A stretch of 64,000 nucleotides of DNA. It comes from Gallionella sp. (GTDB lineage: Bacteria > Pseudomonadota > Gammaproteobacteria > Burkholderiales > Gallionellaceae). The DNA lies in assembly GCA_017880865.1 (NCBI GenBank), contig JADGRL010000002.1, positions 1-64,000 of the forward strand. The letters are read 5' to 3'. Under the pieces are notes generated by a model. That model ran no database searches, was not told where the DNA came from, and worked only from the letters and a program-made list of their open reading frames with translations. The translations under genes and the position numbers were made by a program. Positions 1 to 64,000 of the stretch are shown piece after piece (the first letter of the stretch is position 1; every line of letters starts with the position of its first letter).

Positions 1-92
1 CACTCCTTCCCATCCCGAACAGGACAGTGAAACGACTCCGCGCCGATGATAGTGTGGATTACCCATGTGAAAGTAGGTCATCGTCAGACTCC
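1..92 (+). rRNA. rrf: 5S ribosomal RNA, 3' part (gene begins before the window)
   Basis: The first 92 bases match the 3' two thirds of bacterial 5S rRNA: CCCGAAC, AGTGAAACG, CGCCGATGATAGTGTGG and the GTGAAAGTAGGTCATCGTCAGACTCC tail are the usual loop B, loop C/E and helix I landmarks (quoted here in pieces). The 5' part lies outside the window. It is the end of an rRNA operon reading rightwards and is followed at once by a terminator. Confidence 0.93.
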
Positions 93-100
93 TTACAAAC

Positions 101-132
101 AAAAAGCCCATCCGGAAACGGTTGGGCTTTTT
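101..132 (+). terminator. rho-independent terminator of the rRNA operon
   Basis: AAAAAGCCCA pairs perfectly with TGGGCTTTTT, and an inner CCG-GAAA-CGG closes on a GNRA tetraloop. A T run follows. It sits about 10 bases after the 5S 3' end. Confidence 0.9.
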
Positions 133-233
133 GCTTTGCTCAAAATATAGCTCGATGACCTGCTTGAACGCAGCGCGAGACCTCAAGTGAGAATGTCGCT
201 GGTTATCAGGACAGACGTCAGACTCTTTACAAT

Positions 234-269
234 CAAAAACGCCCCTCCAGAAATGGTGGGGCGTTTTTG
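234..269 (+). terminator. second rho-independent terminator
   Basis: CAAAAACGCCCC pairs with GGGGCGTTTTTG around a 12-base spacer. Just before it, at about 216-238, is a near copy of the 5S tail (CAGACTCTTTACAATC against CAGACTCCTTACAAAC at the true 5S end). This suggests a leftover tail of a second 5S copy. It could also serve the convergent gene at 299-703. Confidence 0.8.
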
Positions 270-298
270 CTTGTGACTAAATGCACTATTGAACTGAC

Positions 299-703
299 TT
301 ACTTATAATCGCGCAACTCAGGAGGTGTGTCGTCATGATCGCCATGTGGTTCGTGATCGTAGGCTTTAACAAACACTTCGCGCTCATTCTTTTTGGTGGT
401 GTGGGCAGGAATGTCCAGGTTGTGGCAGGCGGTATCCTCGCAATAATAAATCACCTGGCGTCCAATATTGTGCAGCGGGCTGTGGTCGAGGAGGAATCCT
501 TCTGCAGTCAGACCCTCTTCCAAACCATTGAGCGTGTAGTGGCGCAAGTTGTAAGTGACACGCAATGTGTTCGGAGAATGGCCATATTCAACCTTGCAGT
601 TTGGCAACCCGGATAAAAGCTTGTGGGCACGGGCTATCTGTCCGGGTGGCTCGGCACTGAATACGATATCGCGTTGTTTAATCAGTTCAATGGGATCAAT
701 CAT
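299..703 (-). CDS. hypothetical protein with His/Asp-rich tail
   Basis: A 134-residue protein that I do not recognise. There is no signal peptide or membrane segment. Residues 10-75 alternate beta/alpha in a way that could form a small ferredoxin-like (HMA-type) fold, but there is no CxxC metal site. The C-terminal tail contains YDHEPHGDHDD, a possible metal-binding or disordered end. It starts 21 bases downstream of the ctpA stop on the same strand and could be the last gene of the gpmI-envC-ctpA operon. Coding status is supported by length, position and a clean start; function is open. Confidence 0.6.
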   Translation of the reverse strand: MIDPIELIKQRDIVFSAEPPGQIARAHKLLSGLPNCKVEYGHSPNTLRVTYNLRHYTLNGLEEGLTAEGFLLDHSPLHNIGRQVIYYCEDTACHNLDIPAHTTKKNEREVFVKAYDHEPHGDHDDTPPELRDYK

Positions 704-723
704 GTTGACCTCGCGGCAAACAA

Positions 724-2121
724 TTATTTGCCTTTTAGTATTTGCATTCCTTTGAGAAGATTCAATGCCTGATTCAGTTGGTAGTCGTTCTTGGACCCAA
801 ATTCAGCAGGTGCAATTTTTGACATTTCTTCTTTTGTATCAGGTGGAGTAAGCGTGCTCTTGATTGCACTACGTGGTTTTTCATCCGACGGTTTGTCGTT
901 GATCAAGTGCTTGTCCAGATCAGCTTCACGAAGGCGGAACAGGCCGCTGTCACGCCCGGCGGAGGCCGGATCTTCGACCAGAATATCGGGCACGATACCC
1001 TTGGCTTGAATGGAACGTCCCCCCGGTGTGTAATAACGCGCCGTGGTGAGTTTGATCCCGGTGTTGTTACCCAGTGGCAATACGGTTTGCACGGAACCCT
1101 TGCCGAAAGTTTGTACGCCCATGATGACTGCACGCTTGTGATCTTGCAGCGCACCAGCAACAATTTCGGATGCGGATGCGGAGCCGGCATTGACCAGAAC
1201 GACCAGTGGTACGCTTTTGATAGATTCGGGTACGGTTTTCAGGTAATCATTCCCGCCATTGCCGTGCAGATAATTTTCAGGGTTGGCGGTCAGGCGCATT
1301 TTGGCATCTTCAGTGCGGCCTTCGGTGTAGACCACCAGCGCGTCCTTGGGCAGAAAAGCGGAGGATACGGCGACCGCGCCGGTCAAGAGTCCGCCCGGAT
1401 CATTGCGCAAATCGAGTACCAAGCCCTTCAACGGCCCCTGGTTTTGCTTAACCATATTCTCGAGCGCGGTGGCGAGATTTTCGCCGGTCATCTCCTGGAA
1501 CTGGGTGATACGGACAAAACCATAGCCAGACTCCAGCAGTTTGGACTTCACGCTTTGCACCTTGATGACGGCGCGTACCAAGGTAATCTCGAGCGGCTTG
1601 GGTTCATCCTTGCGAATAATGGTCAGAAGGATTTTGCTGCCCGGCTTGCCGCGCATGCGTTTAACCGCATCGTTCAGTGCCATACCCTTGATCAGCGTAT
1701 CATCCAGTTTGATGATGAAGTCGCCACTTTTGATGCCGGCATGATAGGCCGGGGTGTCTTCAATCGGCGAGATGACTTTTATAATGCCATCCTCCATGCC
1801 GACTTCGATACCGAGCCCGCCGAATTCACCATGCGTGCCTTCTTGCAACTCCTTGAAAGCTTCCTTATCGAGGTACGCGGAATGCGGATCTAAACCGTTC
1901 AACATGCCAGCGATAGCGTCAGTGATCAATTTTTTGTCGGTGACCGGTTCGACGTAGTCGCTCTTGATGCGACCGAAAACTTCGGAGAACGCGCGCAGTT
2001 CCTCGATAGGTAGCGGTGTTGCGAGTGTTTCCTTGTCGGCTACCGCAGCGAAATGCAGGCTGACAGACACGCCCGCAACCAAACCCAAACCGATTAAACC
2101 CGCTTTTTCAAGAAGACGCAT
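724..2121 (-). CDS. ctpA: S41-family C-terminal processing peptidase
   Basis: A 465-residue periplasmic serine protease that trims or degrades envelope proteins from their C-termini. An N-terminal hydrophobic segment (residues 8-28) acts as signal or anchor. A PDZ domain follows (about 95-175, containing the GLGIEVG carboxylate-binding loop). The peptidase core carries the catalytic Ser in AGSASASEI and the general-base Lys in TFGKGSVQT, so the Ser-Lys dyad is intact. Length is normal for the family. The gene starts 13 bases after envC ends, and the gpmI-envC-ctpA order is conserved in many proteobacteria, which suggests one transcript tied to cell-wall remodelling. Confidence 0.93.
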   Translation of the reverse strand: MRLLEKAGLIGLGLVAGVSVSLHFAAVADKETLATPLPIEELRAFSEVFGRIKSDYVEPVTDKKLITDAIAGMLNGLDPHSAYLDKEAFKELQEGTHGEFGGLGIEVGMEDGIIKVISPIEDTPAYHAGIKSGDFIIKLDDTLIKGMALNDAVKRMRGKPGSKILLTIIRKDEPKPLEITLVRAVIKVQSVKSKLLESGYGFVRITQFQEMTGENLATALENMVKQNQGPLKGLVLDLRNDPGGLLTGAVAVSSAFLPKDALVVYTEGRTEDAKMRLTANPENYLHGNGGNDYLKTVPESIKSVPLVVLVNAGSASASEIVAGALQDHKRAVIMGVQTFGKGSVQTVLPLGNNTGIKLTTARYYTPGGRSIQAKGIVPDILVEDPASAGRDSGLFRLREADLDKHLINDKPSDEKPRSAIKSTLTPPDTKEEMSKIAPAEFGSKNDYQLNQALNLLKGMQILKGK

Positions 2122-2134
2122 AATTCCCTCAATA

Positions 2135-3307
2135 TTATTTTGTTGCCAGCCACTTTATGGGGTCGAGTGGCTTGCTTTCATGTCGCAATTCAAAGTATAA
2201 ACCGAAATCCTCATTGCCGCCGCTATTCCCGACGGTCGCGATGGTGTCCCCGCCGCGCAGCACATCACCGACCTGTTTGTAGAGCGTCTCGTTGTTGCCA
2301 TACAAGCTCATGTAGCCCTTGCCGTGATCGATAATTAACAGGTTGCCAAAGCCGCGCAGCCAGTCAGCAAACACCACCTGTCCGGCAGCAACCGCTTTGA
2401 CAGCTTGCCCGCCGGAAGTTCTAAGAAAAAGCCCCTTCCATTGCACTGTACTGTCGGGTCGCGGCGTACCGAAACGATTGGTGATCACACCTTTGACGGG
2501 CAGCGTCAGCTTGCCTTTTAGCTGGTCGAACGGATTACCGTCAAAGCGATTGTCCGGTACTTCGTCGTTGCGGAGCAGCGATGTTGATTTTGGATGGGCA
2601 ACAATTTTAGACAATTTGTCGATCAGTTCTGAAAGACGGCCTTCATCGCGTTGCAGGTGTGTGATCTCGCGGCGTTGCTGGTGTAGTCGGTGCGAGATTT
2701 TTCCCAGCATATGTCGCCGAGAATGTTGTTCCTTCTCCAGGTTCGTTTTTTGTGCGGCTTGTTCCGAGCGTAACGAGGCCAACTCGGTGCGTTGTTCGCG
2801 AGTGGACAAGCTGACGTCATTCAGCGTGGCAAGATTTTTGCGCAACCTGGTGAGCAAGATTGCGCGGCTGCGTGCGATGTATTGGTAATAGCGTAAATCG
2901 CGAGAGGCCTGATTCGGGTCACGATTGTTAAGTAGCAGTTTGAGATATTCCTGCTTGCCGCCGAGATATTGCTGATAAAGCAAATTGCCGAGCAAAGCCT
3001 GCTGCGTTGCCATGTCGGTGCCCAGTTTCCGTTGCTGATCTTGCAGTTTGCCGAGTTTCTGATCTGCGGAATATTGGCGTGCGGCGAGCTCGGCAAGTTT
3101 GCGATTGCTGTTGCTGATTGCACGTTCGGATTCACGCAATGCGTCAGCGGCTTCGGTTTTTGACTCGCTGGTTTTATCCATGTCGTGTTGCACCGCCGCG
3201 ATGCGCTTGCGCAAATTTTCAAGCTCGTCCTGTTGGCTGGCATAGGCCACGTTGACCAAGGTCAAACAACATAAGGCCAGCGAAAGAAAGCGCGCGACTA
3301 AAATCAC
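2135..3307 (-). CDS. envC: EnvC-type murein hydrolase activator (degenerate M23)
   Basis: A 390-residue exported protein: signal peptide (1-23), a long coiled coil (about 25-250), and a C-terminal LytM/M23 domain (about 280-388). The zinc ligands of active M23 peptidases are replaced. The first His position is a Trp-Lys-Gly stretch, the middle YxH reads YGN, and the final HxH reads GLYFE. This matches EnvC, which does not cut murein itself but activates amidases at the division site. The start is a GTG at 3305-3307 that overlaps the gpmI stop (GTGA), implying translational coupling. No FtsEX genes are visible nearby. Confidence 0.9.
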   Translation of the reverse strand: MILVARFLSLALCCLTLVNVAYASQQDELENLRKRIAAVQHDMDKTSESKTEAADALRESERAISNSNRKLAELAARQYSADQKLGKLQDQQRKLGTDMATQQALLGNLLYQQYLGGKQEYLKLLLNNRDPNQASRDLRYYQYIARSRAILLTRLRKNLATLNDVSLSTREQRTELASLRSEQAAQKTNLEKEQHSRRHMLGKISHRLHQQRREITHLQRDEGRLSELIDKLSKIVAHPKSTSLLRNDEVPDNRFDGNPFDQLKGKLTLPVKGVITNRFGTPRPDSTVQWKGLFLRTSGGQAVKAVAAGQVVFADWLRGFGNLLIIDHGKGYMSLYGNNETLYKQVGDVLRGGDTIATVGNSGGNEDFGLYFELRHESKPLDPIKWLATK

Positions 3308-4842
3308 TGTATCTGAATCAAGCTGTGCCCAGTCATTTCCGCAGGTTGCGGCAAGCCCATCAAGGCCAGCAGGCTGGGAGCGAGATCGCGCAACGAACCA
3401 CTCTCGTTCAATCTAGCACGGCGGCCGATGTACAGGAAAGGCACCGGGTTCAACGTGTGTGCGGTGTGCGCCTGATGCGTGGCGCGGTCGAGCATTTGCT
3501 CGGCGTTGCCGTGATCGGCGGTGATGATGACTTCGCCGCCGATGGATTGCATCGCCTTGACCACGCGCCCGACGCAAACATCCAGCGCCTCGATGGCCAG
3601 TGTGGCCGCTGCCATATTGCCACTGTGCCCCACCATATCGCCGTTGGCAAAATTGCAGATGATGGCCTGATACTGGCGGCTCAAGATTGCGGCTTCGAGT
3701 TTATCCGTCACTTCGAATGCGCTCATTTCAGGCTGAAGGTCGTAAGTGGCGACCTTGGGTGAGGGCACCAGAATACGCTCTTCGCCCGGGTAGGGTTGTT
3801 CCCTTCCGCCGTTGAAGAAATAGGTGACATGGGCAAATTTTTCCGTTTCGGCGATGCGCAATTGCTTCAACCCCAGATTGGAAATATATTCGCCGAAGCT
3901 GTTGTGGATGGGCTCCTGGGTGTAAGCGCAGGGCAAATGAAAATCTTCGCCATAGCGGCTCAAGGTGACGAAGCTGGCCAGCTTCGGAAAGTAGGCGCGG
4001 GTAAATCCGCTGAATGATTCGTCTGTCAGCGCGCGGGTGATTTCGCGGGCTCGATCTGCGCGAAAGTTCATGAATATGACGACATCGCCCTCCAACATGG
4101 TCGCGGCTTGCGCGCCGTTGGGGACAATGGTGGTGGGTTTGACAAACTCGTCCGATTCGCCTCGGGCGTAAGCCAGCTCCAATCCGTCCTGCGCGTTGGT
4201 TGCGGTGAATTCGGCGCGGCCTTGGGTGAGTAATTCATAGGCGGGCTGCACACGTTCCCAGCGATTGTCTCGATCCATCGCGTAAAAGCGACCGACGATG
4301 CTGGCGATTTGGCCGATGCCCAATGCAGTGCATTTTTCCTGCAACGTTTGCAATGATTGCGCCGCACTCTTGGGCGGGGTATCACGCCCATCCAGAAGGG
4401 CATGTATATAAACTTTTTTCAAGCCGTTGCGGGCGGCCATTTCCAGCATCGCGAAAATATGGTTTTCATGGCTGTGGACACCGCCCGGGGATAGCAGTCC
4501 CATGATGTGCAAAGCGCTGCCTTTTTGTTTGGCCAGTGCTACCGCGTTGCTCAAGGCGGGATTCGTGTAGAAGCTGCCATCCTCGATCGCCACATCGACA
4601 CGGCTCAAATCCTGATACACCACACGCCCAGCACCGATGTTGAGATGACCGACTTCGGAGTTGCCCATCTGGCCTGAAGGCAGGCCGACAAATTTTTCAG
4701 AAGCGTTGATCAGCGTATGCGGATACTCGCGCCAAAGCGTGTCCCAGTTGGGTTTCTTGGCGGCAAGAATAGCGTTGTAATCGGCATCTTCACGGTAGCC
4801 GAAGCCGTCAAGAATAAGCAGCAGTACAGGGGTGACGTTCAT
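3304..4842 (-). CDS. gpmI: 2,3-bisphosphoglycerate-independent phosphoglycerate mutase
   Basis: A cytosolic glycolytic enzyme interconverting 3- and 2-phosphoglycerate with a di-manganese centre. From the ATG at 4842 the protein has 512 residues, standard for the family. The N-terminus LLILDGFGYR carries the first metal-binding Asp. QMGNSEVGH holds the phosphorylated Ser, and ITADHGNAEQM gives the C-terminal metal ligands. The open frame extends 45 codons further upstream, but that extension has no family resemblance and runs toward the divergent ArsR gene, so the shorter start is used. It is first gene of gpmI-envC-ctpA. Confidence 0.95.
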   Translation of the reverse strand: MNVTPVLLLILDGFGYREDADYNAILAAKKPNWDTLWREYPHTLINASEKFVGLPSGQMGNSEVGHLNIGAGRVVYQDLSRVDVAIEDGSFYTNPALSNAVALAKQKGSALHIMGLLSPGGVHSHENHIFAMLEMAARNGLKKVYIHALLDGRDTPPKSAAQSLQTLQEKCTALGIGQIASIVGRFYAMDRDNRWERVQPAYELLTQGRAEFTATNAQDGLELAYARGESDEFVKPTTIVPNGAQAATMLEGDVVIFMNFRADRAREITRALTDESFSGFTRAYFPKLASFVTLSRYGEDFHLPCAYTQEPIHNSFGEYISNLGLKQLRIAETEKFAHVTYFFNGGREQPYPGEERILVPSPKVATYDLQPEMSAFEVTDKLEAAILSRQYQAIICNFANGDMVGHSGNMAAATLAIEALDVCVGRVVKAMQSIGGEVIITADHGNAEQMLDRATHQAHTAHTLNPVPFLYIGRRARLNESGSLRDLAPSLLALMGLPQPAEMTGHSLIQIQ

Positions 4843-4942
4843 TGATGTAGAATATAAGCAGATGGTGATTGTTGGGAAGATGCATTTTAGACGAATTTGC
4901 CCTGTTTGGTGAGTGGCTTGACAGGGTATTTGGGATATACAT

Positions 4943-5275
4943 ATGGCAAACAAACTGATAGACAGAGACGAAGACATTCAACAGGCGGCGCAAGCAGTCA
5001 AGGCGATTGCGCATCCGTTGCGCTTGAAGATTTTATGCGTGCTCGGCGATCAGGAGGTTAGTGTGCAGGATATCGTGGAACAAGTCGGCACATCGCAAAG
5101 TAACATCTCGCAGCATCTGTCAATATTGCGCGACAAGGGAGTGTTGGCGACGCGCAAGGACGCGAATCGGGTTTTCTACCGCATTGGTGATTTGCGTACC
5201 CTGAAGCTGGTGGGGATGATGCGCGATGTATTTTGCAGCACGCAGAAAGCAGATATTGTTCTGCCAAAGGAATAA
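4943..5275 (+). CDS. ArsR-family winged-helix repressor
   Basis: A 110-residue DNA-binding protein. The ArsR/SmtB fold is plain: a helical lead with AIAHPLRLKIL, then a recognition helix region SQSNISQHLSILRDKGVL, then a wing with RVFYRIGD. The canonical ELCVCDL metal site is absent (EVSVQDI there), and the only late Cys is in FCST, so the inducer is unknown and may not be a metal. The gene is divergent from gpmI with 100 bases between the starts and ends 2 bases before the convergent rsmE stop. No strong Shine-Dalgarno precedes the ATG. Confidence 0.88.
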   Translation: MANKLIDRDEDIQQAAQAVKAIAHPLRLKILCVLGDQEVSVQDIVEQVGTSQSNISQHLSILRDKGVLATRKDANRVFYRIGDLRTLKLVGMMRDVFCSTQKADIVLPKE

Positions 5276-5277
5276 TC

Positions 5278-6006
5278 TTAAAAATCTCCCCACAGAGTTT
5301 GCAGCGCGGCGAGTCCGGCGATTGCGGCAGTCTCGGTGCGTAGCACGCGCGAACCGAGACGTATCGAGGTGAAGCCGCAGTGCAGCGCGGTAGAGCTTTC
5401 TGCTTGTGAAAACCCTCCTTCTGCGCCGATCAGCAACGTAGCTTTGCCCGGCGGTTTAGATTGACCATGTAATGAGGATGCACCCTCCGGCAGCAAAATA
5501 AATTTTGCGTCCGGAGTTGCCCTCGTTTGTTGCAACCACACCATGATATCCAGCGGCGCGTGGATCTTCGGTAACACATTGCGCCCGCATTGCTCGCAAG
5601 CAGAGATGACGACTTGTTGCCAATGTTCGAGTCGCTTTGCGGCGCGCTCGGCTGATAGTTTGGCCATGCTACGCTCGGTGTCGATCGGTTGGATTTCTGC
5701 GACTCCCAGTTCGGTCGCTTTCTGGATTACCCAATCCATTTTTTCGCTGCCTGAAAGCGCTTGGGCCAGCACGACCTGTAAAGAGGATTCGCGATTAATA
5801 TCGGTTGCAGTAAGGTCGGTGACGGTCACGCGCTTGCCGCTGAGATCGGCAATCAGCCCGTGGCACTCATTGCCGATGCCATCGAAGATTTCCACCGTAT
5901 CGCCCACCCGTAAGCGCAGTACACGCGAGGCGTGGTGTGCCGCATCCGGCGGCAGATCGAACGATCCGCTGAACGGCATAGGTGGAGGGCAGTAAAAACG
6001 TGGCAT
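5278..6006 (-). CDS. rsmE: 16S rRNA (uracil-1498-N3)-methyltransferase
   Basis: A 242-residue SPOUT-class methyltransferase that uses S-adenosylmethionine to methylate U1498 of 16S rRNA. An N-terminal PUA-like part (HHASRVLRLR, VEIFDG) is followed by the SPOUT knot with ATELGVAEI, the SAM-binding LLIGAEGGFS and LGSRVLRTETAA, all hallmark RsmE motifs. The ATG at 6006 (MPRFYCP) is chosen over one 15 bases upstream because family members begin with this M-R-F/Y pattern. The gene is convergent with the ArsR gene and has its own upstream region. Confidence 0.94.
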   Translation of the reverse strand: MPRFYCPPPMPFSGSFDLPPDAAHHASRVLRLRVGDTVEIFDGIGNECHGLIADLSGKRVTVTDLTATDINRESSLQVVLAQALSGSEKMDWVIQKATELGVAEIQPIDTERSMAKLSAERAAKRLEHWQQVVISACEQCGRNVLPKIHAPLDIMVWLQQTRATPDAKFILLPEGASSLHGQSKPPGKATLLIGAEGGFSQAESSTALHCGFTSIRLGSRVLRTETAAIAGLAALQTLWGDF

Positions 6007-6095
6007 GTTCAAGGGGCGCAATGAATGGGTGGTCGGCGTGATAATATACTGACTCTAAAAAAATCTCATCACAATTACTGATGCAACAATAAGCC

Positions 6096-6136
6096 ATCTG
6101 ACTTGGTTGGCAAGCTACACCCAACTTAAGTCAGTG
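6096..6136. repeat. imperfect hairpin in rsmE-redoxin intergenic region
   Basis: CTGACTTGGTTGG and CCAACTTAAGTCAG form an imperfect inverted repeat between the divergent rsmE and redoxin genes. Its left arm resembles the hairpin repeats at 53618 and 57120 (ACTTGGTTG / ACTTGGCTG). It may be a decayed member of that family; membership is tentative. Confidence 0.45.
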
Positions 6137-6273
6137 GTTATGCGTATGGTGGCTTAGTCAAAAGGCGGTCGTGTATAAACCATATCCCTTGGTATTCGGT
6201 AGCTTTTTCCCCTCATTTTGCCTGCGCACTTTAAAATGTGCGCAAAGGTTACGAAAAATTTCAGGAGCATGAA

Positions 6274-6828
6274 ATGGTCAGTCTGCAAACTCCGCTATGC
6301 GAATTTGGCTGGAAAGCCCGGGATTTCGATCTGCTGGGCGTGGACGGCAAGCGTTATAACCTGGCCGGGTCGCGCGGCAAGAATGGCCTGCTGGTGATGT
6401 TCATTTGCAATCACTGCCCTTATGTGAAATCTATTCGCGAGCGTATCATCCGCGATACGCGCGAGTTGCAGCAGCACGGCATCAACAGTATCGCCATCAT
6501 GTCGAATGATCCCGCCGAATATGCCGAAGATGGGTTCGATAATATGAAACTGGTCGCACAGCAATACAACTATCCGTTCCCTTATGTGTGGGATGAGACC
6601 CAGCAGATCGCCAAGGCATACGGTGCAGTCTGCACACCGGATTTCTTTGGATTCAACGCCAATCTTGAGTTGCAATATCGCGGCAGGCTGGATGCTTCGC
6701 GCAAGGAGAAGGTCGCTGAGGCGCCGCGCGATTTATTCAACGCGATGCTGCAAGTGGCGCAGACCGGACAGGGACCGCGTGAGCAGATCGCCAGCATGGG
6801 TTGTTCGATTAAATGGAAAGCGGCATGA
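6274..6828 (+). CDS. thioredoxin-like (redoxin/AhpC-TSA) protein with CNHC site
   Basis: A 184-residue cytosolic redoxin-fold protein. A CxxC active site lies at residues 45-48 (ICNHCPYV), followed by typical thioredoxin-fold elements and the cis-Pro-like region AVCTPDFFGF. This subgroup is widely annotated as thioredoxin family protein or peroxiredoxin-like; its substrate is not settled. The start MVSLQTP is preceded by AGGAGC at good spacing; a start 12 codons upstream has no ribosome site. Its last four bases overlap the next gene (ATGA), so the two are coupled. Confidence 0.85.
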   Translation: MVSLQTPLCEFGWKARDFDLLGVDGKRYNLAGSRGKNGLLVMFICNHCPYVKSIRERIIRDTRELQQHGINSIAIMSNDPAEYAEDGFDNMKLVAQQYNYPFPYVWDETQQIAKAYGAVCTPDFFGFNANLELQYRGRLDASRKEKVAEAPRDLFNAMLQVAQTGQGPREQIASMGCSIKWKAA

Positions 6829-7661
6829 ATCATCTGTCCAATAGTGGAAAACACGCGGCGGCTACCGGCATGGGCCCGCTGCTCAAGGCGGCCGTCGCGG
6901 CAGTCAAGCTGGTGACGGCGGAAGAAATCATGCCGCGTTATCTCAAGGTCGCGCATCAGCGCAAGAGCGACGGCAGTTTGTGTACCGAAGCGGACCTTGC
7001 CGCGCAAGGCGCATTGACCAAAAAACTGCAAGCCATCCTCAATGTGCCGGTACTGGGCGAAGAAATGGCCGTCGCCGAGCAACGTGCGCTGTGGGCGGCG
7101 GGCCATGATGGCCTTTGGTGCATTGACCCGATTGATGGCACGTCCAACTTCGTGCGTGGCCTGCCGTATTTCGCAGTATCCGTCGCGCTGTTGCGCGAAG
7201 GCCGCAGCGTGCTGGGAGTAGTGTATGACCCGGTAGCCAACGAGATGTTTGCCGCCGAGCATGAGCGCGGTGCCTTTTTGAATGGTGAAAAGCTGCTGGG
7301 TCGCGAGGCAGGGATTCCGCTGGAACAAGCTTTGGCTAGCGTCGATTTGAAGCGGCTCAAAAAGAAATTGGTCACGCAACTGGCGGCTCATCCGCCGTAT
7401 TCTTCGCAGCGCAACTTCGGTGCGAGCGCGCTGGACTGGTGCTACAGCGCCGTCGGTCGCTATGACATGTACTTGCATGGCGGACAACAGCTTTGGGATT
7501 ATGCCGCTGGCTCGCTTATTTTTCAGGAGTCGGGTGGTCATGCGTGTTGCATCGAGACCGATGATTTTGCACAAGGCGACATCTGGCAGCGTTCGGTGAT
7601 TGCCGCGCGGGATGAAAAGCTGTTCGAAGAATGGAAAAACTGGATACGGGCGCAGCAGTAA
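6825..7661 (+). CDS. inositol monophosphatase-family phosphatase
   Basis: A 278-residue member of the Mg/Li-dependent phosphatase superfamily. The metal-binding motif DPIDGTSNFV is intact, as are the upstream GEE (PVLGEEM) and the C-terminal WDYAAGSLIFQESGG signature. Possible substrates include inositol-1-phosphate, 3'-phosphoadenosine 5'-phosphate (CysQ-like) or histidinol phosphate; the sequence alone does not decide. A sulfate-assimilation role is imaginable given the cys operon in this window, but it is not adjacent. The start ATG overlaps the redoxin stop. Confidence 0.85.
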   Translation: MNHLSNSGKHAAATGMGPLLKAAVAAVKLVTAEEIMPRYLKVAHQRKSDGSLCTEADLAAQGALTKKLQAILNVPVLGEEMAVAEQRALWAAGHDGLWCIDPIDGTSNFVRGLPYFAVSVALLREGRSVLGVVYDPVANEMFAAEHERGAFLNGEKLLGREAGIPLEQALASVDLKRLKKKLVTQLAAHPPYSSQRNFGASALDWCYSAVGRYDMYLHGGQQLWDYAAGSLIFQESGGHACCIETDDFAQGDIWQRSVIAARDEKLFEEWKNWIRAQQ

Positions 7662-7692
7662 ATTTGCGGCGGTCAATCAAAAGGGTGGGTTC

Positions 7693-9066
7693 GTGAAAAT
7701 ATTGATACTGGGTGCGGGGCAGGTGGGCTCTACGGTCGCAGAAAGTCTGGTTGGCGAAGCCAATGACATTACCGTTGTGGATTCCGATGGCGAGAAGCTG
7801 CGCCAGTTGCAGGACAGGCTTGATTTGCGTACGCTGGTCGGGAATGCCGCACATCCGTCCACGCTGGAGCAGGCCGGCATAGCCGATGCCGATATGTTAC
7901 TGGCCGTTACGCAAAGCGACGAAGTCAATCTGGTGGCCTGCAAACTGGCAGCCAGTCTTTACAATACGCCGACACGCATCGCGCGTATTCGCTCCCCCGA
8001 TTACCTGGCGCGCCAGGAAGTGTTCAGCGCCGATAATTTCTGCGTGGACTTTTCGATTTGTCCGGAGCAAATACTCACCGAGTACATCGTCAAGCTGATC
8101 GAGTTTCCCGAGGCACTGCAAGTGCTGGAATTTGCCGATGGCAAAGCCTCATTGGTGGCGGTGCGCGCTTTTGAAGGCGGGCCGCTGGTGGGAAAACCGC
8201 TGAGTTTTTTGCGCACCCATATGCCGCAGGTCGAAACCCGTGTTGCGGCGATTTTTCGCAAGGACAGGCCGATTATTCCCCAAGGCGACACCGTGGTCGA
8301 GGTGGGCGACGAAATCTTCTTTATCGCCGCAACCGACAACATCCGCAGTGTGCTCAAGGAAATGCGTCGCATGGATAAACCCAGCAAACGCGTGATGATC
8401 GTCGGCGGCGGTAATATCGGTTGTCGTCTGGCGAAAGCGCTGGAACGCGACTATCAAGTCAAGCTGATCGAATACAACAAGGCATCCTGCGTAAAATTAG
8501 CCGGGGAACTGGCTAATACGCTGGTGCTCAATGGCGATGGCACGGATGAAAAACTGATGCAGCAGGAGCGTGTCAGCGAGGTGGACGTGTTCTGCGCGCT
8601 CACCAACGACGACGAGAACAATATCATGTCGGCGCTGCTGGCCAAACAGGGTGGGGCGCGCAAGGTGATTGCGCTGATCAATCGCAGCGCGTATGTCGAG
8701 TTGGTGCAGGGCGGCAAGATAGACATCGCGCTTTCCCCGGCGCAGGTCACGATCGGGTCCTTGCTGGCTTACGTGCGTCAGGGCGATGTGGCTGCAGTGC
8801 ACTCATTACGGCGCGGCGCAGCTGAGGCGCTTGAACTGGTCGCGCACGGCGACCGCCAGTCCTCGCGCATAGTGGGACGGCGTATCGACGAAATCGATCT
8901 GCCCAAGGGCGCGACCATAGGCGCGATCGTGCGAGGGAAAGAGGTCATCATGGGGCATCACGACATGGTTGTTGAGGCCGAGGATCATCTCATCGTGTTC
9001 GTGGTCAATAAGGCGATGGTGCACAAAGTCGAGAAGCTGTTCCAGGTCAACATCGGGTTCTTCTGA
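7693..9066 (+). CDS. trkA: Trk potassium uptake regulator TrkA
   Basis: A 457-residue cytosolic, peripheral membrane protein that gates the TrkH channel in response to nucleotides. It has two RCK repeats. Each begins with a Rossmann NAD-binding strand: ILGAGQVGSTVA at about residues 5-16 and IVGGGNIGCRLA near residue 235. Each is followed by a TrkA-C domain. The GTG start (VKILILG) is preceded by AAGGGTGGG and gives the usual family length; the open frame upstream overlaps the preceding gene. The stop codon overlaps the trkH start by one base, so the pair is translated together. Confidence 0.95.
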   Translation: MKILILGAGQVGSTVAESLVGEANDITVVDSDGEKLRQLQDRLDLRTLVGNAAHPSTLEQAGIADADMLLAVTQSDEVNLVACKLAASLYNTPTRIARIRSPDYLARQEVFSADNFCVDFSICPEQILTEYIVKLIEFPEALQVLEFADGKASLVAVRAFEGGPLVGKPLSFLRTHMPQVETRVAAIFRKDRPIIPQGDTVVEVGDEIFFIAATDNIRSVLKEMRRMDKPSKRVMIVGGGNIGCRLAKALERDYQVKLIEYNKASCVKLAGELANTLVLNGDGTDEKLMQQERVSEVDVFCALTNDDENNIMSALLAKQGGARKVIALINRSAYVELVQGGKIDIALSPAQVTIGSLLAYVRQGDVAAVHSLRRGAAEALELVAHGDRQSSRIVGRRIDEIDLPKGATIGAIVRGKEVIMGHHDMVVEAEDHLIVFVVNKAMVHKVEKLFQVNIGFF

Positions 9067-10523
9067 TGCAGCGCACATTAACGGTCATCCATGCCTTGGG
9101 GCTGATGCTGGTGGTGTTCAGCGTTGCCTATTTGATGCCCATAGCAGCTTCATTGATATATGACGATGGCACGCTGATCGATTTTTTGCTGGCAATGGTT
9201 TGGACAGCAGCCATCGGGTTGCTGATGTGGATGTTGACGCGCCGCTACAAGGGCGAATTGTCCATCCGGCACGGTTACTTGCTGGTGGTGACGATGTGGA
9301 CCGCGATGCCGGCCTTCGCCACACTGCCATTGCTGCTGGTGATTAAGGGCCTGTCATTTACCGACGCCTATTTTGAAACCATGTCCGGACTAACTACAAC
9401 CGGCTCGACCGTGTTGAGCGGTCTGGACACTTTGCCGCCAGCCATCAACATCTGGCGGCATGAATTGAACTGGCTGGGCGGCATGGGCATCATCGTGCTG
9501 GCGGTGGCGATCTTGCCGTTGCTGGGCATCGGCGGACGGCAGTTGTACAAGGCGGAAACCCCAGGCCCGATGAAGGATTCGGCGCTTACCCCGCGCATCA
9601 CCGAAACCGCACGCAACTTGTGGTTGGTGTACTTGGGCATCACCATCGCCTGTATTTTTTCACTGAAAGTCGTGGGCATGAGCTGGCTGGACGCGATCTG
9701 TCATGCGTTTGCCGCGATGGGGCTGGGCGGGTTTTCCACCCATGATGCCAGCGTCGGTTATTTTAATTCTCCCGCCATCGAATTCGTGCTGATCATATTC
9801 ATGCTGCTGGCGGCGATGAACTTCGCGACGCATTTTTTGGTGTGGCGAGAAAAGAATCTGAAGTTATATCTGAAGGATACCGAGGCGATCGCTACCGTCG
9901 TGCTAATTCTGACCAGTTGTTTAGGCATAGCAGTATTTCTGTGGTGGCAGGGCACTTACCCGAGTTTCTGGACGGCTTTGCGTCACGCCAGCTTTAACGT
10001 GGTGTCCATCGCGACTGACTGTGGTTTTGCCAGTGTGGATTTCAACCAGTGGCCAATGTTTGCACCGATGTGGATGCTGTTCCTCAGTTGCGTTGCCGCC
10101 AGTTCAGGCTCGACCGGCGGCGGCATCAAAATGGTGCGCACGTTGATTCTGTTCAAGCAAGCCGGACGCGAATTCCTCAAGCTGTTGCACCCGGCGGTTG
10201 TCAATCCGATGAAAATAGGCGGCAGTGTCGTGCCCAATAACATCGTGTTTGCGGTGCTGGGATTTATTTTTCTGTATTTCATGACGGTGGCCACGCTGAC
10301 CTTCGCGTTGCTGATCAGCGGCCTGGATTTCATTTCCGCGTTTTCAGCGATTATCGCCTGCATCAACAATGCCGGGCCCGGGCTGGGTGTGGTGGGACCA
10401 GCCAACAACTTCGGCGTGCTGACCGACTTTCAGACTTGGGTTTGCACGATTGCGATGCTGGTCGGACGTCTGGAAATCTTTACGGTGCTGATTTTGTTTA
10501 CTCCGCATTTCTGGCGGCGTTAA
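9066..10523 (+). CDS. trkH: Trk system potassium transporter TrkH
   Basis: A 485-residue inner-membrane potassium channel subunit. About ten or more hydrophobic segments are visible, with the four pore-loop selectivity regions typical of the family: SGLTTTGST, MGLGGFSTHD, TDCGFAS and INNAGPGLG. Length matches TrkH/TrkG. It is directly coupled to trkA and together they form a complete low-to-medium affinity potassium uptake system. A gap of 98 bases separates it from the chemosensory cluster. Confidence 0.95.
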   Translation: MQRTLTVIHALGLMLVVFSVAYLMPIAASLIYDDGTLIDFLLAMVWTAAIGLLMWMLTRRYKGELSIRHGYLLVVTMWTAMPAFATLPLLLVIKGLSFTDAYFETMSGLTTTGSTVLSGLDTLPPAINIWRHELNWLGGMGIIVLAVAILPLLGIGGRQLYKAETPGPMKDSALTPRITETARNLWLVYLGITIACIFSLKVVGMSWLDAICHAFAAMGLGGFSTHDASVGYFNSPAIEFVLIIFMLLAAMNFATHFLVWREKNLKLYLKDTEAIATVVLILTSCLGIAVFLWWQGTYPSFWTALRHASFNVVSIATDCGFASVDFNQWPMFAPMWMLFLSCVAASSGSTGGGIKMVRTLILFKQAGREFLKLLHPAVVNPMKIGGSVVPNNIVFAVLGFIFLYFMTVATLTFALLISGLDFISAFSAIIACINNAGPGLGVVGPANNFGVLTDFQTWVCTIAMLVGRLEIFTVLILFTPHFWRR

Positions 10524-10621
10524 AATCGCCATGACAGCGGAGGCGAGATACGTTAGCATTGCCGCCTTATAGCCGTTCGAAACAATGTGAGTACATCAGT
10601 GCCAATGCATGAGGGATCAAG

Positions 10622-11035
10622 ATGAGTGAGGACCTGCCATTGTCAGGGATAAAGGTATTGCTGATCGATGACAGCAATACCATAAGGCGCAGCGGAGAGA
10701 TATTCCTGTCGCAGGCGGGATGTCAGGTCATCTTGGCAGAAGACGGATTTGACGGCTTGGCCAAGGTGGTGGATAACCAGCCAGATGTCATTTTCGTCGA
10801 CGTGATGATGCCACGCCTGGATGGCTATCAAACCTGCGCGCTCATCAAGAAGCATCAGCATTTCAGAAACACTCCCGTGATCATGTTGACCAGCAAAGAT
10901 ACGTTGTTTGATCGCGCACGCGGCAAACTGGTCGGTGCAGATCAATATTTGCTGAAACCGTTCAACAAAAAAAGTTTGATAGAGGCAGTCATTATGCATA
11001 CCCAAGAAAAAAAGGAGGCGGATTATGGGCATTAA
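10622..11035 (+). CDS. pilG: PilG-type single-domain response regulator
   Basis: A 137-residue receiver protein, first gene of the Pil-Chp module. The acidic pair D16-D17, phosphoacceptor D60 (FVDVMMP), T90 and K112 (LLKPF) are all present, so it should accept phosphate from ChpA. PilG in Pseudomonas promotes pilus extension and cAMP signalling; transfer of that role here is inference from gene order pilG-pilH-pilI-pilJ-chpA. The ending overlaps pilH by 11 bases. The acid-rich N-terminal lead before the receiver fold is typical of PilG. Confidence 0.9.
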   Translation: MSEDLPLSGIKVLLIDDSNTIRRSGEIFLSQAGCQVILAEDGFDGLAKVVDNQPDVIFVDVMMPRLDGYQTCALIKKHQHFRNTPVIMLTSKDTLFDRARGKLVGADQYLLKPFNKKSLIEAVIMHTQEKKEADYGH

Positions 11036-11390
11036 AAAAGTATTGGTAGTGGACGATTCTGCAACAGAGCGTCATATTATCGGGGAAATATTAACCAAAG
11101 CCGGGTTTGAGGTTGCGTTCGCCGAAGACGGTGAAAAAGGCGTGGCGCAAGCCAAGCTGAGCAAACCTGATTTGGTCATCATGGATGTGGTGATGCCCGG
11201 TATGAATGGCTTTCAGGCGACGCGGGCAATTACGCACGACCCGGAAACGCAGCATATTCCGGTGATCATTTGCACCACCAAAGATCAGGAAACTGACAAG
11301 GTGTGGGGTGTGCGTCAGGGAGCCAAAGACTATGTGGTAAAGCCGATAGCTGAGGCAGAGCTGTTAAGCAAGATTGCCGCGTTGGGCTAA
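11025..11390 (+). CDS. pilH: PilH-type single-domain response regulator
   Basis: A 121-residue CheY-like receiver: D10-D11, phosphoacceptor D54 (VIMDVVMPG), T-T in CTTKDQ and K in YVVKPI. In the Pseudomonas Pil-Chp system PilH is thought to favour retraction or act as a phosphate sink opposing PilG. The start has GGAGG eight bases upstream, inside the end of pilG, supporting coupled translation. A 131-base gap follows before pilI. Confidence 0.9.
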   Translation: MGIKKVLVVDDSATERHIIGEILTKAGFEVAFAEDGEKGVAQAKLSKPDLVIMDVVMPGMNGFQATRAITHDPETQHIPVIICTTKDQETDKVWGVRQGAKDYVVKPIAEAELLSKIAALG

Positions 11391-11521
11391 GCGGCAGATC
11401 ATGCTCGTGTGTCATGAAAAAGCCATTTTTAAAAAGTCATATCTGCGTGCATCCGATACGCAGGATGTCTGTTTGAGCCGATTTATTCCAACCGTTGTGT
11501 CCTGAATTTTAGAGGCTCCTA

Positions 11522-12016
11522 ATGTCAAAACGTCTTAATCTGCGCGAATTCCAGCAGAATCTGATCGACCGGCTGCAGGCGAAGGATTTGTCTGGAGAGC
11601 GGGTGACCACGTTGGGCGTACAGATAGCCGGGCGAAACTGGTTGGTAGATATGGTGGATATTGCAGAAGTGTTGCCATTGCCGCGGTTAACCCGCGTGCC
11701 ACTGACCAAGCCGTGGTTTCGCGGCGTGGCGAACGTGCGCGGCAATCTGTATAGCGTGGTCGATATGGCAACTTATGGGCACAGCGGGGCGGCATCCGGT
11801 GATGTCAATAATCGTGTGTTGCTGGTTGCAGAGCGGTATGCCTTTAATGCGGCGCTGCTGGTGGACCGTGTGCTGGGTTTGCGCGACGCGCGCAGATGGC
11901 GACAAAACGAAGTTGATGGGCAGGTTGAGTATCACGATGAGCAGGGTGCACCTTGGCGCCGACTTGATGTGTCAGGCTTGCTTGAGCAGGCGGAATTTTT
12001 GCAAATAGGCGTATAG
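11522..12016 (+). CDS. pilI: CheW-like adaptor PilI
   Basis: A 164-residue CheW-domain protein that would bridge the receptor PilJ and the kinase ChpA at the membrane. Visible CheW landmarks are VDMVDIAEVLPLPRLTRVP, the loop WFRGVANVRGNLYSVVDM, and the closing strand region. The ATG has AGGCTCC upstream. Position between pilH and pilJ fits PilI. No second partner such as PilK (CheR) follows. Confidence 0.9.
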   Translation: MSKRLNLREFQQNLIDRLQAKDLSGERVTTLGVQIAGRNWLVDMVDIAEVLPLPRLTRVPLTKPWFRGVANVRGNLYSVVDMATYGHSGAASGDVNNRVLLVAERYAFNAALLVDRVLGLRDARRWRQNEVDGQVEYHDEQGAPWRRLDVSGLLEQAEFLQIGV

Positions 12017-12060
12017 CAATTCGATAGGCGTTTAGCAATTCCCTATGGGAGAGGAATAAC

Positions 12061-14127
12061 ATGGCATTTAAACTGAAGTTACCCGCTTTTTCAAAAACCA
12101 AGCAAGCTGGTTCGAAAACCAAGCAAGCTGGTTCGAAAACCAGGCCGTCTGGCGAAACCGATGTCAGTGCCAAGCCACTGCCGTTGATCGGTCATTTGCC
12201 TTTCGGCCAGCAACTGAAAGTGCTGGGCGGCGGAATTTTGATCAGTTTGTTGGTGGGTATCGTGGCTGCCGCGCTGGATTACCGGGCCACCTCGCAGGGC
12301 GCGCACTACATCGAGTTGTCCGATGACTTAATGATGCTGACCCAGCGCTTGGCCAAGGATGCTGCTTCAGCGCTACAAGGTGGACAAATTGCAACGGAAG
12401 GTTTGCCTCTGGCGCGTGCCGAAGCCGAACACATTCTGGAATCGCTGGACAAAGGCGATGAGATGGTGCCGCCCACCAGCGGTGAACCGCGCGTTGTTCT
12501 GCAAAAGCTGTTGCCGGTCGCAAGACAATCTTTGGGGTACATCAAGGACATCGAAGTGGGTCGGCCCGGTATTTTGACGGTTGCGCGCGCGGTGGATGCG
12601 GTGAAAGAAGTCGGTCCGCTGTTGCGTGAGGATATGGGTCAGTTGCTGGCTTCCGGAGTGGATAACGCGCGAGTAAACCGGCTTGCCCTGCTGTTGGAGC
12701 GTATTGGTAAGGACGTGAACGAAATGTTGGGTGGTACGGTGACCATGGAACAAGTCGCCTTGCTGGGTTCGGACACGATTGAAGCCGAAGACCTGCTATC
12801 GAAAATGGACCAATCCAACCCGACGGTGGCTAAAGTGTCCGATCTGTTTCTCGGCTACCGAAATTCGGTCGAGGCGGTTATTAGCCAGGCGCTGGATTTG
12901 CATGGCGCGAAAAAAGGCGGCAGCGATTATTTCGACAGCGTGAGCCAAAACCTAGCTGGGGGATTCCTGGTTGAAGCTGAAGCACTCAACGCGGCTTATC
13001 GGGACGCGTTGAAGGGGCGCTGGACAATTTATGCGCTGGTGTTTTCAGCCGTATTGCTGATGGCATTTATGGCCTTGCTGGCGCAAGTGTACTTGGCGGA
13101 TGCGCGTCAGGTTGCGGGTATAGCGGAGCGCACCAACAAGCAAAATCAGAACGCGATTTTGCGTCTGATGAACGAGATGGGCGATCTGGCGGACGGGGAT
13201 TTGACGGTGCGCGCTACCGTGACGGAAGACGTCACTGGTGCGATCGCCGACTCGCTGAACTACACCACAGAAGAATTTCGTAAGCTGGTGTCGCGGATTA
13301 TGGTAGCCGTGGAACAGATGGGTCACGCCACCAAATCGGCCGAAGATGTTTCCAAGGGGCTTCTGGATGCCGCGCAGAAACAGGCGAAGGAAATTAATGA
13401 TGCTGGTGAAGCGGTTCAGCTGATGGCTCGATCCATCAAAGAAGTGGATTCGAGCGCGACGCAGTCTGCCAACGTGGCTCGCCGCACTCTGGTGGCGACT
13501 GAGCAGGGTGCGCAGGCGGTGCGCAATACGATTAGTGGTATGGATTCGATTCGCGAGCAGATTCAGGATACTTCCAAGCGGATCAAGCGTCTCGGCGAAA
13601 GCTCGCAGGAGATCGGCGAAATCGTGGATCTGATTTCCGACATTACCGAACAGACCAACGTGCTGGCGTTGAATGCGGCGATTCAGGCGGCTTCCGCCGG
13701 TGAAGCCGGACGCGGATTCTCGGTGGTGGCGGAAGAAGTGCAGCGACTGGCGGAGCGTTCCGGCGAGGCGACCAAGCAGATCGGTGCGCTGGTGAAAACC
13801 ATTCAGGGCGATACCCATGACGCGGTGGCGGCGATGGAGAAAAGCACGCTAGGTGTGGTGGAAGGAGCCAAGCTGTCCGATATGGCTGGTCAATCGCTGC
13901 GAGAAATTGAACAAGTGTCGAACGAGTTGGCGGCACTGATCAACAGCATTTCGACCTCCACTCAGGTGCAGACCGATATGGCCGGCGAAGTGGCGAGCGT
14001 GATGCAGGAGATTCTGCAAATTACCGTTCAAACCACGGAAGGTACACGTTTAACTGCTAATTCCATCGCGCAGTTGACCGTACTGACATCAGACTTGAGC
14101 GCTTCAGTAGCGGGCTTTAAATTGTAA
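12061..14127 (+). CDS. pilJ: methyl-accepting chemotaxis receptor PilJ
   Basis: A 688-residue inner-membrane receptor that senses pilus-surface signals in Pil-Chp systems. N-terminal cytosolic lead, TM1 about residues 55-73, a helical periplasmic domain of about 245 residues, TM2 about 321-346, HAMP-like segment, and a C-terminal signalling coiled coil. The hairpin tip (about residues 530-560) reads [20 protein letters not shown]. The cytosolic lead holds a 21-base tandem repeat (residues 11-31, S-K-T-K-Q-A-G pattern). GGAGAGG precedes the ATG. Neither PilK nor ChpB is encoded in this module, so adaptation by methylation is doubtful or supplied elsewhere. Confidence 0.92.
12091..12153 (+). 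repeat. 21-bp tandem repeat, three units, in pilJ
   Basis: Three consecutive 21-base units at 12091, 12112 and 12133. The first two differ by one base; the third diverges at its end. They encode three heptads beginning S-K-T at residues 11, 18 and 25. Because the unit is a multiple of three, copy-number change would lengthen or shorten the cytosolic lead without a frameshift. Confidence 0.9.
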
Positions 14128-14153
14128 TCCAGGCCAAACCCCAAATATCGCAC

Positions 14154-17100
14154 ATGACCAACAGCGCACAATTTGATCGCAACACGCTCGCCGCAGTGAA
14201 ACCCGGCGTGGACGGCTCGCTGGCCGAGATCAGTATGCAGATGGAACTTTTTCTGGGCGCGCCCGCAGACAATGCGGCGGCCTTGGATTTGGTGCGCGCC
14301 GAGTTGCACCGTTTGCTGGGCGTGCTGAAGATGGTTGGCCTGGATGGTTCGGCGGTATTTTGTACCGAGCTGGAGCTCACGCTGAGCGAAATTGCAACGA
14401 ACCCGAAACAAGTTTCCGCGATGCATCGCGATGTGCTGCGCCGTGCCTTGTTCGGTATCACGCACTATCTGGACGGGCTGGCCAACGGTGCGGACAACGC
14501 CGCGCTGCGCTTGTTTCCGCAATATCAGGAGTTGCAGCAATTGCGCGGCTTGGAGATGTCATTCGAGCAGGACCTGTTCTACCCCAATCTTGACGTGCAA
14601 CTGCCAGCACCGGTATTGAGCCAGCCTGTTCCGAGCGATGCGATGGCGCGCCTCAAGACGTTGCGCAGCCAATATCAGCAAGGCTTGTTGAAGTGGATGC
14701 GTCAGGACGATGTCGCTGCCGCAGTGCAGCAGATGCAGCAGGCGGTGGAGGGTGCATTGCGCTGTGAGCCTCAGGATGGCAGCCGTGCGTTCTGGTGGGT
14801 AGCCTATGGCTTGCTCGATTGCCTGAAGCTGGACGGCGTGCCTCCCGAAATGAATGTACGCAAGTTGCTCACTCGCATAGACCAACAGTTGCGCACCGTG
14901 GTCGAGGGCCATATCGGTGATGTAAATTCGGCTTTGAACGAGATGCTCTTTCTGATCGGGCACAGCCATGTTGTGAGTGAACAGGTGGAGGCGATCAAGC
15001 AGGTTTACTTGCTGGATCAATATCTGCCGGAACTTTCAGCCCTGTCGCCCTCTGAAGTGGATCAGATACTAGCTACGATGCGCGATCAATTGCGCGTTGC
15101 CGAAGAAAGTTGGGAGCAGTGCGCGCAAGGCGACAAGGATGCATGCGAAAAATTCATCAAATATGTCGAACTGATCGCCCAGCAGAGCGACAAGCTCGAC
15201 CGCGATGTCTTGCAGTATCTGACCAAGCAGATTCAAATGTTGTCTCAGTATGCGAGTTCGCCGGAGCATGCGCGGCCCATCGCCATGGATATGGCGATGG
15301 CGCTGCTGCTGCTGGGTAGCGGTATAGAGAACTACCGCCGTGTCGGCAGCGGCTATCAGGAGCAGGCGCATATTCTGACCGAGCGCATGCAGGCTGCGGT
15401 CAAGCAGCAACCCGAGGATACGAGTCGGCTGACTGAACTGGTTGATCTGCATTACCAGATGGAACAGCGTGGCGACGTGATGGGTCCGCTGGCCAACGAA
15501 ATGCTGGTGAACCTCCAGCATGTAGAGCAAGGCTTGAACGCCTTTTTTAACGGCGTGATCAAGCGTGAAGAGTTGCCCGAACTGTTGCGTTTGTTGAGCC
15601 AGATACAAGGCGGTCTGCGTATCTCATCTTTGCAGCATGCGGAACAATTGCTGACATCCATTCAGGGTAAAGTCAGCCGTTTCACGCAGCGTGACGAGCC
15701 ACTCAGGCCGGCCGAGCGGTATGCGCTGGCCGATGCGATGAGCGCGCTGGAAAATTACATGCAACATCTGACGCATGGACAGGCGGGCGATGTTTCGCGA
15801 TTGCAGATGGCCTTGCTTGAGATGGTCCAGGTGGATCAAGCCCCGGAACCCGCCGCGATCGCACCTGTAGTACCCGCCACGCCAACAGCACCAGTTAAGG
15901 TTGCAGCGCCAATAGCGATCGTTCCGGTAGAGCAACCCCAGATTGCCGCCCCCGAGATTGCACAGCCAATGGCAATCGCCCCGCTGGAGCTGGATTTTGA
16001 GCCGATGAATATCGCGCCGCCACAGGTTGCGAAGCCAGTTGAAACCATACAGTTTGAACAGACGCAGGTTTTGAAGCCGGCAGAAATCGCCGCAATTGAG
16101 CCATCACCCGCTCCAGCGCCGATAACAACGGCCCCGTTTGAGCTGGATTTTGAGTCGTTTAATATCGTTCCGCCGCAGGTTGCGAAGCCAGTCGAAACCA
16201 TGCAGTTCGAACAGACGCTGGTTTTAAAGCCGGCAGAAATCGCCCCAATTGAGCCACCAGCCGTTTCTGAACCAGCAGCAATGGCACCGCTGGTACTGGA
16301 TTTCGAGCCGATGAATATCGCGCCGCCGCAAGTACCGGCACCAATGGAATTCGCACCGCCGCAGGTATCAGCGCCGTTAGAAATCGCGCCAGTTGAACCA
16401 CCGAAAGTCCCTGCTGCGAAACAGCGCCCGTCTGAAGAAGACCAGGAATTGCTCGATATATTTTTGGAGGAGGCGCAAGAAGTGCTGGACACCATGCGCG
16501 CCAGCCTGGAAATTTGCCAATTACACCCGGACAGCCATGAACCCTTGGTGACCATCAGGCGCGCATTTCATACGCTCAAGGGCAGCGGACGTATGGTCGG
16601 ATTGAACGATCTGGGCGAGGTCGCGTGGAGTGTCGAGAGCGCCTTGAATAAATGGTTGCAGGAAAACAAATCGGCTACGCCTGGGCTGCTGAACTTTATC
16701 AAAGTGGCCGTGCAGTCTTTTGCTGTTTGGGTGGATATGCTCAACAAGCAAGGTGATGCGATCATCGAAGCTGGCGAGTTGGTCGCGGCAGCGCAACAAG
16801 TCGAGAACGGAATCGAATCAGAAATTCAACTGGTTGCCTTGTCAGCCGGTGCGCAGCCCGCCCTTAGCGCAGATTCCGGACAGGTCGCCGCAGTTTCTTT
16901 GGCACCCGCACAAACTCCCGCAGAAAAAGCTGCTGGGATAGGCGAGGCTACTTTGTCTTCACCTGCGCTGTTCAATATTGCCAGCGCTGAAGTAAAACAA
17001 AATATCGCAGTTCTGCATCAACAACTGGATGAATTGCGCAAGGCAGCGCCGCCAGTGGTGCAATATGATTTCATGCGCGCAGCTCACACGCTGGGGGGAG

Positions 17101-19913
17101 TGAGTCGCACCATGGGATTCGCCGCCGTGGTGGAACTGGCTTACGCACTGGAAGGCTGGTTGCAGGCGCGCCTGGAGCAGCCGTTCACGTTGAGCGACGT
17201 GCAACTGCAAATGCTGGAGCAATCCATCCTCGCGCTCGATGGCATGATACAAAGCATTTGCGATAAAGAAATGCCGCAGATTCGCAGTGATCTGGTTCAT
17301 CAGTTGTCGGCCGACAAGGATAATCTCAATGCGGCAGCCAAAGAGTTGGCCGTCGAGGAATTTTTCATCGAGCCGGGAAAAGTTTCGCAGCCGGAGGCTA
17401 TTACTTTCCAGGCTCATGTGGCTCCTCCTGTGGCCCCATTGGCATTTTTGGCACCGCATAACGAACCGGATCAGCCTCAAGTCGAGGCGCAAGAGTGGCC
17501 GCCGGTCGATAAAGAAAAGTTCGGCGAAACGTTCGCAGAGGCAGCCAGTACAGGGCTCACAAAGCCCGCCGAGGAGCTGATCGGCGCGGAAGAAAATGTG
17601 TTGCAGCCAGTGGTGCTGACCATAGCCAAGCCGGTTGATGCGTTCGCCGAGGCGGACAAGCCTCAAGTTAACGATGACGTGGACGAGCAACTGCTGCCGG
17701 TGTTTCTCGAGGAAGCCGACGACCTGTGTCCGAAGATCAGTGATGCGCTTCGCGCATGGCGCGAGCCGCCACACGACGAACAGCAGGTGCCCTTATTAAA
17801 TCGCCTGCTGCATACCATGAAGGGTAGTTCGCGCATGGTGGGTGCGATGCGTGTTGGTGAAATTGCCCATGAGATGGAAGACCGTGTGCTGGCGGCTGAT
17901 CGACTGCGCAATGAAGAAGGGTATTGGGACGTGCTGGAAAGCGATTTCGATCGCATCATGGCTTTGCTCGAAGAGCTGCGCGGTGGTAAACCTGTACCTG
18001 TTGTTGCGGTCAAACAAGCTCCGGTTGGGCGACGCTCGGCAGATCAGCCCGCAGTGACCGAACGCAGGGCGGGTCGTCGCCCGCAGGAGTCGGGCGCTGT
18101 GCTCGGCAATATGCTGCGTGTGCGTTCCGATGTGGTGGATCGTCTGGTGAATGAAGCCGGTGAAATCAGTGTGGCACGCTCGCGCATCGAAACCGAAATG
18201 CGAGTTTTCAAGGAAGGCTTGCTGGAATTGACAGGCAGCGTGATGCGTTTGCGCCAGCAGTTGCGTGAAGTGGAGATTCAGGCAGAGAGCCAGATGCAGG
18301 CGCGCGTCACATTGGCCAAGGATAATGCCGAGCAGTTCGATCCGCTTGAATTTGACCGTTTTACCCGTCTGCAGGAATTGACGCGTTTCATGAATGAAAG
18401 CGTGCACGACGTGCAGACTGTGCAGCAGGCGATGTTGAAGAATCTGGATGAAACCGCTGCCGCGATGTCGGCGCAAGGGCGGCTTAATCGCGAGTTGCAA
18501 CAAGGTTTGATGAACGTACGCATGGTGTCGTTTAATAGTATTACCGACCGTTTGTATCGTGTTGTGCGACAAACCGGCAAGGAGTTGAACAAACGAGCCA
18601 ACCTTGAATTGCAGGGCACGAACGTGGAATTGGATCGCAGCGTACTGGAAAAAATGATCGCGCCGTTTGAGCACTTGTTGCGCAATTCCATCGTGCATGG
18701 TCTGGAAAACGATCAACTGCGCACGCAAATCGGCAAGCTTCCAATCGGTGAAATTCGCTTGAGTGTGCGCCAGGAAAGCAATGAGGTGGTGTTCGAGTTC
18801 AGCGATGACGGCGCCGGGCTGAACTTTGACAAGCTGCGCGAAAAGGCGATAGCCAACGGCACGCTGCAGGCCGATGAAGCGGTGAGCGACGATCAATTGG
18901 CACAACTGATTTTTACCCCCGGTCTTTCCACTGCGACCGAAATTACCGAAATCGCCGGACGCGGTATCGGCATGGATGTGGTGCGCAGCGAAATCGCGGC
19001 GTTAGGTGGGCGTATTGATGTCAGCTCGAAGCGTGGGGCAGGTACGCAATTCCTGATCCATTTGCCACTCACGCTGGCGGTCACTCAGGTCTTGATGGTG
19101 CGCGCCGGTGATGCGATTTATGCGATTCCATCCACGATGATCGAACAAGTCAGGCAGGTAAAGCCGGCGGAAATGGACGCGCTGTATGTCGCGCGACAAA
19201 TCGAATGGCTGGACAATACCTACTTGCTGCACTATTTGCCGCATCTGCTGGGTGATGTGGAGATTGCTCCGGAAAATCAGCCGCGCAATTCGGTGTTGTT
19301 GCTACGCAGCGGCGGGCAACGCATTGCTTTGCATGTTGATGAAATGCTGGGCAATCAGGAGGCGATGGTAAAAAATATTGGCCCGCAATTGTCGCGGATG
19401 TCAGGTATCGCCGGTGCGACGGTGCAGGGTGATGGCCGTGTAGTGCTGATCTTGAATCCGGCGCATCTGGCTCAGCGTATTGGCAGCATCAGCAAGGTGA
19501 AAACGGTGGACAGCATCAAGCCGCTCCATACCATGCCGATGATCATGGTGGTGGACGACTCACTCACCGTGCGTAAGATCACCTCCCGCATGCTGACTCG
19601 TGCAGGTTATCAGGTGGTGACGGCGACGGACGGAGTGGATGCGCTGGAGAAGCTGCAGGAGTTTGCTCCGGACGTGATGTTGCTGGACATCGAAATGCCG
19701 CGTATGGATGGCTTTGCTTTAGCCCGCGAATTGCGCCGCGATCCCAAGACGCAGCATCTGCCGATCATCATGATCACTTCGCGAACCGCCGACAAACACC
19801 GTGATTACGCGATGCAACTGGGCGTTAATACCTACTTGGGTAAGCCTTATCAGGAAGATGAGCTGCTGCAGAACATTGCCGATTTTGTGGCGGTGCATAA
19901 ATTGGACTCTTAG
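14154..19913 (+). CDS. chpA: ChpA/PilL-type hybrid chemosensory histidine kinase
   Basis: A 1919-residue kinase that would phosphorylate PilG and PilH. N-terminal 550 residues are helical and Hpt-like but lack a clear phospho-His. A Pro/Ala-rich linker with a 51-residue repeat covers about 560-760. Three phosphotransfer motifs follow: H806 (HTLKGSGR), H978 (HTLGGVSR) and H1220 (HTMKGSSR). Then come a CheA dimer/ATPase core (NSIVHGLEN, DDGAGLNF, GRGIGMDVV), a CheW-like domain, and a C-terminal receiver with phosphoacceptor D1845. Pseudomonas ChpA is longer (about 2470 residues) with more Hpt domains, so this is a shortened version. The ATG starts 26 bases after pilJ. Confidence 0.93.
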   Translation: MTNSAQFDRNTLAAVKPGVDGSLAEISMQMELFLGAPADNAAALDLVRAELHRLLGVLKMVGLDGSAVFCTELELTLSEIATNPKQVSAMHRDVLRRALFGITHYLDGLANGADNAALRLFPQYQELQQLRGLEMSFEQDLFYPNLDVQLPAPVLSQPVPSDAMARLKTLRSQYQQGLLKWMRQDDVAAAVQQMQQAVEGALRCEPQDGSRAFWWVAYGLLDCLKLDGVPPEMNVRKLLTRIDQQLRTVVEGHIGDVNSALNEMLFLIGHSHVVSEQVEAIKQVYLLDQYLPELSALSPSEVDQILATMRDQLRVAEESWEQCAQGDKDACEKFIKYVELIAQQSDKLDRDVLQYLTKQIQMLSQYASSPEHARPIAMDMAMALLLLGSGIENYRRVGSGYQEQAHILTERMQAAVKQQPEDTSRLTELVDLHYQMEQRGDVMGPLANEMLVNLQHVEQGLNAFFNGVIKREELPELLRLLSQIQGGLRISSLQHAEQLLTSIQGKVSRFTQRDEPLRPAERYALADAMSALENYMQHLTHGQAGDVSRLQMALLEMVQVDQAPEPAAIAPVVPATPTAPVKVAAPIAIVPVEQPQIAAPEIAQPMAIAPLELDFEPMNIAPPQVAKPVETIQFEQTQVLKPAEIAAIEPSPAPAPITTAPFELDFESFNIVPPQVAKPVETMQFEQTLVLKPAEIAPIEPPAVSEPAAMAPLVLDFEPMNIAPPQVPAPMEFAPPQVSAPLEIAPVEPPKVPAAKQRPSEEDQELLDIFLEEAQEVLDTMRASLEICQLHPDSHEPLVTIRRAFHTLKGSGRMVGLNDLGEVAWSVESALNKWLQENKSATPGLLNFIKVAVQSFAVWVDMLNKQGDAIIEAGELVAAAQQVENGIESEIQLVALSAGAQPALSADSGQVAAVSLAPAQTPAEKAAGIGEATLSSPALFNIASAEVKQNIAVLHQQLDELRKAAPPVVQYDFMRAAHTLGGVSRTMGFAAVVELAYALEGWLQARLEQPFTLSDVQLQMLEQSILALDGMIQSICDKEMPQIRSDLVHQLSADKDNLNAAAKELAVEEFFIEPGKVSQPEAITFQAHVAPPVAPLAFLAPHNEPDQPQVEAQEWPPVDKEKFGETFAEAASTGLTKPAEELIGAEENVLQPVVLTIAKPVDAFAEADKPQVNDDVDEQLLPVFLEEADDLCPKISDALRAWREPPHDEQQVPLLNRLLHTMKGSSRMVGAMRVGEIAHEMEDRVLAADRLRNEEGYWDVLESDFDRIMALLEELRGGKPVPVVAVKQAPVGRRSADQPAVTERRAGRRPQESGAVLGNMLRVRSDVVDRLVNEAGEISVARSRIETEMRVFKEGLLELTGSVMRLRQQLREVEIQAESQMQARVTLAKDNAEQFDPLEFDRFTRLQELTRFMNESVHDVQTVQQAMLKNLDETAAAMSAQGRLNRELQQGLMNVRMVSFNSITDRLYRVVRQTGKELNKRANLELQGTNVELDRSVLEKMIAPFEHLLRNSIVHGLENDQLRTQIGKLPIGEIRLSVRQESNEVVFEFSDDGAGLNFDKLREKAIANGTLQADEAVSDDQLAQLIFTPGLSTATEITEIAGRGIGMDVVRSEIAALGGRIDVSSKRGAGTQFLIHLPLTLAVTQVLMVRAGDAIYAIPSTMIEQVRQVKPAEMDALYVARQIEWLDNTYLLHYLPHLLGDVEIAPENQPRNSVLLLRSGGQRIALHVDEMLGNQEAMVKNIGPQLSRMSGIAGATVQGDGRVVLILNPAHLAQRIGSISKVKTVDSIKPLHTMPMIMVVDDSLTVRKITSRMLTRAGYQVVTATDGVDALEKLQEFAPDVMLLDIEMPRMDGFALARELRRDPKTQHLPIIMITSRTADKHRDYAMQLGVNTYLGKPYQEDELLQNIADFVAVHKLDS
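15987..16400 (+). repeat. 153-bp direct repeat in chpA linker
   Basis: Units begin at 15987, 16140 and 16293, exactly 153 bases apart; the third is incomplete. Each encodes a 51-residue block starting with LDFEPMNIAPPQ and carrying VAKPVET and LKPAEIA. Strict in-phase spacing shows recent internal duplication. The block sits in a flexible Pro/Ala-rich linker between the helical N-terminus and the first canonical Hpt domain. Confidence 0.92.
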
Positions 19914-20000
19914 CTGTAAAATGCGCGCCATACTTAAAAAACCATTAATTATTGCACCTTGTTGAAGTCACATTCGTGTTAGCCCAACACCAGAGACCAC

Positions 20001-20804
20001 ATGACCGCCATGCAAAAAGACACGTATTTAGTTGAGGTCATCGGCTTTAGCCCCACAGAGCTGATGGCGCTGGCCAGCGTTTTCGAACTCTCCTCGCGTC
20101 GTGTGCCGAAATTTGCACGTCATATCGCGGGCGCCACCTCCGCCGATATTCTGCTGGTCGATGCAAGTGACGCGGAGGCCGTCAGGGTGCTCACCGAGCG
20201 CAATGCATCGGGACTTACCCCGGCAATCCTGATTGGCGATTCGAACCGAGGCACCCAATGGCCGGTCCTGCCGCGCCCGATTCGCTGGATGAAGCTTTTC
20301 CAGGCGTTTGACGCGGCGATAGGATTGTCTTCTGGCGAGGCGCCAGCGAAACCGATTGCCGCAGTCGTGCAGGCCAGAACCCCGGTCAGCCCAGCTCCGG
20401 AAATTCCCGTTGCAAGGACTGATGCCAAAAATCTTCGCGCCGATTGGGTGCTCGTGGTGGATGACAACTACACGGTGCGTGAATTTATGAAGAGTAAGCT
20501 TGCGCCGTTTGGTTTCAATGTTGATTATGCAGAAAATGGTGAGCAGGCTATTGGTTTCACCGGCCAGAAACATTATGCCTGTATTTTTCTTGACGTTGTC
20601 ATGCCCGGCATAGACGGTTATCAGGTGTGCAAGTTGATCAAATCTAATAGATCAGCCCAAAAAACGGCGGTTGTCATGTTGACCAGCAAGGATTCACCAT
20701 TCGACAAGATTCGTGGCAGCATGTCCGGTTGTGATGCCTATCTCACCAAGCCTGTCGATGAAGAAAAGCTGCTGGAAACGATAGCCAAATTTTTGCCCAT
20801 CTAA
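20001..20804 (+). CDS. response regulator with N-terminal pseudo-receiver
   Basis: A 267-residue protein, first gene of module 2. The C-terminal half (about 148-267) is a full receiver: acidic pair in VVDDNY, phosphoacceptor D198 (FLDVVMP), T in MLTSKDS, K in LTKPVD, closest in pattern to PilG. The N-terminal 110 residues look like a second receiver that lost the acidic pair and the Lys. Strand order is kept in ADILLVDASDAE, TPAILIGDS and LPRPIRWMKLFQAF. A Pro/Ala-rich linker joins them. It likely receives phosphate from the hybrid CheA at 23834. I know no settled name. Confidence 0.85.
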   Translation: MTAMQKDTYLVEVIGFSPTELMALASVFELSSRRVPKFARHIAGATSADILLVDASDAEAVRVLTERNASGLTPAILIGDSNRGTQWPVLPRPIRWMKLFQAFDAAIGLSSGEAPAKPIAAVVQARTPVSPAPEIPVARTDAKNLRADWVLVVDDNYTVREFMKSKLAPFGFNVDYAENGEQAIGFTGQKHYACIFLDVVMPGIDGYQVCKLIKSNRSAQKTAVVMLTSKDSPFDKIRGSMSGCDAYLTKPVDEEKLLETIAKFLPI

Positions 20805-20822
20805 AATTATTCAAGAACGAAA

Positions 20823-21185
20823 ATGACGGTACGCAAAGTTTTATGCGTTGATGATTCAGCGGCTGAGCTCGACTTGATTAAAAAAATCCTGCTGGGCGCA
20901 AATTTTGATGTCGTTTCCGCGACCAATGGCCGTGATGCGATTCAGTGCGCTAAAGCCGAGATGCCCGATCTTATTTTTCTCGACATCATCATGCTGGGTA
21001 TGGACGGCTTTGCCGTGATGCGGGAATTGCAAAAAGACCCGGCGACGAAAAGCATTCCTGTTGTATTCGTCTCCAGCAAAAGCCAGAAAGCCGATCAGGC
21101 TTGGGCAAAAATGCAAGGCGCAAAAGGCTTTGTGCCCAAACCCATCAGTGAGCAAGCGATACTGGACGAAGTCAAAAAGTTTTGA
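20823..21185 (+). CDS. PilH/CheY-like response regulator
   Basis: A 120-residue stand-alone receiver with D10-D11, phosphoacceptor D54 and K in FVPKPIS. The usual Pro after the phosphoacceptor loop is replaced (DIIMLGMDG instead of DIxMPGMDG). The Thr/Ser switch position reads FVSSKS. It lies 18 bases after the pseudo-receiver protein, giving module 2 the same PilG-PilH-like pair order as module 1, which suggests that module 2 arose by duplication of a Pil-Chp-type set. Confidence 0.88.
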   Translation: MTVRKVLCVDDSAAELDLIKKILLGANFDVVSATNGRDAIQCAKAEMPDLIFLDIIMLGMDGFAVMRELQKDPATKSIPVVFVSSKSQKADQAWAKMQGAKGFVPKPISEQAILDEVKKF

Positions 21186-21299
21186 AGGTCTTTAGCTTAA
21201 CAGGCAAAGCTAAGGGGATGGGGCATGGACGTCTGCAAAGCACGGTGTTGGCAACATAACCGTGAGTTATCCATTTCAAGATTATTAAGTTCATAGGGC

Positions 21300-21842
21300 A
21301 TGCCGCAGATGGAACCTAACCAGCCGATCGACATCAGCGCCCTCAAGGCGCAGGTCGATGCCGAAATCGCAGCACGTCTGTTGATTGAAGCCGATTCCGC
21401 ACGCTACATTCAGCGTCGCGGATTTTGCATCGGCGACCTCAGACTGCTCGTGCCTCTGGATGCAACCAGCGAGGTGGTGGAAATGCCGCCCTTATTTCGT
21501 TTACCCGGTGCACCTACCGGGATCACGGGACTCGCGAATCGCCACGGGCGTGTGGTGCCGGTGATGGATTTGTCCGCCTTGTTTGCATTGCCGCAGGACC
21601 GCGTCTCAAGCGCGTGGTTATTGGTGTGCGGACGAGGGGAGGCAGCGGTCGGTCTCGTCATCGATAGCTTGCCGGAACGCAAGAGATTTGTTCAGGATGA
21701 TGAAATCGGCCTCTCGGCTATCACGCATCCGATTGTAAGCTTCGCTCGTGCGGCCTATCGGGAGGGGCAGGATATCTGGATCGACCTTGATGCTGAGGAG
21801 CTTTTCGCTGCAGTTTTCCATGTTGAACCCTCGACGGTCTGA
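21300..21842 (+). CDS. CheW-like adaptor of module 2
   Basis: A 180-residue CheW-domain protein with a 35-residue N-terminal helical lead. CheW features include FCIGDLRLLVPLDATSEVV, GITGLANRHGRVVPVMDL and a closing strand with VGLVIDSLPE. Position between the response-regulator pair and the MCP mirrors pilI. An alternative ATG three codons in (21309) cannot be excluded. The next gene starts 98 bases downstream. Confidence 0.88.
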   Translation: MPQMEPNQPIDISALKAQVDAEIAARLLIEADSARYIQRRGFCIGDLRLLVPLDATSEVVEMPPLFRLPGAPTGITGLANRHGRVVPVMDLSALFALPQDRVSSAWLLVCGRGEAAVGLVIDSLPERKRFVQDDEIGLSAITHPIVSFARAAYREGQDIWIDLDAEELFAAVFHVEPSTV

Positions 21843-21940
21843 CATGATAAGTTTGCCATATTGATGCCCAGCTACGCACCCGATTGTGGTGCCGCGATGG
21901 GTTTTTACAGAATCCCTGATCGGGATTTTAGGAGAAAGTT

Positions 21941-23803
21941 ATGTTTGTAACCATTCGCGCCAAATTGATTGGCTTCAGTATTATCTCGCTGTTGATCACC
22001 GCGCTGGTGGGCGGATTGGGTTATTACAGTAACGCTGAACTTGCAGACGCCCTTACAGAGGCGCAGGGCAAATTAGGGGCGATCAACGTACGCATGCAGG
22101 GGGGCATTGAGCACGATGCGGTACGCGCCGACGTGCTGCAAATCCTGCGTGTGGCAAAAAGCGGTGATGCGGTGGCCTACAAAGAAGCGGCCAATGATTT
22201 GAATGAGCACCTAAAATCACTGAGCAACGGTACCGCCAAGATCATGGGCTCAGTGGTACTGGGCGAGAAAACCCGGCAGGCGGTTGCCGTCGTCCGAGTT
22301 GATGTGACTGATTATGCAAAGTTGGCCCAGGGTATCGCCGCTCTGGCACAAACAGATATCTTGGGTGCTGAAGCACAGTTCAGCGTGTTCAATGATGCGT
22401 TCCAAAAGCTGAAAGCCGATCAAATGACGGTGAGCAATTTGATCGCCGGCGAGATGGTGGCTTCGCGTAAAATTGCAGATGCCGCCGCGCAATTTTCAGG
22501 TAATGCACCCCTTGCGATGTTGATCGTGGCCCTAATTCTTTTGTCATTGCTCTCATACAATATTTATCGACGCATCATGTCTCCGCTGAACCAGTTACGG
22601 CAGGCGATCGGCAAGATTGAGGGCGGGCATTATGATGTGCGTGTGAATCTGCATAGCCAGGACGAGATCGGTTCTTTGGGACGCGCATTTGATAAGCTTA
22701 TTGATGATCGCATTTCCGCTCTTAAGGCGACCGCGAGTGAAAACGAGCGTATCAACAACTCCGTGATCGGACTATTTGCCGCGATGGGGGCTTTATCCGA
22801 AAAAGATTTGACGGTGCGCGCGCCAGTGACCGAAGACATCATCGGCACGTTGGGTGACGCCATTAACCAGTTGACCGATGTCACGGCGACCGTGTTGCAC
22901 CACGTGACCAAAGTAGCCGGAGTCGTGGAGGATGCATCGGAACGGATGAAGCAGCAATCTGATGTCGTGAATGAGATGGCGAAGGAGGAAGACGTCATCG
23001 TGGTCAGACTGATATCCAATCTGGAGACCGCGATGGCCTCAATCGGGGAAGTGGCCATCTTCGCGCGCGATTCCAACCGCGCGGCGGCGGAAGCCACCAA
23101 GTCTACTGAAAGTGCGATGCAGACCGTGCAGGCGACCTTGGTCGGGATGAACGCGATCCGTGAAACCATTTCCGAGATGGAAAAACGCATCAAACGCCTC
23201 GGTGAACGTTCCCAAGAAATCTCGCAGATCGTCAATTTGATCAACACCATTTCCGAACGTACCCATGTGCTGTCGTTGAACGCGGCGATGCAGGCGGCGA
23301 TGGCGGGCGAAGCGGGGCGGGGTTTTGCGGTGGTGGCGGAAGAGGTTCAGCGTCTGGCGGAAAATTCACGCCAGGCGACCGGGCAGATCGCCAACCTGGT
23401 ACAGAACATTCAGGTTGAAACGAATGACACGATCGCAACGGTAAACAAGACCATCGAACAAGTGGTCAAAGAATCCGACTTGGCATTTAGCGCGGGTGAG
23501 CGAATGCGCGAAACACATGAGGCCACGGCACGACTAGTTCGGCTGGTTGCCACGATTGCGACCAGCTCCGCCGAACAAACCAAGATTGCCGTAGTGTTGC
23601 GTGCGGCCGCAGACGAAATCGCGCAATTCACCGAAAAGACCGCTCAGCAGTTGGTTGCGCAAAATCAGAGTGCGGCCAGCCTGGTGTCCGCTTCGCAGAA
23701 ATTGGTGGGCGCCATCTCGGTGTTCAAGTTGCCGCAAATGGAGCCAACGATGACGCAGGCGGAAAGTGAAAAAACACAAATTTACGACTCGCTGAATCGA
23801 TAA
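21941..23803 (+). CDS. methyl-accepting chemotaxis protein of module 2
   Basis: A 620-residue PilJ-like receptor. TM1 lies at about residues 11-29, a periplasmic helical domain of about 155 residues follows, then TM2 at about 187-208, a HAMP domain, and a signalling coiled coil whose tip near residues 430-455 reads [20 protein letters not shown]. The periplasmic part is shorter than in PilJ and not recognisably the same ligand-binding domain. GGAGAAAG precedes the ATG. It should pair with the CheW at 21300 and the hybrid CheA at 23834. Confidence 0.92.
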
Positions 23804-23833
23804 GCGGCGTATCAGCACATAATTTCACTTGTT

Positions 23834-26716
23834 ATGTCTATAGCCGCGCTCACACCGTTTTTTTCCGAAATGCGCAGGGAACTTGCGCAAACCGCTCCTG
23901 ATTTCGCGCGGTGGATCGCCACGATGACCACGGCCGCAGGCGACGACCCGCAGTTGATGGAAGCGCTGGAAGATTATGCCACCCAGCTGGAGCGGATCGG
24001 CCAGACGGCTGAGTTGATCGGCATGACCGGTTTGAGTGCGTGGTGTGAGGCACTCAACGGCATTCTACCCAGTGTCATCTTTCTCGAAGGCAATGCCCGT
24101 CTGCTAGCCTGCCAGCATCTGACCGACTGGCCGACACTGGTGGACCAATACTTGCAGAATCCGGCCGACTTCGATGGCGCAATGGCGCTCGCCGAATATC
24201 TGGCTAGCCCCGCTTTCGCACAGCCTTTCGACGAGACTGCCAGCTTCACCCTGATCGAATCATTGACCACGCCACCGGTGGTGCCAGAAGAGCTGCTGGC
24301 TCAGCTTGCTGACGCAGAAGCCCCGGTCAGTGTGAGTATTGAGGACATATCGCTTGCGGTGCCAGAGAATGCCGATCGCGATGTCTACAATGCATTTCTC
24401 GACGAAGCCCCGAGCAACGCGGAAGAGTTTTCGGCGTTGACATCAAAAATTTCCGCAGGCCTCGCGGATATCGATGACTTGCGCAGCGCTAAACGCATCG
24501 CGCATTCGTTCAAGGGGTCGGCAAATATTGTTGGCATCCGTGGCATCGCGACACTTGGACACCATACCGAAGATGTGCTCGAATACTTCGAGAAAAATCC
24601 GGTAAAACCACCCCGCGCGCTGGGACGATCTTTGGTTGCGGCCAGTGATTGTCTGGCGCAAATGGTGGGCTTCTTGCGCGGTGACGAGAGCGCACCTGCG
24701 AACGCGTTTGAAGTGCTGAATGAAATCGTTGCCTGGGCCAACAAGGTCAAGTCGGGCGAGATCACGAGCATGACGGATGACGCGAGTGTAGAAGTTCAAC
24801 TGCCCCCTTCCGGTGTTGCTCGACCGGAGGCGGCGGCCATTCCCGCTGGCACTTCGGAAGCTGAGGCGCAGGCCATGTTGCGTGTGCCGGTCACGACTGT
24901 TGATGAGATATTTCGTTTGGTTGGCGAAATGACCACCAAGATCGTACAGCTTGAATCGCAGGTGGCCAATGTGAATGTCCGCACCAAGGCATTACTCGCA
25001 CAGAATCTCGTGGTGCAGCAGCGGGTCATCGATATCGAAAAGTTGGTGATGCTGCGCGGCATGTCGCTCACCCCGGCAGACGCAGTCGGCGATGAGGCTT
25101 TCGACCCGCTGGAGTTGGATCGATACAACGAGCTGCATGGTGCAACCCGATCGCTCGTCGAGGTAACCACCGACGCGCGTGAGATGACGGATAGTCTTGA
25201 AGCTGGCGTAACCCGATTGCGTAGCGAAGTGGCACAACACTCCAACATTAACAAAGAACTCCAGTACCAGGTCGTAGCAACTCGCCTTGCCCCGGTTAAC
25301 GTGCTTGTTGCGCGTCTGGAGCGAAATGTGCGCCAGACCTGCCAGCAAACGAACAAGCAGGCCGAGTTGGTTATCACCGGCGGCGAGATTCAGGTGGATG
25401 GAGATGTGCTCAATAAGCTGGCTGATCCCTTGCTCCATATACTGCGCAATGCGGTCGATCATGGCATTGAACTTCCTGAGGACCGAATCACAGTGGGTAA
25501 GCCGATCACGGGCACCATCAACCTGGATTTCTCGCGTCAGGGATCGGGGATCGTCGTCACGATTAAGGATGATGGCAAAGGGCTCGATTACGAACGTATC
25601 CGTGCCAAGGCGATAGACCAGGAGCTGATTCATGCCGACCAGCAGTTGACACGTGCGGAACTAGCGCGACTGGTATTGTTGCCCGGGTTTTCAACCCGAG
25701 AGCAAGTCAGCGAAATTTCCGGGCGCGGAGTCGGGATGGATGTGGTGGCCGAACGTTTGGCCAACATCAAAGGAACGGTTGAACTCAGTTCCGAGCCCGG
25801 GCATGGCTGCGAAATTGTGTTGCGCTTTCAAGCTTCGCTGGTGACCCAGCACACCTTGCTGGTGGAAGCAGGAAAACAAATCTTTGCCATCCCGATCCAC
25901 TACATCAAAGAAGCGTTCCCCGGCGGGTTTGGACAGGTAAGACAGATTGCAAGCGATGCGTCTGTACCAGACATATGGCATTTCACGATACGCGATGAAA
26001 GTTTTCCGATTCGAGATCTAACACCGCTGACCGGCTATCCGTCGTCGCCCCCCAACGCGGAGCTTTATTCGTTGATGCCAAAAGTGCTGATTCGAACCAT
26101 GGACGGCACAATTGCGTTGCTGGTAGATAGGCTCATCGATAGCCGCAGCGTGATGGTAAAAAACATGGGGAAATATCTGCCTCGCGTGCATGGCATTTCA
26201 GGCGTGACTATCATGGGCGACGGCACACTGGCGCCTTTGCTCAACCTGCCTGAATTGCTGTCCGCACCCATTGCGGTGACGGCTGCAGTAGCCGATCTGG
26301 CTGCCGCTGCGCGTCTTCAAACACGCCGAATACTGGTTGTGGACGATTCTCTTTCCGTACGCAAGGGGCTGATGCAACTTCTTCAGGATGCCGCCTACGA
26401 GGTCAAGGGCGCGGGAGATGGTATGGAGGCGATCCGGGTACTTGAATTTTTTCAGCCCCATCTGGTGTGCACAGACATGGAGATGCCGAACATGAATGGT
26501 ATGGAACTCGCCCAGCATCTGCGCATGTCAGCGGCCACGCGACAACTGCCTATCATCATGATTACCTCTCGCTCGACAGAGAAGCACCGTGAGCAGGCGA
26601 TGCGCGCCGGAGTGGATTTTTATTTGACTAAACCCTACACTGATGATGATTTACTCAAGCATGTACACAACGCACTTCAAGCGGATTTTACGCATGAAGA
26701 GGCTGTGCCAGTTTGA
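23834..26716 (+). CDS. hybrid CheA-type kinase with C-terminal receiver
   Basis: A 960-residue kinase of module 2. The first 180 residues are helical, probably a degenerate Hpt. A canonical Hpt carries H224 (IAHSFKGSAN). The dimer/ATPase core has LRNAVDHGIE, DDGKGLDYERI and GRGVGMDVV. A CheW-like domain (about 660-820) and a receiver with phosphoacceptor D881 (CTDMEMPNMNG) complete it. Layout parallels ChpA but is half the length because the multi-Hpt region is missing. It starts 30 bases after the MCP. A terminal helix carries an acidic tail. Confidence 0.93.
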   Translation: MSIAALTPFFSEMRRELAQTAPDFARWIATMTTAAGDDPQLMEALEDYATQLERIGQTAELIGMTGLSAWCEALNGILPSVIFLEGNARLLACQHLTDWPTLVDQYLQNPADFDGAMALAEYLASPAFAQPFDETASFTLIESLTTPPVVPEELLAQLADAEAPVSVSIEDISLAVPENADRDVYNAFLDEAPSNAEEFSALTSKISAGLADIDDLRSAKRIAHSFKGSANIVGIRGIATLGHHTEDVLEYFEKNPVKPPRALGRSLVAASDCLAQMVGFLRGDESAPANAFEVLNEIVAWANKVKSGEITSMTDDASVEVQLPPSGVARPEAAAIPAGTSEAEAQAMLRVPVTTVDEIFRLVGEMTTKIVQLESQVANVNVRTKALLAQNLVVQQRVIDIEKLVMLRGMSLTPADAVGDEAFDPLELDRYNELHGATRSLVEVTTDAREMTDSLEAGVTRLRSEVAQHSNINKELQYQVVATRLAPVNVLVARLERNVRQTCQQTNKQAELVITGGEIQVDGDVLNKLADPLLHILRNAVDHGIELPEDRITVGKPITGTINLDFSRQGSGIVVTIKDDGKGLDYERIRAKAIDQELIHADQQLTRAELARLVLLPGFSTREQVSEISGRGVGMDVVAERLANIKGTVELSSEPGHGCEIVLRFQASLVTQHTLLVEAGKQIFAIPIHYIKEAFPGGFGQVRQIASDASVPDIWHFTIRDESFPIRDLTPLTGYPSSPPNAELYSLMPKVLIRTMDGTIALLVDRLIDSRSVMVKNMGKYLPRVHGISGVTIMGDGTLAPLLNLPELLSAPIAVTAAVADLAAAARLQTRRILVVDDSLSVRKGLMQLLQDAAYEVKGAGDGMEAIRVLEFFQPHLVCTDMEMPNMNGMELAQHLRMSAATRQLPIIMITSRSTEKHREQAMRAGVDFYLTKPYTDDDLLKHVHNALQADFTHEEAVPV

Positions 26717-26850
26717 ATTAGGGCGATTGCATCATTGTGGTTCTATCACAAACTCGGTAACATCCGTCTGCAACTGGTATACATCAGCTAGGCTGATGAC
26801 GCATCTGCGTTGAATTTGAAGTTGGAGCGGAATTTAGGGGTTCACCGAAC

Positions 26851-27726
26851 ATGAAAAATTATTCTCTCCTTGCCTTGATCGGCGCCTTGATTTGCGGCGC
26901 GTTTCTGGGGGTAGACTCGCTGTATATTGACAGCGTGAAGCTCTGTCTGGTCGACGCCTTGGCGTTTCTGGCCTTGGCAGCTTGCGTGATCTTTTTGTAC
27001 AAACAAGCCCGCGTCAGTCATAAGGCCGCTTCCGACTCGGATGCAGCAAAGCGCGGCGGGAATGAATTCCTGGCAGAAAGCAGCGCGTTCCATGTGCAGT
27101 TGGGCAACGAGATAGCCGAGCAGTTAAGCTCGGCTCATACTGAGCTGGGCAATACCCAAGCCATACTCAGCGATGCGATAGGCAAGCTGGTCAGCAATTT
27201 TATTTTGATCTCAGACGGGGTGCGCGATCTTTCGAAGCACACCAACGATTTCAGTAAGCAGATTCGCGACGTTTTAGACAAGGTCGGTGAATCGATGGCT
27301 GTCGCAGAACGCACGATCAGCAACCTTGCGGTAGACGACAGGGCCGCCGTGATGGAATCCAACCAGCATGTGCGTAGCATCATGGCGGAGCTCGCGGCGT
27401 TTAATGAGGTGGTCGCCAATAATGCCATCGAATTGAATCTGATCAGCACCAATGTAGAACAGAACGTGCTGGTGGTGATATCCACACTGCAATTTCAGGA
27501 TATGAGCTCTCAGCTGATCGAGCATGCCCGATTGCGGATGACCGCCTTGCAGGAAGTTGCCAATGAGATGGGAAAAGGTGCGGGCAGCCCGGACCATCGT
27601 GAATATCTGGCGCAAATTGCCGCCTACAACCGCTTGCTGGACAAACACGTCGTGTCACTGAACAAACAAAAAGCCAACCCTGTCGCGCAAAAAGATTTTG
27701 GCACGGGCGACATTGAGCTGTTCTAG
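26851..27726 (+). CDS. membrane-anchored protein with CheZ-like motif
   Basis: A 291-residue protein. Two N-terminal membrane helices (about 5-23 and 30-50) form a tight hairpin with almost no periplasmic loop, followed by a long cytosolic helical region resembling an MCP coiled coil but without the receptor tip. Residues 211-224 read STLQFQDMSSQLIE. E. coli CheZ has QDFQDLTGQVI there, with catalytic D143 and Q147 spaced exactly as D217 and Q221 here. The protein ends in GDIELF, a short acidic-hydrophobic tail as on CheZ, where the tail binds CheY. It lies directly upstream of cheY and cheA. A membrane-bound CheY-P phosphatase is my inference. Confidence 0.7.
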   Translation: MKNYSLLALIGALICGAFLGVDSLYIDSVKLCLVDALAFLALAACVIFLYKQARVSHKAASDSDAAKRGGNEFLAESSAFHVQLGNEIAEQLSSAHTELGNTQAILSDAIGKLVSNFILISDGVRDLSKHTNDFSKQIRDVLDKVGESMAVAERTISNLAVDDRAAVMESNQHVRSIMAELAAFNEVVANNAIELNLISTNVEQNVLVVISTLQFQDMSSQLIEHARLRMTALQEVANEMGKGAGSPDHREYLAQIAAYNRLLDKHVVSLNKQKANPVAQKDFGTGDIELF

Positions 27727-27831
27727 TATTTGCGAAAACAGAAAGTGGTCATTTGCATTTTTTTGGTAATTAATGCAATCTGACGCAGCACTAATAATTA
27801 CCTATTAACCATTTATAAATGAGCAGGAAAA

Positions 27832-28203
27832 ATGGGCAAAACAATTTTAGCTGTTGATGATTCTACCTCCATCCGACAAATGGTGGCCTTCACCCTTAAA
27901 TCCGCCGGCTATACCGTCATCGAGGCGGCCGACGGCGTGGAAGGGTTAGCCAAGGCCAATGCCCACGCACATGCCATTAATCTGGTGCTGACCGACCAGA
28001 ACATGCCTAATATGGACGGCCTGACTTTGATTAGAACTCTGCGTGGTCTGTCGCCGTTCGCGACTACGCCGATTCTGATGTTGACCACTGAATCGAGCGA
28101 TACGATGAAGGTGCAAGGCAAGGCCGCTGGTGCAACAGGTTGGCTGGTCAAGCCGTTCGACCCGCACAAATTGTTGGAAGTCGTCAAAAAAGTGATCGGT
28201 TAG
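27832..28203 (+). CDS. cheY: chemotaxis response regulator CheY
   Basis: A 123-residue receiver with D9-D10, phosphoacceptor D55 (VLTDQNMPNMDG), T-T-E switch region (MLTTESSD) and K in WLVKPFDP. The LTTESSDTMK and AAGATGWLVKPF patterns are typical of CheY proteins encoded next to cheA in betaproteobacterial flagellar-type clusters, and differ from the PilG/PilH types upstream. CAGGAAAA precedes the ATG. Probable partner of the CheA at 28276. Confidence 0.92.
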   Translation: MGKTILAVDDSTSIRQMVAFTLKSAGYTVIEAADGVEGLAKANAHAHAINLVLTDQNMPNMDGLTLIRTLRGLSPFATTPILMLTTESSDTMKVQGKAAGATGWLVKPFDPHKLLEVVKKVIG

Positions 28204-28275
28204 CGCAGGCTGCACAGCCTGCGAACTGACGCATACCCGCCAGAACTCCCCAAACCGTAACCTCGGAAAAAGCCA

Positions 28276-30429
28276 ATGTCCATCGACATGAGCCAGTTTT
28301 ATCAGGTGTTTTTTGATGAAGCCGCAGAACATCTTGCAAGCATGGAAGCGCTGCTGCTTGCGCTCGACCTTGATGCCCCTGAAGCGGACCAATTAAACGC
28401 CATCTTTCGCGCGGCCCATTCCATCAAAGGCGGCAGCGGCACATTCGGTTTTACCGACATGGCCGAAGTGACGCACATTTTGGAGACCCTGCTGGATCGC
28501 CTGCGCAAAAATGAAATCACCCTTACGCACGAGATGGTCGATGCCTTCTTGCAAGCGGGTGATGTGTTGCGCGGCTTGCTGGAGGCGCATCAAAATGGAA
28601 ACATCGCCGATGAGGCCGCATCCATAGCGATCTGCGATAAACTGGAACACTTAACCAATCATTCAACTGGGGCGCAGAAGTCAACCGGGGCCAAAAAGCC
28701 AAACGCGGCGGCAGCATCGTCGCCCGCTTTCGCGCAGCATGTTTACAAAATACAGTTCCCAAAGACCCGCGCCACGTTCCCGAGCAAATCCCATCTCGAT
28801 AATTTGCTGGATGATCTGGGCAATCTGGGCAAGATCGAACATAAAAAAGTAACCGCCAATGCGGCGACGCTAAAGCTGACCACCTACGCCTCCGAAGCGG
28901 ATTTGCGCGAAATATTCTCGTTCTTTTTGAAGCCGGAACAATTGACCATAACGGCGTTGAGCGACACTGTTTCGAACAATACAACCGCACAACAGCAGGA
29001 TTACGGCTTCTTTGACGAACCTCAACAGATCAGCAATGTAGCCGAAGTGCCCGCAAGTGGCGCCCCTTCCGCAGATGAGGGCTACGGCTTTTTCGTCGAG
29101 CCCGGTGCAATCAAGTCAGGAGCAGAGAATACACAGGGCTATGGTTTCTTTACCGAGGTTGAGCATCAGGCGCCAGCGCCGGTATTGGACCATCGGCAAG
29201 GTGAGATGCCGGGGCGTCGTACTGCCGACAGGGTTGCTGCTGCAACCGCAGGCGACACCTCCATACGCGTCAGCGTGGGCAAGGTAGACACGATGATCAA
29301 TCTGGTCGGCGAGCTGGTGATCACGCAGGCCATGCTCGCGGAAACTGTATCCAATATGGATCAGGTGATGCACGAACGTCTGGTCAATGGCTTGGCGCAA
29401 CTCGAGCGCAATACCCGCGACCTGCAAGATTCGGTCATGTCCGTGCGCATGATGCCGATCAGCCTGGTGTTCAGCCGATTCCAGCGCGTGGTGCGCGACA
29501 ACGCGGTCAAGCTAGGCAAGAAAGTGCAACTCAAGATCATCGGCGAGGGCACCGAGCTGGACAAGGGGCTGATCGAAAAAATCAGCGATCCGCTGACTCA
29601 CCTGGTGCGCAACAGTCTGGATCACGGCATCGAGTTTCCAGAGGAGCGCATCGCCAGAGGCAAAGACCCGCAAGGCACCATTACATTGCGAGCCGCGCAT
29701 CAAGGCGGCAATATCGTCATCGAAGTGGAGGATGATGGCGCGGGGTTGAATCGTGAATGGATACTCGCCAAGGCCCGCGAAAAGGGTATGGCTGTCACCG
29801 ATGGCATGAGCGATAACGATGTCTGGCAAATGATTTTTGCGCCCGGCTTTTCAACCGCGATCGCGATCACGGATGTTTCCGGGCGCGGTGTCGGCATGGA
29901 CGTGGTCAAGAAAAATATTGAGAGCATCGGCGGCCGTGTCGAAGTCGCCTCGCGTCATGGATATGGCTGCACCATCACGATCCGCCTGCCGCTGACACTG
30001 GCGATACTCGATGGCATGTCCATCGCTGTGGGCGATCAGAACTACATTATTCCGCTGAGCTTCATCATCGAATCCTTGCAGCCCAAAGCCGGTGAGGTCA
30101 ATGAAATCAGCGGGCAAGGGCAGGTGGTGCATGTGCGCGGCGAATATCTGCCGGTGATCGCGCTGCATCAAGTGTTCAACATCAAGCCTCGGATCACCGA
30201 GCCCACCGAAGGCATTCTGGTGCTGCTGGAAACGGAAGGCAAAAAAGTCGCGTTGTTCGTGGACGAGCTGGTCGGGCAACATCAAGTGGTGATCAAGAGC
30301 CTGGAAACCAACTATCGCAGAGTGCCCGGTGTATCGGGGGCCACGATCATGGGTGATGGGCGCGTTGCGATGATTCTCGATGTGGGCGCGGTGGTAAAGC
30401 TGGCGCAGCAGTCAGTGGCCGAACTGTAG
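28276..30429 (+). CDS. cheA: chemotaxis histidine kinase CheA
   Basis: A 717-residue canonical CheA. P1 Hpt has H48 (AAHSIKGGSG). A P2-like/linker region (about 130-330) carries three YGFF motifs at Y243, Y270 and Y289, each followed within two residues by Glu. The P3-P4 dimerisation and ATPase core shows LVRNSLDHGIE, DDGAGLNREWI and GRGVGMDVV. The P5 CheW-like domain is complete. No cheW, MCP, cheR, cheD or cheB follows; the cluster stops here and repeats begin. A start with AAAAAGCC rather than a strong ribosome site is used. Confidence 0.95.
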   Translation: MSIDMSQFYQVFFDEAAEHLASMEALLLALDLDAPEADQLNAIFRAAHSIKGGSGTFGFTDMAEVTHILETLLDRLRKNEITLTHEMVDAFLQAGDVLRGLLEAHQNGNIADEAASIAICDKLEHLTNHSTGAQKSTGAKKPNAAAASSPAFAQHVYKIQFPKTRATFPSKSHLDNLLDDLGNLGKIEHKKVTANAATLKLTTYASEADLREIFSFFLKPEQLTITALSDTVSNNTTAQQQDYGFFDEPQQISNVAEVPASGAPSADEGYGFFVEPGAIKSGAENTQGYGFFTEVEHQAPAPVLDHRQGEMPGRRTADRVAAATAGDTSIRVSVGKVDTMINLVGELVITQAMLAETVSNMDQVMHERLVNGLAQLERNTRDLQDSVMSVRMMPISLVFSRFQRVVRDNAVKLGKKVQLKIIGEGTELDKGLIEKISDPLTHLVRNSLDHGIEFPEERIARGKDPQGTITLRAAHQGGNIVIEVEDDGAGLNREWILAKAREKGMAVTDGMSDNDVWQMIFAPGFSTAIAITDVSGRGVGMDVVKKNIESIGGRVEVASRHGYGCTITIRLPLTLAILDGMSIAVGDQNYIIPLSFIIESLQPKAGEVNEISGQGQVVHVRGEYLPVIALHQVFNIKPRITEPTEGILVLLETEGKKVALFVDELVGQHQVVIKSLETNYRRVPGVSGATIMGDGRVAMILDVGAVVKLAQQSVAEL

Positions 30430-30822
30430 GTCGGGCTGTGTCAACTTTGCACGAGCGAAGCGAAGTAGCAAATTGCCTGACTTTGTTATCAGCCCGACAA
30501 CATCGATAATTCAAATTCGGGTTTTGTAGGGGCGCGATACCCTCAGGGTACGAGACCTCTTCGAGGCAACCGCGGCGCATCCCTTGCGGGTGTGAGGGTG
30601 CCCTGCGTTGCTCGCCTAAACCTCCGCCCGCTTGCGGCTTATCGAGGCGGCGCACAAGGGAAAAAAGCAAAGATCTAAACCGTTTACTACTATCCGCAGC
30701 CAATCGCTGCCATTCGCCGTCTTTCTCAATAGAGTATGTTCGCAACCGCTTCGGCTCATCTTTTACAAGCTAAACAATATTAAGCGACTGGTGAACTTTA
30801 TCAGCAGTTGATATACTCCTTC
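30430..30822. other. repeat-rich gap between cheA and tumE
   Basis: No convincing gene. It begins with a hairpin (GTCGGGCTG near 30432 against CAGCCCGAC near 30491), then holds the palindromic repeat at 30526 and several small GC-rich hairpins (CCCTTGCGGG, CCGCCCGCTTGCGG). An open frame on the minus strand here is Arg/Pro-rich, lies in the repeats and is rejected as coding. Confidence 0.6.
30526..30578. repeat. palindromic repeat, family A, copy 1
   Basis: Begins GTAGGGGCGCGAT, then ACCCTCAGGGTA, then a hairpin ACCTCTTCGAGG and a CGCGGCGC right arm. The same order of parts occurs at 31590-31643, and the outer arms alone occur at 52797-52824. The right arm here is eroded. It lies upstream of the tumE/tumA pair. 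Confidence 0.8.
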
Positions 30823-31185
30823 ATGCATACAGACAATGGCATTGAAACTCTGATTGATTTGAACGGCAACATCGTTCAGCAGGAGCGCGGTTATTGGGTT
30901 GAAATTCATGCATGGCGAGTTGCACCCACTGTTTTGATACCCCATGGGATCCGCTACGCATTAACACTTCATGAACAAAGTGGTACGCGTGTGTTGGGCT
31001 ATGATAACGCTCATGCGGTTAAGCCATCCGGTCGATTCAATTATGCGGGGCAAGTATTGCCGTACGACCACAAGCATAGGCACATTGCCGATAAAGGTGT
31101 GCTGTACGAGTTCAAGGATGCCTACCAACTGCTTAGGGATTTCTTCGAAGATGTAGATCGAGTATTGAAGGAGACGGAAAAATGA
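30823..31185 (+). CDS. TumE-family toxin (DUF6516-like)
   Basis: About 120 residues from the ATG at 30823; a TTG five codons upstream is the only alternative. Features are a short acidic lead, RGYWVEIHAWRV, HGIRYALTLHE, a conserved-looking GYDNAH, and a C-terminal helix. This resembles the small proteins annotated as toxin-antitoxin system TumE family, paired with a helix-turn-helix partner just downstream. Gene length, order and the four-base ATGA overlap with the next gene support that. Toxic activity is not shown by sequence. The pair sits between two copies of palindromic repeat family A. Confidence 0.72.
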   Translation: MHTDNGIETLIDLNGNIVQQERGYWVEIHAWRVAPTVLIPHGIRYALTLHEQSGTRVLGYDNAHAVKPSGRFNYAGQVLPYDHKHRHIADKGVLYEFKDAYQLLRDFFEDVDRVLKETEK

Positions 31186-31532
31186 AAAGCATCATGATTG
31201 GCATCATGCCTCAAGACAAGATTCGTGAACGCATCTATGCGATTGCCAAGGGCGAGTATAAGCCGAAGCCAAGCGAACCCAAGATATGGTTTACTTCAAT
31301 GAAGTCGTTGGCCGAAGTGCTTAGCGACGACAATCGCGCGCTGCTCCATGTGATCAAGGACTCGCAACCGGAGTCCATTTCGTCTTTGGCGGAAATGACT
31401 GGACGTAAACCGGGCAATCTTTCTCGGACACTCAAAACCATGTCTAACTATGGCATCGTCGAAATGCGGCGCGAGAAGAATCATGTGCGTCCGATTGCCA
31501 AGGCGACAGACTTTCATATTGTGACAGCCTGA
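31182..31532 (+). CDS. helix-turn-helix antitoxin/regulator (TumA-like)
   Basis: A 116-residue protein with a MarR/ArsR-like winged helix in its C-terminal half: SISSLAEMTGRKPGNLSRTL as helix-turn-helix, then NYGIVEMRREKNHVRPIAKA as wing. The N-terminal half is charged and probably contacts the toxin. The start overlaps the tumE stop. Such HTH partners of TumE/DUF6516 proteins act as antitoxin and autorepressor by analogy with other type II systems; here that is inference. Two further in-frame ATGs lie within the first nine codons. Confidence 0.75.
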   Translation: MKSIMIGIMPQDKIRERIYAIAKGEYKPKPSEPKIWFTSMKSLAEVLSDDNRALLHVIKDSQPESISSLAEMTGRKPGNLSRTLKTMSNYGIVEMRREKNHVRPIAKATDFHIVTA

Positions 31533-31589
31533 TCGGTCGATGTCGGAAAAATATGTCGAACGAGTTTCATCAGGGCGTGCGTCTGTATC

Positions 31590-31648
31590 GTGGGCGCGGT
31601 ACCCTCAGGGTACAAGAACCTCGTCGAGGTAAATCGCGCCCCGACAAT
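31590..31648. repeat. palindromic repeat, family A, copy 2
   Basis: Reads GTGGGCGCGGT, ACCCTCAGGGTA, a hairpin around ACCTCGTCGAGGT, AATCGCGCC and CCGAC, then AATATT. The right arm and its AATATT flank match those at 52811-52830, and the central parts match copy 1. It lies just after tumA and before the truncated luxR. Confidence 0.85.
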
Positions 31649-31677
31649 ATTGCACTATTGATCTGAAAGTGGAATGC

Positions 31678-31968
31678 CTAGTGCGTCATCTGCCTGAGCT
31701 TGGCGACCAGGCTGGCTTTTTCGTTGATGGCGAGCTTGGTGAATATCTTGTTCAAATGGACTTTGACCGTCGAAGGAGAAATCGACAGATTCTGTGCGAT
31801 GGTCTTGTAGTCTTCTCCTGCGGCATAGCGTTGCGCGACTTCCAGTTCGCGTGAGCTCAAATCATCGGCGGCGATGATCGGACGGGCGCGTATCAATAAC
31901 AAATCATCCAGATAGCACAGGCTGACCACGATGTGCTTCCCCGCAAATTTCAACGCCCCACGTTGCAT
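31678..31968 (-). pseudogene. truncated LuxR-family regulator, C-terminal HTH only
   Basis: The last 65 residues are a complete LuxR-type DNA-binding domain: LSSRELEVAQRYAAG, KTIAQNLSISPSTVKVHLNKIFTKL. Only about 30 residues precede it, too few for a sensor or receiver domain. The frame's ATG at 31968 lies next to group II intron-like sequence, so the N-terminal part has probably been lost to intron insertion and deletion. The missing part is not found just beyond the intron remnant (33931 onward). Could be a stand-alone small regulator, but decay is more likely. Confidence 0.7.
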
Positions 31969-32379
31969 GGCCTCCCGGATAAGCCCGTAGCGTCGCCAGA
32001 GATGGCAAGCGAACCGTGAGGGACGCTGTTGGTGTTGCGGGTAAAGGATGGAGGGGAAAGCGAATGCCGTTCTGTAATGGATCGGATAGGGGTTGAAACA
32101 TCACCCCACGCGAAAGTGGGCAGACTCCCTCTTGGTCTCTCCTCACAAGAGAGTGACTAGAACCTTTTAAACGGCAGGAATGCAAATGGGTGTGTGCACT
32201 TTCCGGCGTGGTGGTTATCACACGCAAGAAGGCTGGTGATGAGTATTGTGAAGTTGTAGTGCGGGTTGCTACAGCGAGTGTTGAAAGATGCTTTTGAGAG
32301 GCTTGAGCCGTATGCGTCGTGAGGCGCCCGTACGGTTCTTAGGGGGCGGCGGCACAGAGATGTGTCGCTGCTACCCGAC
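31969..32379 (+). mobile_element. group II intron remnant A (ORF-less, 5' end unclear)
   Basis: A group II domain V hairpin is seen at 32305-32338 (GAGCCGTATG ... CGTACGGTTC). It is followed by a domain VI-like hairpin (GCGGCACA-GAGA-TGTGTCGC) and a 3' end CTACCCGAC at 32371-32379. Upstream, several structured segments (GAACCGTGAGGGACG, the hairpin around CCCACGCGAAAGTGGG) fit ribozyme domains I-III but total only about 330 bases, shorter than usual. I see no clear GTGYG 5' end. The sequence after its 3' end is in the middle of a reverse-transcriptase gene. Confidence 0.65.
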
Positions 32380-33795
32380 AACACCCCCGGTGTGGACAAG
32401 ATCACGTGGAAAACACCGGTGGCAAAGATCAACGCGATAGCGTCGATGAAGATGCGGGGTTATTCGCCGCTTCCGCTTCGGAGGGTATTAATTCCGAAGA
32501 AGAATGGCAAGACAAGGCCGCTCGGCATTCCTGTAATGAAGTGCCGCGCCATGCAAGCGTTACATCTGCTGGCGCTGGAACCCGTTGCGGAAACCACAGC
32601 CGACCCGAATTCTTATGGGTTCAGGCCGGAACGCGCGACCGCCGATGCGGGGGAGCAATGCTTCATTTCTCTCGCAAGAAAGGTCAGCGCGGAATGGGTG
32701 CTGGAGGCCGACATTCAAGGCTGTTTCGACAACATCAGCCATGACTGGATGATCGCCAACATCCCCACGGACAAGACGATTCTAAAGAAGTGGCTCAACG
32801 CGGGATTCGTTTATCAAAACGAACTCTTCCCCACAGAGGCCGGCACCCCGCAAGGGGGCATCATCAGTCCGGTTCTGGCAAACATGACACTCGACGGCCT
32901 CGAAGCGATGCTGGCGGAAAAGTTTCCGAAAGCAAAGCGGACGGGGCTAAAAATGAACATGGTGCGTTACGCGGACGACTTCATTATCACCGGCAACTCG
33001 AAAGAATGGCTGGAGCATGAGGTTAAGCCCGCAGTGGTTGAATTTCTGGCGGAACGCGGGCTAGTCCTGTCGCCGGAGAAGACCAAAATAACGCACATCG
33101 GGGACGGGTTTGATTTCCTCGGATGGAGTATCCGCAAGTATGGCGGCAAGCTGCTGATGAAGCCGTCGAAAGCGAACGTCAAAGCGCACCTTGATAAAAT
33201 CCGAGAAGTTATCAAAGGCAACAAGACGGCCAAACAGGAAAACTTGATAAGGCTGCTCAACCCCGTGTTACGGGGATGGGCGAATTACCACAGCCATGTG
33301 GTCGCCAAGGAAACCTTTGTCAGTGTTGATAGATGTGTCTGGTCAATGCTATGGCGATGGGCGGCAAGAAGGCACCCAAATAAGAAAGCCCGATGGGTTA
33401 AGGAAAGATACTTTAAATCCAGAGGTACCCGGAACTGGGTATTTGCCGCAACAGAAAACCAAGAGGATGGAACGCGAAGAGAGTTTATCTTGCTGCAAGA
33501 ATCAGATACGCCAATACAACGGCATGTCAAAATCAGAGCCAACGCCAACCCGCACGACCTACAATGGGAACCGTATTTCGAGTCCAGATGGGGCAAGAAA
33601 ATGAGTAACTCGGCGAGGGGGCGTGCGAAGCTTTACCGCGTTTGGCTAAGGCAAGACGGCTTGTGTCCTACCTGTCAGGAAACAATTGCAAAGGGTATCC
33701 CATGGGATGTCCGTTATATTGTGAAAAGAACCGAGGGCGGGTCGGATGCGGCAAGCAATCTTCGATTGCACCATCTCAATTGCCGTGGAAATTAG
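32362..33795 (+). CDS. ltrA: group II intron reverse transcriptase/maturase, N-terminally truncated
   Basis: A 477-codon open frame. Its first six codons come from the domain VI hairpin of remnant A; true homology starts at TPGVDKITWKTP, which in intact proteins lies about 80 residues in. The reverse-transcriptase palm is otherwise complete (AGTPQGGIISP, MVRYADDFIITG), followed by the maturase/X region (RGWANYHSHV) and an HNH endonuclease tail (CPTC ... LRLHHLNC). Without the RT-0/1 region and its own start it is probably inactive. The GTG start is nominal. Confidence 0.85.
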   Translation: MSLLPDNTPGVDKITWKTPVAKINAIASMKMRGYSPLPLRRVLIPKKNGKTRPLGIPVMKCRAMQALHLLALEPVAETTADPNSYGFRPERATADAGEQCFISLARKVSAEWVLEADIQGCFDNISHDWMIANIPTDKTILKKWLNAGFVYQNELFPTEAGTPQGGIISPVLANMTLDGLEAMLAEKFPKAKRTGLKMNMVRYADDFIITGNSKEWLEHEVKPAVVEFLAERGLVLSPEKTKITHIGDGFDFLGWSIRKYGGKLLMKPSKANVKAHLDKIREVIKGNKTAKQENLIRLLNPVLRGWANYHSHVVAKETFVSVDRCVWSMLWRWAARRHPNKKARWVKERYFKSRGTRNWVFAATENQEDGTRREFILLQESDTPIQRHVKIRANANPHDLQWEPYFESRWGKKMSNSARGRAKLYRVWLRQDGLCPTCQETIAKGIPWDVRYIVKRTEGGSDAASNLRLHHLNCRGN

Positions 33796-33852
33796 TAGTG
33801 TGCCAAGAAATACAGTTATGAAGCCGGGTGTCGAAATATGCCTTTGCAGAGG

Positions 33853-33930
33853 CTTGAGCCGTGTGCGGTGAAAGTCGCATGCACGGTTCTGAGGGGGCCG
33901 GGCGCGGGTAACCGCGCCCGGCTACCCGAC
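33853..33930 (+). mobile_element. group II intron remnant B, 3' end (domains V-VI)
   Basis: Domain V at 33856-33889 (GAGCCGTGTGCGG-TGAAAG-TCGCATGCACGGTTC in pieces). Domain VI is a strong hairpin GCCGGGCGCGG/CCGCGCCCGGC, with the same terminal CTACCCGAC as remnant A at 33922-33930. This is the proper 3' end for the reverse-transcriptase frame just upstream. No luxR sequence is found after it. Confidence 0.8.
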
Positions 33931-34039
33931 CATCATCAGGCAGAAACAGACACAGGATTAACGAGCTCAGCTTTGCATTATTTTTTACTGAGCCGCTTGC
34001 TTGCACGCTTCGCATCATTCAATAGATTCAGCCAGCTCG

Positions 34040-34128
34040 CGTAGGTTGGGTTAGCGGCATTTTGCGTAACCCAACATTATTTTAAAAGGCTGTTGGGTTA
34101 CGCGGTGAAGCTGCTAACCCAACCTACG
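34040..34128. repeat. nested perfect inverted repeat
   Basis: Outer arms CGTAGGTTGGGTTAGC (34040-34055) and GCTAACCCAACCTACG (34113-34128) are perfect 16-base complements. Inner arms GCGTAACCCAACA (34064-34076) and TGTTGGGTTACGC (34091-34103) are perfect 13-base complements. It is a REP/BIME-like element in the gap between the intron remnant and the mazEF pair. No gene is encoded in it. Confidence 0.9.
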
Positions 34129-34185
34129 AAAGCCATTGGCAGCCTAGTCGAATAACTATAGTTTTTTTTGGCACAACTATCGCGC

Positions 34186-34222
34186 TTGCCTGAACTGTCA
34201 TCCTGTTTTACTATAGTAAAAC
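34186..34222 (+). promoter_or_regulatory. mazEF promoter with overlapping palindromic operator
   Basis: A -35 box TTGCCT (34186-34191) and a -10 box TACTAT (34209-34214) are separated by 17 bases. The -10 box lies inside the perfect 18-base palindrome GTTTTACTATAGTAAAAC (34205-34222). A dimeric AbrB-type antitoxin such as the product of 34239-34481 would bind there and block RNA polymerase. This is the classic autoregulation layout; binding itself is inferred. Confidence 0.75.
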
Positions 34223-34238
34223 TTAATCAGGAGGCGCT

Positions 34239-34481
34239 ATGTTTACAGCCGCACTACGCCGCTCCGGCGGTTCGTTGATCATTACCATTCCTCAAGCCTA
34301 TGTCGAGCAAAACCATCTGGGTGCGGGTAGCCGTGTCGCCCTGGAAATTGCCGGGGATGAGCTGAAATTGAAACCGGCAAGACAGCGCGCGACTCTTTCC
34401 GAACTACTCGCCGCCACGCCTAAGGGCGCGGAACGGGTGCCGGGGTGGGATGAAATGCCTGCCGCCGGAAAAGAACTGTGA
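34239..34481 (+). CDS. mazE: MazE-like antitoxin (AbrB/SpoVT fold)
   Basis: An 80-residue protein whose N-terminal 45 residues form the swapped-hairpin AbrB/MazE fold: RRSGGSLIITIPQAYVEQNHLGAGS in order, then VALEIAGDELKLKPA. The C-terminal tail (residues 47-80) is flexible and acidic/hydrophobic, as expected for the toxin-binding arm. CAGGAGG lies nine bases upstream of the ATG. Its stop overlaps the toxin GTG start (GTGA), the usual coupling that ensures antitoxin excess. Confidence 0.88.
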   Translation: MFTAALRRSGGSLIITIPQAYVEQNHLGAGSRVALEIAGDELKLKPARQRATLSELLAATPKGAERVPGWDEMPAAGKEL

Positions 34482-34825
34482 TACCCGAACGCGGCGACAT
34501 CCTGCATTTGCAGTTTGATCCCACCAGCGGTAAGGAAATGCGCGGAGATCACTTTTGTCTGGTTGTCTCGCCCAAGGCATTCAACAAGCGCTTCCAGCTT
34601 GTCATGGTTTGCCCCATCTCGGGCGGTTCGGCAGCCGTGGCGCGCGATACGGGTTTCCTGATTTCCTTGATGGGTCTCGGCCTGAAAACCGATGGCTGCG
34701 TCCATGTGCATCAGGTGAAGACGCTGGACTGGACTATGCGCAAAGCCAAGCGGATCGAGAAAGCGCCTGACGAAATCGTGCAGCAAATCCTGAATTGCTT
34801 GGTTGCCGTACTTGAAGATCAGTAG
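34478..34825 (+). CDS. mazF: MazF/PemK-family mRNA interferase toxin
   Basis: A 115-residue endoribonuclease toxin. The family pattern is clear: IPERGDILHLQFDPTSGKEM, RGDHFCLVVSP, VMVCPISGG and the C-terminal VHVHQVKTLDW with the following amphipathic helix. The GD in the first strand and the loop Arg used for RNA cleavage are present. The GTG start overlaps the antitoxin stop. The RNA site it cuts cannot be predicted from this reading. Confidence 0.9.
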   Translation: MIPERGDILHLQFDPTSGKEMRGDHFCLVVSPKAFNKRFQLVMVCPISGGSAAVARDTGFLISLMGLGLKTDGCVHVHQVKTLDWTMRKAKRIEKAPDEIVQQILNCLVAVLEDQ

Positions 34826-35000
34826 AAGGCCGTTGACAGTCGTATCTCGTTATCTCGTTCCCACGCGCTGTGTCACTGCCATTAAGTTAAGGGAACCTCT
34901 AACAATTTTATAACGTCATCCCCTTGTGCGCCGCCGAGTCGCGGAGACGGGCAAGCGAATTTGCCTTTTCTTATCTTAATTTTTGCGAAGCAAGAAATAA
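34826..35000. other. short gap with REP-like fragments
   Basis: No gene. It contains GTATCTCGTTATCTCGTTCCCACGCGCTG-type sequence (quoted only as a landmark near 34844), resembling one arm of a common palindromic repeat without its partner, and AT-rich DNA before the convergent DUF2442 stop. Confidence 0.4.
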
Positions 35001-35264
35001 TTACCCGCGTGCTATCAGTGGAAACGCTGCCGGGTTATAAATAGATTCAACATCCAAATCCACATCCAGTTCTGGCCAGTACAAATGATGGGGCTGCGGT
35101 AATTCAACGTGCATCAACTTGCCGATGGGCGCTTCCGCAAACCAGGGAAAATCCTTGAATGCAACAAACAACTCATCGTCCCCGAGTAGGAGCCAGAACC
35201 CTTGCCGTGAGACATTGGTTACTTCAGCTTCCGAAATGTTGCTGCCAAGCTGTGCGTATGTCAT
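35001..35264 (-). CDS. DUF2442 domain protein
   Basis: An 87-residue protein in the DUF2442 pattern: VTNVSRQGFWLLLGDDELFVAFKDFPWF, then a short LYWPELDVDLDVESI tail (given in pieces). DUF2442 proteins usually sit beside DUF4160 proteins, as here, and the pair has been proposed as a toxin-antitoxin-like module without firm function. GAGGAG seven bases upstream selects the ATG at 35264 over one at 35270. It overlaps the end of the DUF4160 gene by 41 bases. Confidence 0.8.
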   Translation of the reverse strand: MTYAQLGSNISEAEVTNVSRQGFWLLLGDDELFVAFKDFPWFAEAPIGKLMHVELPQPHHLYWPELDVDLDVESIYNPAAFPLIARG

Positions 35265-35463
35265 GTTCATGCTCCTCAATAAGCGCCTGCGATTGCCGTA
35301 ACGTTTTTCTGCTCAGACCGATGTTCTGTGCAAGCGCGATCTGTGGCTCAATCCAGAACTTGGCTTCTCCCTCCGCATGATTGACATGCACATGTAGGCG
35401 AGACTCTTCACGAGAGAAGAAAAAGAAGCGAAATCCGTATGCCCGGAAAATAGTAGGTGCCAT
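35224..35463 (-). CDS. DUF4160 domain protein
   Basis: A 79-residue protein from the ATG at 35463 (MAPTIFRAYG). DUF4160 landmarks are the FRFFFFSREE strand, the paired His in LHVHVNHAEGEAKFW, and a C-terminal helical region LIEEHEHDI. The HVHV motif could bind metal, but no activity is established for the family. It is the upstream member of the overlapping DUF4160/DUF2442 pair. A nine-codon extension upstream is not favoured. Confidence 0.8.
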   Translation of the reverse strand: MAPTIFRAYGFRFFFFSREESRLHVHVNHAEGEAKFWIEPQIALAQNIGLSRKTLRQSQALIEEHEHDIRTAWQQHFGS

Positions 35464-35572
35464 ATGCTTATGATAACACCCGTAAACCATTCGGCGGAAC
35501 AGCCCCTCAGCGGGTTATGCATGACGCAAAATGGAAATGAGTTTGACGCACACACACCCTTCACCCATCAAC

Positions 35573-36952
35573 TCACCGTCCCGCCACCGTCATGCCTTCC
35601 ACCAGAATCGAGCCGCACTGTTTCGAGCCTTGCACCAGCACGTCGTTGCCGACCGCGACGATGTTGCGGAACATGTCTTTTAAATTTCCGGCGATCGTGA
35701 TTTCCTGCACCGGATATTGGATCTCGCCGTGCTCAACCCAGAAACCGGCCGCGCCGCGCGAATAGTCGCCGGTCACGGCGTTCACGCCTTGGCCCAGCAA
35801 TTCGGTGACGAGCAGGCCGCGTCCCATTTGTTTCAGCAGTCCGGCAAAATCCAGTTCGCCCGACTGCAGAATCAAATTGTGACTGCCGCCCGCGTTGCCG
35901 GTGGTGTGCAGACCGAGCTTGCGCGCGGAATAGGAGCCAAGAAAATAACCGCGCAACACGCCGTTTTCGACGATCACGCGGCGCTGTGTTTGCACGCCTT
36001 CATCGTCGAACGGGCTGGAACCCAGACCTTTACGAATATCCGGCACATCGACGATATTGATGTGCGGCGCGAAGATTTGCTGATCCATCTGATCGAGCAA
36101 AAATGTGGACTTGCGATACAGGCTGCCGCCGCTGACCGCACCGACAAAGCTGCCTAACAGGCCGGATGAGATCGGCGCCTCGAACAACACCGGTACTTGC
36201 ATGGTTTTGAGCTGTCGCGCGTTCAGGCGGCGCACGGTGCGTTCGGCAGCGATGCGACCAAGTTGCCGCGCATCCATTAATTCTCTGGCATCTCGCGCCA
36301 CCGCGTACCAGTAGTCGCGCTCCATCGCGTCGTCCTGCCCGGCGATCACCGCGCAACTGAGACTGTGCCTCGACGTGGGAAAGCCGCCGATGAAACCCAG
36401 GCTGTTGGCGGTAATGAATTGCGCCTCGTGCAGGTTGACGGTCGCGCCTTCTGAATTGCTGATGCGCGCATCCGTATCGAGCGCGGCCTGTTCGCATTGT
36501 TTCGCTAATTCAATCGCGGCATCGACCGGCAAGTCCCACGGATGATACAAGTCCATGTCCGGGCAATCGCGTGCCAGCCTATCTGCATCCGGCAGACCCG
36601 AGCAATCATCTTTGGCGGTATAGCGCGCGATGGACAAAGCCGCATCCACCGTGTCGCGAACCGCTTGCGGCGAAAAATCCGAGGTGCTGGCATTGCCGCG
36701 TTGCTGGCCGAGATAGGTCGTGATGCTCAGGCCTTTGTCGCGGTTGTATTCGATGGTCTCGACTTCGCCTTGGCGCACCGTGACGGACTGGCCGAAACCG
36801 ACCGACACTTCGGCTGCGGCAGCCGATGCACCGCGTTGTTTGGCGTAGTCCAGCATGTCTTGCGCGATGTTGCGCAGGTTGTCGGCAGAATGGGAGAACC
36901 GGCCTTGAGCGGGGTCAAAGGGACGGAGTGCAGAAGTTACCAAGGTATTCAT
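35573..36952 (-). CDS. pmbA: TldE/PmbA-type metalloprotease subunit
   Basis: A 459-residue cytosolic protein of the TldD/PmbA family, which with TldD matures or degrades small peptides. The N-terminal EVSVGFGQSVTVRQGEVETIEY and the C-terminal GVNAVTGDYSRGAAGFWVE patterns identify the PmbA branch. The ATG at 36952 is used; a TTG lies two codons earlier. Residues about 9-17 (ALRPFDPAQG) are encoded by a short dispersed repeat and look like an insertion in the N-terminus. It is divergent from darP, its usual neighbour in betaproteobacteria. Confidence 0.92.
   Translation of the reverse strand: MNTLVTSALRPFDPAQGRFSHSADNLRNIAQDMLDYAKQRGASAAAAEVSVGFGQSVTVRQGEVETIEYNRDKGLSITTYLGQQRGNASTSDFSPQAVRDTVDAALSIARYTAKDDCSGLPDADRLARDCPDMDLYHPWDLPVDAAIELAKQCEQAALDTDARISNSEGATVNLHEAQFITANSLGFIGGFPTSRHSLSCAVIAGQDDAMERDYWYAVARDARELMDARQLGRIAAERTVRRLNARQLKTMQVPVLFEAPISSGLLGSFVGAVSGGSLYRKSTFLLDQMDQQIFAPHINIVDVPDIRKGLGSSPFDDEGVQTQRRVIVENGVLRGYFLGSYSARKLGLHTTGNAGGSHNLILQSGELDFAGLLKQMGRGLLVTELLGQGVNAVTGDYSRGAAGFWVEHGEIQYPVQEITIAGNLKDMFRNIVAVGNDVLVQGSKQCGSILVEGMTVAGR
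36899..36926. repeat. short repeat inside pmbA start region
   Basis: CCTTGAGCGGGGTCAAAGGG, read on the minus strand, encodes PFDPAQG. It resembles the CCTGAGCCCAGTCGAAGGG copy in bpt (41586-41605) and belongs to a widely seen class of short intergenic repeats that occasionally enter coding frames. Here it adds residues near the PmbA N-terminus. Confidence 0.55.
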
Positions 36953-37019
36953 AAGCAAAGCGAAGAATTAGCGAAAGGCGGTATCATAGCAGCATCGCAC
37001 TGACTCCTTGATAACCAGA

Positions 37020-37063
37020 CTCATTAAGAGCTGGCTCATTAAGGCACAACTCATTAAGGCCAA
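37020..37063 (+). repeat. 15-bp tandem repeat before darP
   Basis: CTCATTAAG recurs at 37020, 37035 and 37050, a strict 15-base period, in the leader just upstream of the darP ATG. The period is a multiple of three and the frame is open upstream (LIK repeated every five codons), but the ATG at 37077 fits the family better. Confidence 0.75.
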
Positions 37064-37076
37064 GCACATTACTGTT

Positions 37077-37781
37077 ATGAACAAGCACAAAAAAGACCAC
37101 GACGAAGACGAGCCGCTGCATATCCATCTGGGAGATGACGAGGACGAAGACGAACATGAAAACGGCGAGCTGGATGATGATGCCGAGAAGCATGACGATG
37201 ATGGCGTAGAAGTCATCCGGCCCCAGACGCGCAACATTAATAGCTCATCTACCCGGGGACGCGGCCTGCGCAACCAGCCCGTGGCCGAGGAAGAGGAAGA
37301 ACTGCCGCCGAGCAAGACCAAAATCAAGAAGCAGATGCACGAGTTGCGCGACCTCGGTGAGGAGCTGACCGAGCTGGGTAAGGATCAACTCGCACAGCTC
37401 GACATCCCGGAAAATTTGCGCGATGCGATACGCGCGATGAAAAGCATCAATTCTTTTGGCGCGAAACGCCGCCAGATGCAATATATCGGCAAGCTGATGC
37501 GCGACGTGGATACCGCGCCGATACTGGCCAAGCTGGATGCGTGGAAAGGCAAGTCGCAGCATCACATCGCCTACATGCACCAACTGGAACGCTGGCGCGA
37601 CCGGCTGATGGATAACGACAGCGCGTTGACCGAATTGCTCGCCGCGCATCCAGAGGCCGATGCGCAACGACTGCGCACGCTGATACGCAACGCGCAAAAG
37701 GAAGTTGAAGCCGGCAAGCCGCCTAAAAATTTCCGCGAGATTTTTCAGGTACTGCGCGACATTATTCCCGAACCAACGTAA
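37077..37781 (+). CDS. darP: DarP (YjgA, DUF615) ribosome maturation factor
   Basis: A 234-residue protein that binds pre-50S particles and helps late large-subunit assembly, as known for E. coli DarP. It has an acidic, low-complexity lead (residues 1-85 rich in Asp, Glu and His) then the DUF615 helical bundle: PPSKTKIKKQMHELRDLG, MKSINSFGAKRRQMQYIGKLMR and the closing ALRTLIRNAQKE-type helix. The acidic lead is longer than in E. coli. It is divergent from pmbA and 15 bases before the esterase gene. Confidence 0.9.
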   Translation: MNKHKKDHDEDEPLHIHLGDDEDEDEHENGELDDDAEKHDDDGVEVIRPQTRNINSSSTRGRGLRNQPVAEEEEELPPSKTKIKKQMHELRDLGEELTELGKDQLAQLDIPENLRDAIRAMKSINSFGAKRRQMQYIGKLMRDVDTAPILAKLDAWKGKSQHHIAYMHQLERWRDRLMDNDSALTELLAAHPEADAQRLRTLIRNAQKEVEAGKPPKNFREIFQVLRDIIPEPT

Positions 37782-37796
37782 AGAACCAACGTAAAA

Positions 37797-38462
37797 ATGG
37801 CCAGCAATCCTTCACCGATCATTTTACAAACCGGCAAGCAACCCAAGCACAGCGTCATCTGGCTGCATGGCTTGGGCGCGGACGGACACGATTTTGTGCC
37901 GATCGCCGACGAGTTGAAGCTCCCGGTCGCGGTGCGTTATATCTTCCCTCACGCGCCGATGCGCCCGGTCACGATCAACGGCGGATTTGTGATGCGCGCC
38001 TGGTACGACATTGCCGGGCAGAGCATCGATGCGCAACAGGATGAGGCCGGGATACGCGCATCGCAATCATTGGTGGAAGCCCTGATCGATCAGGAAGTGG
38101 CGCACGACATCGCACCGCAGAATATTTTCCTGGCCGGTTTTTCTCAGGGCGGAGCCATCGCGCTGCACACCGCATTGCGCCAGACCGTACCGTTGGCTGG
38201 CGTGCTGGCGCTCTCGACTTATTTGCCGTTGGCGGAAAGCGTGCCTGGCGAATTGCAGGGACAGTCCAAGACATCCCCCGTTTTTATGGCGCACGGACGC
38301 AGCGATCCGGTGGTCCCTTATGCGCTCGGGGTGGCTTCAAGAGATGCGCTGCTGGAATTCGGCTATGCGGTGGAATGGCATGAATACGCGATGCAACATT
38401 CGGTGTGTGATGCGGAATTGCGGGATATCGAGGCTTGGTTTAAAAATAAAATCGGTGTTTGA
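37797..38462 (+). CDS. alpha/beta-hydrolase carboxylesterase
   Basis: A 221-residue cytosolic esterase of the phospholipase/carboxylesterase family (as in Pseudomonas EstB/carboxylesterase II). The oxyanion segment is VIWLHGLGADGHDF, the nucleophile elbow GFSQGGAI, the acid in GRSDPVVPYA, and the catalytic His in MQHSVCDAE, so the triad is complete. There is no signal peptide. It follows darP by 15 bases and probably shares its transcript. The physiological substrate is unknown. Confidence 0.9.
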   Translation: MASNPSPIILQTGKQPKHSVIWLHGLGADGHDFVPIADELKLPVAVRYIFPHAPMRPVTINGGFVMRAWYDIAGQSIDAQQDEAGIRASQSLVEALIDQEVAHDIAPQNIFLAGFSQGGAIALHTALRQTVPLAGVLALSTYLPLAESVPGELQGQSKTSPVFMAHGRSDPVVPYALGVASRDALLEFGYAVEWHEYAMQHSVCDAELRDIEAWFKNKIGV

Positions 38463-38502
38463 GGATTGAGATAAAAGTAGAGCAGCGGTTCTTTCAGAAT
38501 CG

Positions 38503-40029
38503 TCAGTCCTCACCAACTTCCTGCACAACAAGCTTGAATTTCGCCAAATCATAATCAAGGCCTTTTTCTTGCAATCCGCTGGGGATCAACAGATAATTTA
38601 TTCCGTCCAGCTGGATTTTCAAGCTGCGATTGACGGTAAATGTATCCGCCCGCATCAGCAATAACTGAGTATCCACGGGAACCCCCCCATTTTTTTGATA
38701 AAGCCACAGCGCGGGCTGGTCGTCTCCTGGCTCGTTTCCATTCAGGTTCAGGGTTACACCGGCAACCTGATTGGCCAGAGTTTCCGCGCCTGCATGCAGT
38801 TGGTTATCGTCATCGCGCAGCAAACGCCGCACCACTGCTACTCCCCAGTGTGGCACTCCATCAGGCTGTATACCGAGCAAGCTGCCGATGCCGACCCCCT
38901 CGCTACCATGGGGAGGCAAGGCGACGCTAAATCCACCGGCACTGATCTCCTCGGTCATCCAGCGTACTGGCTCCTCTTCGTCGAACTTCGGCCATGCATC
39001 GGTGCGTTCAACCACCTTGTCAAAACCGTTCACCACGCTCAACGTGATGTTGGCCAAGTGTCTCACATTGCGGCGCACGGGAGGAGCCATCAAATAACCC
39101 AGCAGGGTCTGGGCGGCTCTGGCAACCACTGCCGCTTCATAACTGCCGCCCAGATTGATTTCGTCGGGAACAATATTTTTATTCAGTACTTTCATCAAGT
39201 CTTCCAACTTGGCTTGCATCGTCGGCATGCTGACAAAAAGCATGGATGGATGAGTGGTAGCCCCCAAGTTAATGCGGGCGGGTTCGTCCGGACGATCCAA
39301 GTCAAAACTGAGGCGGCTGTATTGGTCTAGTTGCACGTGCATGTCGATGGTAGCGCAATACTGGCCTAAGATGCGCTCCGTCAAATGTATCGACAATGGA
39401 CTTAGGGAGCTGAGTCCAATTTCATACCATACCATCAGACGTCCCACCTCGAATTTCACCGACGTGCTGCCTGCCACACTGGCATAGCGATTGACCGGCG
39501 TATCCAGATATTGTTGCTGCTCGGCATGTTTGTACACCTGCGCGAGATTATTCCAAAACGTCTTGTCTATCGGGCCATAGTGCGCACAAACAAATTTCAT
39601 TTGCATGATCATCGCGTAGATCGTGCGCGCTGCCAGCAACGGTACTTGCGCCTTGATGGCACTGCTGCCTTTTTCTCCGTTGCAATAATGGCTGAACACC
39701 GTGAAATAAGCGTTGGCGGTCTGACTGGACCAATTGTTTAGTGCCGACCACAAACGATTTTCCTGGAATTTGCCGAGCTCGAACGGCGTGAAATACTCGC
39801 GTGCCAACTTCCTCACAAAAGGCTGGGAAGCCTCATCAAACATGCGCAACACGGCAAGCTGGTGGTCGAGCTTGAATTCGGCATGTCTCGACACCAGTTC
39901 TATCCACTCGGCTAGTTCCATGAGCGACTTGAACGCGTCATTCTTCGGCAAATCGTCCAGCAATGCTTGCACAGACTTGATATCTGCCAAGGGATGATCG
40001 GATTTTTTTCCAAATATTGCAGTTAACAT
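38503..40029 (-). CDS. unrecognised 508-residue protein, possible PilZ-like C-terminus
   Basis: I do not recognise a named family. The N-terminal 350 residues are mainly helical with no signal peptide and no membrane segment. From about residue 370 the protein switches to beta-rich sequence: TEEISAGGFSVALP, a loop with VGIGSLLGI, then WGVAVVRRLL and HAGAETLANQ. This order (S-x-G-G strand, G-x-x-L-G-I strand, W-x-V-x-V strand, G-x-E) recalls PilZ-type barrels, although the usual RxxxR is not evident. It stands alone between two plus-strand blocks. A role linked to c-di-GMP or pili is only a guess. Confidence 0.7.
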   Translation of the reverse strand: MLTAIFGKKSDHPLADIKSVQALLDDLPKNDAFKSLMELAEWIELVSRHAEFKLDHQLAVLRMFDEASQPFVRKLAREYFTPFELGKFQENRLWSALNNWSSQTANAYFTVFSHYCNGEKGSSAIKAQVPLLAARTIYAMIMQMKFVCAHYGPIDKTFWNNLAQVYKHAEQQQYLDTPVNRYASVAGSTSVKFEVGRLMVWYEIGLSSLSPLSIHLTERILGQYCATIDMHVQLDQYSRLSFDLDRPDEPARINLGATTHPSMLFVSMPTMQAKLEDLMKVLNKNIVPDEINLGGSYEAAVVARAAQTLLGYLMAPPVRRNVRHLANITLSVVNGFDKVVERTDAWPKFDEEEPVRWMTEEISAGGFSVALPPHGSEGVGIGSLLGIQPDGVPHWGVAVVRRLLRDDDNQLHAGAETLANQVAGVTLNLNGNEPGDDQPALWLYQKNGGVPVDTQLLLMRADTFTVNRSLKIQLDGINYLLIPSGLQEKGLDYDLAKFKLVVQEVGED

Positions 40030-40112
40030 TTACGCCTCAAAAGCCAATGACTTCTATATATGTCAATATAACCACAAAATACCCTCAATGAACAGATGCA
40101 CAAAGGATTATC

Positions 40113-40808
40113 TTGATTCCGTGGTTAGCCGATGACACCCCCTTTCCTCCTTTCGAGTGCGCACTGCGCTCGCCCAATGGCCTGCTCGCGGCAGGCGGTG
40201 ACCTGTCCGAGCGCCGTCTGCTGCAGGCTTATCGGCACGGAATATTCCCTTGGTTCAATCCTGGCGATCCGATATTGTGGTGGAGCCCAGATCCACGCAT
40301 GGTGCTGATCCCGTGCGAATTCAAGCTCTCGCGCTCGCTCACAAAAATACTGCGCAACAGCGATTATGAAGTTCGCGTCGATACATCCTTCGAGCAGGTG
40401 ATGCGAGCCTGCGCCGCTCCACGGGATGGACACAGCGGAACATGGATAAATGAGGACATGATTGCGGCGTATTGTGCGCTGCATAGTCTGGGGTACGCGC
40501 ATTCAGTGGAAACCTGGATGGACGGCAAACTCGTAGGCGGACTCTATGGGATGGCGCTGGGCCGGATGTTCTACGGCGAATCGATGTTTAGCACGGTCAG
40601 CAACGCCTCGAAAATCGCGCTGGCGCATCTCGCACGGCAACTTGAACGCTGGCAGTTCGGCATGATCGATTGCCAGATGAACACGCCCCACCTCGCCACA
40701 CTCGGCGCACGCGAAATTCAACGCAGCGAATTTATCGCTCGGCTGCAAGAATTGGTACACTGTGAACCGGCTATTAACTGGCAATTCGACACGGACCTTT
40801 TTGCATGA
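40113..40808 (+). CDS. aat: leucyl/phenylalanyl-tRNA-protein transferase
   Basis: A 231-residue enzyme adding Leu or Phe to N-terminal Lys or Arg for the N-end rule. Clear landmarks are [26 protein letters not shown] and [32 protein letters not shown], and [13 protein letters not shown] with [17 protein letters not shown] (given in pieces). The TTG start has AAAGGA upstream; no ATG precedes the conserved IPWL. Its last bases overlap bpt (ATGA), giving both N-end rule transferases in one operon. Confidence 0.94.
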
Positions 40809-41728
40809 GCCAGCTCAACGACATTCCGCTAACCGCGCTGCATTTTTATCTGACCGCGCCCTATCCGTGCAGTTACCTGCCAGACATACTGGCGCGCTCG
40901 CAAGTGGCTACGCCCGCATTGCTAATCAGCACGCCTGTGTATTCGGAGCTTGTGCAACACGGCTTCCGGCGTAGCGGGACTTACACTTATCGGCCGCATT
41001 GCGATAATTGTCGTGCCTGTGTTCCGTTACGCATATCTGCCAAAGAGTTTTCGGTAAACCGTTCACAACGGCGCGCCTGGAAGCAACACGCGCATCTCGA
41101 TGCTACGCTGCACCCGCTGCAAGATAGCGCCGAATATTACGACCTCTATCAACGCTATCAGCGCGCGCGCCATCCGGACGGCGGCATGGATAATGACGAC
41201 CGCGAATCGTATCAAAGCTTTTTGCTGCAAAGTCATGTTGATACGCTGCTGGTGGAATTTCGTGAGCCATGCGACGGGACTGATGAAGCTGCTAGTCAAG
41301 TGGCTGGTTATCAGGACAGGCAAGGCGTACTGCGCATGGTCAGCGTGATCGACTTGCTCGGCGACGGCCTGTCCTCGGTGTATACCTTCTTTGATCCGGA
41401 TCTGCCTGGTGCGAGTTTGGGTGTTTACAATGTGTTGTGGCAAATCGAGCTGTGTCGCAAACTCAATCTGGATTTCGTCTATCTGGGCTACTGGATAGCA
41501 GCAAACCGTAAAATGGCTTACAAAATGCAATACCAGCCCGCGCAAGGCTTGCAGGACGGCAGTTGGAGATTACTCGACAAGCCTGTCCTGAGCCCAGTCG
41601 AAGGGCCTGACATGATGAAGCCATTAGCCGTCCGGCCAGGCCAGCAGCCAGAGAGCGTTGGGCCGGGCATCCGAAAGACGGTAGCCGAGTCGCATGTTAT
41701 AAACGCAGCCGAAGGGAAATCAGCTTGA
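40805..41728 (+). CDS. bpt: Bpt-type aspartate/glutamate leucyltransferase
   Basis: A 307-residue enzyme that puts Leu on N-terminal Asp or Glu. The N-terminal part has the Cys-rich [16 protein letters not shown] signature, and the core has [11 protein letters not shown] and [17 protein letters not shown]. Typical family length is about 235-250 residues. The last 55 or so residues (from about residue 258) are encoded by short repeats and are probably a fortuitous extension. The pair aat-bpt is coupled, and the stop overlaps a TTG start of the next gene. Confidence 0.92.
41586..41700. repeat. compound repeat extending the bpt C-terminus
   Basis: 41586-41605 (CCTGAGCCCAGTCGAAGGG) matches the short repeat in pmbA. 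41618-41700 resembles, in inverted orientation, the hairpin repeat of 53618 and 57120: AAGCCATTAGCCG at one end and GAAAGACGGTAGCCGAGTCGC at the other. Together they supply most of the atypical Bpt tail. Confidence 0.6.
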
Positions 41729-42618
41729 AGACACGTTTGGGCATTTTCATATTTGCACTGCTTTCATTACCACTGGCTGGATGGTTCTTGAGTGGCAAGG
41801 AATGGAGTGAGCTCTTCGCCGACAGTTCATCGGTGCCTGCGAACATTCCGGCGACGTTGCTCACCACGCTGATGCTGTTGGGCTATGTGTTTCTCAGTAA
41901 TCACATGATTAAGCTGAACACCGGCAGCAACCCGCTCAGGCTTCAGGGAAACTATTTTCTGGCGATGGCGGCAGTGAGTGCCGCGCTTGGCTGGTTGCTG
42001 GCCTACTTGAACCTGTTTTCAGCCAGCTGGGCAATTGAACAAGGCCACCCCGCCGTGCAGCTGTTGCTTTACACCCCGTTGTTCGCCTTGCTGGCACCTG
42101 CCGTACTCAGTACCCGCGCGCTGCTCGGTTCATTTCCCGGTTTACTCAAACGTTTGGCGCACGGCATCCCGCTGCCTTCACATGACGGCGAAATGCTCGC
42201 TTTCAGCCTCGTGTTTATCGCCGTGCTGGGGCTGCTAGGTGGAGCAGCATGGCCTGCGGGATTAAGCGGGCTGTTGTGGGTTGCACCGCTGCTGTTGCTG
42301 GTTGCGCTGCAACAGTTGTGGCATGAGGATACGATTTTTTCCGGTCTAAAATCCGGCGATTGGGGGCGCGTGATTTGCGCCGCGCTGGCCGGAGTTATCA
42401 CCTGCAATCTCGCCGTGATCACGTATCAAACCAATGGCGGCGGACTGGAAATTAATCTGCCCAACCCGCTGCTTGAACAACTCGGCTTCGCAGTATTCGG
42501 TTTGCTGTGCTTGCAGCTCGGTGATGTCGTCGCGGTAAACTGGCGCGGAAAAAAACGCAACGCGCAGTTCCAGCAAAAGAAAAAGTTTCCGATCCCTGTC
42601 ATTGTTAAAAAAAAATAA
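41725..42618 (+). CDS. multi-pass membrane protein of unknown function
   Basis: A 297-residue inner-membrane protein with about eight hydrophobic segments: residues 5-22, 40-60, 75-97, 108-130, 155-180, 183-200, 215-235 and 250-272. The tail is strongly basic and cytosolic ([12 protein letters not shown] and a final KKK). I do not recognise a family. It begins with TTG overlapping the bpt stop and ends three bases before pyrD, so it is co-transcribed with aat-bpt and pyrD. No catalytic motif is apparent. Confidence 0.75.
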
Positions 42619-42621
42619 ACC

Positions 42622-43662
42622 ATGTATTCATTACTCCGTCCCGCGTTGTTCAAACTTGACCCAGAAACCGCGCACCACTTAACGCTCGGCGGCCTGAATG
42701 CCTTGTATTCATTAGGCTTGAGCGGCATCATTGCGCAGCACCCGGCCGCAGATCCGCGCACCGTGATGGGACTGACCTTCCCTAATCCGGTCGGTCTTGC
42801 TGCCGGGCTGGACAAGAATGGTGACTGCATAGACGGGCTGGCGACACTCGGTTTCGGCTTCATCGAAATAGGTACCATCACGCCGCTGCCGCAACCGGGC
42901 AACCCCAAGCCGCGCATGTTTCGTCTGCCCGAGGCACAGGCCATCATCAACCGGATGGGCTTCAATAATGACGGCGTGGACAAACTGGTCGAGAACGTGA
43001 AGCGCGCGGACTATCGCGGCATATTGGGCATCAATATCGGCAAGAATGCCGCCACGCCGATCGAGAATGCGGCTGAAGATTATCTGATCTGTTTGCGCAA
43101 AGTGTACGCACACGCCAGCTATGTCACCGTGAATATTTCCTCACCTAACACCAAGAATCTGCGCCAGCTGCAAGGCGAGGATGCGCTGAACAATCTGCTG
43201 TCGCAGCTCAAGGCCGAACAGCAAAAACTCGCAGACAAGCATGGAAAATATGTGCCCATCGTTTTGAAAATCGCGCCGGATATGGAGGCTGGGCAAGTTG
43301 TGCAAATCGCGCGTCTGCTGATGCAGCATTGCATCGACGGCGTGATCGCCACGAACACCACACTGTCACGCGAAGGCGTGGAAAATCTGAAGCATGGTAC
43401 CGAGACCGGCGGTCTCTCCGGTGCGCCAGTGCGCGATAAATCCACCGCCGTGATCCGTCAGCTGGCGGCTGAACTGCGAACTTGTGCCGAGCAAGGTCTA
43501 GGCAGTGCGTTGCCCATCATCGGCGTGGGCGGCATACTCAGCGGCGCGGACGCTGCCGAAAAGATTCACGCCGGCGCGGCATTGGTGCAGATATACAGCG
43601 GTTTGATTTATCGCGGTCCGGCGCTGGTAGCAGAAAGCTGCGCGGCAATGCGCACTATCTAG
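42622..43662 (+). CDS. pyrD: dihydroorotate dehydrogenase (quinone), class 2
   Basis: A 346-residue FMN enzyme at the inner membrane oxidising dihydroorotate to orotate with ubiquinone, fourth step of pyrimidine synthesis. The N-terminal amphipathic membrane-binding helices are present ([17 protein letters not shown]). FMN and substrate motifs are [35 protein letters not shown] with the class 2 catalytic Ser, GGLSGAPV and [11 protein letters not shown]. Length and motifs are standard for class 2. It ends the aat-bpt-membrane protein-pyrD block. Confidence 0.96.
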
Positions 43663-43754
43663 TCAATCATAAGAGTTGGGTCGAAAAAGGGAGTTGCTTT
43701 CTTGTATGTATTAGCATATTCTAATATAATTAAATTTTAGATGGGTTAAATGCG

Positions 43755-44813
43755 ATGAAAAAATCCTTGATGTATTGCCTATGGCTGCTGGGTGCAGCAA
43801 CCGCAAACGCAACGGAGTCGGGTAATCCGCGACCCAGCAAGCCTGATGTGGGATTGACACAGTCGCTCGCCGTCGCGCCGGTGCAATATCGCGAGGTGGA
43901 GCAGACTTATAGCGTCGAAGGCCTGGTGGAGGCGACTCGCCAATCTACCGTGTCAGCGCAAATTGGCGGGCGCGTCAAAGAGATCAATTTTGATGTCGGT
44001 AGCCGCGTCAGTCAGGGGCAGGTGATTATAAGAATTGATGAGCGCGAAACCGCCCAAGCCTTGGCGGGCAGCAACGCGCAAGTGTTGCAGGCGCAAGCCA
44101 CGCTGCAAAACGCAAAAGCGATGTTTGAGCGCTCCAAGCAATTGTTCGAGCAAAAATTCATCAGCCAATCGGCCTTGGATAAGGCGCAGGCCGATTATCA
44201 GGTGGCAAGGGCACAAGCTGCCGCCAGCGAGGCGGGTGCGGGTCAGGCCAGTTTGACTCATGGTTATAGTTCTGTCGTGGCCCCGTACAGCGGAGTAGTC
44301 GCGGCACGCCTGGTGGAAGTGGGCGAAATGGTTATGCCGGGCAAGCCGATGATGGTCGGCTTTGATCCAGCCGAGATGCGTGTGGTAGTGAGTGTGCCGC
44401 AGTACAAGTTGCAGGACATCGGTGCACACCCCAAGGTCATGGTGGAAGTGCCTTCTTTGAAGTTATGGGTCAAGGCGGCATCAACCACGGTGCAGCCTCT
44501 TGCCGATGCGCGCACTCACAGCACGCAGGTTAAAGTATCTTTGCCGGCCAATGAGGCGGGGGTATATCCGGGGATGTTCGTGCGCGCACATTTCGTGGTG
44601 GGAAAAATAAACAGACTGGTGATACCGGTCAGTGCCGTGTTGCATCGCAGCGAGGTGGTGGCGGTATATGTCGTCGATGAAAAAGGCGGGGTGAAGCTGC
44701 GTCAGGTGCGCCTGGGCGAGGCGAGCGCTGACGGCGCAATAGAAGTGCTTTCGGGGTTGAATCCCGGCGAACAAGTGGCTCTGGACCCGATCAAGGCGGG
44801 CATGAAACAGTAA
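43755..44813 (+). CDS. RND efflux periplasmic adaptor (membrane fusion protein)
   Basis: A 352-residue exported adaptor with a signal peptide (1-20, cut near NATES) and no lipobox Cys. A lipoyl-type half domain (VSAQIGGRVKEINFDVGSRV), an alpha-helical hairpin (about 100-160) and the second lipoyl half (APYSGVVAARLVEVGEMV) are followed by a beta-barrel and membrane-proximal domain. It would link the RND pump at 44895 to an outer-membrane channel, which is not encoded here. AT-rich DNA precedes it, so it likely has its own promoter. Confidence 0.92.
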   Translation: MKKSLMYCLWLLGAATANATESGNPRPSKPDVGLTQSLAVAPVQYREVEQTYSVEGLVEATRQSTVSAQIGGRVKEINFDVGSRVSQGQVIIRIDERETAQALAGSNAQVLQAQATLQNAKAMFERSKQLFEQKFISQSALDKAQADYQVARAQAAASEAGAGQASLTHGYSSVVAPYSGVVAARLVEVGEMVMPGKPMMVGFDPAEMRVVVSVPQYKLQDIGAHPKVMVEVPSLKLWVKAASTTVQPLADARTHSTQVKVSLPANEAGVYPGMFVRAHFVVGKINRLVIPVSAVLHRSEVVAVYVVDEKGGVKLRQVRLGEASADGAIEVLSGLNPGEQVALDPIKAGMKQ

Positions 44814-44894
44814 TTTAACAATTAAAGATCAGGGCATGGAGTTTTCAACTTAACTTCAGCCTTTGAGTTGCGCCTCTTATTGGGATTCGAAAAC

Positions 44895-47800
44895 ATGGGT
44901 ATTTCAGGACGTATCGCTAAATATTTTTTGCATTCGCAAATGACGCCGCTGCTGGCACTGGTGGCGGTGCTGCTGGGTGCGTTTGCGGTGCTGGTGACGC
45001 CGCGCGAGGAAGAGCCGCAGATCAATGTCACGATGGCGAACGTGCTGATAGCCTATCCGGGCGCGTCTGCACAGGATGTGGCGAACACCGTGGTGACCCC
45101 CGCCGAGCAGGTGTTGTCGCAAATCGCCGGTGTGGATCATGTCTATTCGGTGGCGCAGCCGGGCATGGCGATCGTCACCGTGCAGTTCAAGGTAGGCGAA
45201 GAGCATGTGCCATCGCTGGTCAAGTTATATGACGTGCTGCACTCCCATGCAGATTGGTTGCCGCCTACGCTGGGTGTAATGCCCCCTATCATCAAAGCCC
45301 GTGGCATAGATGATGTGCCGGTGGTCACGTTGACGCTGTGGCGCGAGCAAGCCGTTGGTGGCAGCATCGAGCTGACCCAGGTGGCGCACGCAATAGAGGC
45401 GGAATTGAAGCGCGTCCCTGGAACACGCGAAGTCACCACGCTGGGCGCGACCCAGCGCATGGTGAGGGTGTTGCTCAATCCGGAAAGTCTGAACGCCTTC
45501 GGACTCACGATGCAGGACGTGCGCGCGGCTTTGCAATCCGCCAACGTATCGCAGAACGCCGGCAATCTGGTGCAAAACAATCGTGAAGTATTGGTGCAAA
45601 CCGGCAGTTTCTTGAGCAATGCCAATGAAGTGAGGCAGCTGGTGATCGGCGTGTCCGACAACAAGCCGGTATTTTTGCGCGATGTCGCCGAAGTGCAGGA
45701 TGGCGCGGATCAGCCGAGCAGTTATGTGTGGCTGGGAGCCGGCCCCGCCGCCGCTGACAAGCAAATCAAGGCCAAGGGGGAATTCACCGCCGTGACGTTG
45801 GCGATCACCAAGAAACCGGGCGCGAATGCGGTGGAAGTCGCCGAGAAGTTGCTCGCCCGCGTGGATGAATTGAAGGGCAGCGTGATTCCCGCCGATATAC
45901 AAGTCAGCACCACGCGCAACTATGGCGAAACCGCAAACGACAAGGCGATGAAGCTGATCAAGAAGCTGTTGTTCGCCACTATTGCCGTGGTCGCGCTGGT
46001 GTGGTTTGCGATGGGGCGACGCGAGGCATTTGTGGTCGGTATCGCGGTGTTGCTGACGCTGGCCGCAACGCTGTTTGCGTCATGGGCGTACGGATTCACG
46101 CTCAACCGAGTGTCGCTGTTTGCGCTGATTTTCTCGATCGGTATTTTGGTGGATGACGCGATCGTCGTGGTGGAGAACATTCATCGCAGGCGCGCGCTGG
46201 CGACCCATCAGCCGTTGTCGGAAATCATTCCCGAGGCGGTGGACGAAGTCGGCAGCCCGACGATACTTGCGACCTTCACGGTGATTGCCGCGTTGTTGCC
46301 GATGGCCTTCGTCAGCGGACTGATGGGGCCGTATATGAGTCCGATCCCGATCAACGCCAGCATGGGTATGCTGATCTCGTTGGCCGTGGCATTCGTCATC
46401 ACGCCTTGGCTGGTGTTGCGCTTTGCGGGTGCACATCACGAAGTGGTGCAGGATGAACGCGACACCAAAATTCATCGCTTCTTTAAAAAATACCTGACTC
46501 CGTTCCTCAATGGCGTGTACGGCAAACCGGCGAGGCGCAAATTGTGGCTGGCCATATTGGGCGGACTGCTGCTGGCCGTAAGCTTGGGGGTGGTCAAACT
46601 GGTGGTGCTGAAAATGCTGCCGTTTGACAACAAATCGGAATTCCAGATTGTCGTGGATATGCCGGCCGGTACACCCGTGGAGCAGACCAGTGCGGTGTTG
46701 CATGAGATCAGCGGTTATCTGGCCACCGTACCGGAAGTCACCGATTATGAGGCATACGCCGGTACAGCTTCGCCGATCAACTTCAACGGACTGGTGCGTC
46801 AATATTATTTGCGCAGTGATTCTGAACAGGGCGACATCCAGGTCAACCTGCGCGACAAGCATCACCGCAGCCGCAGCAGCCATGAGATTGCCGGTGCCGC
46901 GCTGGGACCGCTGCAAAAAATTGCCCTAGCTTGGCATGCCAACGTGAAGATTGTCGAAGTACCGCCCGGCCCGCCGGTGATGTCACCTATCGTCGCGGAA
47001 ATATACGGACCGGATTATGAAGGCGCACGAAAAGTGGCAACTCGCGTGCGCGAACAATTCGTCAAGACTTCTGACATCGTCGGCATCGACGATACCGTGA
47101 CCGAGGCCGCGCCCAAGTTGCTGCTGCAAGTCATGCAGAGCAAAGCCGCATTGCTGGGCGTAGCCCCACGCGACATCGTGGATGTGATCGCGGTCGCGTT
47201 GTCCGGTCAGGATGTCGCATCCATGCACGATGTTGACGCGAAATATGCCCCGCCACTGCGCATCGGCCTGCCCGCCGAACGACGCAGCCGCATCGATGAA
47301 GTGCTGAAACTCAAGGTCCGCGCGCGAGACGGTGTATTGGTGCCGCTCTCGGAACTGGTGCAAGTGGTGACCCTGCAGCGCGATTACCCGATCTATCACA
47401 AGGATTTGCTGCCGGTGGTGTATGTGACAGGCGACATGGCGGGCAAGCTAGATAGCCCGCTGTACGGCATGTTCGGCATCAACAGCAAAGTGAGCAATAT
47501 CCCGTTGGAGCAAGGCGGAAAACTGGAAAGCTATTTCTTCAAGCAGCCCAGCGATCCGTATGCGGGTTATGCGCTGAAGTGGGACGGTGAATGGCAGGTG
47601 ACTTTCGAGACCTTCCGCGACATGGGCATCGCCTACGGCGTGGGACTGCTGCTGATTTACCTGCTGGTGGTGGCGCAGTTCAAATCCTACGTTGTACCAC
47701 TGATCATCATGGCGCCGATCCCGCTCACCATCATCGGCGTGATGCCCGGACACGCCTTGTTAGGTAGCCAGTTCACCGCGACCTCGATGATCGGCATGAT

Positions 47801-48095
47801 CGCGCTGGCAGGCATCATCGTGCGGAACTCAATTTTGCTGGTGGACTTCATCAACATGCAAATCCGTGATGGGGTGGACCCGCAACATGCGGTGATTGCG
47901 GCGGCAAGTGCGCGCGCCAAACCGATCGTGCTGACGGGATTGGCGGCCATGCTGGGCGCGCTGTTCATACTGGATGATCCGATTTTCAATGGCTTGGCTA
48001 TATCATTGATATTCGGGATTCTGGTATCCACCGTGCTGACCTTGGTGGTCATCCCTGTGTTGTATTACGCCACCTTGTACAAAAAATTCCAGTAA
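44895..48095 (+). CDS. RND-family efflux permease
   Basis: A 1066-residue inner-membrane proton-driven pump. Twelve membrane segments are arranged in two halves with large periplasmic loops. The proton-relay acidic pair is present in SIGILVDDAIVVVENI, and the second half has GIIVRNSILLVDFI. The ATG at 44895 (MGISGRIAKYF) is used; an upstream start would add nine residues. It pairs with the adaptor upstream, 81 bases apart. Substrate class is unclear: the sequence reads as AcrB-like, not as a CzcA/CusA metal pump. Confidence 0.93.
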   Translation: MGISGRIAKYFLHSQMTPLLALVAVLLGAFAVLVTPREEEPQINVTMANVLIAYPGASAQDVANTVVTPAEQVLSQIAGVDHVYSVAQPGMAIVTVQFKVGEEHVPSLVKLYDVLHSHADWLPPTLGVMPPIIKARGIDDVPVVTLTLWREQAVGGSIELTQVAHAIEAELKRVPGTREVTTLGATQRMVRVLLNPESLNAFGLTMQDVRAALQSANVSQNAGNLVQNNREVLVQTGSFLSNANEVRQLVIGVSDNKPVFLRDVAEVQDGADQPSSYVWLGAGPAAADKQIKAKGEFTAVTLAITKKPGANAVEVAEKLLARVDELKGSVIPADIQVSTTRNYGETANDKAMKLIKKLLFATIAVVALVWFAMGRREAFVVGIAVLLTLAATLFASWAYGFTLNRVSLFALIFSIGILVDDAIVVVENIHRRRALATHQPLSEIIPEAVDEVGSPTILATFTVIAALLPMAFVSGLMGPYMSPIPINASMGMLISLAVAFVITPWLVLRFAGAHHEVVQDERDTKIHRFFKKYLTPFLNGVYGKPARRKLWLAILGGLLLAVSLGVVKLVVLKMLPFDNKSEFQIVVDMPAGTPVEQTSAVLHEISGYLATVPEVTDYEAYAGTASPINFNGLVRQYYLRSDSEQGDIQVNLRDKHHRSRSSHEIAGAALGPLQKIALAWHANVKIVEVPPGPPVMSPIVAEIYGPDYEGARKVATRVREQFVKTSDIVGIDDTVTEAAPKLLLQVMQSKAALLGVAPRDIVDVIAVALSGQDVASMHDVDAKYAPPLRIGLPAERRSRIDEVLKLKVRARDGVLVPLSELVQVVTLQRDYPIYHKDLLPVVYVTGDMAGKLDSPLYGMFGINSKVSNIPLEQGGKLESYFFKQPSDPYAGYALKWDGEWQVTFETFRDMGIAYGVGLLLIYLLVVAQFKSYVVPLIIMAPIPLTIIGVMPGHALLGSQFTATSMIGMIALAGIIVRNSILLVDFINMQIRDGVDPQHAVIAAASARAKPIVLTGLAAMLGALFILDDPIFNGLAISLIFGILVSTVLTLVVIPVLYYATLYKKFQ

Positions 48096-48130
48096 AATCA
48101 CACAAATTCAATTTTAAGGAGATTTAAAGC

Positions 48131-48343
48131 ATGAACGCAGAACGCATTGTACGTATCGTCGCAGGTTCTTTTGTATTGTTGTCATTGGCGCTGGGTTTGG
48201 AAGCCAGCCCGATATTCGCGAGTAAATACTTTTTATTTTTCACCGCCTTTGTTGGCCTGAATCTGTTCCAAAGCGGCTTTACCCAGTTTTGTCCGCTGAA
48301 CAATATTCTTGCAAAATGCGGTGTTAAAAACGGTTCGTGCTAA
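48131..48343 (+). CDS. DUF2892 small membrane protein
   Basis: A 70-residue inner-membrane protein with two hydrophobic segments (about 7-25 and 31-50) and a Cys-containing end (FCPLNNILAKCGVK), matching the DUF2892 family, also found fused to rhodanese in YgaP. AAGGAG stands upstream of the ATG. It follows the RND gene by 35 bases and overlaps the next gene by seven. Function is not known; association with sulfur or thiol metabolism is suggested by the family's contexts and by the rhodanese gene two genes on. Confidence 0.88.
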   Translation: MNAERIVRIVAGSFVLLSLALGLEASPIFASKYFLFFTAFVGLNLFQSGFTQFCPLNNILAKCGVKNGSC

Positions 48344-50148
48344 AGCAAACGTTGCAGTCAATCCGGCTGTCCGAAAATAAGTGGGCCCACATCAGTCTGA
48401 CCTTGGTCGGACTGATGTGGGCTTTGCCATTTGTACTCAATCGCCATGAAAATCCGCTAACCACGTTTGATCAGGAGTGGTGGAGTGCGATGCTGGGCTT
48501 GTTTGCACTAACTCTTTTGATCGCGCGTGAATTCTGGCGGCAGCCTGAAATCCCGCGTATTGTGCAACTGCCCGCCGCGTTGATCGTTGTGGTGATGTTG
48601 CAATTGGTTTTGAGCAAGGTGGCCTATTTCGATCAGGCATTGATGTATATCCTGTATTTTCTGTTCGCGGCATTATTGATGGTGCTGGGAGCTAGGTTAC
48701 GCGATTGTTTCGGACTGACAAGGCTGGCGCAGGTGTTGGCGAGTTTTCTGTTGATCGGTGCCGCACTCAGCGCCGTGGCGGGTGTACTGCAGCATTTCCG
48801 TTTGCACTCGTTGCTTGATGCGTTTATTGCAGCGAAAACCACGTCCTTGATGTACGGCAATCTGGGGCAACACAATCATTTTGCCAATTACACCGCGATG
48901 GGATTGATTTCGCTGGGCTTGCTGTTTCAACAAGGCAAGTTGAGGGTGGTTTATGTGGTGGCGATGGCAGCGTTATTGCTGTTTGTGATGACGTTGAGCG
49001 GATCAAAAAGTTCGTGGCTGTATTTGTTGATGATGAGCGGTTTGGCATGGTGGTGGGCACGGCGGGATAAGACACTACGACCACTTTTGAATTATAGCTT
49101 GTCATTGTTTGCGGGGTTTGGGTTGATGCATTTGGTCGTGCAACTGCCCTTATTGGCGGGAGCAGGCGAAAGCACCAACACTGTACTGCGGTTTTCTGGT
49201 GTATTGAATAATGATGCTGGCGCATCCAGTACCATTTGGATGAAATTCTACATGTGGCACGAGTCATGGCTGATGCTCATGCAATCGCCGTGGCTGGGGG
49301 TAGGATTCGGGCAATTTGCCTGGCATCACTTTCAATTGCTGCCAGAGATGCACGTAAATTACATGTTTGGTTTATATACCAACGCGCACGATCTGATATT
49401 TCAACTCGCAGCGGAAGCGGGCTTGGCCGGATTGCTGGCATTGTTTGGATCGTTGGGAGTCTGGTTTTATGGTCTTCGGCGTGCGACGCTGAGTGCGGCG
49501 CATTGGTGGGGGTATGCCGTGTTGGGCGTACTGGCCATCCACAGCCTGCTCGAATATCCATTGTGGTATGTTTACTTCATCGCAATCGCCGCAGTTCTGT
49601 TGGGCGCATTCGACGAAACACGTTACCGTCTGGAATTGCGTAATATCGGGCGAGTTTCGCTGGTGATGATTTTGCTGCTGGGTTCGCTATCACTGATACA
49701 GTTGCGCAACAGTAATCAGCAGCTGAAAGACACTCTGGCGTTACGTTCGGTTTCTGGTGGTGTCGCCGAAGTTTACCCGCGTATCCGTGAAGGGTTGATT
49801 GCGGTGCATCGAGGGTCGCTGTTATCACCATATGCCGAGTTCTATCTCTTTTTGGACTCAGAGGTAAATGCAGATCACATTAAACAAAAGCTCGCTCTGG
49901 GTTCCAATGTAATGCGCTTTGTGCCAACTGGTCAGGTGGTTTACCGGCAAGCATTCCTTCTGGCGCAAGACGGCCAGTTGGCGGAGGCTAAACAGCTTAT
50001 GGAGCAGGCCATCTGGTCATATCCGGGTAATGGCGATGCGCATATACAGCTTATGAGCTTGGCGGAGAAAGACCCCGCGCATTTTTCGGCTCTGTTAGAA
50101 TTCGCAGCCCAAAAAGAACAGGAGCATGCCCGTGCAGTTCGTCAGTAA
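48337..50148 (+). CDS. O-antigen ligase/PglL-type oligosaccharyltransferase
   Basis: A 603-residue inner-membrane protein with about 11-13 membrane segments and a C-terminal soluble helical domain. The Wzy/PglL motif region is visible (GNLGQHNHFANYTAMGL, then the large periplasmic loop WLGVGFGQFAWHHF and NAHDLIFQLAAEAG, each typical of the family). PglL-type enzymes glycosylate type IV pilins, which would suit the pil genes, but WaaL-like lipid A ligation is possible. The GTG start overlaps the DUF2892 gene. A long hairpin lies 48 bases into the frame, so a start at Met29 should also be considered. Confidence 0.85.
   Translation: MLKQTLQSIRLSENKWAHISLTLVGLMWALPFVLNRHENPLTTFDQEWWSAMLGLFALTLLIAREFWRQPEIPRIVQLPAALIVVVMLQLVLSKVAYFDQALMYILYFLFAALLMVLGARLRDCFGLTRLAQVLASFLLIGAALSAVAGVLQHFRLHSLLDAFIAAKTTSLMYGNLGQHNHFANYTAMGLISLGLLFQQGKLRVVYVVAMAALLLFVMTLSGSKSSWLYLLMMSGLAWWWARRDKTLRPLLNYSLSLFAGFGLMHLVVQLPLLAGAGESTNTVLRFSGVLNNDAGASSTIWMKFYMWHESWLMLMQSPWLGVGFGQFAWHHFQLLPEMHVNYMFGLYTNAHDLIFQLAAEAGLAGLLALFGSLGVWFYGLRRATLSAAHWWGYAVLGVLAIHSLLEYPLWYVYFIAIAAVLLGAFDETRYRLELRNIGRVSLVMILLLGSLSLIQLRNSNQQLKDTLALRSVSGGVAEVYPRIREGLIAVHRGSLLSPYAEFYLFLDSEVNADHIKQKLALGSNVMRFVPTGQVVYRQAFLLAQDGQLAEAKQLMEQAIWSYPGNGDAHIQLMSLAEKDPAHFSALLEFAAQKEQEHARAVRQ
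48385..48422 (+). promoter_or_regulatory. 38-base near-perfect hairpin at the start of the ligase gene
   Basis: GCCCACATCAGTC pairs with GACTGATGTGGGC (13 perfect base pairs), then one T.G wobble, then GACC-TT-GGTC. The structure lies 48 bases inside the open frame, after the DUF2892 stop, and lacks a T tract. It could be a processing, attenuation or translation-control element. Confidence 0.75.
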
Positions 50149-50542
50149 TAATTTACTCACTATTTTTATCGCCGTGTTTAGCGGCATCATGTTGTTGTGG
50201 TCGTTGTTTGGAAATCGCTTTCGCGGCATCAAGGAAGTGAATTCGGCGGCGGCGTTGCAACTCATCAATCACAAGAATGCCATCGTATTAGATGTGCGTG
50301 AGCCGGGTGAATACGATACCGGACATATTTTGAATTCCAGATTGATCCCGTTGGGCAAGCTCAAAGAGCGCATGGGGGAATTGGAAAAATACAAGGATCA
50401 GCCCATCGTAGTGATGTGTCGCAGCGGCAATCGTTCCGGCACGGCTTGTTTTCTGTTGGGCAAGCAAGGTTTTACCCAAGCATACAATTTGGCGGGCGGT
50501 CTGCAGGCCTGGAAAAAAGCCAATTTGCCTTTGGAAAAATAA
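50132..50542 (+). CDS. yibN: rhodanese-like membrane protein (YibN type)
   Basis: A 136-residue protein with one N-terminal membrane helix (about 6-25) and a cytosolic rhodanese domain. The catalytic loop is CRSGNRSG, with the Cys able to carry a persulfide, and the end LAGGLQAWKKANLPL is typical. The GTG at 50132 is preferred because GGAG lies seven bases upstream; the ATG at 50126 is too close to it. It starts within the end of the ligase gene. The order yibN-grxC-secB-gpsA is conserved in proteobacteria. Confidence 0.92.
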   Translation: MQFVSNNLLTIFIAVFSGIMLLWSLFGNRFRGIKEVNSAAALQLINHKNAIVLDVREPGEYDTGHILNSRLIPLGKLKERMGELEKYKDQPIVVMCRSGNRSGTACFLLGKQGFTQAYNLAGGLQAWKKANLPLEK

Positions 50543-50548
50543 ATAAAC

Positions 50549-50821
50549 ATGACAAAAGTTTTGATGTACAGCACGGCAGTGTGTCCATATTGCATACGTG
50601 CCGAGCAGTTGCTGATGCGCAAGGGTGTGCAGGAGATCGAGAAGATACGCGTCGATTTGCAACCTGAGTTGCGCGTCGCGATGATGGAAAAAACCGGACG
50701 GCGTACCGTACCGCAAATTTATATCAACGGTGTATATGTGGGCGGTTATGATGACCTTGCCGCGCTCGATCACGCTGGCGGACTCGATGAACTTTTGGCA
50801 AAAGACGGATTTTCACAATAA
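50549..50821 (+). CDS. grxC: glutaredoxin 3
   Basis: A 90-residue cytosolic glutaredoxin using glutathione to reduce disulfides and mixed disulfides. The dithiol site is C12-P-Y-C15. The cis-Pro loop is RTVPQIYINGVYVGGYDDL with the glutathione-binding GG. Length is standard. It follows the rhodanese by six bases and precedes secB by 18. Confidence 0.95.
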   Translation: MTKVLMYSTAVCPYCIRAEQLLMRKGVQEIEKIRVDLQPELRVAMMEKTGRRTVPQIYINGVYVGGYDDLAALDHAGGLDELLAKDGFSQ

Positions 50822-50839
50822 TATTCTAAGGGAAGCTAC

Positions 50840-51298
50840 ATGACCGGAGCAGCACAAGAGAATAAGCAGCCCATATTTAACATGGATAAAATCTATGTGA
50901 AAGATCTCTCGCTGGAAATCCCGCACGCTCCAAAGATTTTTTTGGATCGAGATAATCCGCAAATCGATATTCAGCTGCACACCCAGGCCAATTCGATTGA
51001 GGAAGGTTTGTTCGAGGTGGTCGTGATGGCCACGGTCACGGCCAAGATCGGCGAAAAAATCATGTTCCTGATCGAGGTTAAGCAGGCGGGCATTTTCCAG
51101 ATACGCCATGTGCCGACCAATGAACTTGAGCCGATTCTTGCGGTGATGTGCCCGAACATTTTGTTCCCTTTTTTGCGCGAGGTTGTTTCTGATGTGGCCG
51201 TGCGTGGTGGTTTTGCGCCGGTGCTGCTGAACCCGATCAACTTCGATGCGCTCTACCAGCAACAGGCGCAGGCTGCCGCATCAATGACTACTCACTGA
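50840..51298 (+). CDS. secB: protein-export chaperone SecB
   Basis: A 152-residue tetrameric cytosolic chaperone that keeps preproteins unfolded and delivers them to SecA. It has the family core IYVKDLSLEIPHAP, QIDIQLHTQA, HVPTNELEPILAVMCPNILFPFLRE and GGFAPVLLNPINFDALY (each quoted separately). GGGAAGC precedes the ATG. The stop shares one base with the next start. Confidence 0.96.
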   Translation: MTGAAQENKQPIFNMDKIYVKDLSLEIPHAPKIFLDRDNPQIDIQLHTQANSIEEGLFEVVVMATVTAKIGEKIMFLIEVKQAGIFQIRHVPTNELEPILAVMCPNILFPFLREVVSDVAVRGGFAPVLLNPINFDALYQQQAQAAASMTTH

Positions 51299-51750
51299 TG
51301 AAGCCAGCTAATTCCATGCGTTGTATTGCTCTGTTCGTGCTGTTTTTTAGCGCGAGTGGGGTCCATGCGGTGGAGTATGTGTCGGTCAGCGAGAGCAACG
51401 CGATACTTTATGATGCGCCCTCGATCCACGCGAAAAAATTATTTGTGGTGAATCGCTATATGCCGTTCGAGCAAATCGTCACGCTGGACAGTTGGGTCAA
51501 GGTGCGTGACCGTTCCGGCGGCTTGTACTGGGTGGAAAAGCATGCCTTGAGCAACAAGCGTTATGTGTTCGCATTGTTGCCGTTGCTTGATGTGCATGCA
51601 GAGCCTGATTTTAAATCGCCGCGATTATTTCAGGTGCGCCAGCAAGTGGCATTGGAACGCATTGATTCAACCGGCACAGGATGGATCAGGGTTCGCCATC
51701 TGGACGGAAATATGGGCTATGTGCGCAGTACCGAGGTATGGGGCGGCTGA
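51298..51750 (+). CDS. exported SH3-domain protein
   Basis: A 150-residue protein with a signal peptide (residues 1-24, ending GVHA). Two bacterial SH3-like repeats follow (YVSVSESNAILYDAPS to the first VEKHALSN, then LDVHAEPDFKSPRLF to the end), of the type that binds peptidoglycan or acts in periplasmic assemblies. The start shares one base with the secB stop and the end shares one base with the gpsA start. Its exact role is unknown. Confidence 0.85.
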   Translation: MKPANSMRCIALFVLFFSASGVHAVEYVSVSESNAILYDAPSIHAKKLFVVNRYMPFEQIVTLDSWVKVRDRSGGLYWVEKHALSNKRYVFALLPLLDVHAEPDFKSPRLFQVRQQVALERIDSTGTGWIRVRHLDGNMGYVRSTEVWGG

Positions 51751-52745
51751 TGAATATCACGATTATCGGCGCCGGAGCATGGGGAACCGCACTTGCCATC
51801 AGTCTGTCGACCAGCCATCGCGTCACGTTGTGGGCACGCAAGGCTGCGCAAATCCAGGCGATGCAAGTCACGCATTACAACCAGCATTATCTCCCTGATA
51901 TTCTACTGCCCGCCAATATCGAATTAAGCTCGGATTTCGCCGCGTCATTGGTTGCTGCCGACTTGGTCATTATCGCGGTCCCGACCGCCGCATTGCGTTC
52001 CACCTTGGAACAGATTGCGTTGTCGCAACGAAGCTTAGGCGTGGTGTGGGTGTGCAAGGGTTTTGAGGCGCAGAGCGCAAAACTGCCGCATCAGGTCGCA
52101 GCCGAAGTGTTGCCAGAAGGATTTCAGTATGGCGTGTTGTCCGGGCCCAGTTTTGCGCAAGAAGTCGCGCGGGGTTTTCCAACCGCATTGACACTCGCAT
52201 CTGCTAATGAGGAGTTTGCGCGCAGCACGGCGCAGGCACTGCACCACGCCTACTTGCGCATCTATGTCAGCAACGACATGGCGGGGGTGGAAGTCGGCGG
52301 AGCGGTGAAAAATGTGCTGGCGATTGCGTCTGGTATTTGCGACGGTCTGGGGCTGGGCCTCAATGCGCGCGCCGCGTTGCTGACACGCGGTCTGGCCGAG
52401 ATCACCCGGCTTGGCTTGAAGCTCGGCGGACGTTCAGAAACCTTGAGTGGTCTATCCGGGGTGGGCGATTTGATTCTCACCTGTACCGGCGATTTGTCGC
52501 GTAATCGTCAGGTCGGTTTGCTGATGGTGCAGCGGCACGATTTGCCGGAAATATTGCGCAGGCTGGGCCACGTTGCCGAGGGCGTCTACACGGTGCGGGA
52601 AGTGCATCAGCTCGCCCAGAGCCTGGGCGTTGCAATGCCGATTTGTGAAGCCGTCTATCGTATCCTTTACGAGAATATTCCTCCCGCAGAGATGGTCACC
52701 ACGCTACTGAATCGCGCCCCCAATCTGGAATTCGATGGCGTTTGA
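51750..52745 (+). CDS. gpsA: NAD(P)-dependent glycerol-3-phosphate dehydrogenase
   Basis: A 331-residue cytosolic enzyme making sn-glycerol-3-phosphate from dihydroxyacetone phosphate for phospholipid synthesis. The Rossmann start is ITIIGAGAWGTALAISL. The substrate-site motif is GPSFAQEVARGFPTA. The catalytic Lys lies in EVGGAVKNVLAIASG. LSGVGDLILTCTGDLSRNR completes the signature (in pieces). The ATG at 51750 overlapping the previous stop gives the normal N-terminus; the open frame upstream is a shadow of the SH3 gene. Confidence 0.95.
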   Translation: MNITIIGAGAWGTALAISLSTSHRVTLWARKAAQIQAMQVTHYNQHYLPDILLPANIELSSDFAASLVAADLVIIAVPTAALRSTLEQIALSQRSLGVVWVCKGFEAQSAKLPHQVAAEVLPEGFQYGVLSGPSFAQEVARGFPTALTLASANEEFARSTAQALHHAYLRIYVSNDMAGVEVGGAVKNVLAIASGICDGLGLGLNARAALLTRGLAEITRLGLKLGGRSETLSGLSGVGDLILTCTGDLSRNRQVGLLMVQRHDLPEILRRLGHVAEGVYTVREVHQLAQSLGVAMPICEAVYRILYENIPPAEMVTTLLNRAPNLEFDGV

Positions 52746-52796
52746 TTCACCACCGCGTCTCTCTCGTTGCAATTCAATTTGAAGGTTACACCCTCG

Positions 52797-52830
52797 GTAG
52801 GGGCGCGATAAATCACGCCCCTACAATATT
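52797..52830. repeat. palindromic repeat, family A, minimal copy
   Basis: GTAGGGGCGCGAT and ATCACGCCCCTAC form an inverted repeat with a two-base AA centre, followed by AATATT. The outer arms match the family A copies near tumEA, but the inner CTCAGGG/TCGAGG parts are missing. It lies between convergent gpsA and trmB and may terminate transcription; its right arm supplies the trmB stop codon. Confidence 0.85.
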
Positions 52831-53576
52831 TCTTTGCGCCTGAAGACCAGGTCCCACACTCCGTGACCCAAGCGAATACCGCGCAGCTCGAACTTGGTGA
52901 GCGGGCGATAAGCGGGGCGCGGCGCGTAATCTGCCAAAGGTAGGCAATCCACTATCCCTGCTGCGCAAGGATGTGGAGTTGACACCTCCACCGTGTTTTC
53001 CAGCAACGGTTCCGCGCTCAATACCACTAATACCTGTTCGGCATAATCCTGCCAATCGGTCGCGACATGGATATAGCCGCCGGGTTTGAGTTTCTGCACC
53101 AGTTGCGCGATGAACGGGGCCTGGATCAGGCGGCGTTTGTTGTGGCGGGTTTTATGCCAAGGATCAGGGAAGAAAATGTGCACGCCATCCAGTGTGGCTT
53201 CGCCGAGCATGTCGCGCAGCACTTCCACGGCATCGTGCTGGATGATGCGTATGTTGCTGATTTGTTGCGCCTCGATCAGCATCAGCAGATTGCCCACGCC
53301 CGGTGTGTGAACTTCAAGTGCCAGATAGTCATTCTCGGGATGGGCGAGTGCGATGGTCGCAGTGCTGTCGCCCATGCCAAAACCGATTTCCAGAATTTTC
53401 GGCGCGTCGCGACCGAAGGCTTGTGTAAGGTTCAATGGCTGCACGGCATAGGGAATACCGAAGCGCGGTAGCAGCGTGTCGCACGCGCGCTGCTGTGCAG
53501 GAGTGACACGGCCCTGGCGCAACACGAAACTACGGATATGGCGTTTGATGAAATCGGATTTTGGTAGTTCGCTCAT
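52821..53576 (-). CDS. trmB: tRNA (guanine-46-N7)-methyltransferase
   Basis: A 251-residue SAM-dependent enzyme methylating G46 of tRNA. The SAM motif is [13 protein letters not shown], and the family signature [16 protein letters not shown] is complete, followed by [10 protein letters not shown]. The ATG at 53576 (MSELPKSDF) is used; the 24-codon upstream extension is Gly/Ala-rich without similarity. The stop codon TAG (52821-52823) lies within the arm of the palindromic repeat at 52797. Confidence 0.94.
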
Positions 53577-53617
53577 GATGTTTGCCGTGATTGAATGACC
53601 CCTTCCGCTCGCGGGAT

Positions 53618-53668
53618 AACCAGCCACTTGGTTGCCGACTTTTGGCAATCTAGTGGAATGGCTAGTGG
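53618..53668. repeat. hairpin repeat, family B, copy 1
   Basis: CCACTTGGTTGCC and GGCAATCTAGTGG are complementary at 11 of 13 positions around a GACTTTT loop, preceded by AACCAG and followed by AATGGCTAG. The same design occurs at 57120-57170. It lies upstream of trmB and downstream of thiG. Confidence 0.75.
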
Positions 53669-53699
53669 TTCCATCAGAGGTTGTGGGGAGAACTAAATG

Positions 53700-54494
53700 T
53701 TAGCTGCGCGTCGAATTGATGATGCCTGCCGTCGGCGAACTCGGGCTGGCGCTGTACAGTTTTTTCGGCATGCGCCCGGCCAGGAATGCTTCGCGTCCCG
53801 CTTCCACCGCCTTCTTCATCGCGGCTGCCATCAATACGGGTTGTTGAGCACCGGCAATCGCGGTGTTCATCAGTACGCCGTGGCAGCCCAGCTCCATTGC
53901 AATCGCGGCATCCGAAGCGGTGCCGACACCCGCATCGACAATCACCGGCACTTGTACGCGATCCATGATGAGTTGCAGATTCCACGGGTTGAGTATGCCC
54001 ATGCCGGAACCGATCAGTGAGGCCAGCGGCATGATCGCGACACAACCGATGTCTTCCAGTTGCTTCGCGATGATCGGGTCGTCCGAGGTGTAGACCATCA
54101 CCTGAAAGCCCTCAGCCACCAGGGTCTTTGCGGCAGCGATGGTTTCGATCACGTTCGGATACAGCGATTGAGGGTCGCCCAGCACTTCCAGTTTGACCAG
54201 GCTGTGCCCGTCCAATAATTCGCGCGCCAGACGCAAGGTGCGCACCGCATCTTCTGCGGTGTAGCAACCGGCGGTGTTGGGCAGCAGCGTGTATTTCGAC
54301 GGCGGCAGAATTTCCAGCAGGCTGGGTTCATTGGGGTTCTGGCCGATGTTGCTGCGTCGGATCGCGATCGTGATGATTTCGGCACCGCTGGTCTCCACCG
54401 CTGTTCTGGTCTCGGTGAAATCCTTGTATTTGCCGGTGCCCACCAACAGGCGCGAGTTATAACTTTTGCCTGCGATAATCAGTTTGTCGTTCAT
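53700..54494 (-). CDS. thiG: thiazole synthase
   Basis: A 264-residue TIM-barrel enzyme forming the thiazole phosphate of thiamine from deoxyxylulose phosphate, dehydroglycine and ThiS-thiocarboxylate. The catalytic Lys is in LVKLEVLGD. Other signatures are [29 protein letters not shown] and [17 protein letters not shown] (quoted separately). Its start lies 18 bases after the thiS stop. No thiE, thiF or thiO is adjacent. Confidence 0.95.
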
Positions 54495-54512
54495 TTATAT
54501 ATTCCAGTTAAT

Positions 54513-54716
54513 TTAGCCACCGCCCACCGCCACGACCACTTCCAGCTTGTCGCCATCCGCCAAGGGCTGCGTGGCAAACAAACTGCGCGGCACGATTTCG
54601 CCGTTGCGTTCTAACGCAATGCGCTTGCCGGTCAAGCCCAGATCTTCGATCAGCCAGGCCACGTTGATGGCATCGGAAAGTTGGCGCGTGGCGCCGTTAA
54701 TGCTGACGGTAATCAC
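54513..54716 (-). CDS. thiS: sulfur carrier protein ThiS
   Basis: A 67-residue ubiquitin-like protein that carries sulfur as a C-terminal thiocarboxylate to ThiG. The N-terminal beta-grasp strand MITVSINGATRQL, the middle KRIALERNGEIVPRS and the terminal VVVAVGGG with the essential Gly-Gly end are present. It is directly upstream of thiG. I looked for a TPP riboswitch in the region upstream (54717-55000, minus strand) and could not recognise its conserved elements. Confidence 0.93.
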   Translation of the reverse strand: MITVSINGATRQLSDAINVAWLIEDLGLTGKRIALERNGEIVPRSLFATQPLADGDKLEVVVAVGGG

Positions 54717-55116
54717 TTTTTAATTTAAGGCTCAATTAGATAAGGTGCGAAGGATGAACGTGAGCGGGACGCCTGATAAAATCGTCCGATAAATCTGCCT
54801 CCTACTTGAACGACGCCCGCGAGTGCCGCGATTTTACGTGGGTTGTCCGCAATACTCAACCTGACAGTTCATCGGCAGCGGGGCGAGACAGTGATGACGG
54901 ATGCTTTCACTGTGCCAGCGACATTTGATGATGCTCATTCAATTGATGTCGCTGTAGCAAATGTTGGTGACGTTCCGCTTTCAGGTGGTGTGGTAAAGTT
55001 ACATAAATATCTGGTTCGTGCCACAAGCGGATCATCGCGACCGGCAGCTTTCGGGCCACGAATCACATGCAATGACGTTCTGGTTCGTGCCAAGTAGTCT
55101 CATATAACTGGTTTTA
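54717..55116. other. 400-base gap upstream of thiS
   Basis: Lies between the cysB stop and the thiS start, both on the minus strand. It must hold the thiS promoter. A direct repeat TCTGGTTCGTGCCA occurs at 55010-55023 and 55079-55092. An 84-codon TTG-started frame on the plus strand has no ribosome site or known relatives and is not accepted as a gene. I see no clear terminator for cysB. Confidence 0.5.
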
Positions 55117-56064
55117 CTACCTGTCAACAATGTTAATTTTTGGAAGCGGAGCCAGTCTTGCGCGTATCGTTGCCTCGTCCAGCTTAGGTGAACACAGCTC
55201 GATGAAGCGATAGGCGAAGCTGCGCAGATAATGTCCGCGCCGCAACGCGATGTAAGTCGTATTCGCGTCGAACAGGTGCTCGCATTTGAGCAGACGCAAA
55301 TCGGTATCCTTGGCCGGGTTGAACGCCATCGAGGCAATGATGCCGATGCCCATGCCCAGCTCCACATAAGTCTTGATCACGTCCGCATCCAGCGCGGACA
55401 TCACGATGTCGGGCGTGATGCCTGCATCGGCGAACGACTGGTCGATCTTGGCGCGCCCGGTAAGCCCTTCGTGATAAGTGACGATAGGATATTCGGCCAG
55501 TGCTGCCAACGTCAACGGCTGCACCTTCTCCAGCGGATGCCCGGCAGGCACGATCACCGCGTGATACCAGGTGTAATACGGGAACGTATCCAGACGGGTC
55601 ACATCGCTCAATGCTTCGGTCGCCACGCCGATGTCCGCCTCGCCGCTCAATAACATCGACACGATCTCGTTCGGTCCGGCCTGATGCAGTTTGAGATGAA
55701 CCTTGGGGAACGCCTTCTTGAACTCGGGAATCACTTTAGGTAACGCATAGCGCGCCTGCGTGTGCGTGGCGATCACGGTAAGCTGGCCTTCATCGCGACG
55801 GCTGTATTGCTCGACCAGGCTCTTGATGTTGTTCGCATCGAGCAGGATGCGCTCTACGATCTCCAACAATTCTCGTCCCGGATCGGTCAGGCCGAGCAGG
55901 CGCTTGCCACGGCGCACGAACAACTCCACACCCAATTCATCTTCGAGATCCTTGATGTGCTTGGACACACCGGACTGCGAGGTGAACAGCGCATTGCCCA
56001 CCTCGGTGAGATTGAAGTTGCAACGCACCGCCTCGCGGATGATCCTAAGCTGCTGAAAATTCAT
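55117..56064 (-). CDS. cysB: CysB-type LysR regulator of sulfur assimilation
   Basis: A 315-residue LysR-family activator. The N-terminal helix-turn-helix ([33 protein letters not shown]) and the C-terminal effector domain ([23 protein letters not shown]) match CysB/Cbl, which respond to N-acetylserine and sulfate or adenosine phosphosulfate. From the ATG at 56064 the length is normal. It overlaps the cysA 3' end by 20 bases, so it is the last gene of the sulfate operon it probably regulates, an arrangement allowing feedback. Confidence 0.92.
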
Positions 56065-57088
56065 TTTTCTCTCCTGCCTGAAATACGCGGAATTGGCGCG
56101 GACGGATGAATACCTTGTCGCCGATGGCCAACGGTGTGGCATCGAAGCGCTCGCGGGAAAGTTCGATCTCGACCAGCTCGCAGCTTTCATCCGCCGCGAC
56201 TTCCACACGCACTATTGAGCCGATCGCGCGCACCAGTTTAACCTCAACCGGCAGCGCGGTGTCGTCCTGCGGTGTGTGGCTGATGTCGATGTCGTGCGGA
56301 CGTACATAAGCCACCGCGTCGCCGTGTTGCTGTGTCCACGGCGCATGATCGCGGCTGTGGAACAGGTTCACGTTGCCGATGAACTGGTACACGAACGGCG
56401 TGGCAGGTTTTGCATACACCTCGTCGGGCGTGCCGATCTGTTCGATCCGGCCCTTGTTCATCACCACCACGCGATCGGCCACTTCCAGCGCCTCTTCCTG
56501 ATCGTGCGTGACGAAGATGCTGGTGATGTGCAGATCGTCGTGCAGACGGCGCAGCCAACGGCGCAACTCTTTACGCACCTGCGCATCGAGCGCGCCGAAC
56601 GGTTCATCCAGCAACAAAATTTTCGGCTCGACAGCGAGCGCACGCGCCAGCGCGATGCGCTGGCGCTGTCCGCCGGAAAGTTGCGCGGGATAACGGTCGG
56701 CGAGCCAGTCCAGTTGCACCAGGTTCAACAGTTCATGCACGCGGCGTTTGATCTCGGCTTCGTTATGGCGCTGTTTTTTCGGCTTCACGCGCAGACCGAA
56801 CGCTACGTTCTCAAACACCGTCATGTGGCGAAACAACGCGTAATGCTGGAACACAAAACCGACATTGCGTTCGCGTGCATTGCGCTGAAGGGCGTCCTCT
56901 CCGTGGAACAGCAGCCTGCCGGAATCCGCGACATCCAGCCCGCCGATGATGCGCAGCAAGGACGTCTTGCCGCAACCGGATGGCCCGAGCAGCGCGAGCA
57001 GCTCGCCGCTGTTCACTTCCAGGTTGATGTCGTCCAGCGCTTTATAAGTGCCGAATTGTTTGTTGAGATTCTCTATCGTGATGCTCAT
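56045..57088 (-). CDS. cysA: sulfate/thiosulfate ABC transporter ATPase
   Basis: A 347-residue ATP-binding subunit energising sulfate import. Walker A is GPSGCGKTS, the ABC signature [15 protein letters not shown], and Walker [13 protein letters not shown], with the switch His in [13 protein letters not shown]-terminal TOBE-like domain follows (about 240-347). Length is standard. A 127-base gap holding a hairpin repeat separates it from cysW, unlike the tight spacing between cysT and cysW. Confidence 0.95.
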
Positions 57089-57106
57089 GTGTCACTCCAT
57101 TTTTTG

Positions 57107-57207
57107 TGGGTCGGGTTTGAACCAGCGACTTGGCTGCCGTCTTCTGGCGGCCTAGTCGAATGGCTATGCAAAGCCAACCCGACATGTCGGACTAAAGCCC
57201 GACCTAC
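57107..57207. repeat. hairpin repeat, family B, copy 2, in the cysW-cysA gap
   Basis: GACTTGGCTGCC (57127-57138) and GGCGGCCTAGTC (57147-57158) are complementary at 10 of 12 positions around a short loop, flanked by AACCAGC and AATGGCTATG as in the copy at 53618. Outer GTCGGGTTT and AAGCCCGAC arms enclose it. It lies inside the cys operon, where it could slow transcription into cysA or protect upstream mRNA. Confidence 0.8.
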
Positions 57208-57215
57208 ATATTTCA

Positions 57216-58070
57216 TCAATGCAAAGGGTCACCGCTACTTTTCGCCTGCCACTCGACTAGCGCTTTCACCAGCAGCGTGACCAGCGCCAGCAAGGCCAGC
57301 AGCGAGGCCACGGCAAAGGCCGCGACAAAGTTATATTCGTTATAAAGAATCTCGACATGCAGCGGCAGAGTGTTGGTCATGCCGCGTACGTGGCCGGATA
57401 CCACCGACACCGCGCCGAATTCGCCCATCGCCCGCGCGTTGCACAGGATCACGCCATACAGCAGCCCCCATTTGATGTTGGGCAAGGTCACGCGCCAGAA
57501 GGTCTGCCAGCCGGAGGCGCCGAGCGAAACCGCCGCCTCTTCCTCTTCCTTACCCTGCGATTGCATCAGCGGGATCAGCTCGCGCGCGATGAACGGGAAG
57601 GTGACGAAGACCGTCGCCAGCACGATGCCGGGCACCGCGAAAATCAGCTTGATGTCGTGCGCCTGCAGCCACGGGCCGAACCAGCCCTGCGCGCCGAACA
57701 GCAGCACATAGACCAGGCCGGATACCACCGGGCTGACTGCGAACGGCAAGTCGATCAGCGTGATCAGCAGGCTGCGGCCCTTGAATTCGAACTTGGCGAT
57801 GGCCCATGCGGCTGCGACGCCGAACACCAGATTCGCGGGCACAGCGATGCCTGCGGCAATGAACGTCAGCTTGATCGCCGACCACGCATCCGGTTCTTGC
57901 AACGCTTTCCAGTAGAGCGTCCAGCCTTTGCTCAATGCCTCGTAGAACACCGCGAACAGCGGCAGGCCGAGGAACAGCACGAGATAAATCAGCGCCACGG
58001 TGACCAGCACTAATGTCACACCCGGCGATTCGCGTGTGGAGATTTTTCTTTGTGTGGCTTGAGCAGACAT
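57216..58070 (-). CDS. cysW: sulfate ABC transporter permease CysW
   Basis: A 284-residue inner-membrane permease with six hydrophobic segments and the permease EAA-like loop (EEEEAAVSLGASGWQTFWRVTLP in part) that contacts CysA. The start ATG shares one base with the cysT stop (TGATG), so translation is coupled. The frame upstream is part of cysT. Length and order (cysT-cysW-cysA) match the family. Confidence 0.95.
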   Translation of the reverse strand: MSAQATQRKISTRESPGVTLVLVTVALIYLVLFLGLPLFAVFYEALSKGWTLYWKALQEPDAWSAIKLTFIAAGIAVPANLVFGVAAAWAIAKFEFKGRSLLITLIDLPFAVSPVVSGLVYVLLFGAQGWFGPWLQAHDIKLIFAVPGIVLATVFVTFPFIARELIPLMQSQGKEEEEAAVSLGASGWQTFWRVTLPNIKWGLLYGVILCNARAMGEFGAVSVVSGHVRGMTNTLPLHVEILYNEYNFVAAFAVASLLALLALVTLLVKALVEWQAKSSGDPLH

Positions 58071-58903
58071 CAGCGCGTACCTCTTCTGGAACTCCACCAT
58101 TGCAGCGCATTGATGAATAACAATAGCGCGAACGAGATCAGCAGCATCGCCACCGCAATCGCCGTCGCACCCGCGTAGTCGTATTGTTCCAGCTTCGCGA
58201 CGATCAACAGCGGTGCGATTTCAGAGATGTAAGGCATGTTGCCCGCGATGAAAATCACCGAGCCGTATTCGCCGATCGCGCGCGCAAAGGCCAGCGCGAA
58301 GCCGGTCAGCAGCGCCGGATAAATCGCCGGGAAAATCACGCGGCGGAACACATCCCAGCGGCCCGCGCCCAGACTGGCGGCGGCCTCTTCCACTTCGGAC
58401 TCGACGTCGGCCAGCACCGGCTGCACCGTGCGCACCACGAACGGCAGGCCGATGAAGGTCAGCGCGACCACGATGCCCAGCGGCGTATAAGCTACCTTGA
58501 TGTCATGTGCGGCAAAGTACTGGCCGACCCAGCCGTTCGGTGCATACAGCATCGCCAGCGTGATGCCCGCCACGGCGGTCGGCAACGCGAACGGCAAGTC
58601 CACCAAGGCATCGACGATGCGCTTGCCGGGAAAACGGTAACGCACCAGCACCCAGGCTACGATCAGACCGAAGAAGGCGTTGATGATCGCCGCTACGAAA
58701 GAAGTGAAAAAAGTCACGCGCAACGAAGCCAGCACGCGCTCACCCATGACGACAGTCCAGAAGCCGCCCCAGCCCAGCGTCGCGGTCTTGAAGAACAGCG
58801 CTGACAGCGGGATCAGCACGATCAAGGATAGATAGAGCAGCGTAAAACCTAGCGCCAGATTGAAACCGGGCAGCACGCTATGGGCTTTAAAATGAGACAT
58901 CAT
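58070..58903 (-). CDS. cysT: sulfate ABC transporter permease CysT (CysU)
   Basis: A 277-residue inner-membrane permease with six hydrophobic segments. The EAA loop reads [20 protein letters not shown], and the region [16 protein letters not shown] is typical of CysT. It pairs with CysW to form the channel. The ATG at 58903 is followed by a second Met; either may serve. A 92-base gap separates it from the EAL-domain gene upstream. Confidence 0.95.
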
Positions 58904-58995
58904 TAATCCCCATTGCGGGTATTCCTGTTATTGGATAAGCGCGCAGTCTATGCTCGACTTATTAGAAGTAAAAATGAATAATTCTTATTTCTATA

Positions 58996-59835
58996 TCAAG
59001 AAATAGCATAAGGACTAGCTTCCTCTACCCATTGCTGTGCTGCTGCCGGGCGGCCAAGCAAATAGCCTTGCACTAAATTGACTCCGGCATGTCGTGCCAG
59101 TTCGAGCTGGCTCTGAGTCTCGATGCCTTCCACCACCACTTCCGCACCCAGCTCGCGAATGATCTCCACCAGCATCGGCAGGATGCGTTGCAACCGTGAA
59201 TTGGTTTCCGCCTGCTGGATGATGCTGCCGTCCAGCTTCACGTATTCCGGTGACAACGTCCAGATACGATCCAGATTGGAATGCTCCTTGCCGAAATCGT
59301 CGATGGCGATCTTGTAGCCGCGCTCGCGGTAGTTCGCTATCGCCGCAACCAGCAGCTTCTCTTCGCTGACTGCGCTCTCGAGGATTTCGATCACGACCTC
59401 ATTGGTCGCCACCTCATGTTGGTGCAGAACCTGTTCAAAAACCTTGCCGTGTGCATTGACCGCAACCAGCAGTTCCGGATGCACGTTGAGGAACAGCAGA
59501 CCGATGCCCTTGCCCATGTTCAGGTAGTTCAGCGTGTGCAAAGTGCGGCACAGGCGGTCGAACTTGACCAGCCGCTCGGCCACCTCCGCCTGCCGGAACG
59601 CGGCGGGCGGCGCGACGGCATTGCCTTTGTGATCGAAGGCGCGCAGCAACGCCTCATAGCCCAGCGGCTCATTCCTTTTTAGATCGACGATCGGCTGGAA
59701 CACGCTGCGTAAGTGCAAGCCGATGAAATTGGCGCGTACTTCATCATCGAGCACTTCCAGCCGGTAGTCGTAGTTCAGGCTGAGCGTATCGCGCAGCTCC
59801 TTCTGCAATGCGTTCAAGCGATATAGTTTCGGCAC
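58996..59835 (-). CDS. EAL-domain c-di-GMP phosphodiesterase in the sulfate operon
   Basis: A 279-residue cytosolic protein consisting of a 35-residue lead and one EAL domain. Active-site residues look intact: Glu in GYEALLRA, Asn in LFLNVHP, Glu in IEILES, the Asp pair in IDDFGKEHSN, Lys in YVKLDG, Glu in VEGIET and Gln in VQGYLLGRP. It should hydrolyse c-di-GMP to pGpG. No GGDEF or sensor domain is attached. It lies seven bases after sbp and 92 before cysT on the same strand, so it is probably co-transcribed with sulfate uptake genes. Confidence 0.92.
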   Translation of the reverse strand: MPKLYRLNALQKELRDTLSLNYDYRLEVLDDEVRANFIGLHLRSVFQPIVDLKRNEPLGYEALLRAFDHKGNAVAPPAAFRQAEVAERLVKFDRLCRTLHTLNYLNMGKGIGLLFLNVHPELLVAVNAHGKVFEQVLHQHEVATNEVVIEILESAVSEEKLLVAAIANYRERGYKIAIDDFGKEHSNLDRIWTLSPEYVKLDGSIIQQAETNSRLQRILPMLVEIIRELGAEVVVEGIETQSQLELARHAGVNLVQGYLLGRPAAAQQWVEEASPYAIS

Positions 59836-59842
59836 GATAAAC

Positions 59843-60847
59843 TCACTTCCTGATGTAGAACTGGTCGAACACTCCGCCGTCTTTGAAGTGTTCTGCCTGC
59901 GCCTGCTTCAGGCTACCGAACACTTCATCCACGGTGAACAGTTTTAGTGGGGGCAGCGTGGTAGCGTACTTCCTGGCGATCTTCGCATCACGCGGGCGCA
60001 GCTCGTGTTGTGCGGCAATCTCCTGCGCTTGTGGCGAATACAGGTATTGCAGATAGGCTTCGGCCACACGGCGCGTGCCACGCTTGTCCACCACCTTGTC
60101 CACCACGCTCACCGGTAAGTCAGCCACGATGCTGATCGGGGGATACACGAGGTCAAATGTGTCTGCGCCGTATTCCTGTTTGATGAGCCCCACTTCGTTC
60201 TCGAAGGTCACCAGTACATCGCCAATCTCGCGCTGCACGAAAGTTGTCGTCGCGCCGCGCCCTCCGGTCTCCAGCACCGGCACATTGGCGAATATACTGG
60301 TCACTAATTTACGCGCCTGCTCCGGTGTGCCACCTTGCTTGATGACCGATCCCCACGCCGCGAGATACGCATAGCGGCCATTACCTGACGTCTTGGGGTT
60401 GGCGATGATCACCGCCACGCCGGACTTCGCCAGATCGTTCCAGTTTTTGATATTTTTGGGATTGCCTTTGCGCACCAGCAACACCGAGGTGGAACTGAAC
60501 GGCGCGCTGCCGTTCGGCAAGCGTCTGGCCCACTCGGTGGGGATCAGCTGCTTTTCGGCAAGGATATCCACGTCGATGGACTGGTTCATCGTCACCACGT
60601 CGGCTTCCAGCCCGTCCACCACCGCGCGCGCCTGTTTGCTGGAACCGCCATGCGACTGGTTGATAGTCAGATCGTCACCGGTCTTCTGCTTCCAGTATTT
60701 GACGAACAGCGGGTTGTAGTTCTTGTAGAACTCGCGCGACACATCATAGGAAGCATTCAGGATGTTCACCTCGGCGGCGACTGCAGCATGTGACATCAGC
60801 GCCACCAAGACCAACGGGGACAATAATTTCGGTATGATATTCTTCAT
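59843..60847 (-). CDS. sbp: periplasmic sulfate-binding protein
   Basis: A 334-residue exported ligand-binding protein for the CysTWA transporter. A signal peptide (1-25, ending AVAAE) is followed by the family core: NASYDVSREFYKNYN, SHGGSSKQARAV, NPKTSGNGRYAYLAAWG and RGATTTFVQREIGDV. Length is standard. Its 5' leader and signal-peptide DNA are strikingly similar to those of the broken pstS gene just upstream. It is the first intact gene of the sulfate operon; the pstS stop lies 67 bases before its ATG. Confidence 0.95.
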   Translation of the reverse strand: MKNIIPKLLSPLVLVALMSHAAVAAEVNILNASYDVSREFYKNYNPLFVKYWKQKTGDDLTINQSHGGSSKQARAVVDGLEADVVTMNQSIDVDILAEKQLIPTEWARRLPNGSAPFSSTSVLLVRKGNPKNIKNWNDLAKSGVAVIIANPKTSGNGRYAYLAAWGSVIKQGGTPEQARKLVTSIFANVPVLETGGRGATTTFVQREIGDVLVTFENEVGLIKQEYGADTFDLVYPPISIVADLPVSVVDKVVDKRGTRRVAEAYLQYLYSPQAQEIAAQHELRPRDAKIARKYATTLPPLKLFTVDEVFGSLKQAQAEHFKDGGVFDQFYIRK

Positions 60848-60914
60848 GGGTGGTTCCTTATTAAAAATAATATTGTTCTAATGCACGGCTTATATTTACT
60901 CTAGCGGTGTAAAT

Positions 60915-61988
60915 TTACCCGGCCTTTTTCGTCTTGGCGCAACTGGTTGGGCAGACCGTCTTGCCGTGGGTGTCGGTGATTTGCATTTTCCAGGCGGTGC
61001 GCACCTGTTGCTTAACCTTGGTCGACAAGGGTGCATAACCCAGTATTGATGCCATGGTGTCGCCCGCCATATAGGCCCAATCAAAAAAACCTAACACCTC
61101 TCTGGCGCTATTCGCATTGTCTTGCACCTTGTGCATTAGAACAAAGGTGGCACCGGTGATCGGCCAACTGGCGAAACCGATCTCGTCAGTCAGTATCTCG
61201 TAAAACCCCGAGCCCAATTCCCAGTTGTGATGGTTAGCCGCAGCCTGGAATGCAAGCGCGCTAGGTGTTACAAGCATGCCGGAGCGGTTTTTTAGTTGCA
61301 CCATAGACATCCCGATTTTTGCGGCATAGGCATAATCCATATAGCCGATGGAATTGGAAGTGCGGCTCAAGCACACGGGCACCAGCACATTGCTGCGGCA
61401 GCCAGTGCCAACCTTCCAGAAATCAGAGACATCATTGTCCATCACGGCCTTCCACTCTGAACTGACCTTAGACAGGTAGTTGGTGAAAATAAAAGTCGTG
61501 CCGGAGTAGTCGGAACGGTAAATGACCGCAATGACCGCATCCGGCAACTTGATATCCGGATTAAGCGCGGCAAGCGCCGGATCGTTCCATTTGGTGATCT
61601 TGCCCAGATAGATATCCGCCAATGATTTTCCGTCCAGCTTCAGTTGGCCGGACTCAATACCCTCCACATTAATGACTGGAACCACTCCACCCATTAGGGC
61701 GGGAAACTGCATCAGGCCATTCTTTTCCAAATCCTCAGGTTTGGTGGGTATGTCTGAGGTGCCAAAGTCTACATTCTTAGCCTGGATCTGCTTGATGCCT
61801 TCCCAGGAGCCTACGGCTTGGTAGTTCAAGCCAACACCGGTCTGTGATTTTTAGGCGCTGGACCATTGCTTATAGATCGATGCGGGAAAGCTCGCTCCCG
61901 CCCCGGATATTTCCGCTGCGACAGCAGCCTGAGACATCAGCGACATAAAAGCCAAAATGGACAATACGTTCGGGAAGAAATTTTTCAT
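60915..61988 (-). pseudogene. pstS: phosphate-binding protein PstS with one in-frame stop
   Basis: From the ATG at 61988 the frame reads a signal peptide (MKNFFPNVLS ... AVAAE), ISGAGASFPASIYKQWSSA, then TAA at 61851-61853. It continues in the same frame as KSQTGVGLNYQAVGSW, VDFGTSDIPT, YRSDYSGTTFIFTNYLS and on to a normal end. Alignment by eye to E. coli PstS shows nothing else missing; the stop replaces a residue near position 46 (Tyr or similar). A TTG at 61829 could restart translation but would give no signal peptide. No pstC, pstA or pstB is nearby. It is either a recent pseudogene or a base-call error. Confidence 0.85.
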
Positions 61989-62330
61989 GGGTGGTTCCTT
62001 TTCAGAATACTTTGGTTCAAGCAGACGGCACCTATTTACGTTATCAGCCAGAAACCTATCTGGCCCATAAGAGGATGTCCCAACAGTTGGGAAAAATGTA
62101 ATCTGTTAACTTATGCGGTCGCATTTTATGAAGACATACTGCGATTGAGAACCAACTTCTTCTGCGATCAATAGTAAGAATGAATATATAGAAAATCGTT
62201 GCCACGCCTCGCGCGAGGGAATCAAGCTGCTACCCGGCTATCCCGTTCGCTCGGAGAATTGATGAGTCGCATCGTCACCCGCCTAGCATCCATTCCAGAA
62301 TAAGCGGGTGATGTGTGGTTTTTGTCAGGC
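61989..62330. other. gap upstream of pstS with one hairpin
   Basis: Contains the pstS leader (to about 62045). Further out, TCACCCGC (62275-62282) and GCGGGTGA (62304-62311) form a perfect 8-base stem with a 21-base loop, perhaps a weak terminator for the DUF6691 gene ending at 62331. No gene is recognised. Confidence 0.5.
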
Positions 62331-62786
62331 TTAACCGCAAGAAGGGGATTTGTCTAGTACAGTCGACGCTTGGTGACTGGGGCGGCTCAAATAATGCTGC
62401 AACGCATACCCCAACAACATGGCGGGCAGAAAAATCCACAGTTCCCAGTTCGGCGCAGCCAGCAATGCAATGGCTGGCCCCGGGCAATAACCGCTGATGC
62501 CCCAGCCTATGCCGAACAGGCTCGAACCGATGACGAGCGGACGATCAATGTTCGTGGCTTCGGTAACGAGAAACGTGGCGACCAAAACCGGCTTGGTCAG
62601 TTTGGTTATTACTTGAAAGCCTGCCAGTGCCACGCTGACTGCACCGCCCAGCACGAACAGCAGGCTGGGATTCCATTGTCCTGCCATGTCGAGAAAGCCC
62701 AATACTTTTTCCGGATGGGTCATGCCGGAAAGCGCCAGACCCAGGCCGAAGATCAAGCCGGTTACGAGTGTTACGATATTTGTCAT
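62331..62786 (-). CDS. DUF6691/YeeE-type membrane transporter, second half
   Basis: A 151-residue membrane protein with about four hydrophobic segments. It carries GLIFGLGLALSGM at the N-terminus and the Cys motif GYCPGPAIALL, the half-transporter pattern of the YeeE/YedE (sulfur transport) superfamily. The ATG at 62786 shares one base with the stop of the preceding YeeE gene, so the two are translated together and probably assemble as one unit. Thiosulfate or another sulfur compound is the likely cargo by family; not shown here. Confidence 0.88.
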   Translation of the reverse strand: MTNIVTLVTGLIFGLGLALSGMTHPEKVLGFLDMAGQWNPSLLFVLGGAVSVALAGFQVITKLTKPVLVATFLVTEATNIDRPLVIGSSLFGIGWGISGYCPGPAIALLAAPNWELWIFLPAMLLGYALQHYLSRPSHQASTVLDKSPSCG

Positions 62787-63193
62787 CAGATCACCCCAAA
62801 AATGTGGCGCATGACGAAGGTCGTCAGTAGCCCGACGCTCAAGAAGGTCAGTGTCGCCACCAGCGAACGCAGCGACAACCGCCCCAGGCCGCACACCCCG
62901 TGACCGCTGGTGCAGCCGCGCGCCAGTGCCGTGCCGAAGCCGACCAATACGCCGGCGATGGCGAGCAGCCATGCCGGGAAGTTAGTGCGAGGAACTGGCG
63001 CACTTCCTCCCAACGCATAGAAAATCGCCGCACCGGCAACGATGCCCAATATGAACAACGCGGGCCACATGCGATCTTTGGAAAAAAGCAGACCGGCGAT
63101 GACACTGCTGACCCCGGCGATGCGTCCATTCAGCCAGAAAAACAGCGTGGCCGCGCCGCCTATGAGTACACCGCCAAACAATGCGTTTACCAT
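62786..63193 (-). CDS. YeeE/YedE-family membrane transporter, first half
   Basis: A 135-residue membrane protein with about four hydrophobic segments and the signature LARGCTSGHGVCGLGRLS, whose two Cys residues resemble those lining the thiosulfate path in TsuA-type proteins. Together with the downstream DUF6691 protein it forms the common split YeeE/YedE pair. It starts 15 bases after the FadL-type porin stop, suggesting one transcript of porin plus transporter halves. Confidence 0.9.
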   Translation of the reverse strand: MVNALFGGVLIGGAATLFFWLNGRIAGVSSVIAGLLFSKDRMWPALFILGIVAGAAIFYALGGSAPVPRTNFPAWLLAIAGVLVGFGTALARGCTSGHGVCGLGRLSLRSLVATLTFLSVGLLTTFVMRHIFGVI

Positions 63194-63208
63194 GTTTTAG
63201 TTACCCGA

Positions 63209-64000
63209 TTAAAGCTTCCAGCCGTAAGCCAGCCCGAAAATATTTTCTTCCAGCGAGATATTGGCATTGCCGCCGCCGAAGCTGGCAGGAATGGAATTCG
63301 CACCATTCAACGTCTTCTTGAAGCCATGGGTATAAGCCGCGCTCAACTCACCGTCTGCGGAGGTTTTCCACGTACCGCCTAAGGTGAGGTGATCCTGCAC
63401 GACTCCGGGAGCGAGAATATTGAAGAACGTTTGGTCGCTGGGAATCGGTTGACCGGAATGGTTGTAGCCCACTCGCAGGGTCACATCCGGGGCGTAGTCA
63501 TAACTCACACCAAGCTTGGCCACCGTCACATCGCGCCAGCCGAAGCCGGGCCCATTGGCTGAGCCTAATGGATTGCCCTGCACGGTAAGATTAGAAAGAG
63601 GGTTGGCAACCGAATTGACACTGCCATATTTGATGCGCGAAACATCCGCCGCAACAGTCCACGCGGGCACAAATTTATAGGCCAGCCCCACCCCATAGTT
63701 CTCGGGAATATCGAAGCTCCCGCTATTCGCAAACAGCCCGCTGTAATTGCTGAACTTGCTGGATTTAATTTTTGATGCCCAGGTTGCACCCAAGGTCAGA
63801 TCGGGCGTTACGTGCCCTGTCCAGCCCAGGCGGATTCCCCAGCCCGTGGAAGTATCCGTGCCACGATTGGTCAGATTAGTCGGGGAGGCGGAGGCGGTGG
63901 AAAATGCGCTCAACCCTTGCGCCGAAAATCGCTGATATGCAAAATTCGCGGCCAAGCCCAGCGCATTTTGCTCATTCAATTTGTAAGCCACCGAAGTGGT
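63209..64000 (-). CDS. OmpP1/FadL-type outer-membrane porin, C-terminal part
   Basis: The frame is open to the window edge, so the N-terminus lies beyond 64000. At least 263 residues are visible. Alternating beta strands typical of a 14-strand FadL barrel are seen: GWGIRLGWTGHVTPDLTLGATW, NYGVGLAYKF, VTLRVGYNHSGQPIP, LTLGGTWK and the terminal FGLAYGWKL ending in an aliphatic residue. FadL proteins pass long-chain fatty acids or other hydrophobic compounds across the outer membrane. The substrate here is unknown, and a link to sulfur transport is suggested only by the following genes. Confidence 0.9.
   Translation of the reverse strand, partial: TTSVAYKLNEQNALGLAANFAYQRFSAQGLSAFSTASASPTNLTNRGTDTSTGWGIRLGWTGHVTPDLTLGATWASKIKSSKFSNYSGLFANSGSFDIPENYGVGLAYKFVPAWTVAADVSRIKYGSVNSVANPLSNLTVQGNPLGSANGPGFGWRDVTVAKLGVSYDYAPDVTLRVGYNHSGQPIPSDQTFFNILAPGVVQDHLTLGGTWKTSADGELSAAYTHGFKKTLNGANSIPASFGGGNANISLEENIFGLAYGWKL

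Follow-up and report, generated by a model that had tools for sequence, protein, structure and literature searches.

Among described proteins, the closest to the one analyzed here are the McpA-like chemoreceptors of the F7 chemosensory systems (CttP/McpA PA0180, VCA1088/Mlp44, SO_2117). In the passages of PMC7184735 that treat these receptors, their C-terminus is described as strikingly conserved, with a role that is important yet unclear, and the F7 array can do without the receptors themselves. According to the same passages, F7 at stages 1-2 has a cheY of its own and no cheZ, and in these organisms the F6 cluster is the only one to include cheZ. For Shewanella, the sections of PMC9855816 that deal with McpA report that swimming was unaffected by its absence, that clustering of McpA-GFP was dependent on CheA3/CheW3, which belong to the other (F6) system, that McpA was found with CheA3, and that its overproduction raised swimming, as it did for three other MCPs. 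In such passages on McpA, these proteins appear as chemoreceptors and not as phosphatases, and a search of the open-licence PMC literature returned no paper linking McpA or CttP to CheZ or to a phosphatase.

The active motif of CheZ is DxxxQ, and an AxxFQ motif stands ahead of it (PMC7750401, in its part on CheZ). The CheT protein of Sinorhizobium meliloti and Agrobacterium also has a DXXXQ motif and a CheZ-like predicted structure, and it speeds the dephosphorylation of one CheY (PMC12654446, passages on CheT). By that description CheT shares the motif of the module that we present below and may be like it in structure and activity, although those passages do not describe it as derived from a receptor.

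Here we analyze a gene in a 64,000-nucleotide stretch of Gallionella DNA (the window). The gene, which we call CZL for CheZ-like, occupies 26851..27726 on the forward strand, starts with ATG, stops with TAG, and encodes 291 aa. An earlier note had proposed it as a membrane-anchored CheZ-like phosphatase, and the features on which that proposal was built hold up. The gene lies directly before cheY-cheA, with the cheY start 105 nt past the CZL stop and cheA after it. The motif LQFQDMSSQ (residues 213-221; 27487..27513, +) agrees in spacing and context with the active site of E. coli CheZ: in the PDB sequence 1kmi_Z, printed in alignment with a betaproteobacterial CheZ, the site reads AQDFQDLTGQ, and D217 (27499-27501, +) and Q221 (27511-27513, +) stand where CheZ has D143 and Q147. 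In CheZ, the aspartate docks CheY and the glutamine positions the attacking water. When all six frames of the window are scanned, FQDxxxQ occurs once, and that occurrence is the motif of CZL. The two N-terminal membrane helices, the helical stalk, and the GDIELF end (27706..27723, +) are likewise present.

Two hydrophobic stretches, seen in 19-residue windows starting at residues 6 and 31, coincide with predicted helices, and place membrane helix 1 at residues 4-25 (26860..26925, +) and membrane helix 2 at about residues 29-50 (26935..27000, +), the latter inside an AlphaFold2 helix of residues 29-59. Only a few residues separate the two, which leaves no periplasmic sensor domain between them. 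The AlphaFold2 model (36 aligned sequences, mean pLDDT 78.4, pTM 0.46), which describes a single chain, then has a pair of long helices with a short turn between them. The first, cytoplasmic, covers residues 63-156 (27037..27318, +); the second, with a small break at residue 205, covers residues 161-240 (27331..27570, +) and bears the motif. A third helix (249-275) is followed by a tail of low confidence.

Judged by sequence, the family of the window protein is that of the McpA-like (CttP/PA0180) chemoreceptors of F7 systems. The long members of the family, usually about 400 aa, have two transmembrane helices, an MCP signalling domain, and then the C-terminal module of the window protein. We find matches to the family in 34 of 61 genomes, a count that takes in the genome of the window as well as MCP-like ORFs that match weakly; some members were gathered with motif-based seeds, and the 61-genome search was done without them. 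The 66 loci from the named genome collection comprise 36 from Gallionella-type organisms or near relatives, 3 from other betaproteobacteria, 18 from Pseudomonas, 7 from Nitrincola, and 2 from Burkholderiales. Ten relatives were scanned, and eight of them have PF00015, the MCP signalling domain, upstream of the common C-terminal region (E-values 3.3e-26 to 1.2e-29). The other two, at 182 and 194 aa, lack membrane helices, and one of them (L092) has a sub-threshold match to CheZ (E-value 0.01). A Pfam scan of the window protein does not detect PF00015, and no Pfam or NCBIfam family matches it above cut-off; matches to DUF948 and to other Pfam families fall below the cut-off and were set aside.

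A locus from P. aeruginosa PA7 (L082) ties the family to the described receptors. Its gene order, CZL, CheY, CheA, CheW, an MCP with McpB HAMP domains, and CheR, is that of a che2/F7 cluster, and its CZL protein ends in GEVELF, which agrees with the McpA pentapeptide, where position 2 is a valine (PMC7184735, passages on McpA). The ending fits McpA/CttP (PA0180) as described there, the sequence being that of PA7 and not of PAO1. The window protein shares with the McpA-like receptors the membrane helices, the motif, and the conserved C-terminal domain with its pentapeptide-like tail, and its gene adjoins an F7 cheY-cheA pair; for VCA1088 and SO_2117 the likeness is drawn from their descriptions. 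In contrast to these receptors, the window protein lacks the MCP signalling domain.

How that domain was lost can be read from the alignment with the long forms. The N-terminus is kept to about residue 118, some 110 residues that carry the MCP signalling tip (PF00015) are missing as a single block, and the window sequence resumes directly past the tip with the segment VRxLS...FSKQI, so that the junction falls at about residue 118/119 (27204..27205, +). In a tree of 81 rows calculated from post-junction columns only (173 columns), the 16 Gallionella-type short forms make one clade (support 100/100) nested among MCP-bearing Gallionella-type rows, with supports of 97/92, 97/91, and 99/99 at the enclosing forks; the same tree is unsure in its placement of other long or distant rows. 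A single nested clade implies that the tip was probably lost once in the window group. By ORF, family, and position in this clade, the CZL gene of the window is a short form, the descendant of a McpA-like receptor without its tip.

The part that remained has been kept with care. Among the 16 short forms, the best-conserved 15-residue blocks include 91-105, 196-240, 256-270, and the tail. Using 36 pairs drawn from nine close sequences, we obtain a pN/pS ratio of 0.242 overall, 0.532 for residues 1-60, and 0.219 for residues 61-160, and the lowest values of the regions compared for the motif region (0.064, residues 205-245) and for the tail (0.008, residues 276-291). From these sequence comparisons, the C-terminal module is one that remained under selection after loss of the receptor tip. 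The window clade is in effect a natural deletion experiment, in which the tip is gone, and the catalytic motif and the tail are retained.

Is the similarity to CheZ more than a motif? We built a profile, A1, from the C-terminal domains of 31 relatives, without any CheZ; in A1, as in a second alignment, A2, the last residue is absent from all rows except that of the window protein. Searched against 5,337 ORFs, A1 reports 150 matches at E-value ≤1e-3, and these are 130 ORFs with QFxDxxxQ and 20 CheZ ORFs, the latter representing 20 of the 30 CheZ loci. CheZ proteins (26 of them) score between 12.8 and 26.4 bits, against at most 8.5 bits for 33 MCP ORFs without the motif, identified as such by their tip; one partial MCP ORF (L095:125-613), at 14.8 bits, lies within the low end of the CheZ range. 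In a search of 299 genomes, we checked the weak matches of 17 genomes, and 14 of these contain a weak match that overlaps a PF04344 CheZ; the three exceptions are G467, G462, and G307.

The 107 unique relatives of the family were listed by motif, so the presence of D and Q in them is given and is not evidence. A check that does not depend on the motif uses 16 of the weaker A1 matches, taken from other genomes (163-631 aa, including those of the three exceptions). All 16 bear [QS]xxDxxxQ, which occurs in 42 of 524 ORFs of 300-700 aa as a background. Six of them have FxD, one of these (L181, with FQDITGQ) looking CheZ-like, and 10 have other residues before the aspartate, so D and Q are steadier than F. 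In 15 of the 16, there is a final F in, or close to, a short acidic-hydrophobic end. Because A1 matches at E-value ≤1e-3 are either motif-bearing or CheZ, and because of this count against its background, conservation of the motif is above chance.

Comparison with Pfam points the same way at the level of the family, and not at that of the window protein. CheZ is the commonest Pfam family for the members of A1 at E-value ≤1 (8 of 31, best 8.2e-5; the next family, 3 of 31). For the window protein and for its C-terminal part we find no match to PF04344, so that neither reaches the curated cut-off, and we do not assign the protein to Pfam CheZ. A profile-profile comparison between the C-terminal domain (80 sequences) and CheZ (26 sequences) gives a probability of 63.5% over 53 columns, with D and Q in register. 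None of 200 column permutations and none of 200 heptad-preserving permutations reach that score (34.5), and the reversed CheZ scores 12.9. A full-length long-form profile finds the same CheZ segment with probability 28.5%. Counted from the motif D, the C-terminus lies 74 residues away in 33 of the 80 members (49-102 over all 80), compared to 63-83 in 26 CheZ proteins. As for AxxFQ, the FQ is present in the window protein; position -5 is a T, where 48 of the 107 members and all 26 CheZ have an A.

The window protein is thus like CheZ (PF04344; E. coli 1kmi) in its FQDxxxQ site, in the spacing of that site to the C-terminus, in the profile-level similarity around the motif, and in an acidic and hydrophobic C-terminal end. 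It differs in being membrane-anchored, with an IELF end and no Pfam match, where CheZ is soluble and has a DDLL..LGF-type end. The C-terminal module is likely homologous to CheZ, as far as sequence can tell. In this respect the earlier proposal was right about a CheZ-like module at the membrane, which the profiles, the neighboring genes, the content of the genome, and the pattern of selection all favor. It needs amending in that the protein is not simply a CheZ to which membrane helices were added, and in that the profile comparison with CheZ succeeds for the family domain and fails for the window protein alone.

The similarity also has clear boundaries, and it is here that a degenerate receptor has to be considered, that is, a non-catalytic protein that would serve as a structural scaffold in the membrane or regulate the array, and whose resemblance to CheZ would be convergent helical sequence. 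The similarity is limited to the roughly 53 columns around the motif, which is one helix. A wider proposal, in which CheZ as a whole would be a tip-less McpA receptor, we rejected: the N-arm of McpA can be aligned to a CheZ helix in co-linear order, yet a score as high comes from 23 of 200 heptad-preserving permutations. Structure searches with Foldseek are not informative, as the best 50 of the 619 matches to the window model include no CheZ and are headed by MCPs and other generic helical hairpins, at E-values of 0.02 or larger. Nor is any CheZ found among the best 50 of 115 matches to a poor model (pLDDT 63) of the MCP-less L092. In PDB sequences, phmmer with the window protein and a profile search with A1 detect no CheZ at E-value ≤10, and the best A1 matches are repetitive or designed helical proteins. 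A receptor remnant of this kind would nonetheless have to account for the permutation controls, for the CheZ-specific matches of A1, for a DxxxQ in every one of the 16 distant matches examined, and for the strong constraint at the motif. We find it distinctly unlikely.

The C-terminal tail invites a different explanation. An [IV]xxF end is found in 106 of the 107 unique members, with L095 as the exception. CheD-type proteins of five Nitrincola loci (L089, L090, L091, L093, and L095; about 8536-9144, +) and of L130 (20-619) share the CZL-type tail, ending in EIDLF, EVDLF, DVDLF, or NIELF; Pfam confirms CheD for L089 and L130, and the L130 CheD adjoins a CZL gene. A tail common to CZL and CheD may mark a shared docking partner. 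One could then read the whole module as an adaptation docking element, with CheR, CheB, or CheD as the partner of the EVELF/DIELF tail and a structural role for the QFQD helix. The System III MLPs, Mlp44 included, share E-W/V-E-x-F, for which binding to CheR3 has been suggested (2025 review, PMC11940527, in its part on these proteins), and the S. meliloti CheT, itself a CheZ-like phosphatase, complexes with CheR (PMC12654446, passages on CheT). The CheD tails and the suggested CheR3 binding make tail partners other than CheY possible. Yet P. aeruginosa McpA reportedly binds none of the four CheR (cited in PMC7184735), and by the passages of that paper on McpA, the CheR pentapeptide is absent from all of its McpA sequences. 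In the window clade, moreover, there is no MCP signalling tip and still no region compared is under stronger constraint than the tail, a persistence that argues against CheR tethering as its sole job. Docking would also leave unexplained why D and Q are in CheZ register, even in distant relatives. As an account of the module, we take docking to be rather unlikely.

A CheY-P phosphatase needs a partner, and the presumed substrate is encoded next to it. The cheY gene (27832..28203, +) codes for a single receiver domain (PF00072, E-value 2.1e-26), and the cheA gene (28276..30429, +) for a CheA of E. coli/F7 type with a P2 CheY-binding domain (PF09078, E-value 1.6e-9), barely over the cut-off of the E. 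coli-type CheA model NF007835 (794 vs. 793 bits). Across the family, a CheY ORF starts at most 271 nt downstream in 69 of the 107 unique members. Many of the 38 members without a close downstream CheY ORF come from loci with 1.5-kb flanks, and others belong to subfamilies found beside other chemosensory genes.

The neighborhood also offers other receivers. Upstream of CZL lies a CheA-receiver hybrid (23834..26716, +; identified by domain search and locus comparison), which holds that position in all 12 short-form loci compared (in L044 only its end is seen), and the window contains a Pil-Chp-like cluster. The phosphatase might then serve the hybrid directly upstream, the PilG/PilH-like single receivers, or the 20001/20823 receivers of the neighboring chemosensory unit. 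At the loci of Pseudomonas, of Hydrogenophilales, and at others that show no hybrid, the neighbors are nevertheless CheY and CheA, and we consider a receiver other than CheY an unlikely target.

The genome of the window (95.5% complete) has no CheZ, CheX, or CheC at E-value ≤1e-3 and no match to FliM, and its only match to A1 is the window gene. CheC, CheX, and FliY are CheY-P phosphatases whose fold and motif are unrelated to CheZ, and in both they are unlike the window protein. Without a FliM match, the output of this CheY is probably not the flagellar switch; a PilI-PilJ-ChpA-like cluster in the window makes pili a candidate output. Of the nine genomes with a short form in the 61-genome set, four have neither CheZ nor FliM (G000, G007, G013, G030), three have both (G026, G032, G012), G036 has CheZ only, and G035 has FliM only; listed completeness is 99% for G007 and G013, 87% for G030, and 60% for G035. 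The 12 same-genus genomes with a close long form all have CheZ, and all except G025 have FliM. In 10 of the 12 (not G005 or G025), a true CheZ is encoded upstream at a distance of 2.0-3.4 kb, with strand and contig in common. The L045 locus runs cheY, cheZ (PF04344, E-value 2e-76), cheA, CZL, cheY, cheA, cheW, an arrangement in which two adjoining systems would each own a phosphatase beside its own CheY.

Past cheA, the window (30808-33795 and 34478-34825) codes for two toxins, one of TumE type with a winged-helix partner and one of PemK/MazF type, and for the reverse transcriptase of a group II intron. In the same place we see CheW and an MCP-like ORF in L032, and an MCP and CheR in L035. The best CheW match of the genome is on another contig (C11), so mobile elements may have split the operon. 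Elsewhere in the window, a ChpA-like CheA of 1919 aa (14154-19913) follows PilI/PilJ-like genes; it combines a receiver and a CheW domain with three Hpt matches.

The window protein likely works like CheZ. The reading that we favor, and hold to be probable on the strength of its sequence, is that of a phosphatase of CheZ type, acting on CheY-P and anchored at the inner membrane, which evolved from a McpA-like (CttP-type) F7 chemoreceptor. The C-terminal module of McpA would consist of a CheZ-like catalytic helix (QF[QE]DxxxQ), a linker, and a GDIELF-type tail, such that an ordinary McpA would have a phosphatase built into the receptor. One internal deletion in the window clade would have removed the receptor tip and produced a freestanding membrane phosphatase. 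The GDIELF tail, on its linker, would capture CheY-P made by the adjacent CheA; D217 would dock and fix CheY, and the QFQDMSSQ helix would bring Q221 to the acid pocket, where, as in CheZ, it would position the attacking water at the phospho-aspartate. The anchor would hold the activity near the membrane, and for McpA proteins the tip of the receptor would provide a further contact, to an array. The analysis establishes the sequence, the motif, the history of the domains, the synteny, the constraint, and the content of the genome; a dimeric four-helix bundle, binding of CheY, catalysis, and a non-flagellar output are what we infer for the window protein. Against a phosphatase we count the Shewanella data on swimming and clustering (PMC9855816, sections on McpA).

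A broader claim can be put forward more tentatively, and we would sooner doubt it than accept it: the McpA/CttP-type F7 "chemoreceptors" as a class may be fusions of receptor and phosphatase that make up for the CheZ lacking in ancestral F7 systems, their phosphatase activity being set by the state of the receptor, and the window lineage may have cut the tip and kept the membrane phosphatase, partly in cells without flagella. If so, a single protein, in the array or next to it, would govern how CheY-P is removed. A CheZ-like module would bear on three points at once, the absence of cheZ in F7 systems at stages 1-2, the dispensability of McpA-like receptors, and their conserved C-terminus, and all three would become addressable by single-residue changes. 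A protein listed as a chloroethylene chemoreceptor (in the relevant part of PMC9864684) would become a candidate signal-termination enzyme. For one large class of sensory systems in bacteria, the window protein points to what is likely the missing phosphatase.

Other proteins of CZL type extend beyond the forms discussed so far. By hydropathy, 18 CZL proteins of 325-359 aa have no membrane helix (L143, L145-L154, L158, L159, and L162-L166). A divergent MCP tip, NVLALNARIV, is present in L143 and L158 (with PF00015 in L158), and no tip is seen in L150. With names assigned by eye, L158 is beside STAS-like and response-regulator genes, and L150 beside a CheB-like gene. In L127, L135, L179, and L182, proteins of MCP type with LQFQDRxxQ and ITFF, ISFF, or VTFF ends represent another branch of the C-terminal module. 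Finally, L167-L175 and L180 are large helical proteins of 533-631 aa with QxxDxxxQ (for instance LQVGDITRQ or MQYDDISSQ), weak matches to A1, and ends such as DIELF or DALF, and they are possibly a further CheZ-like branch.
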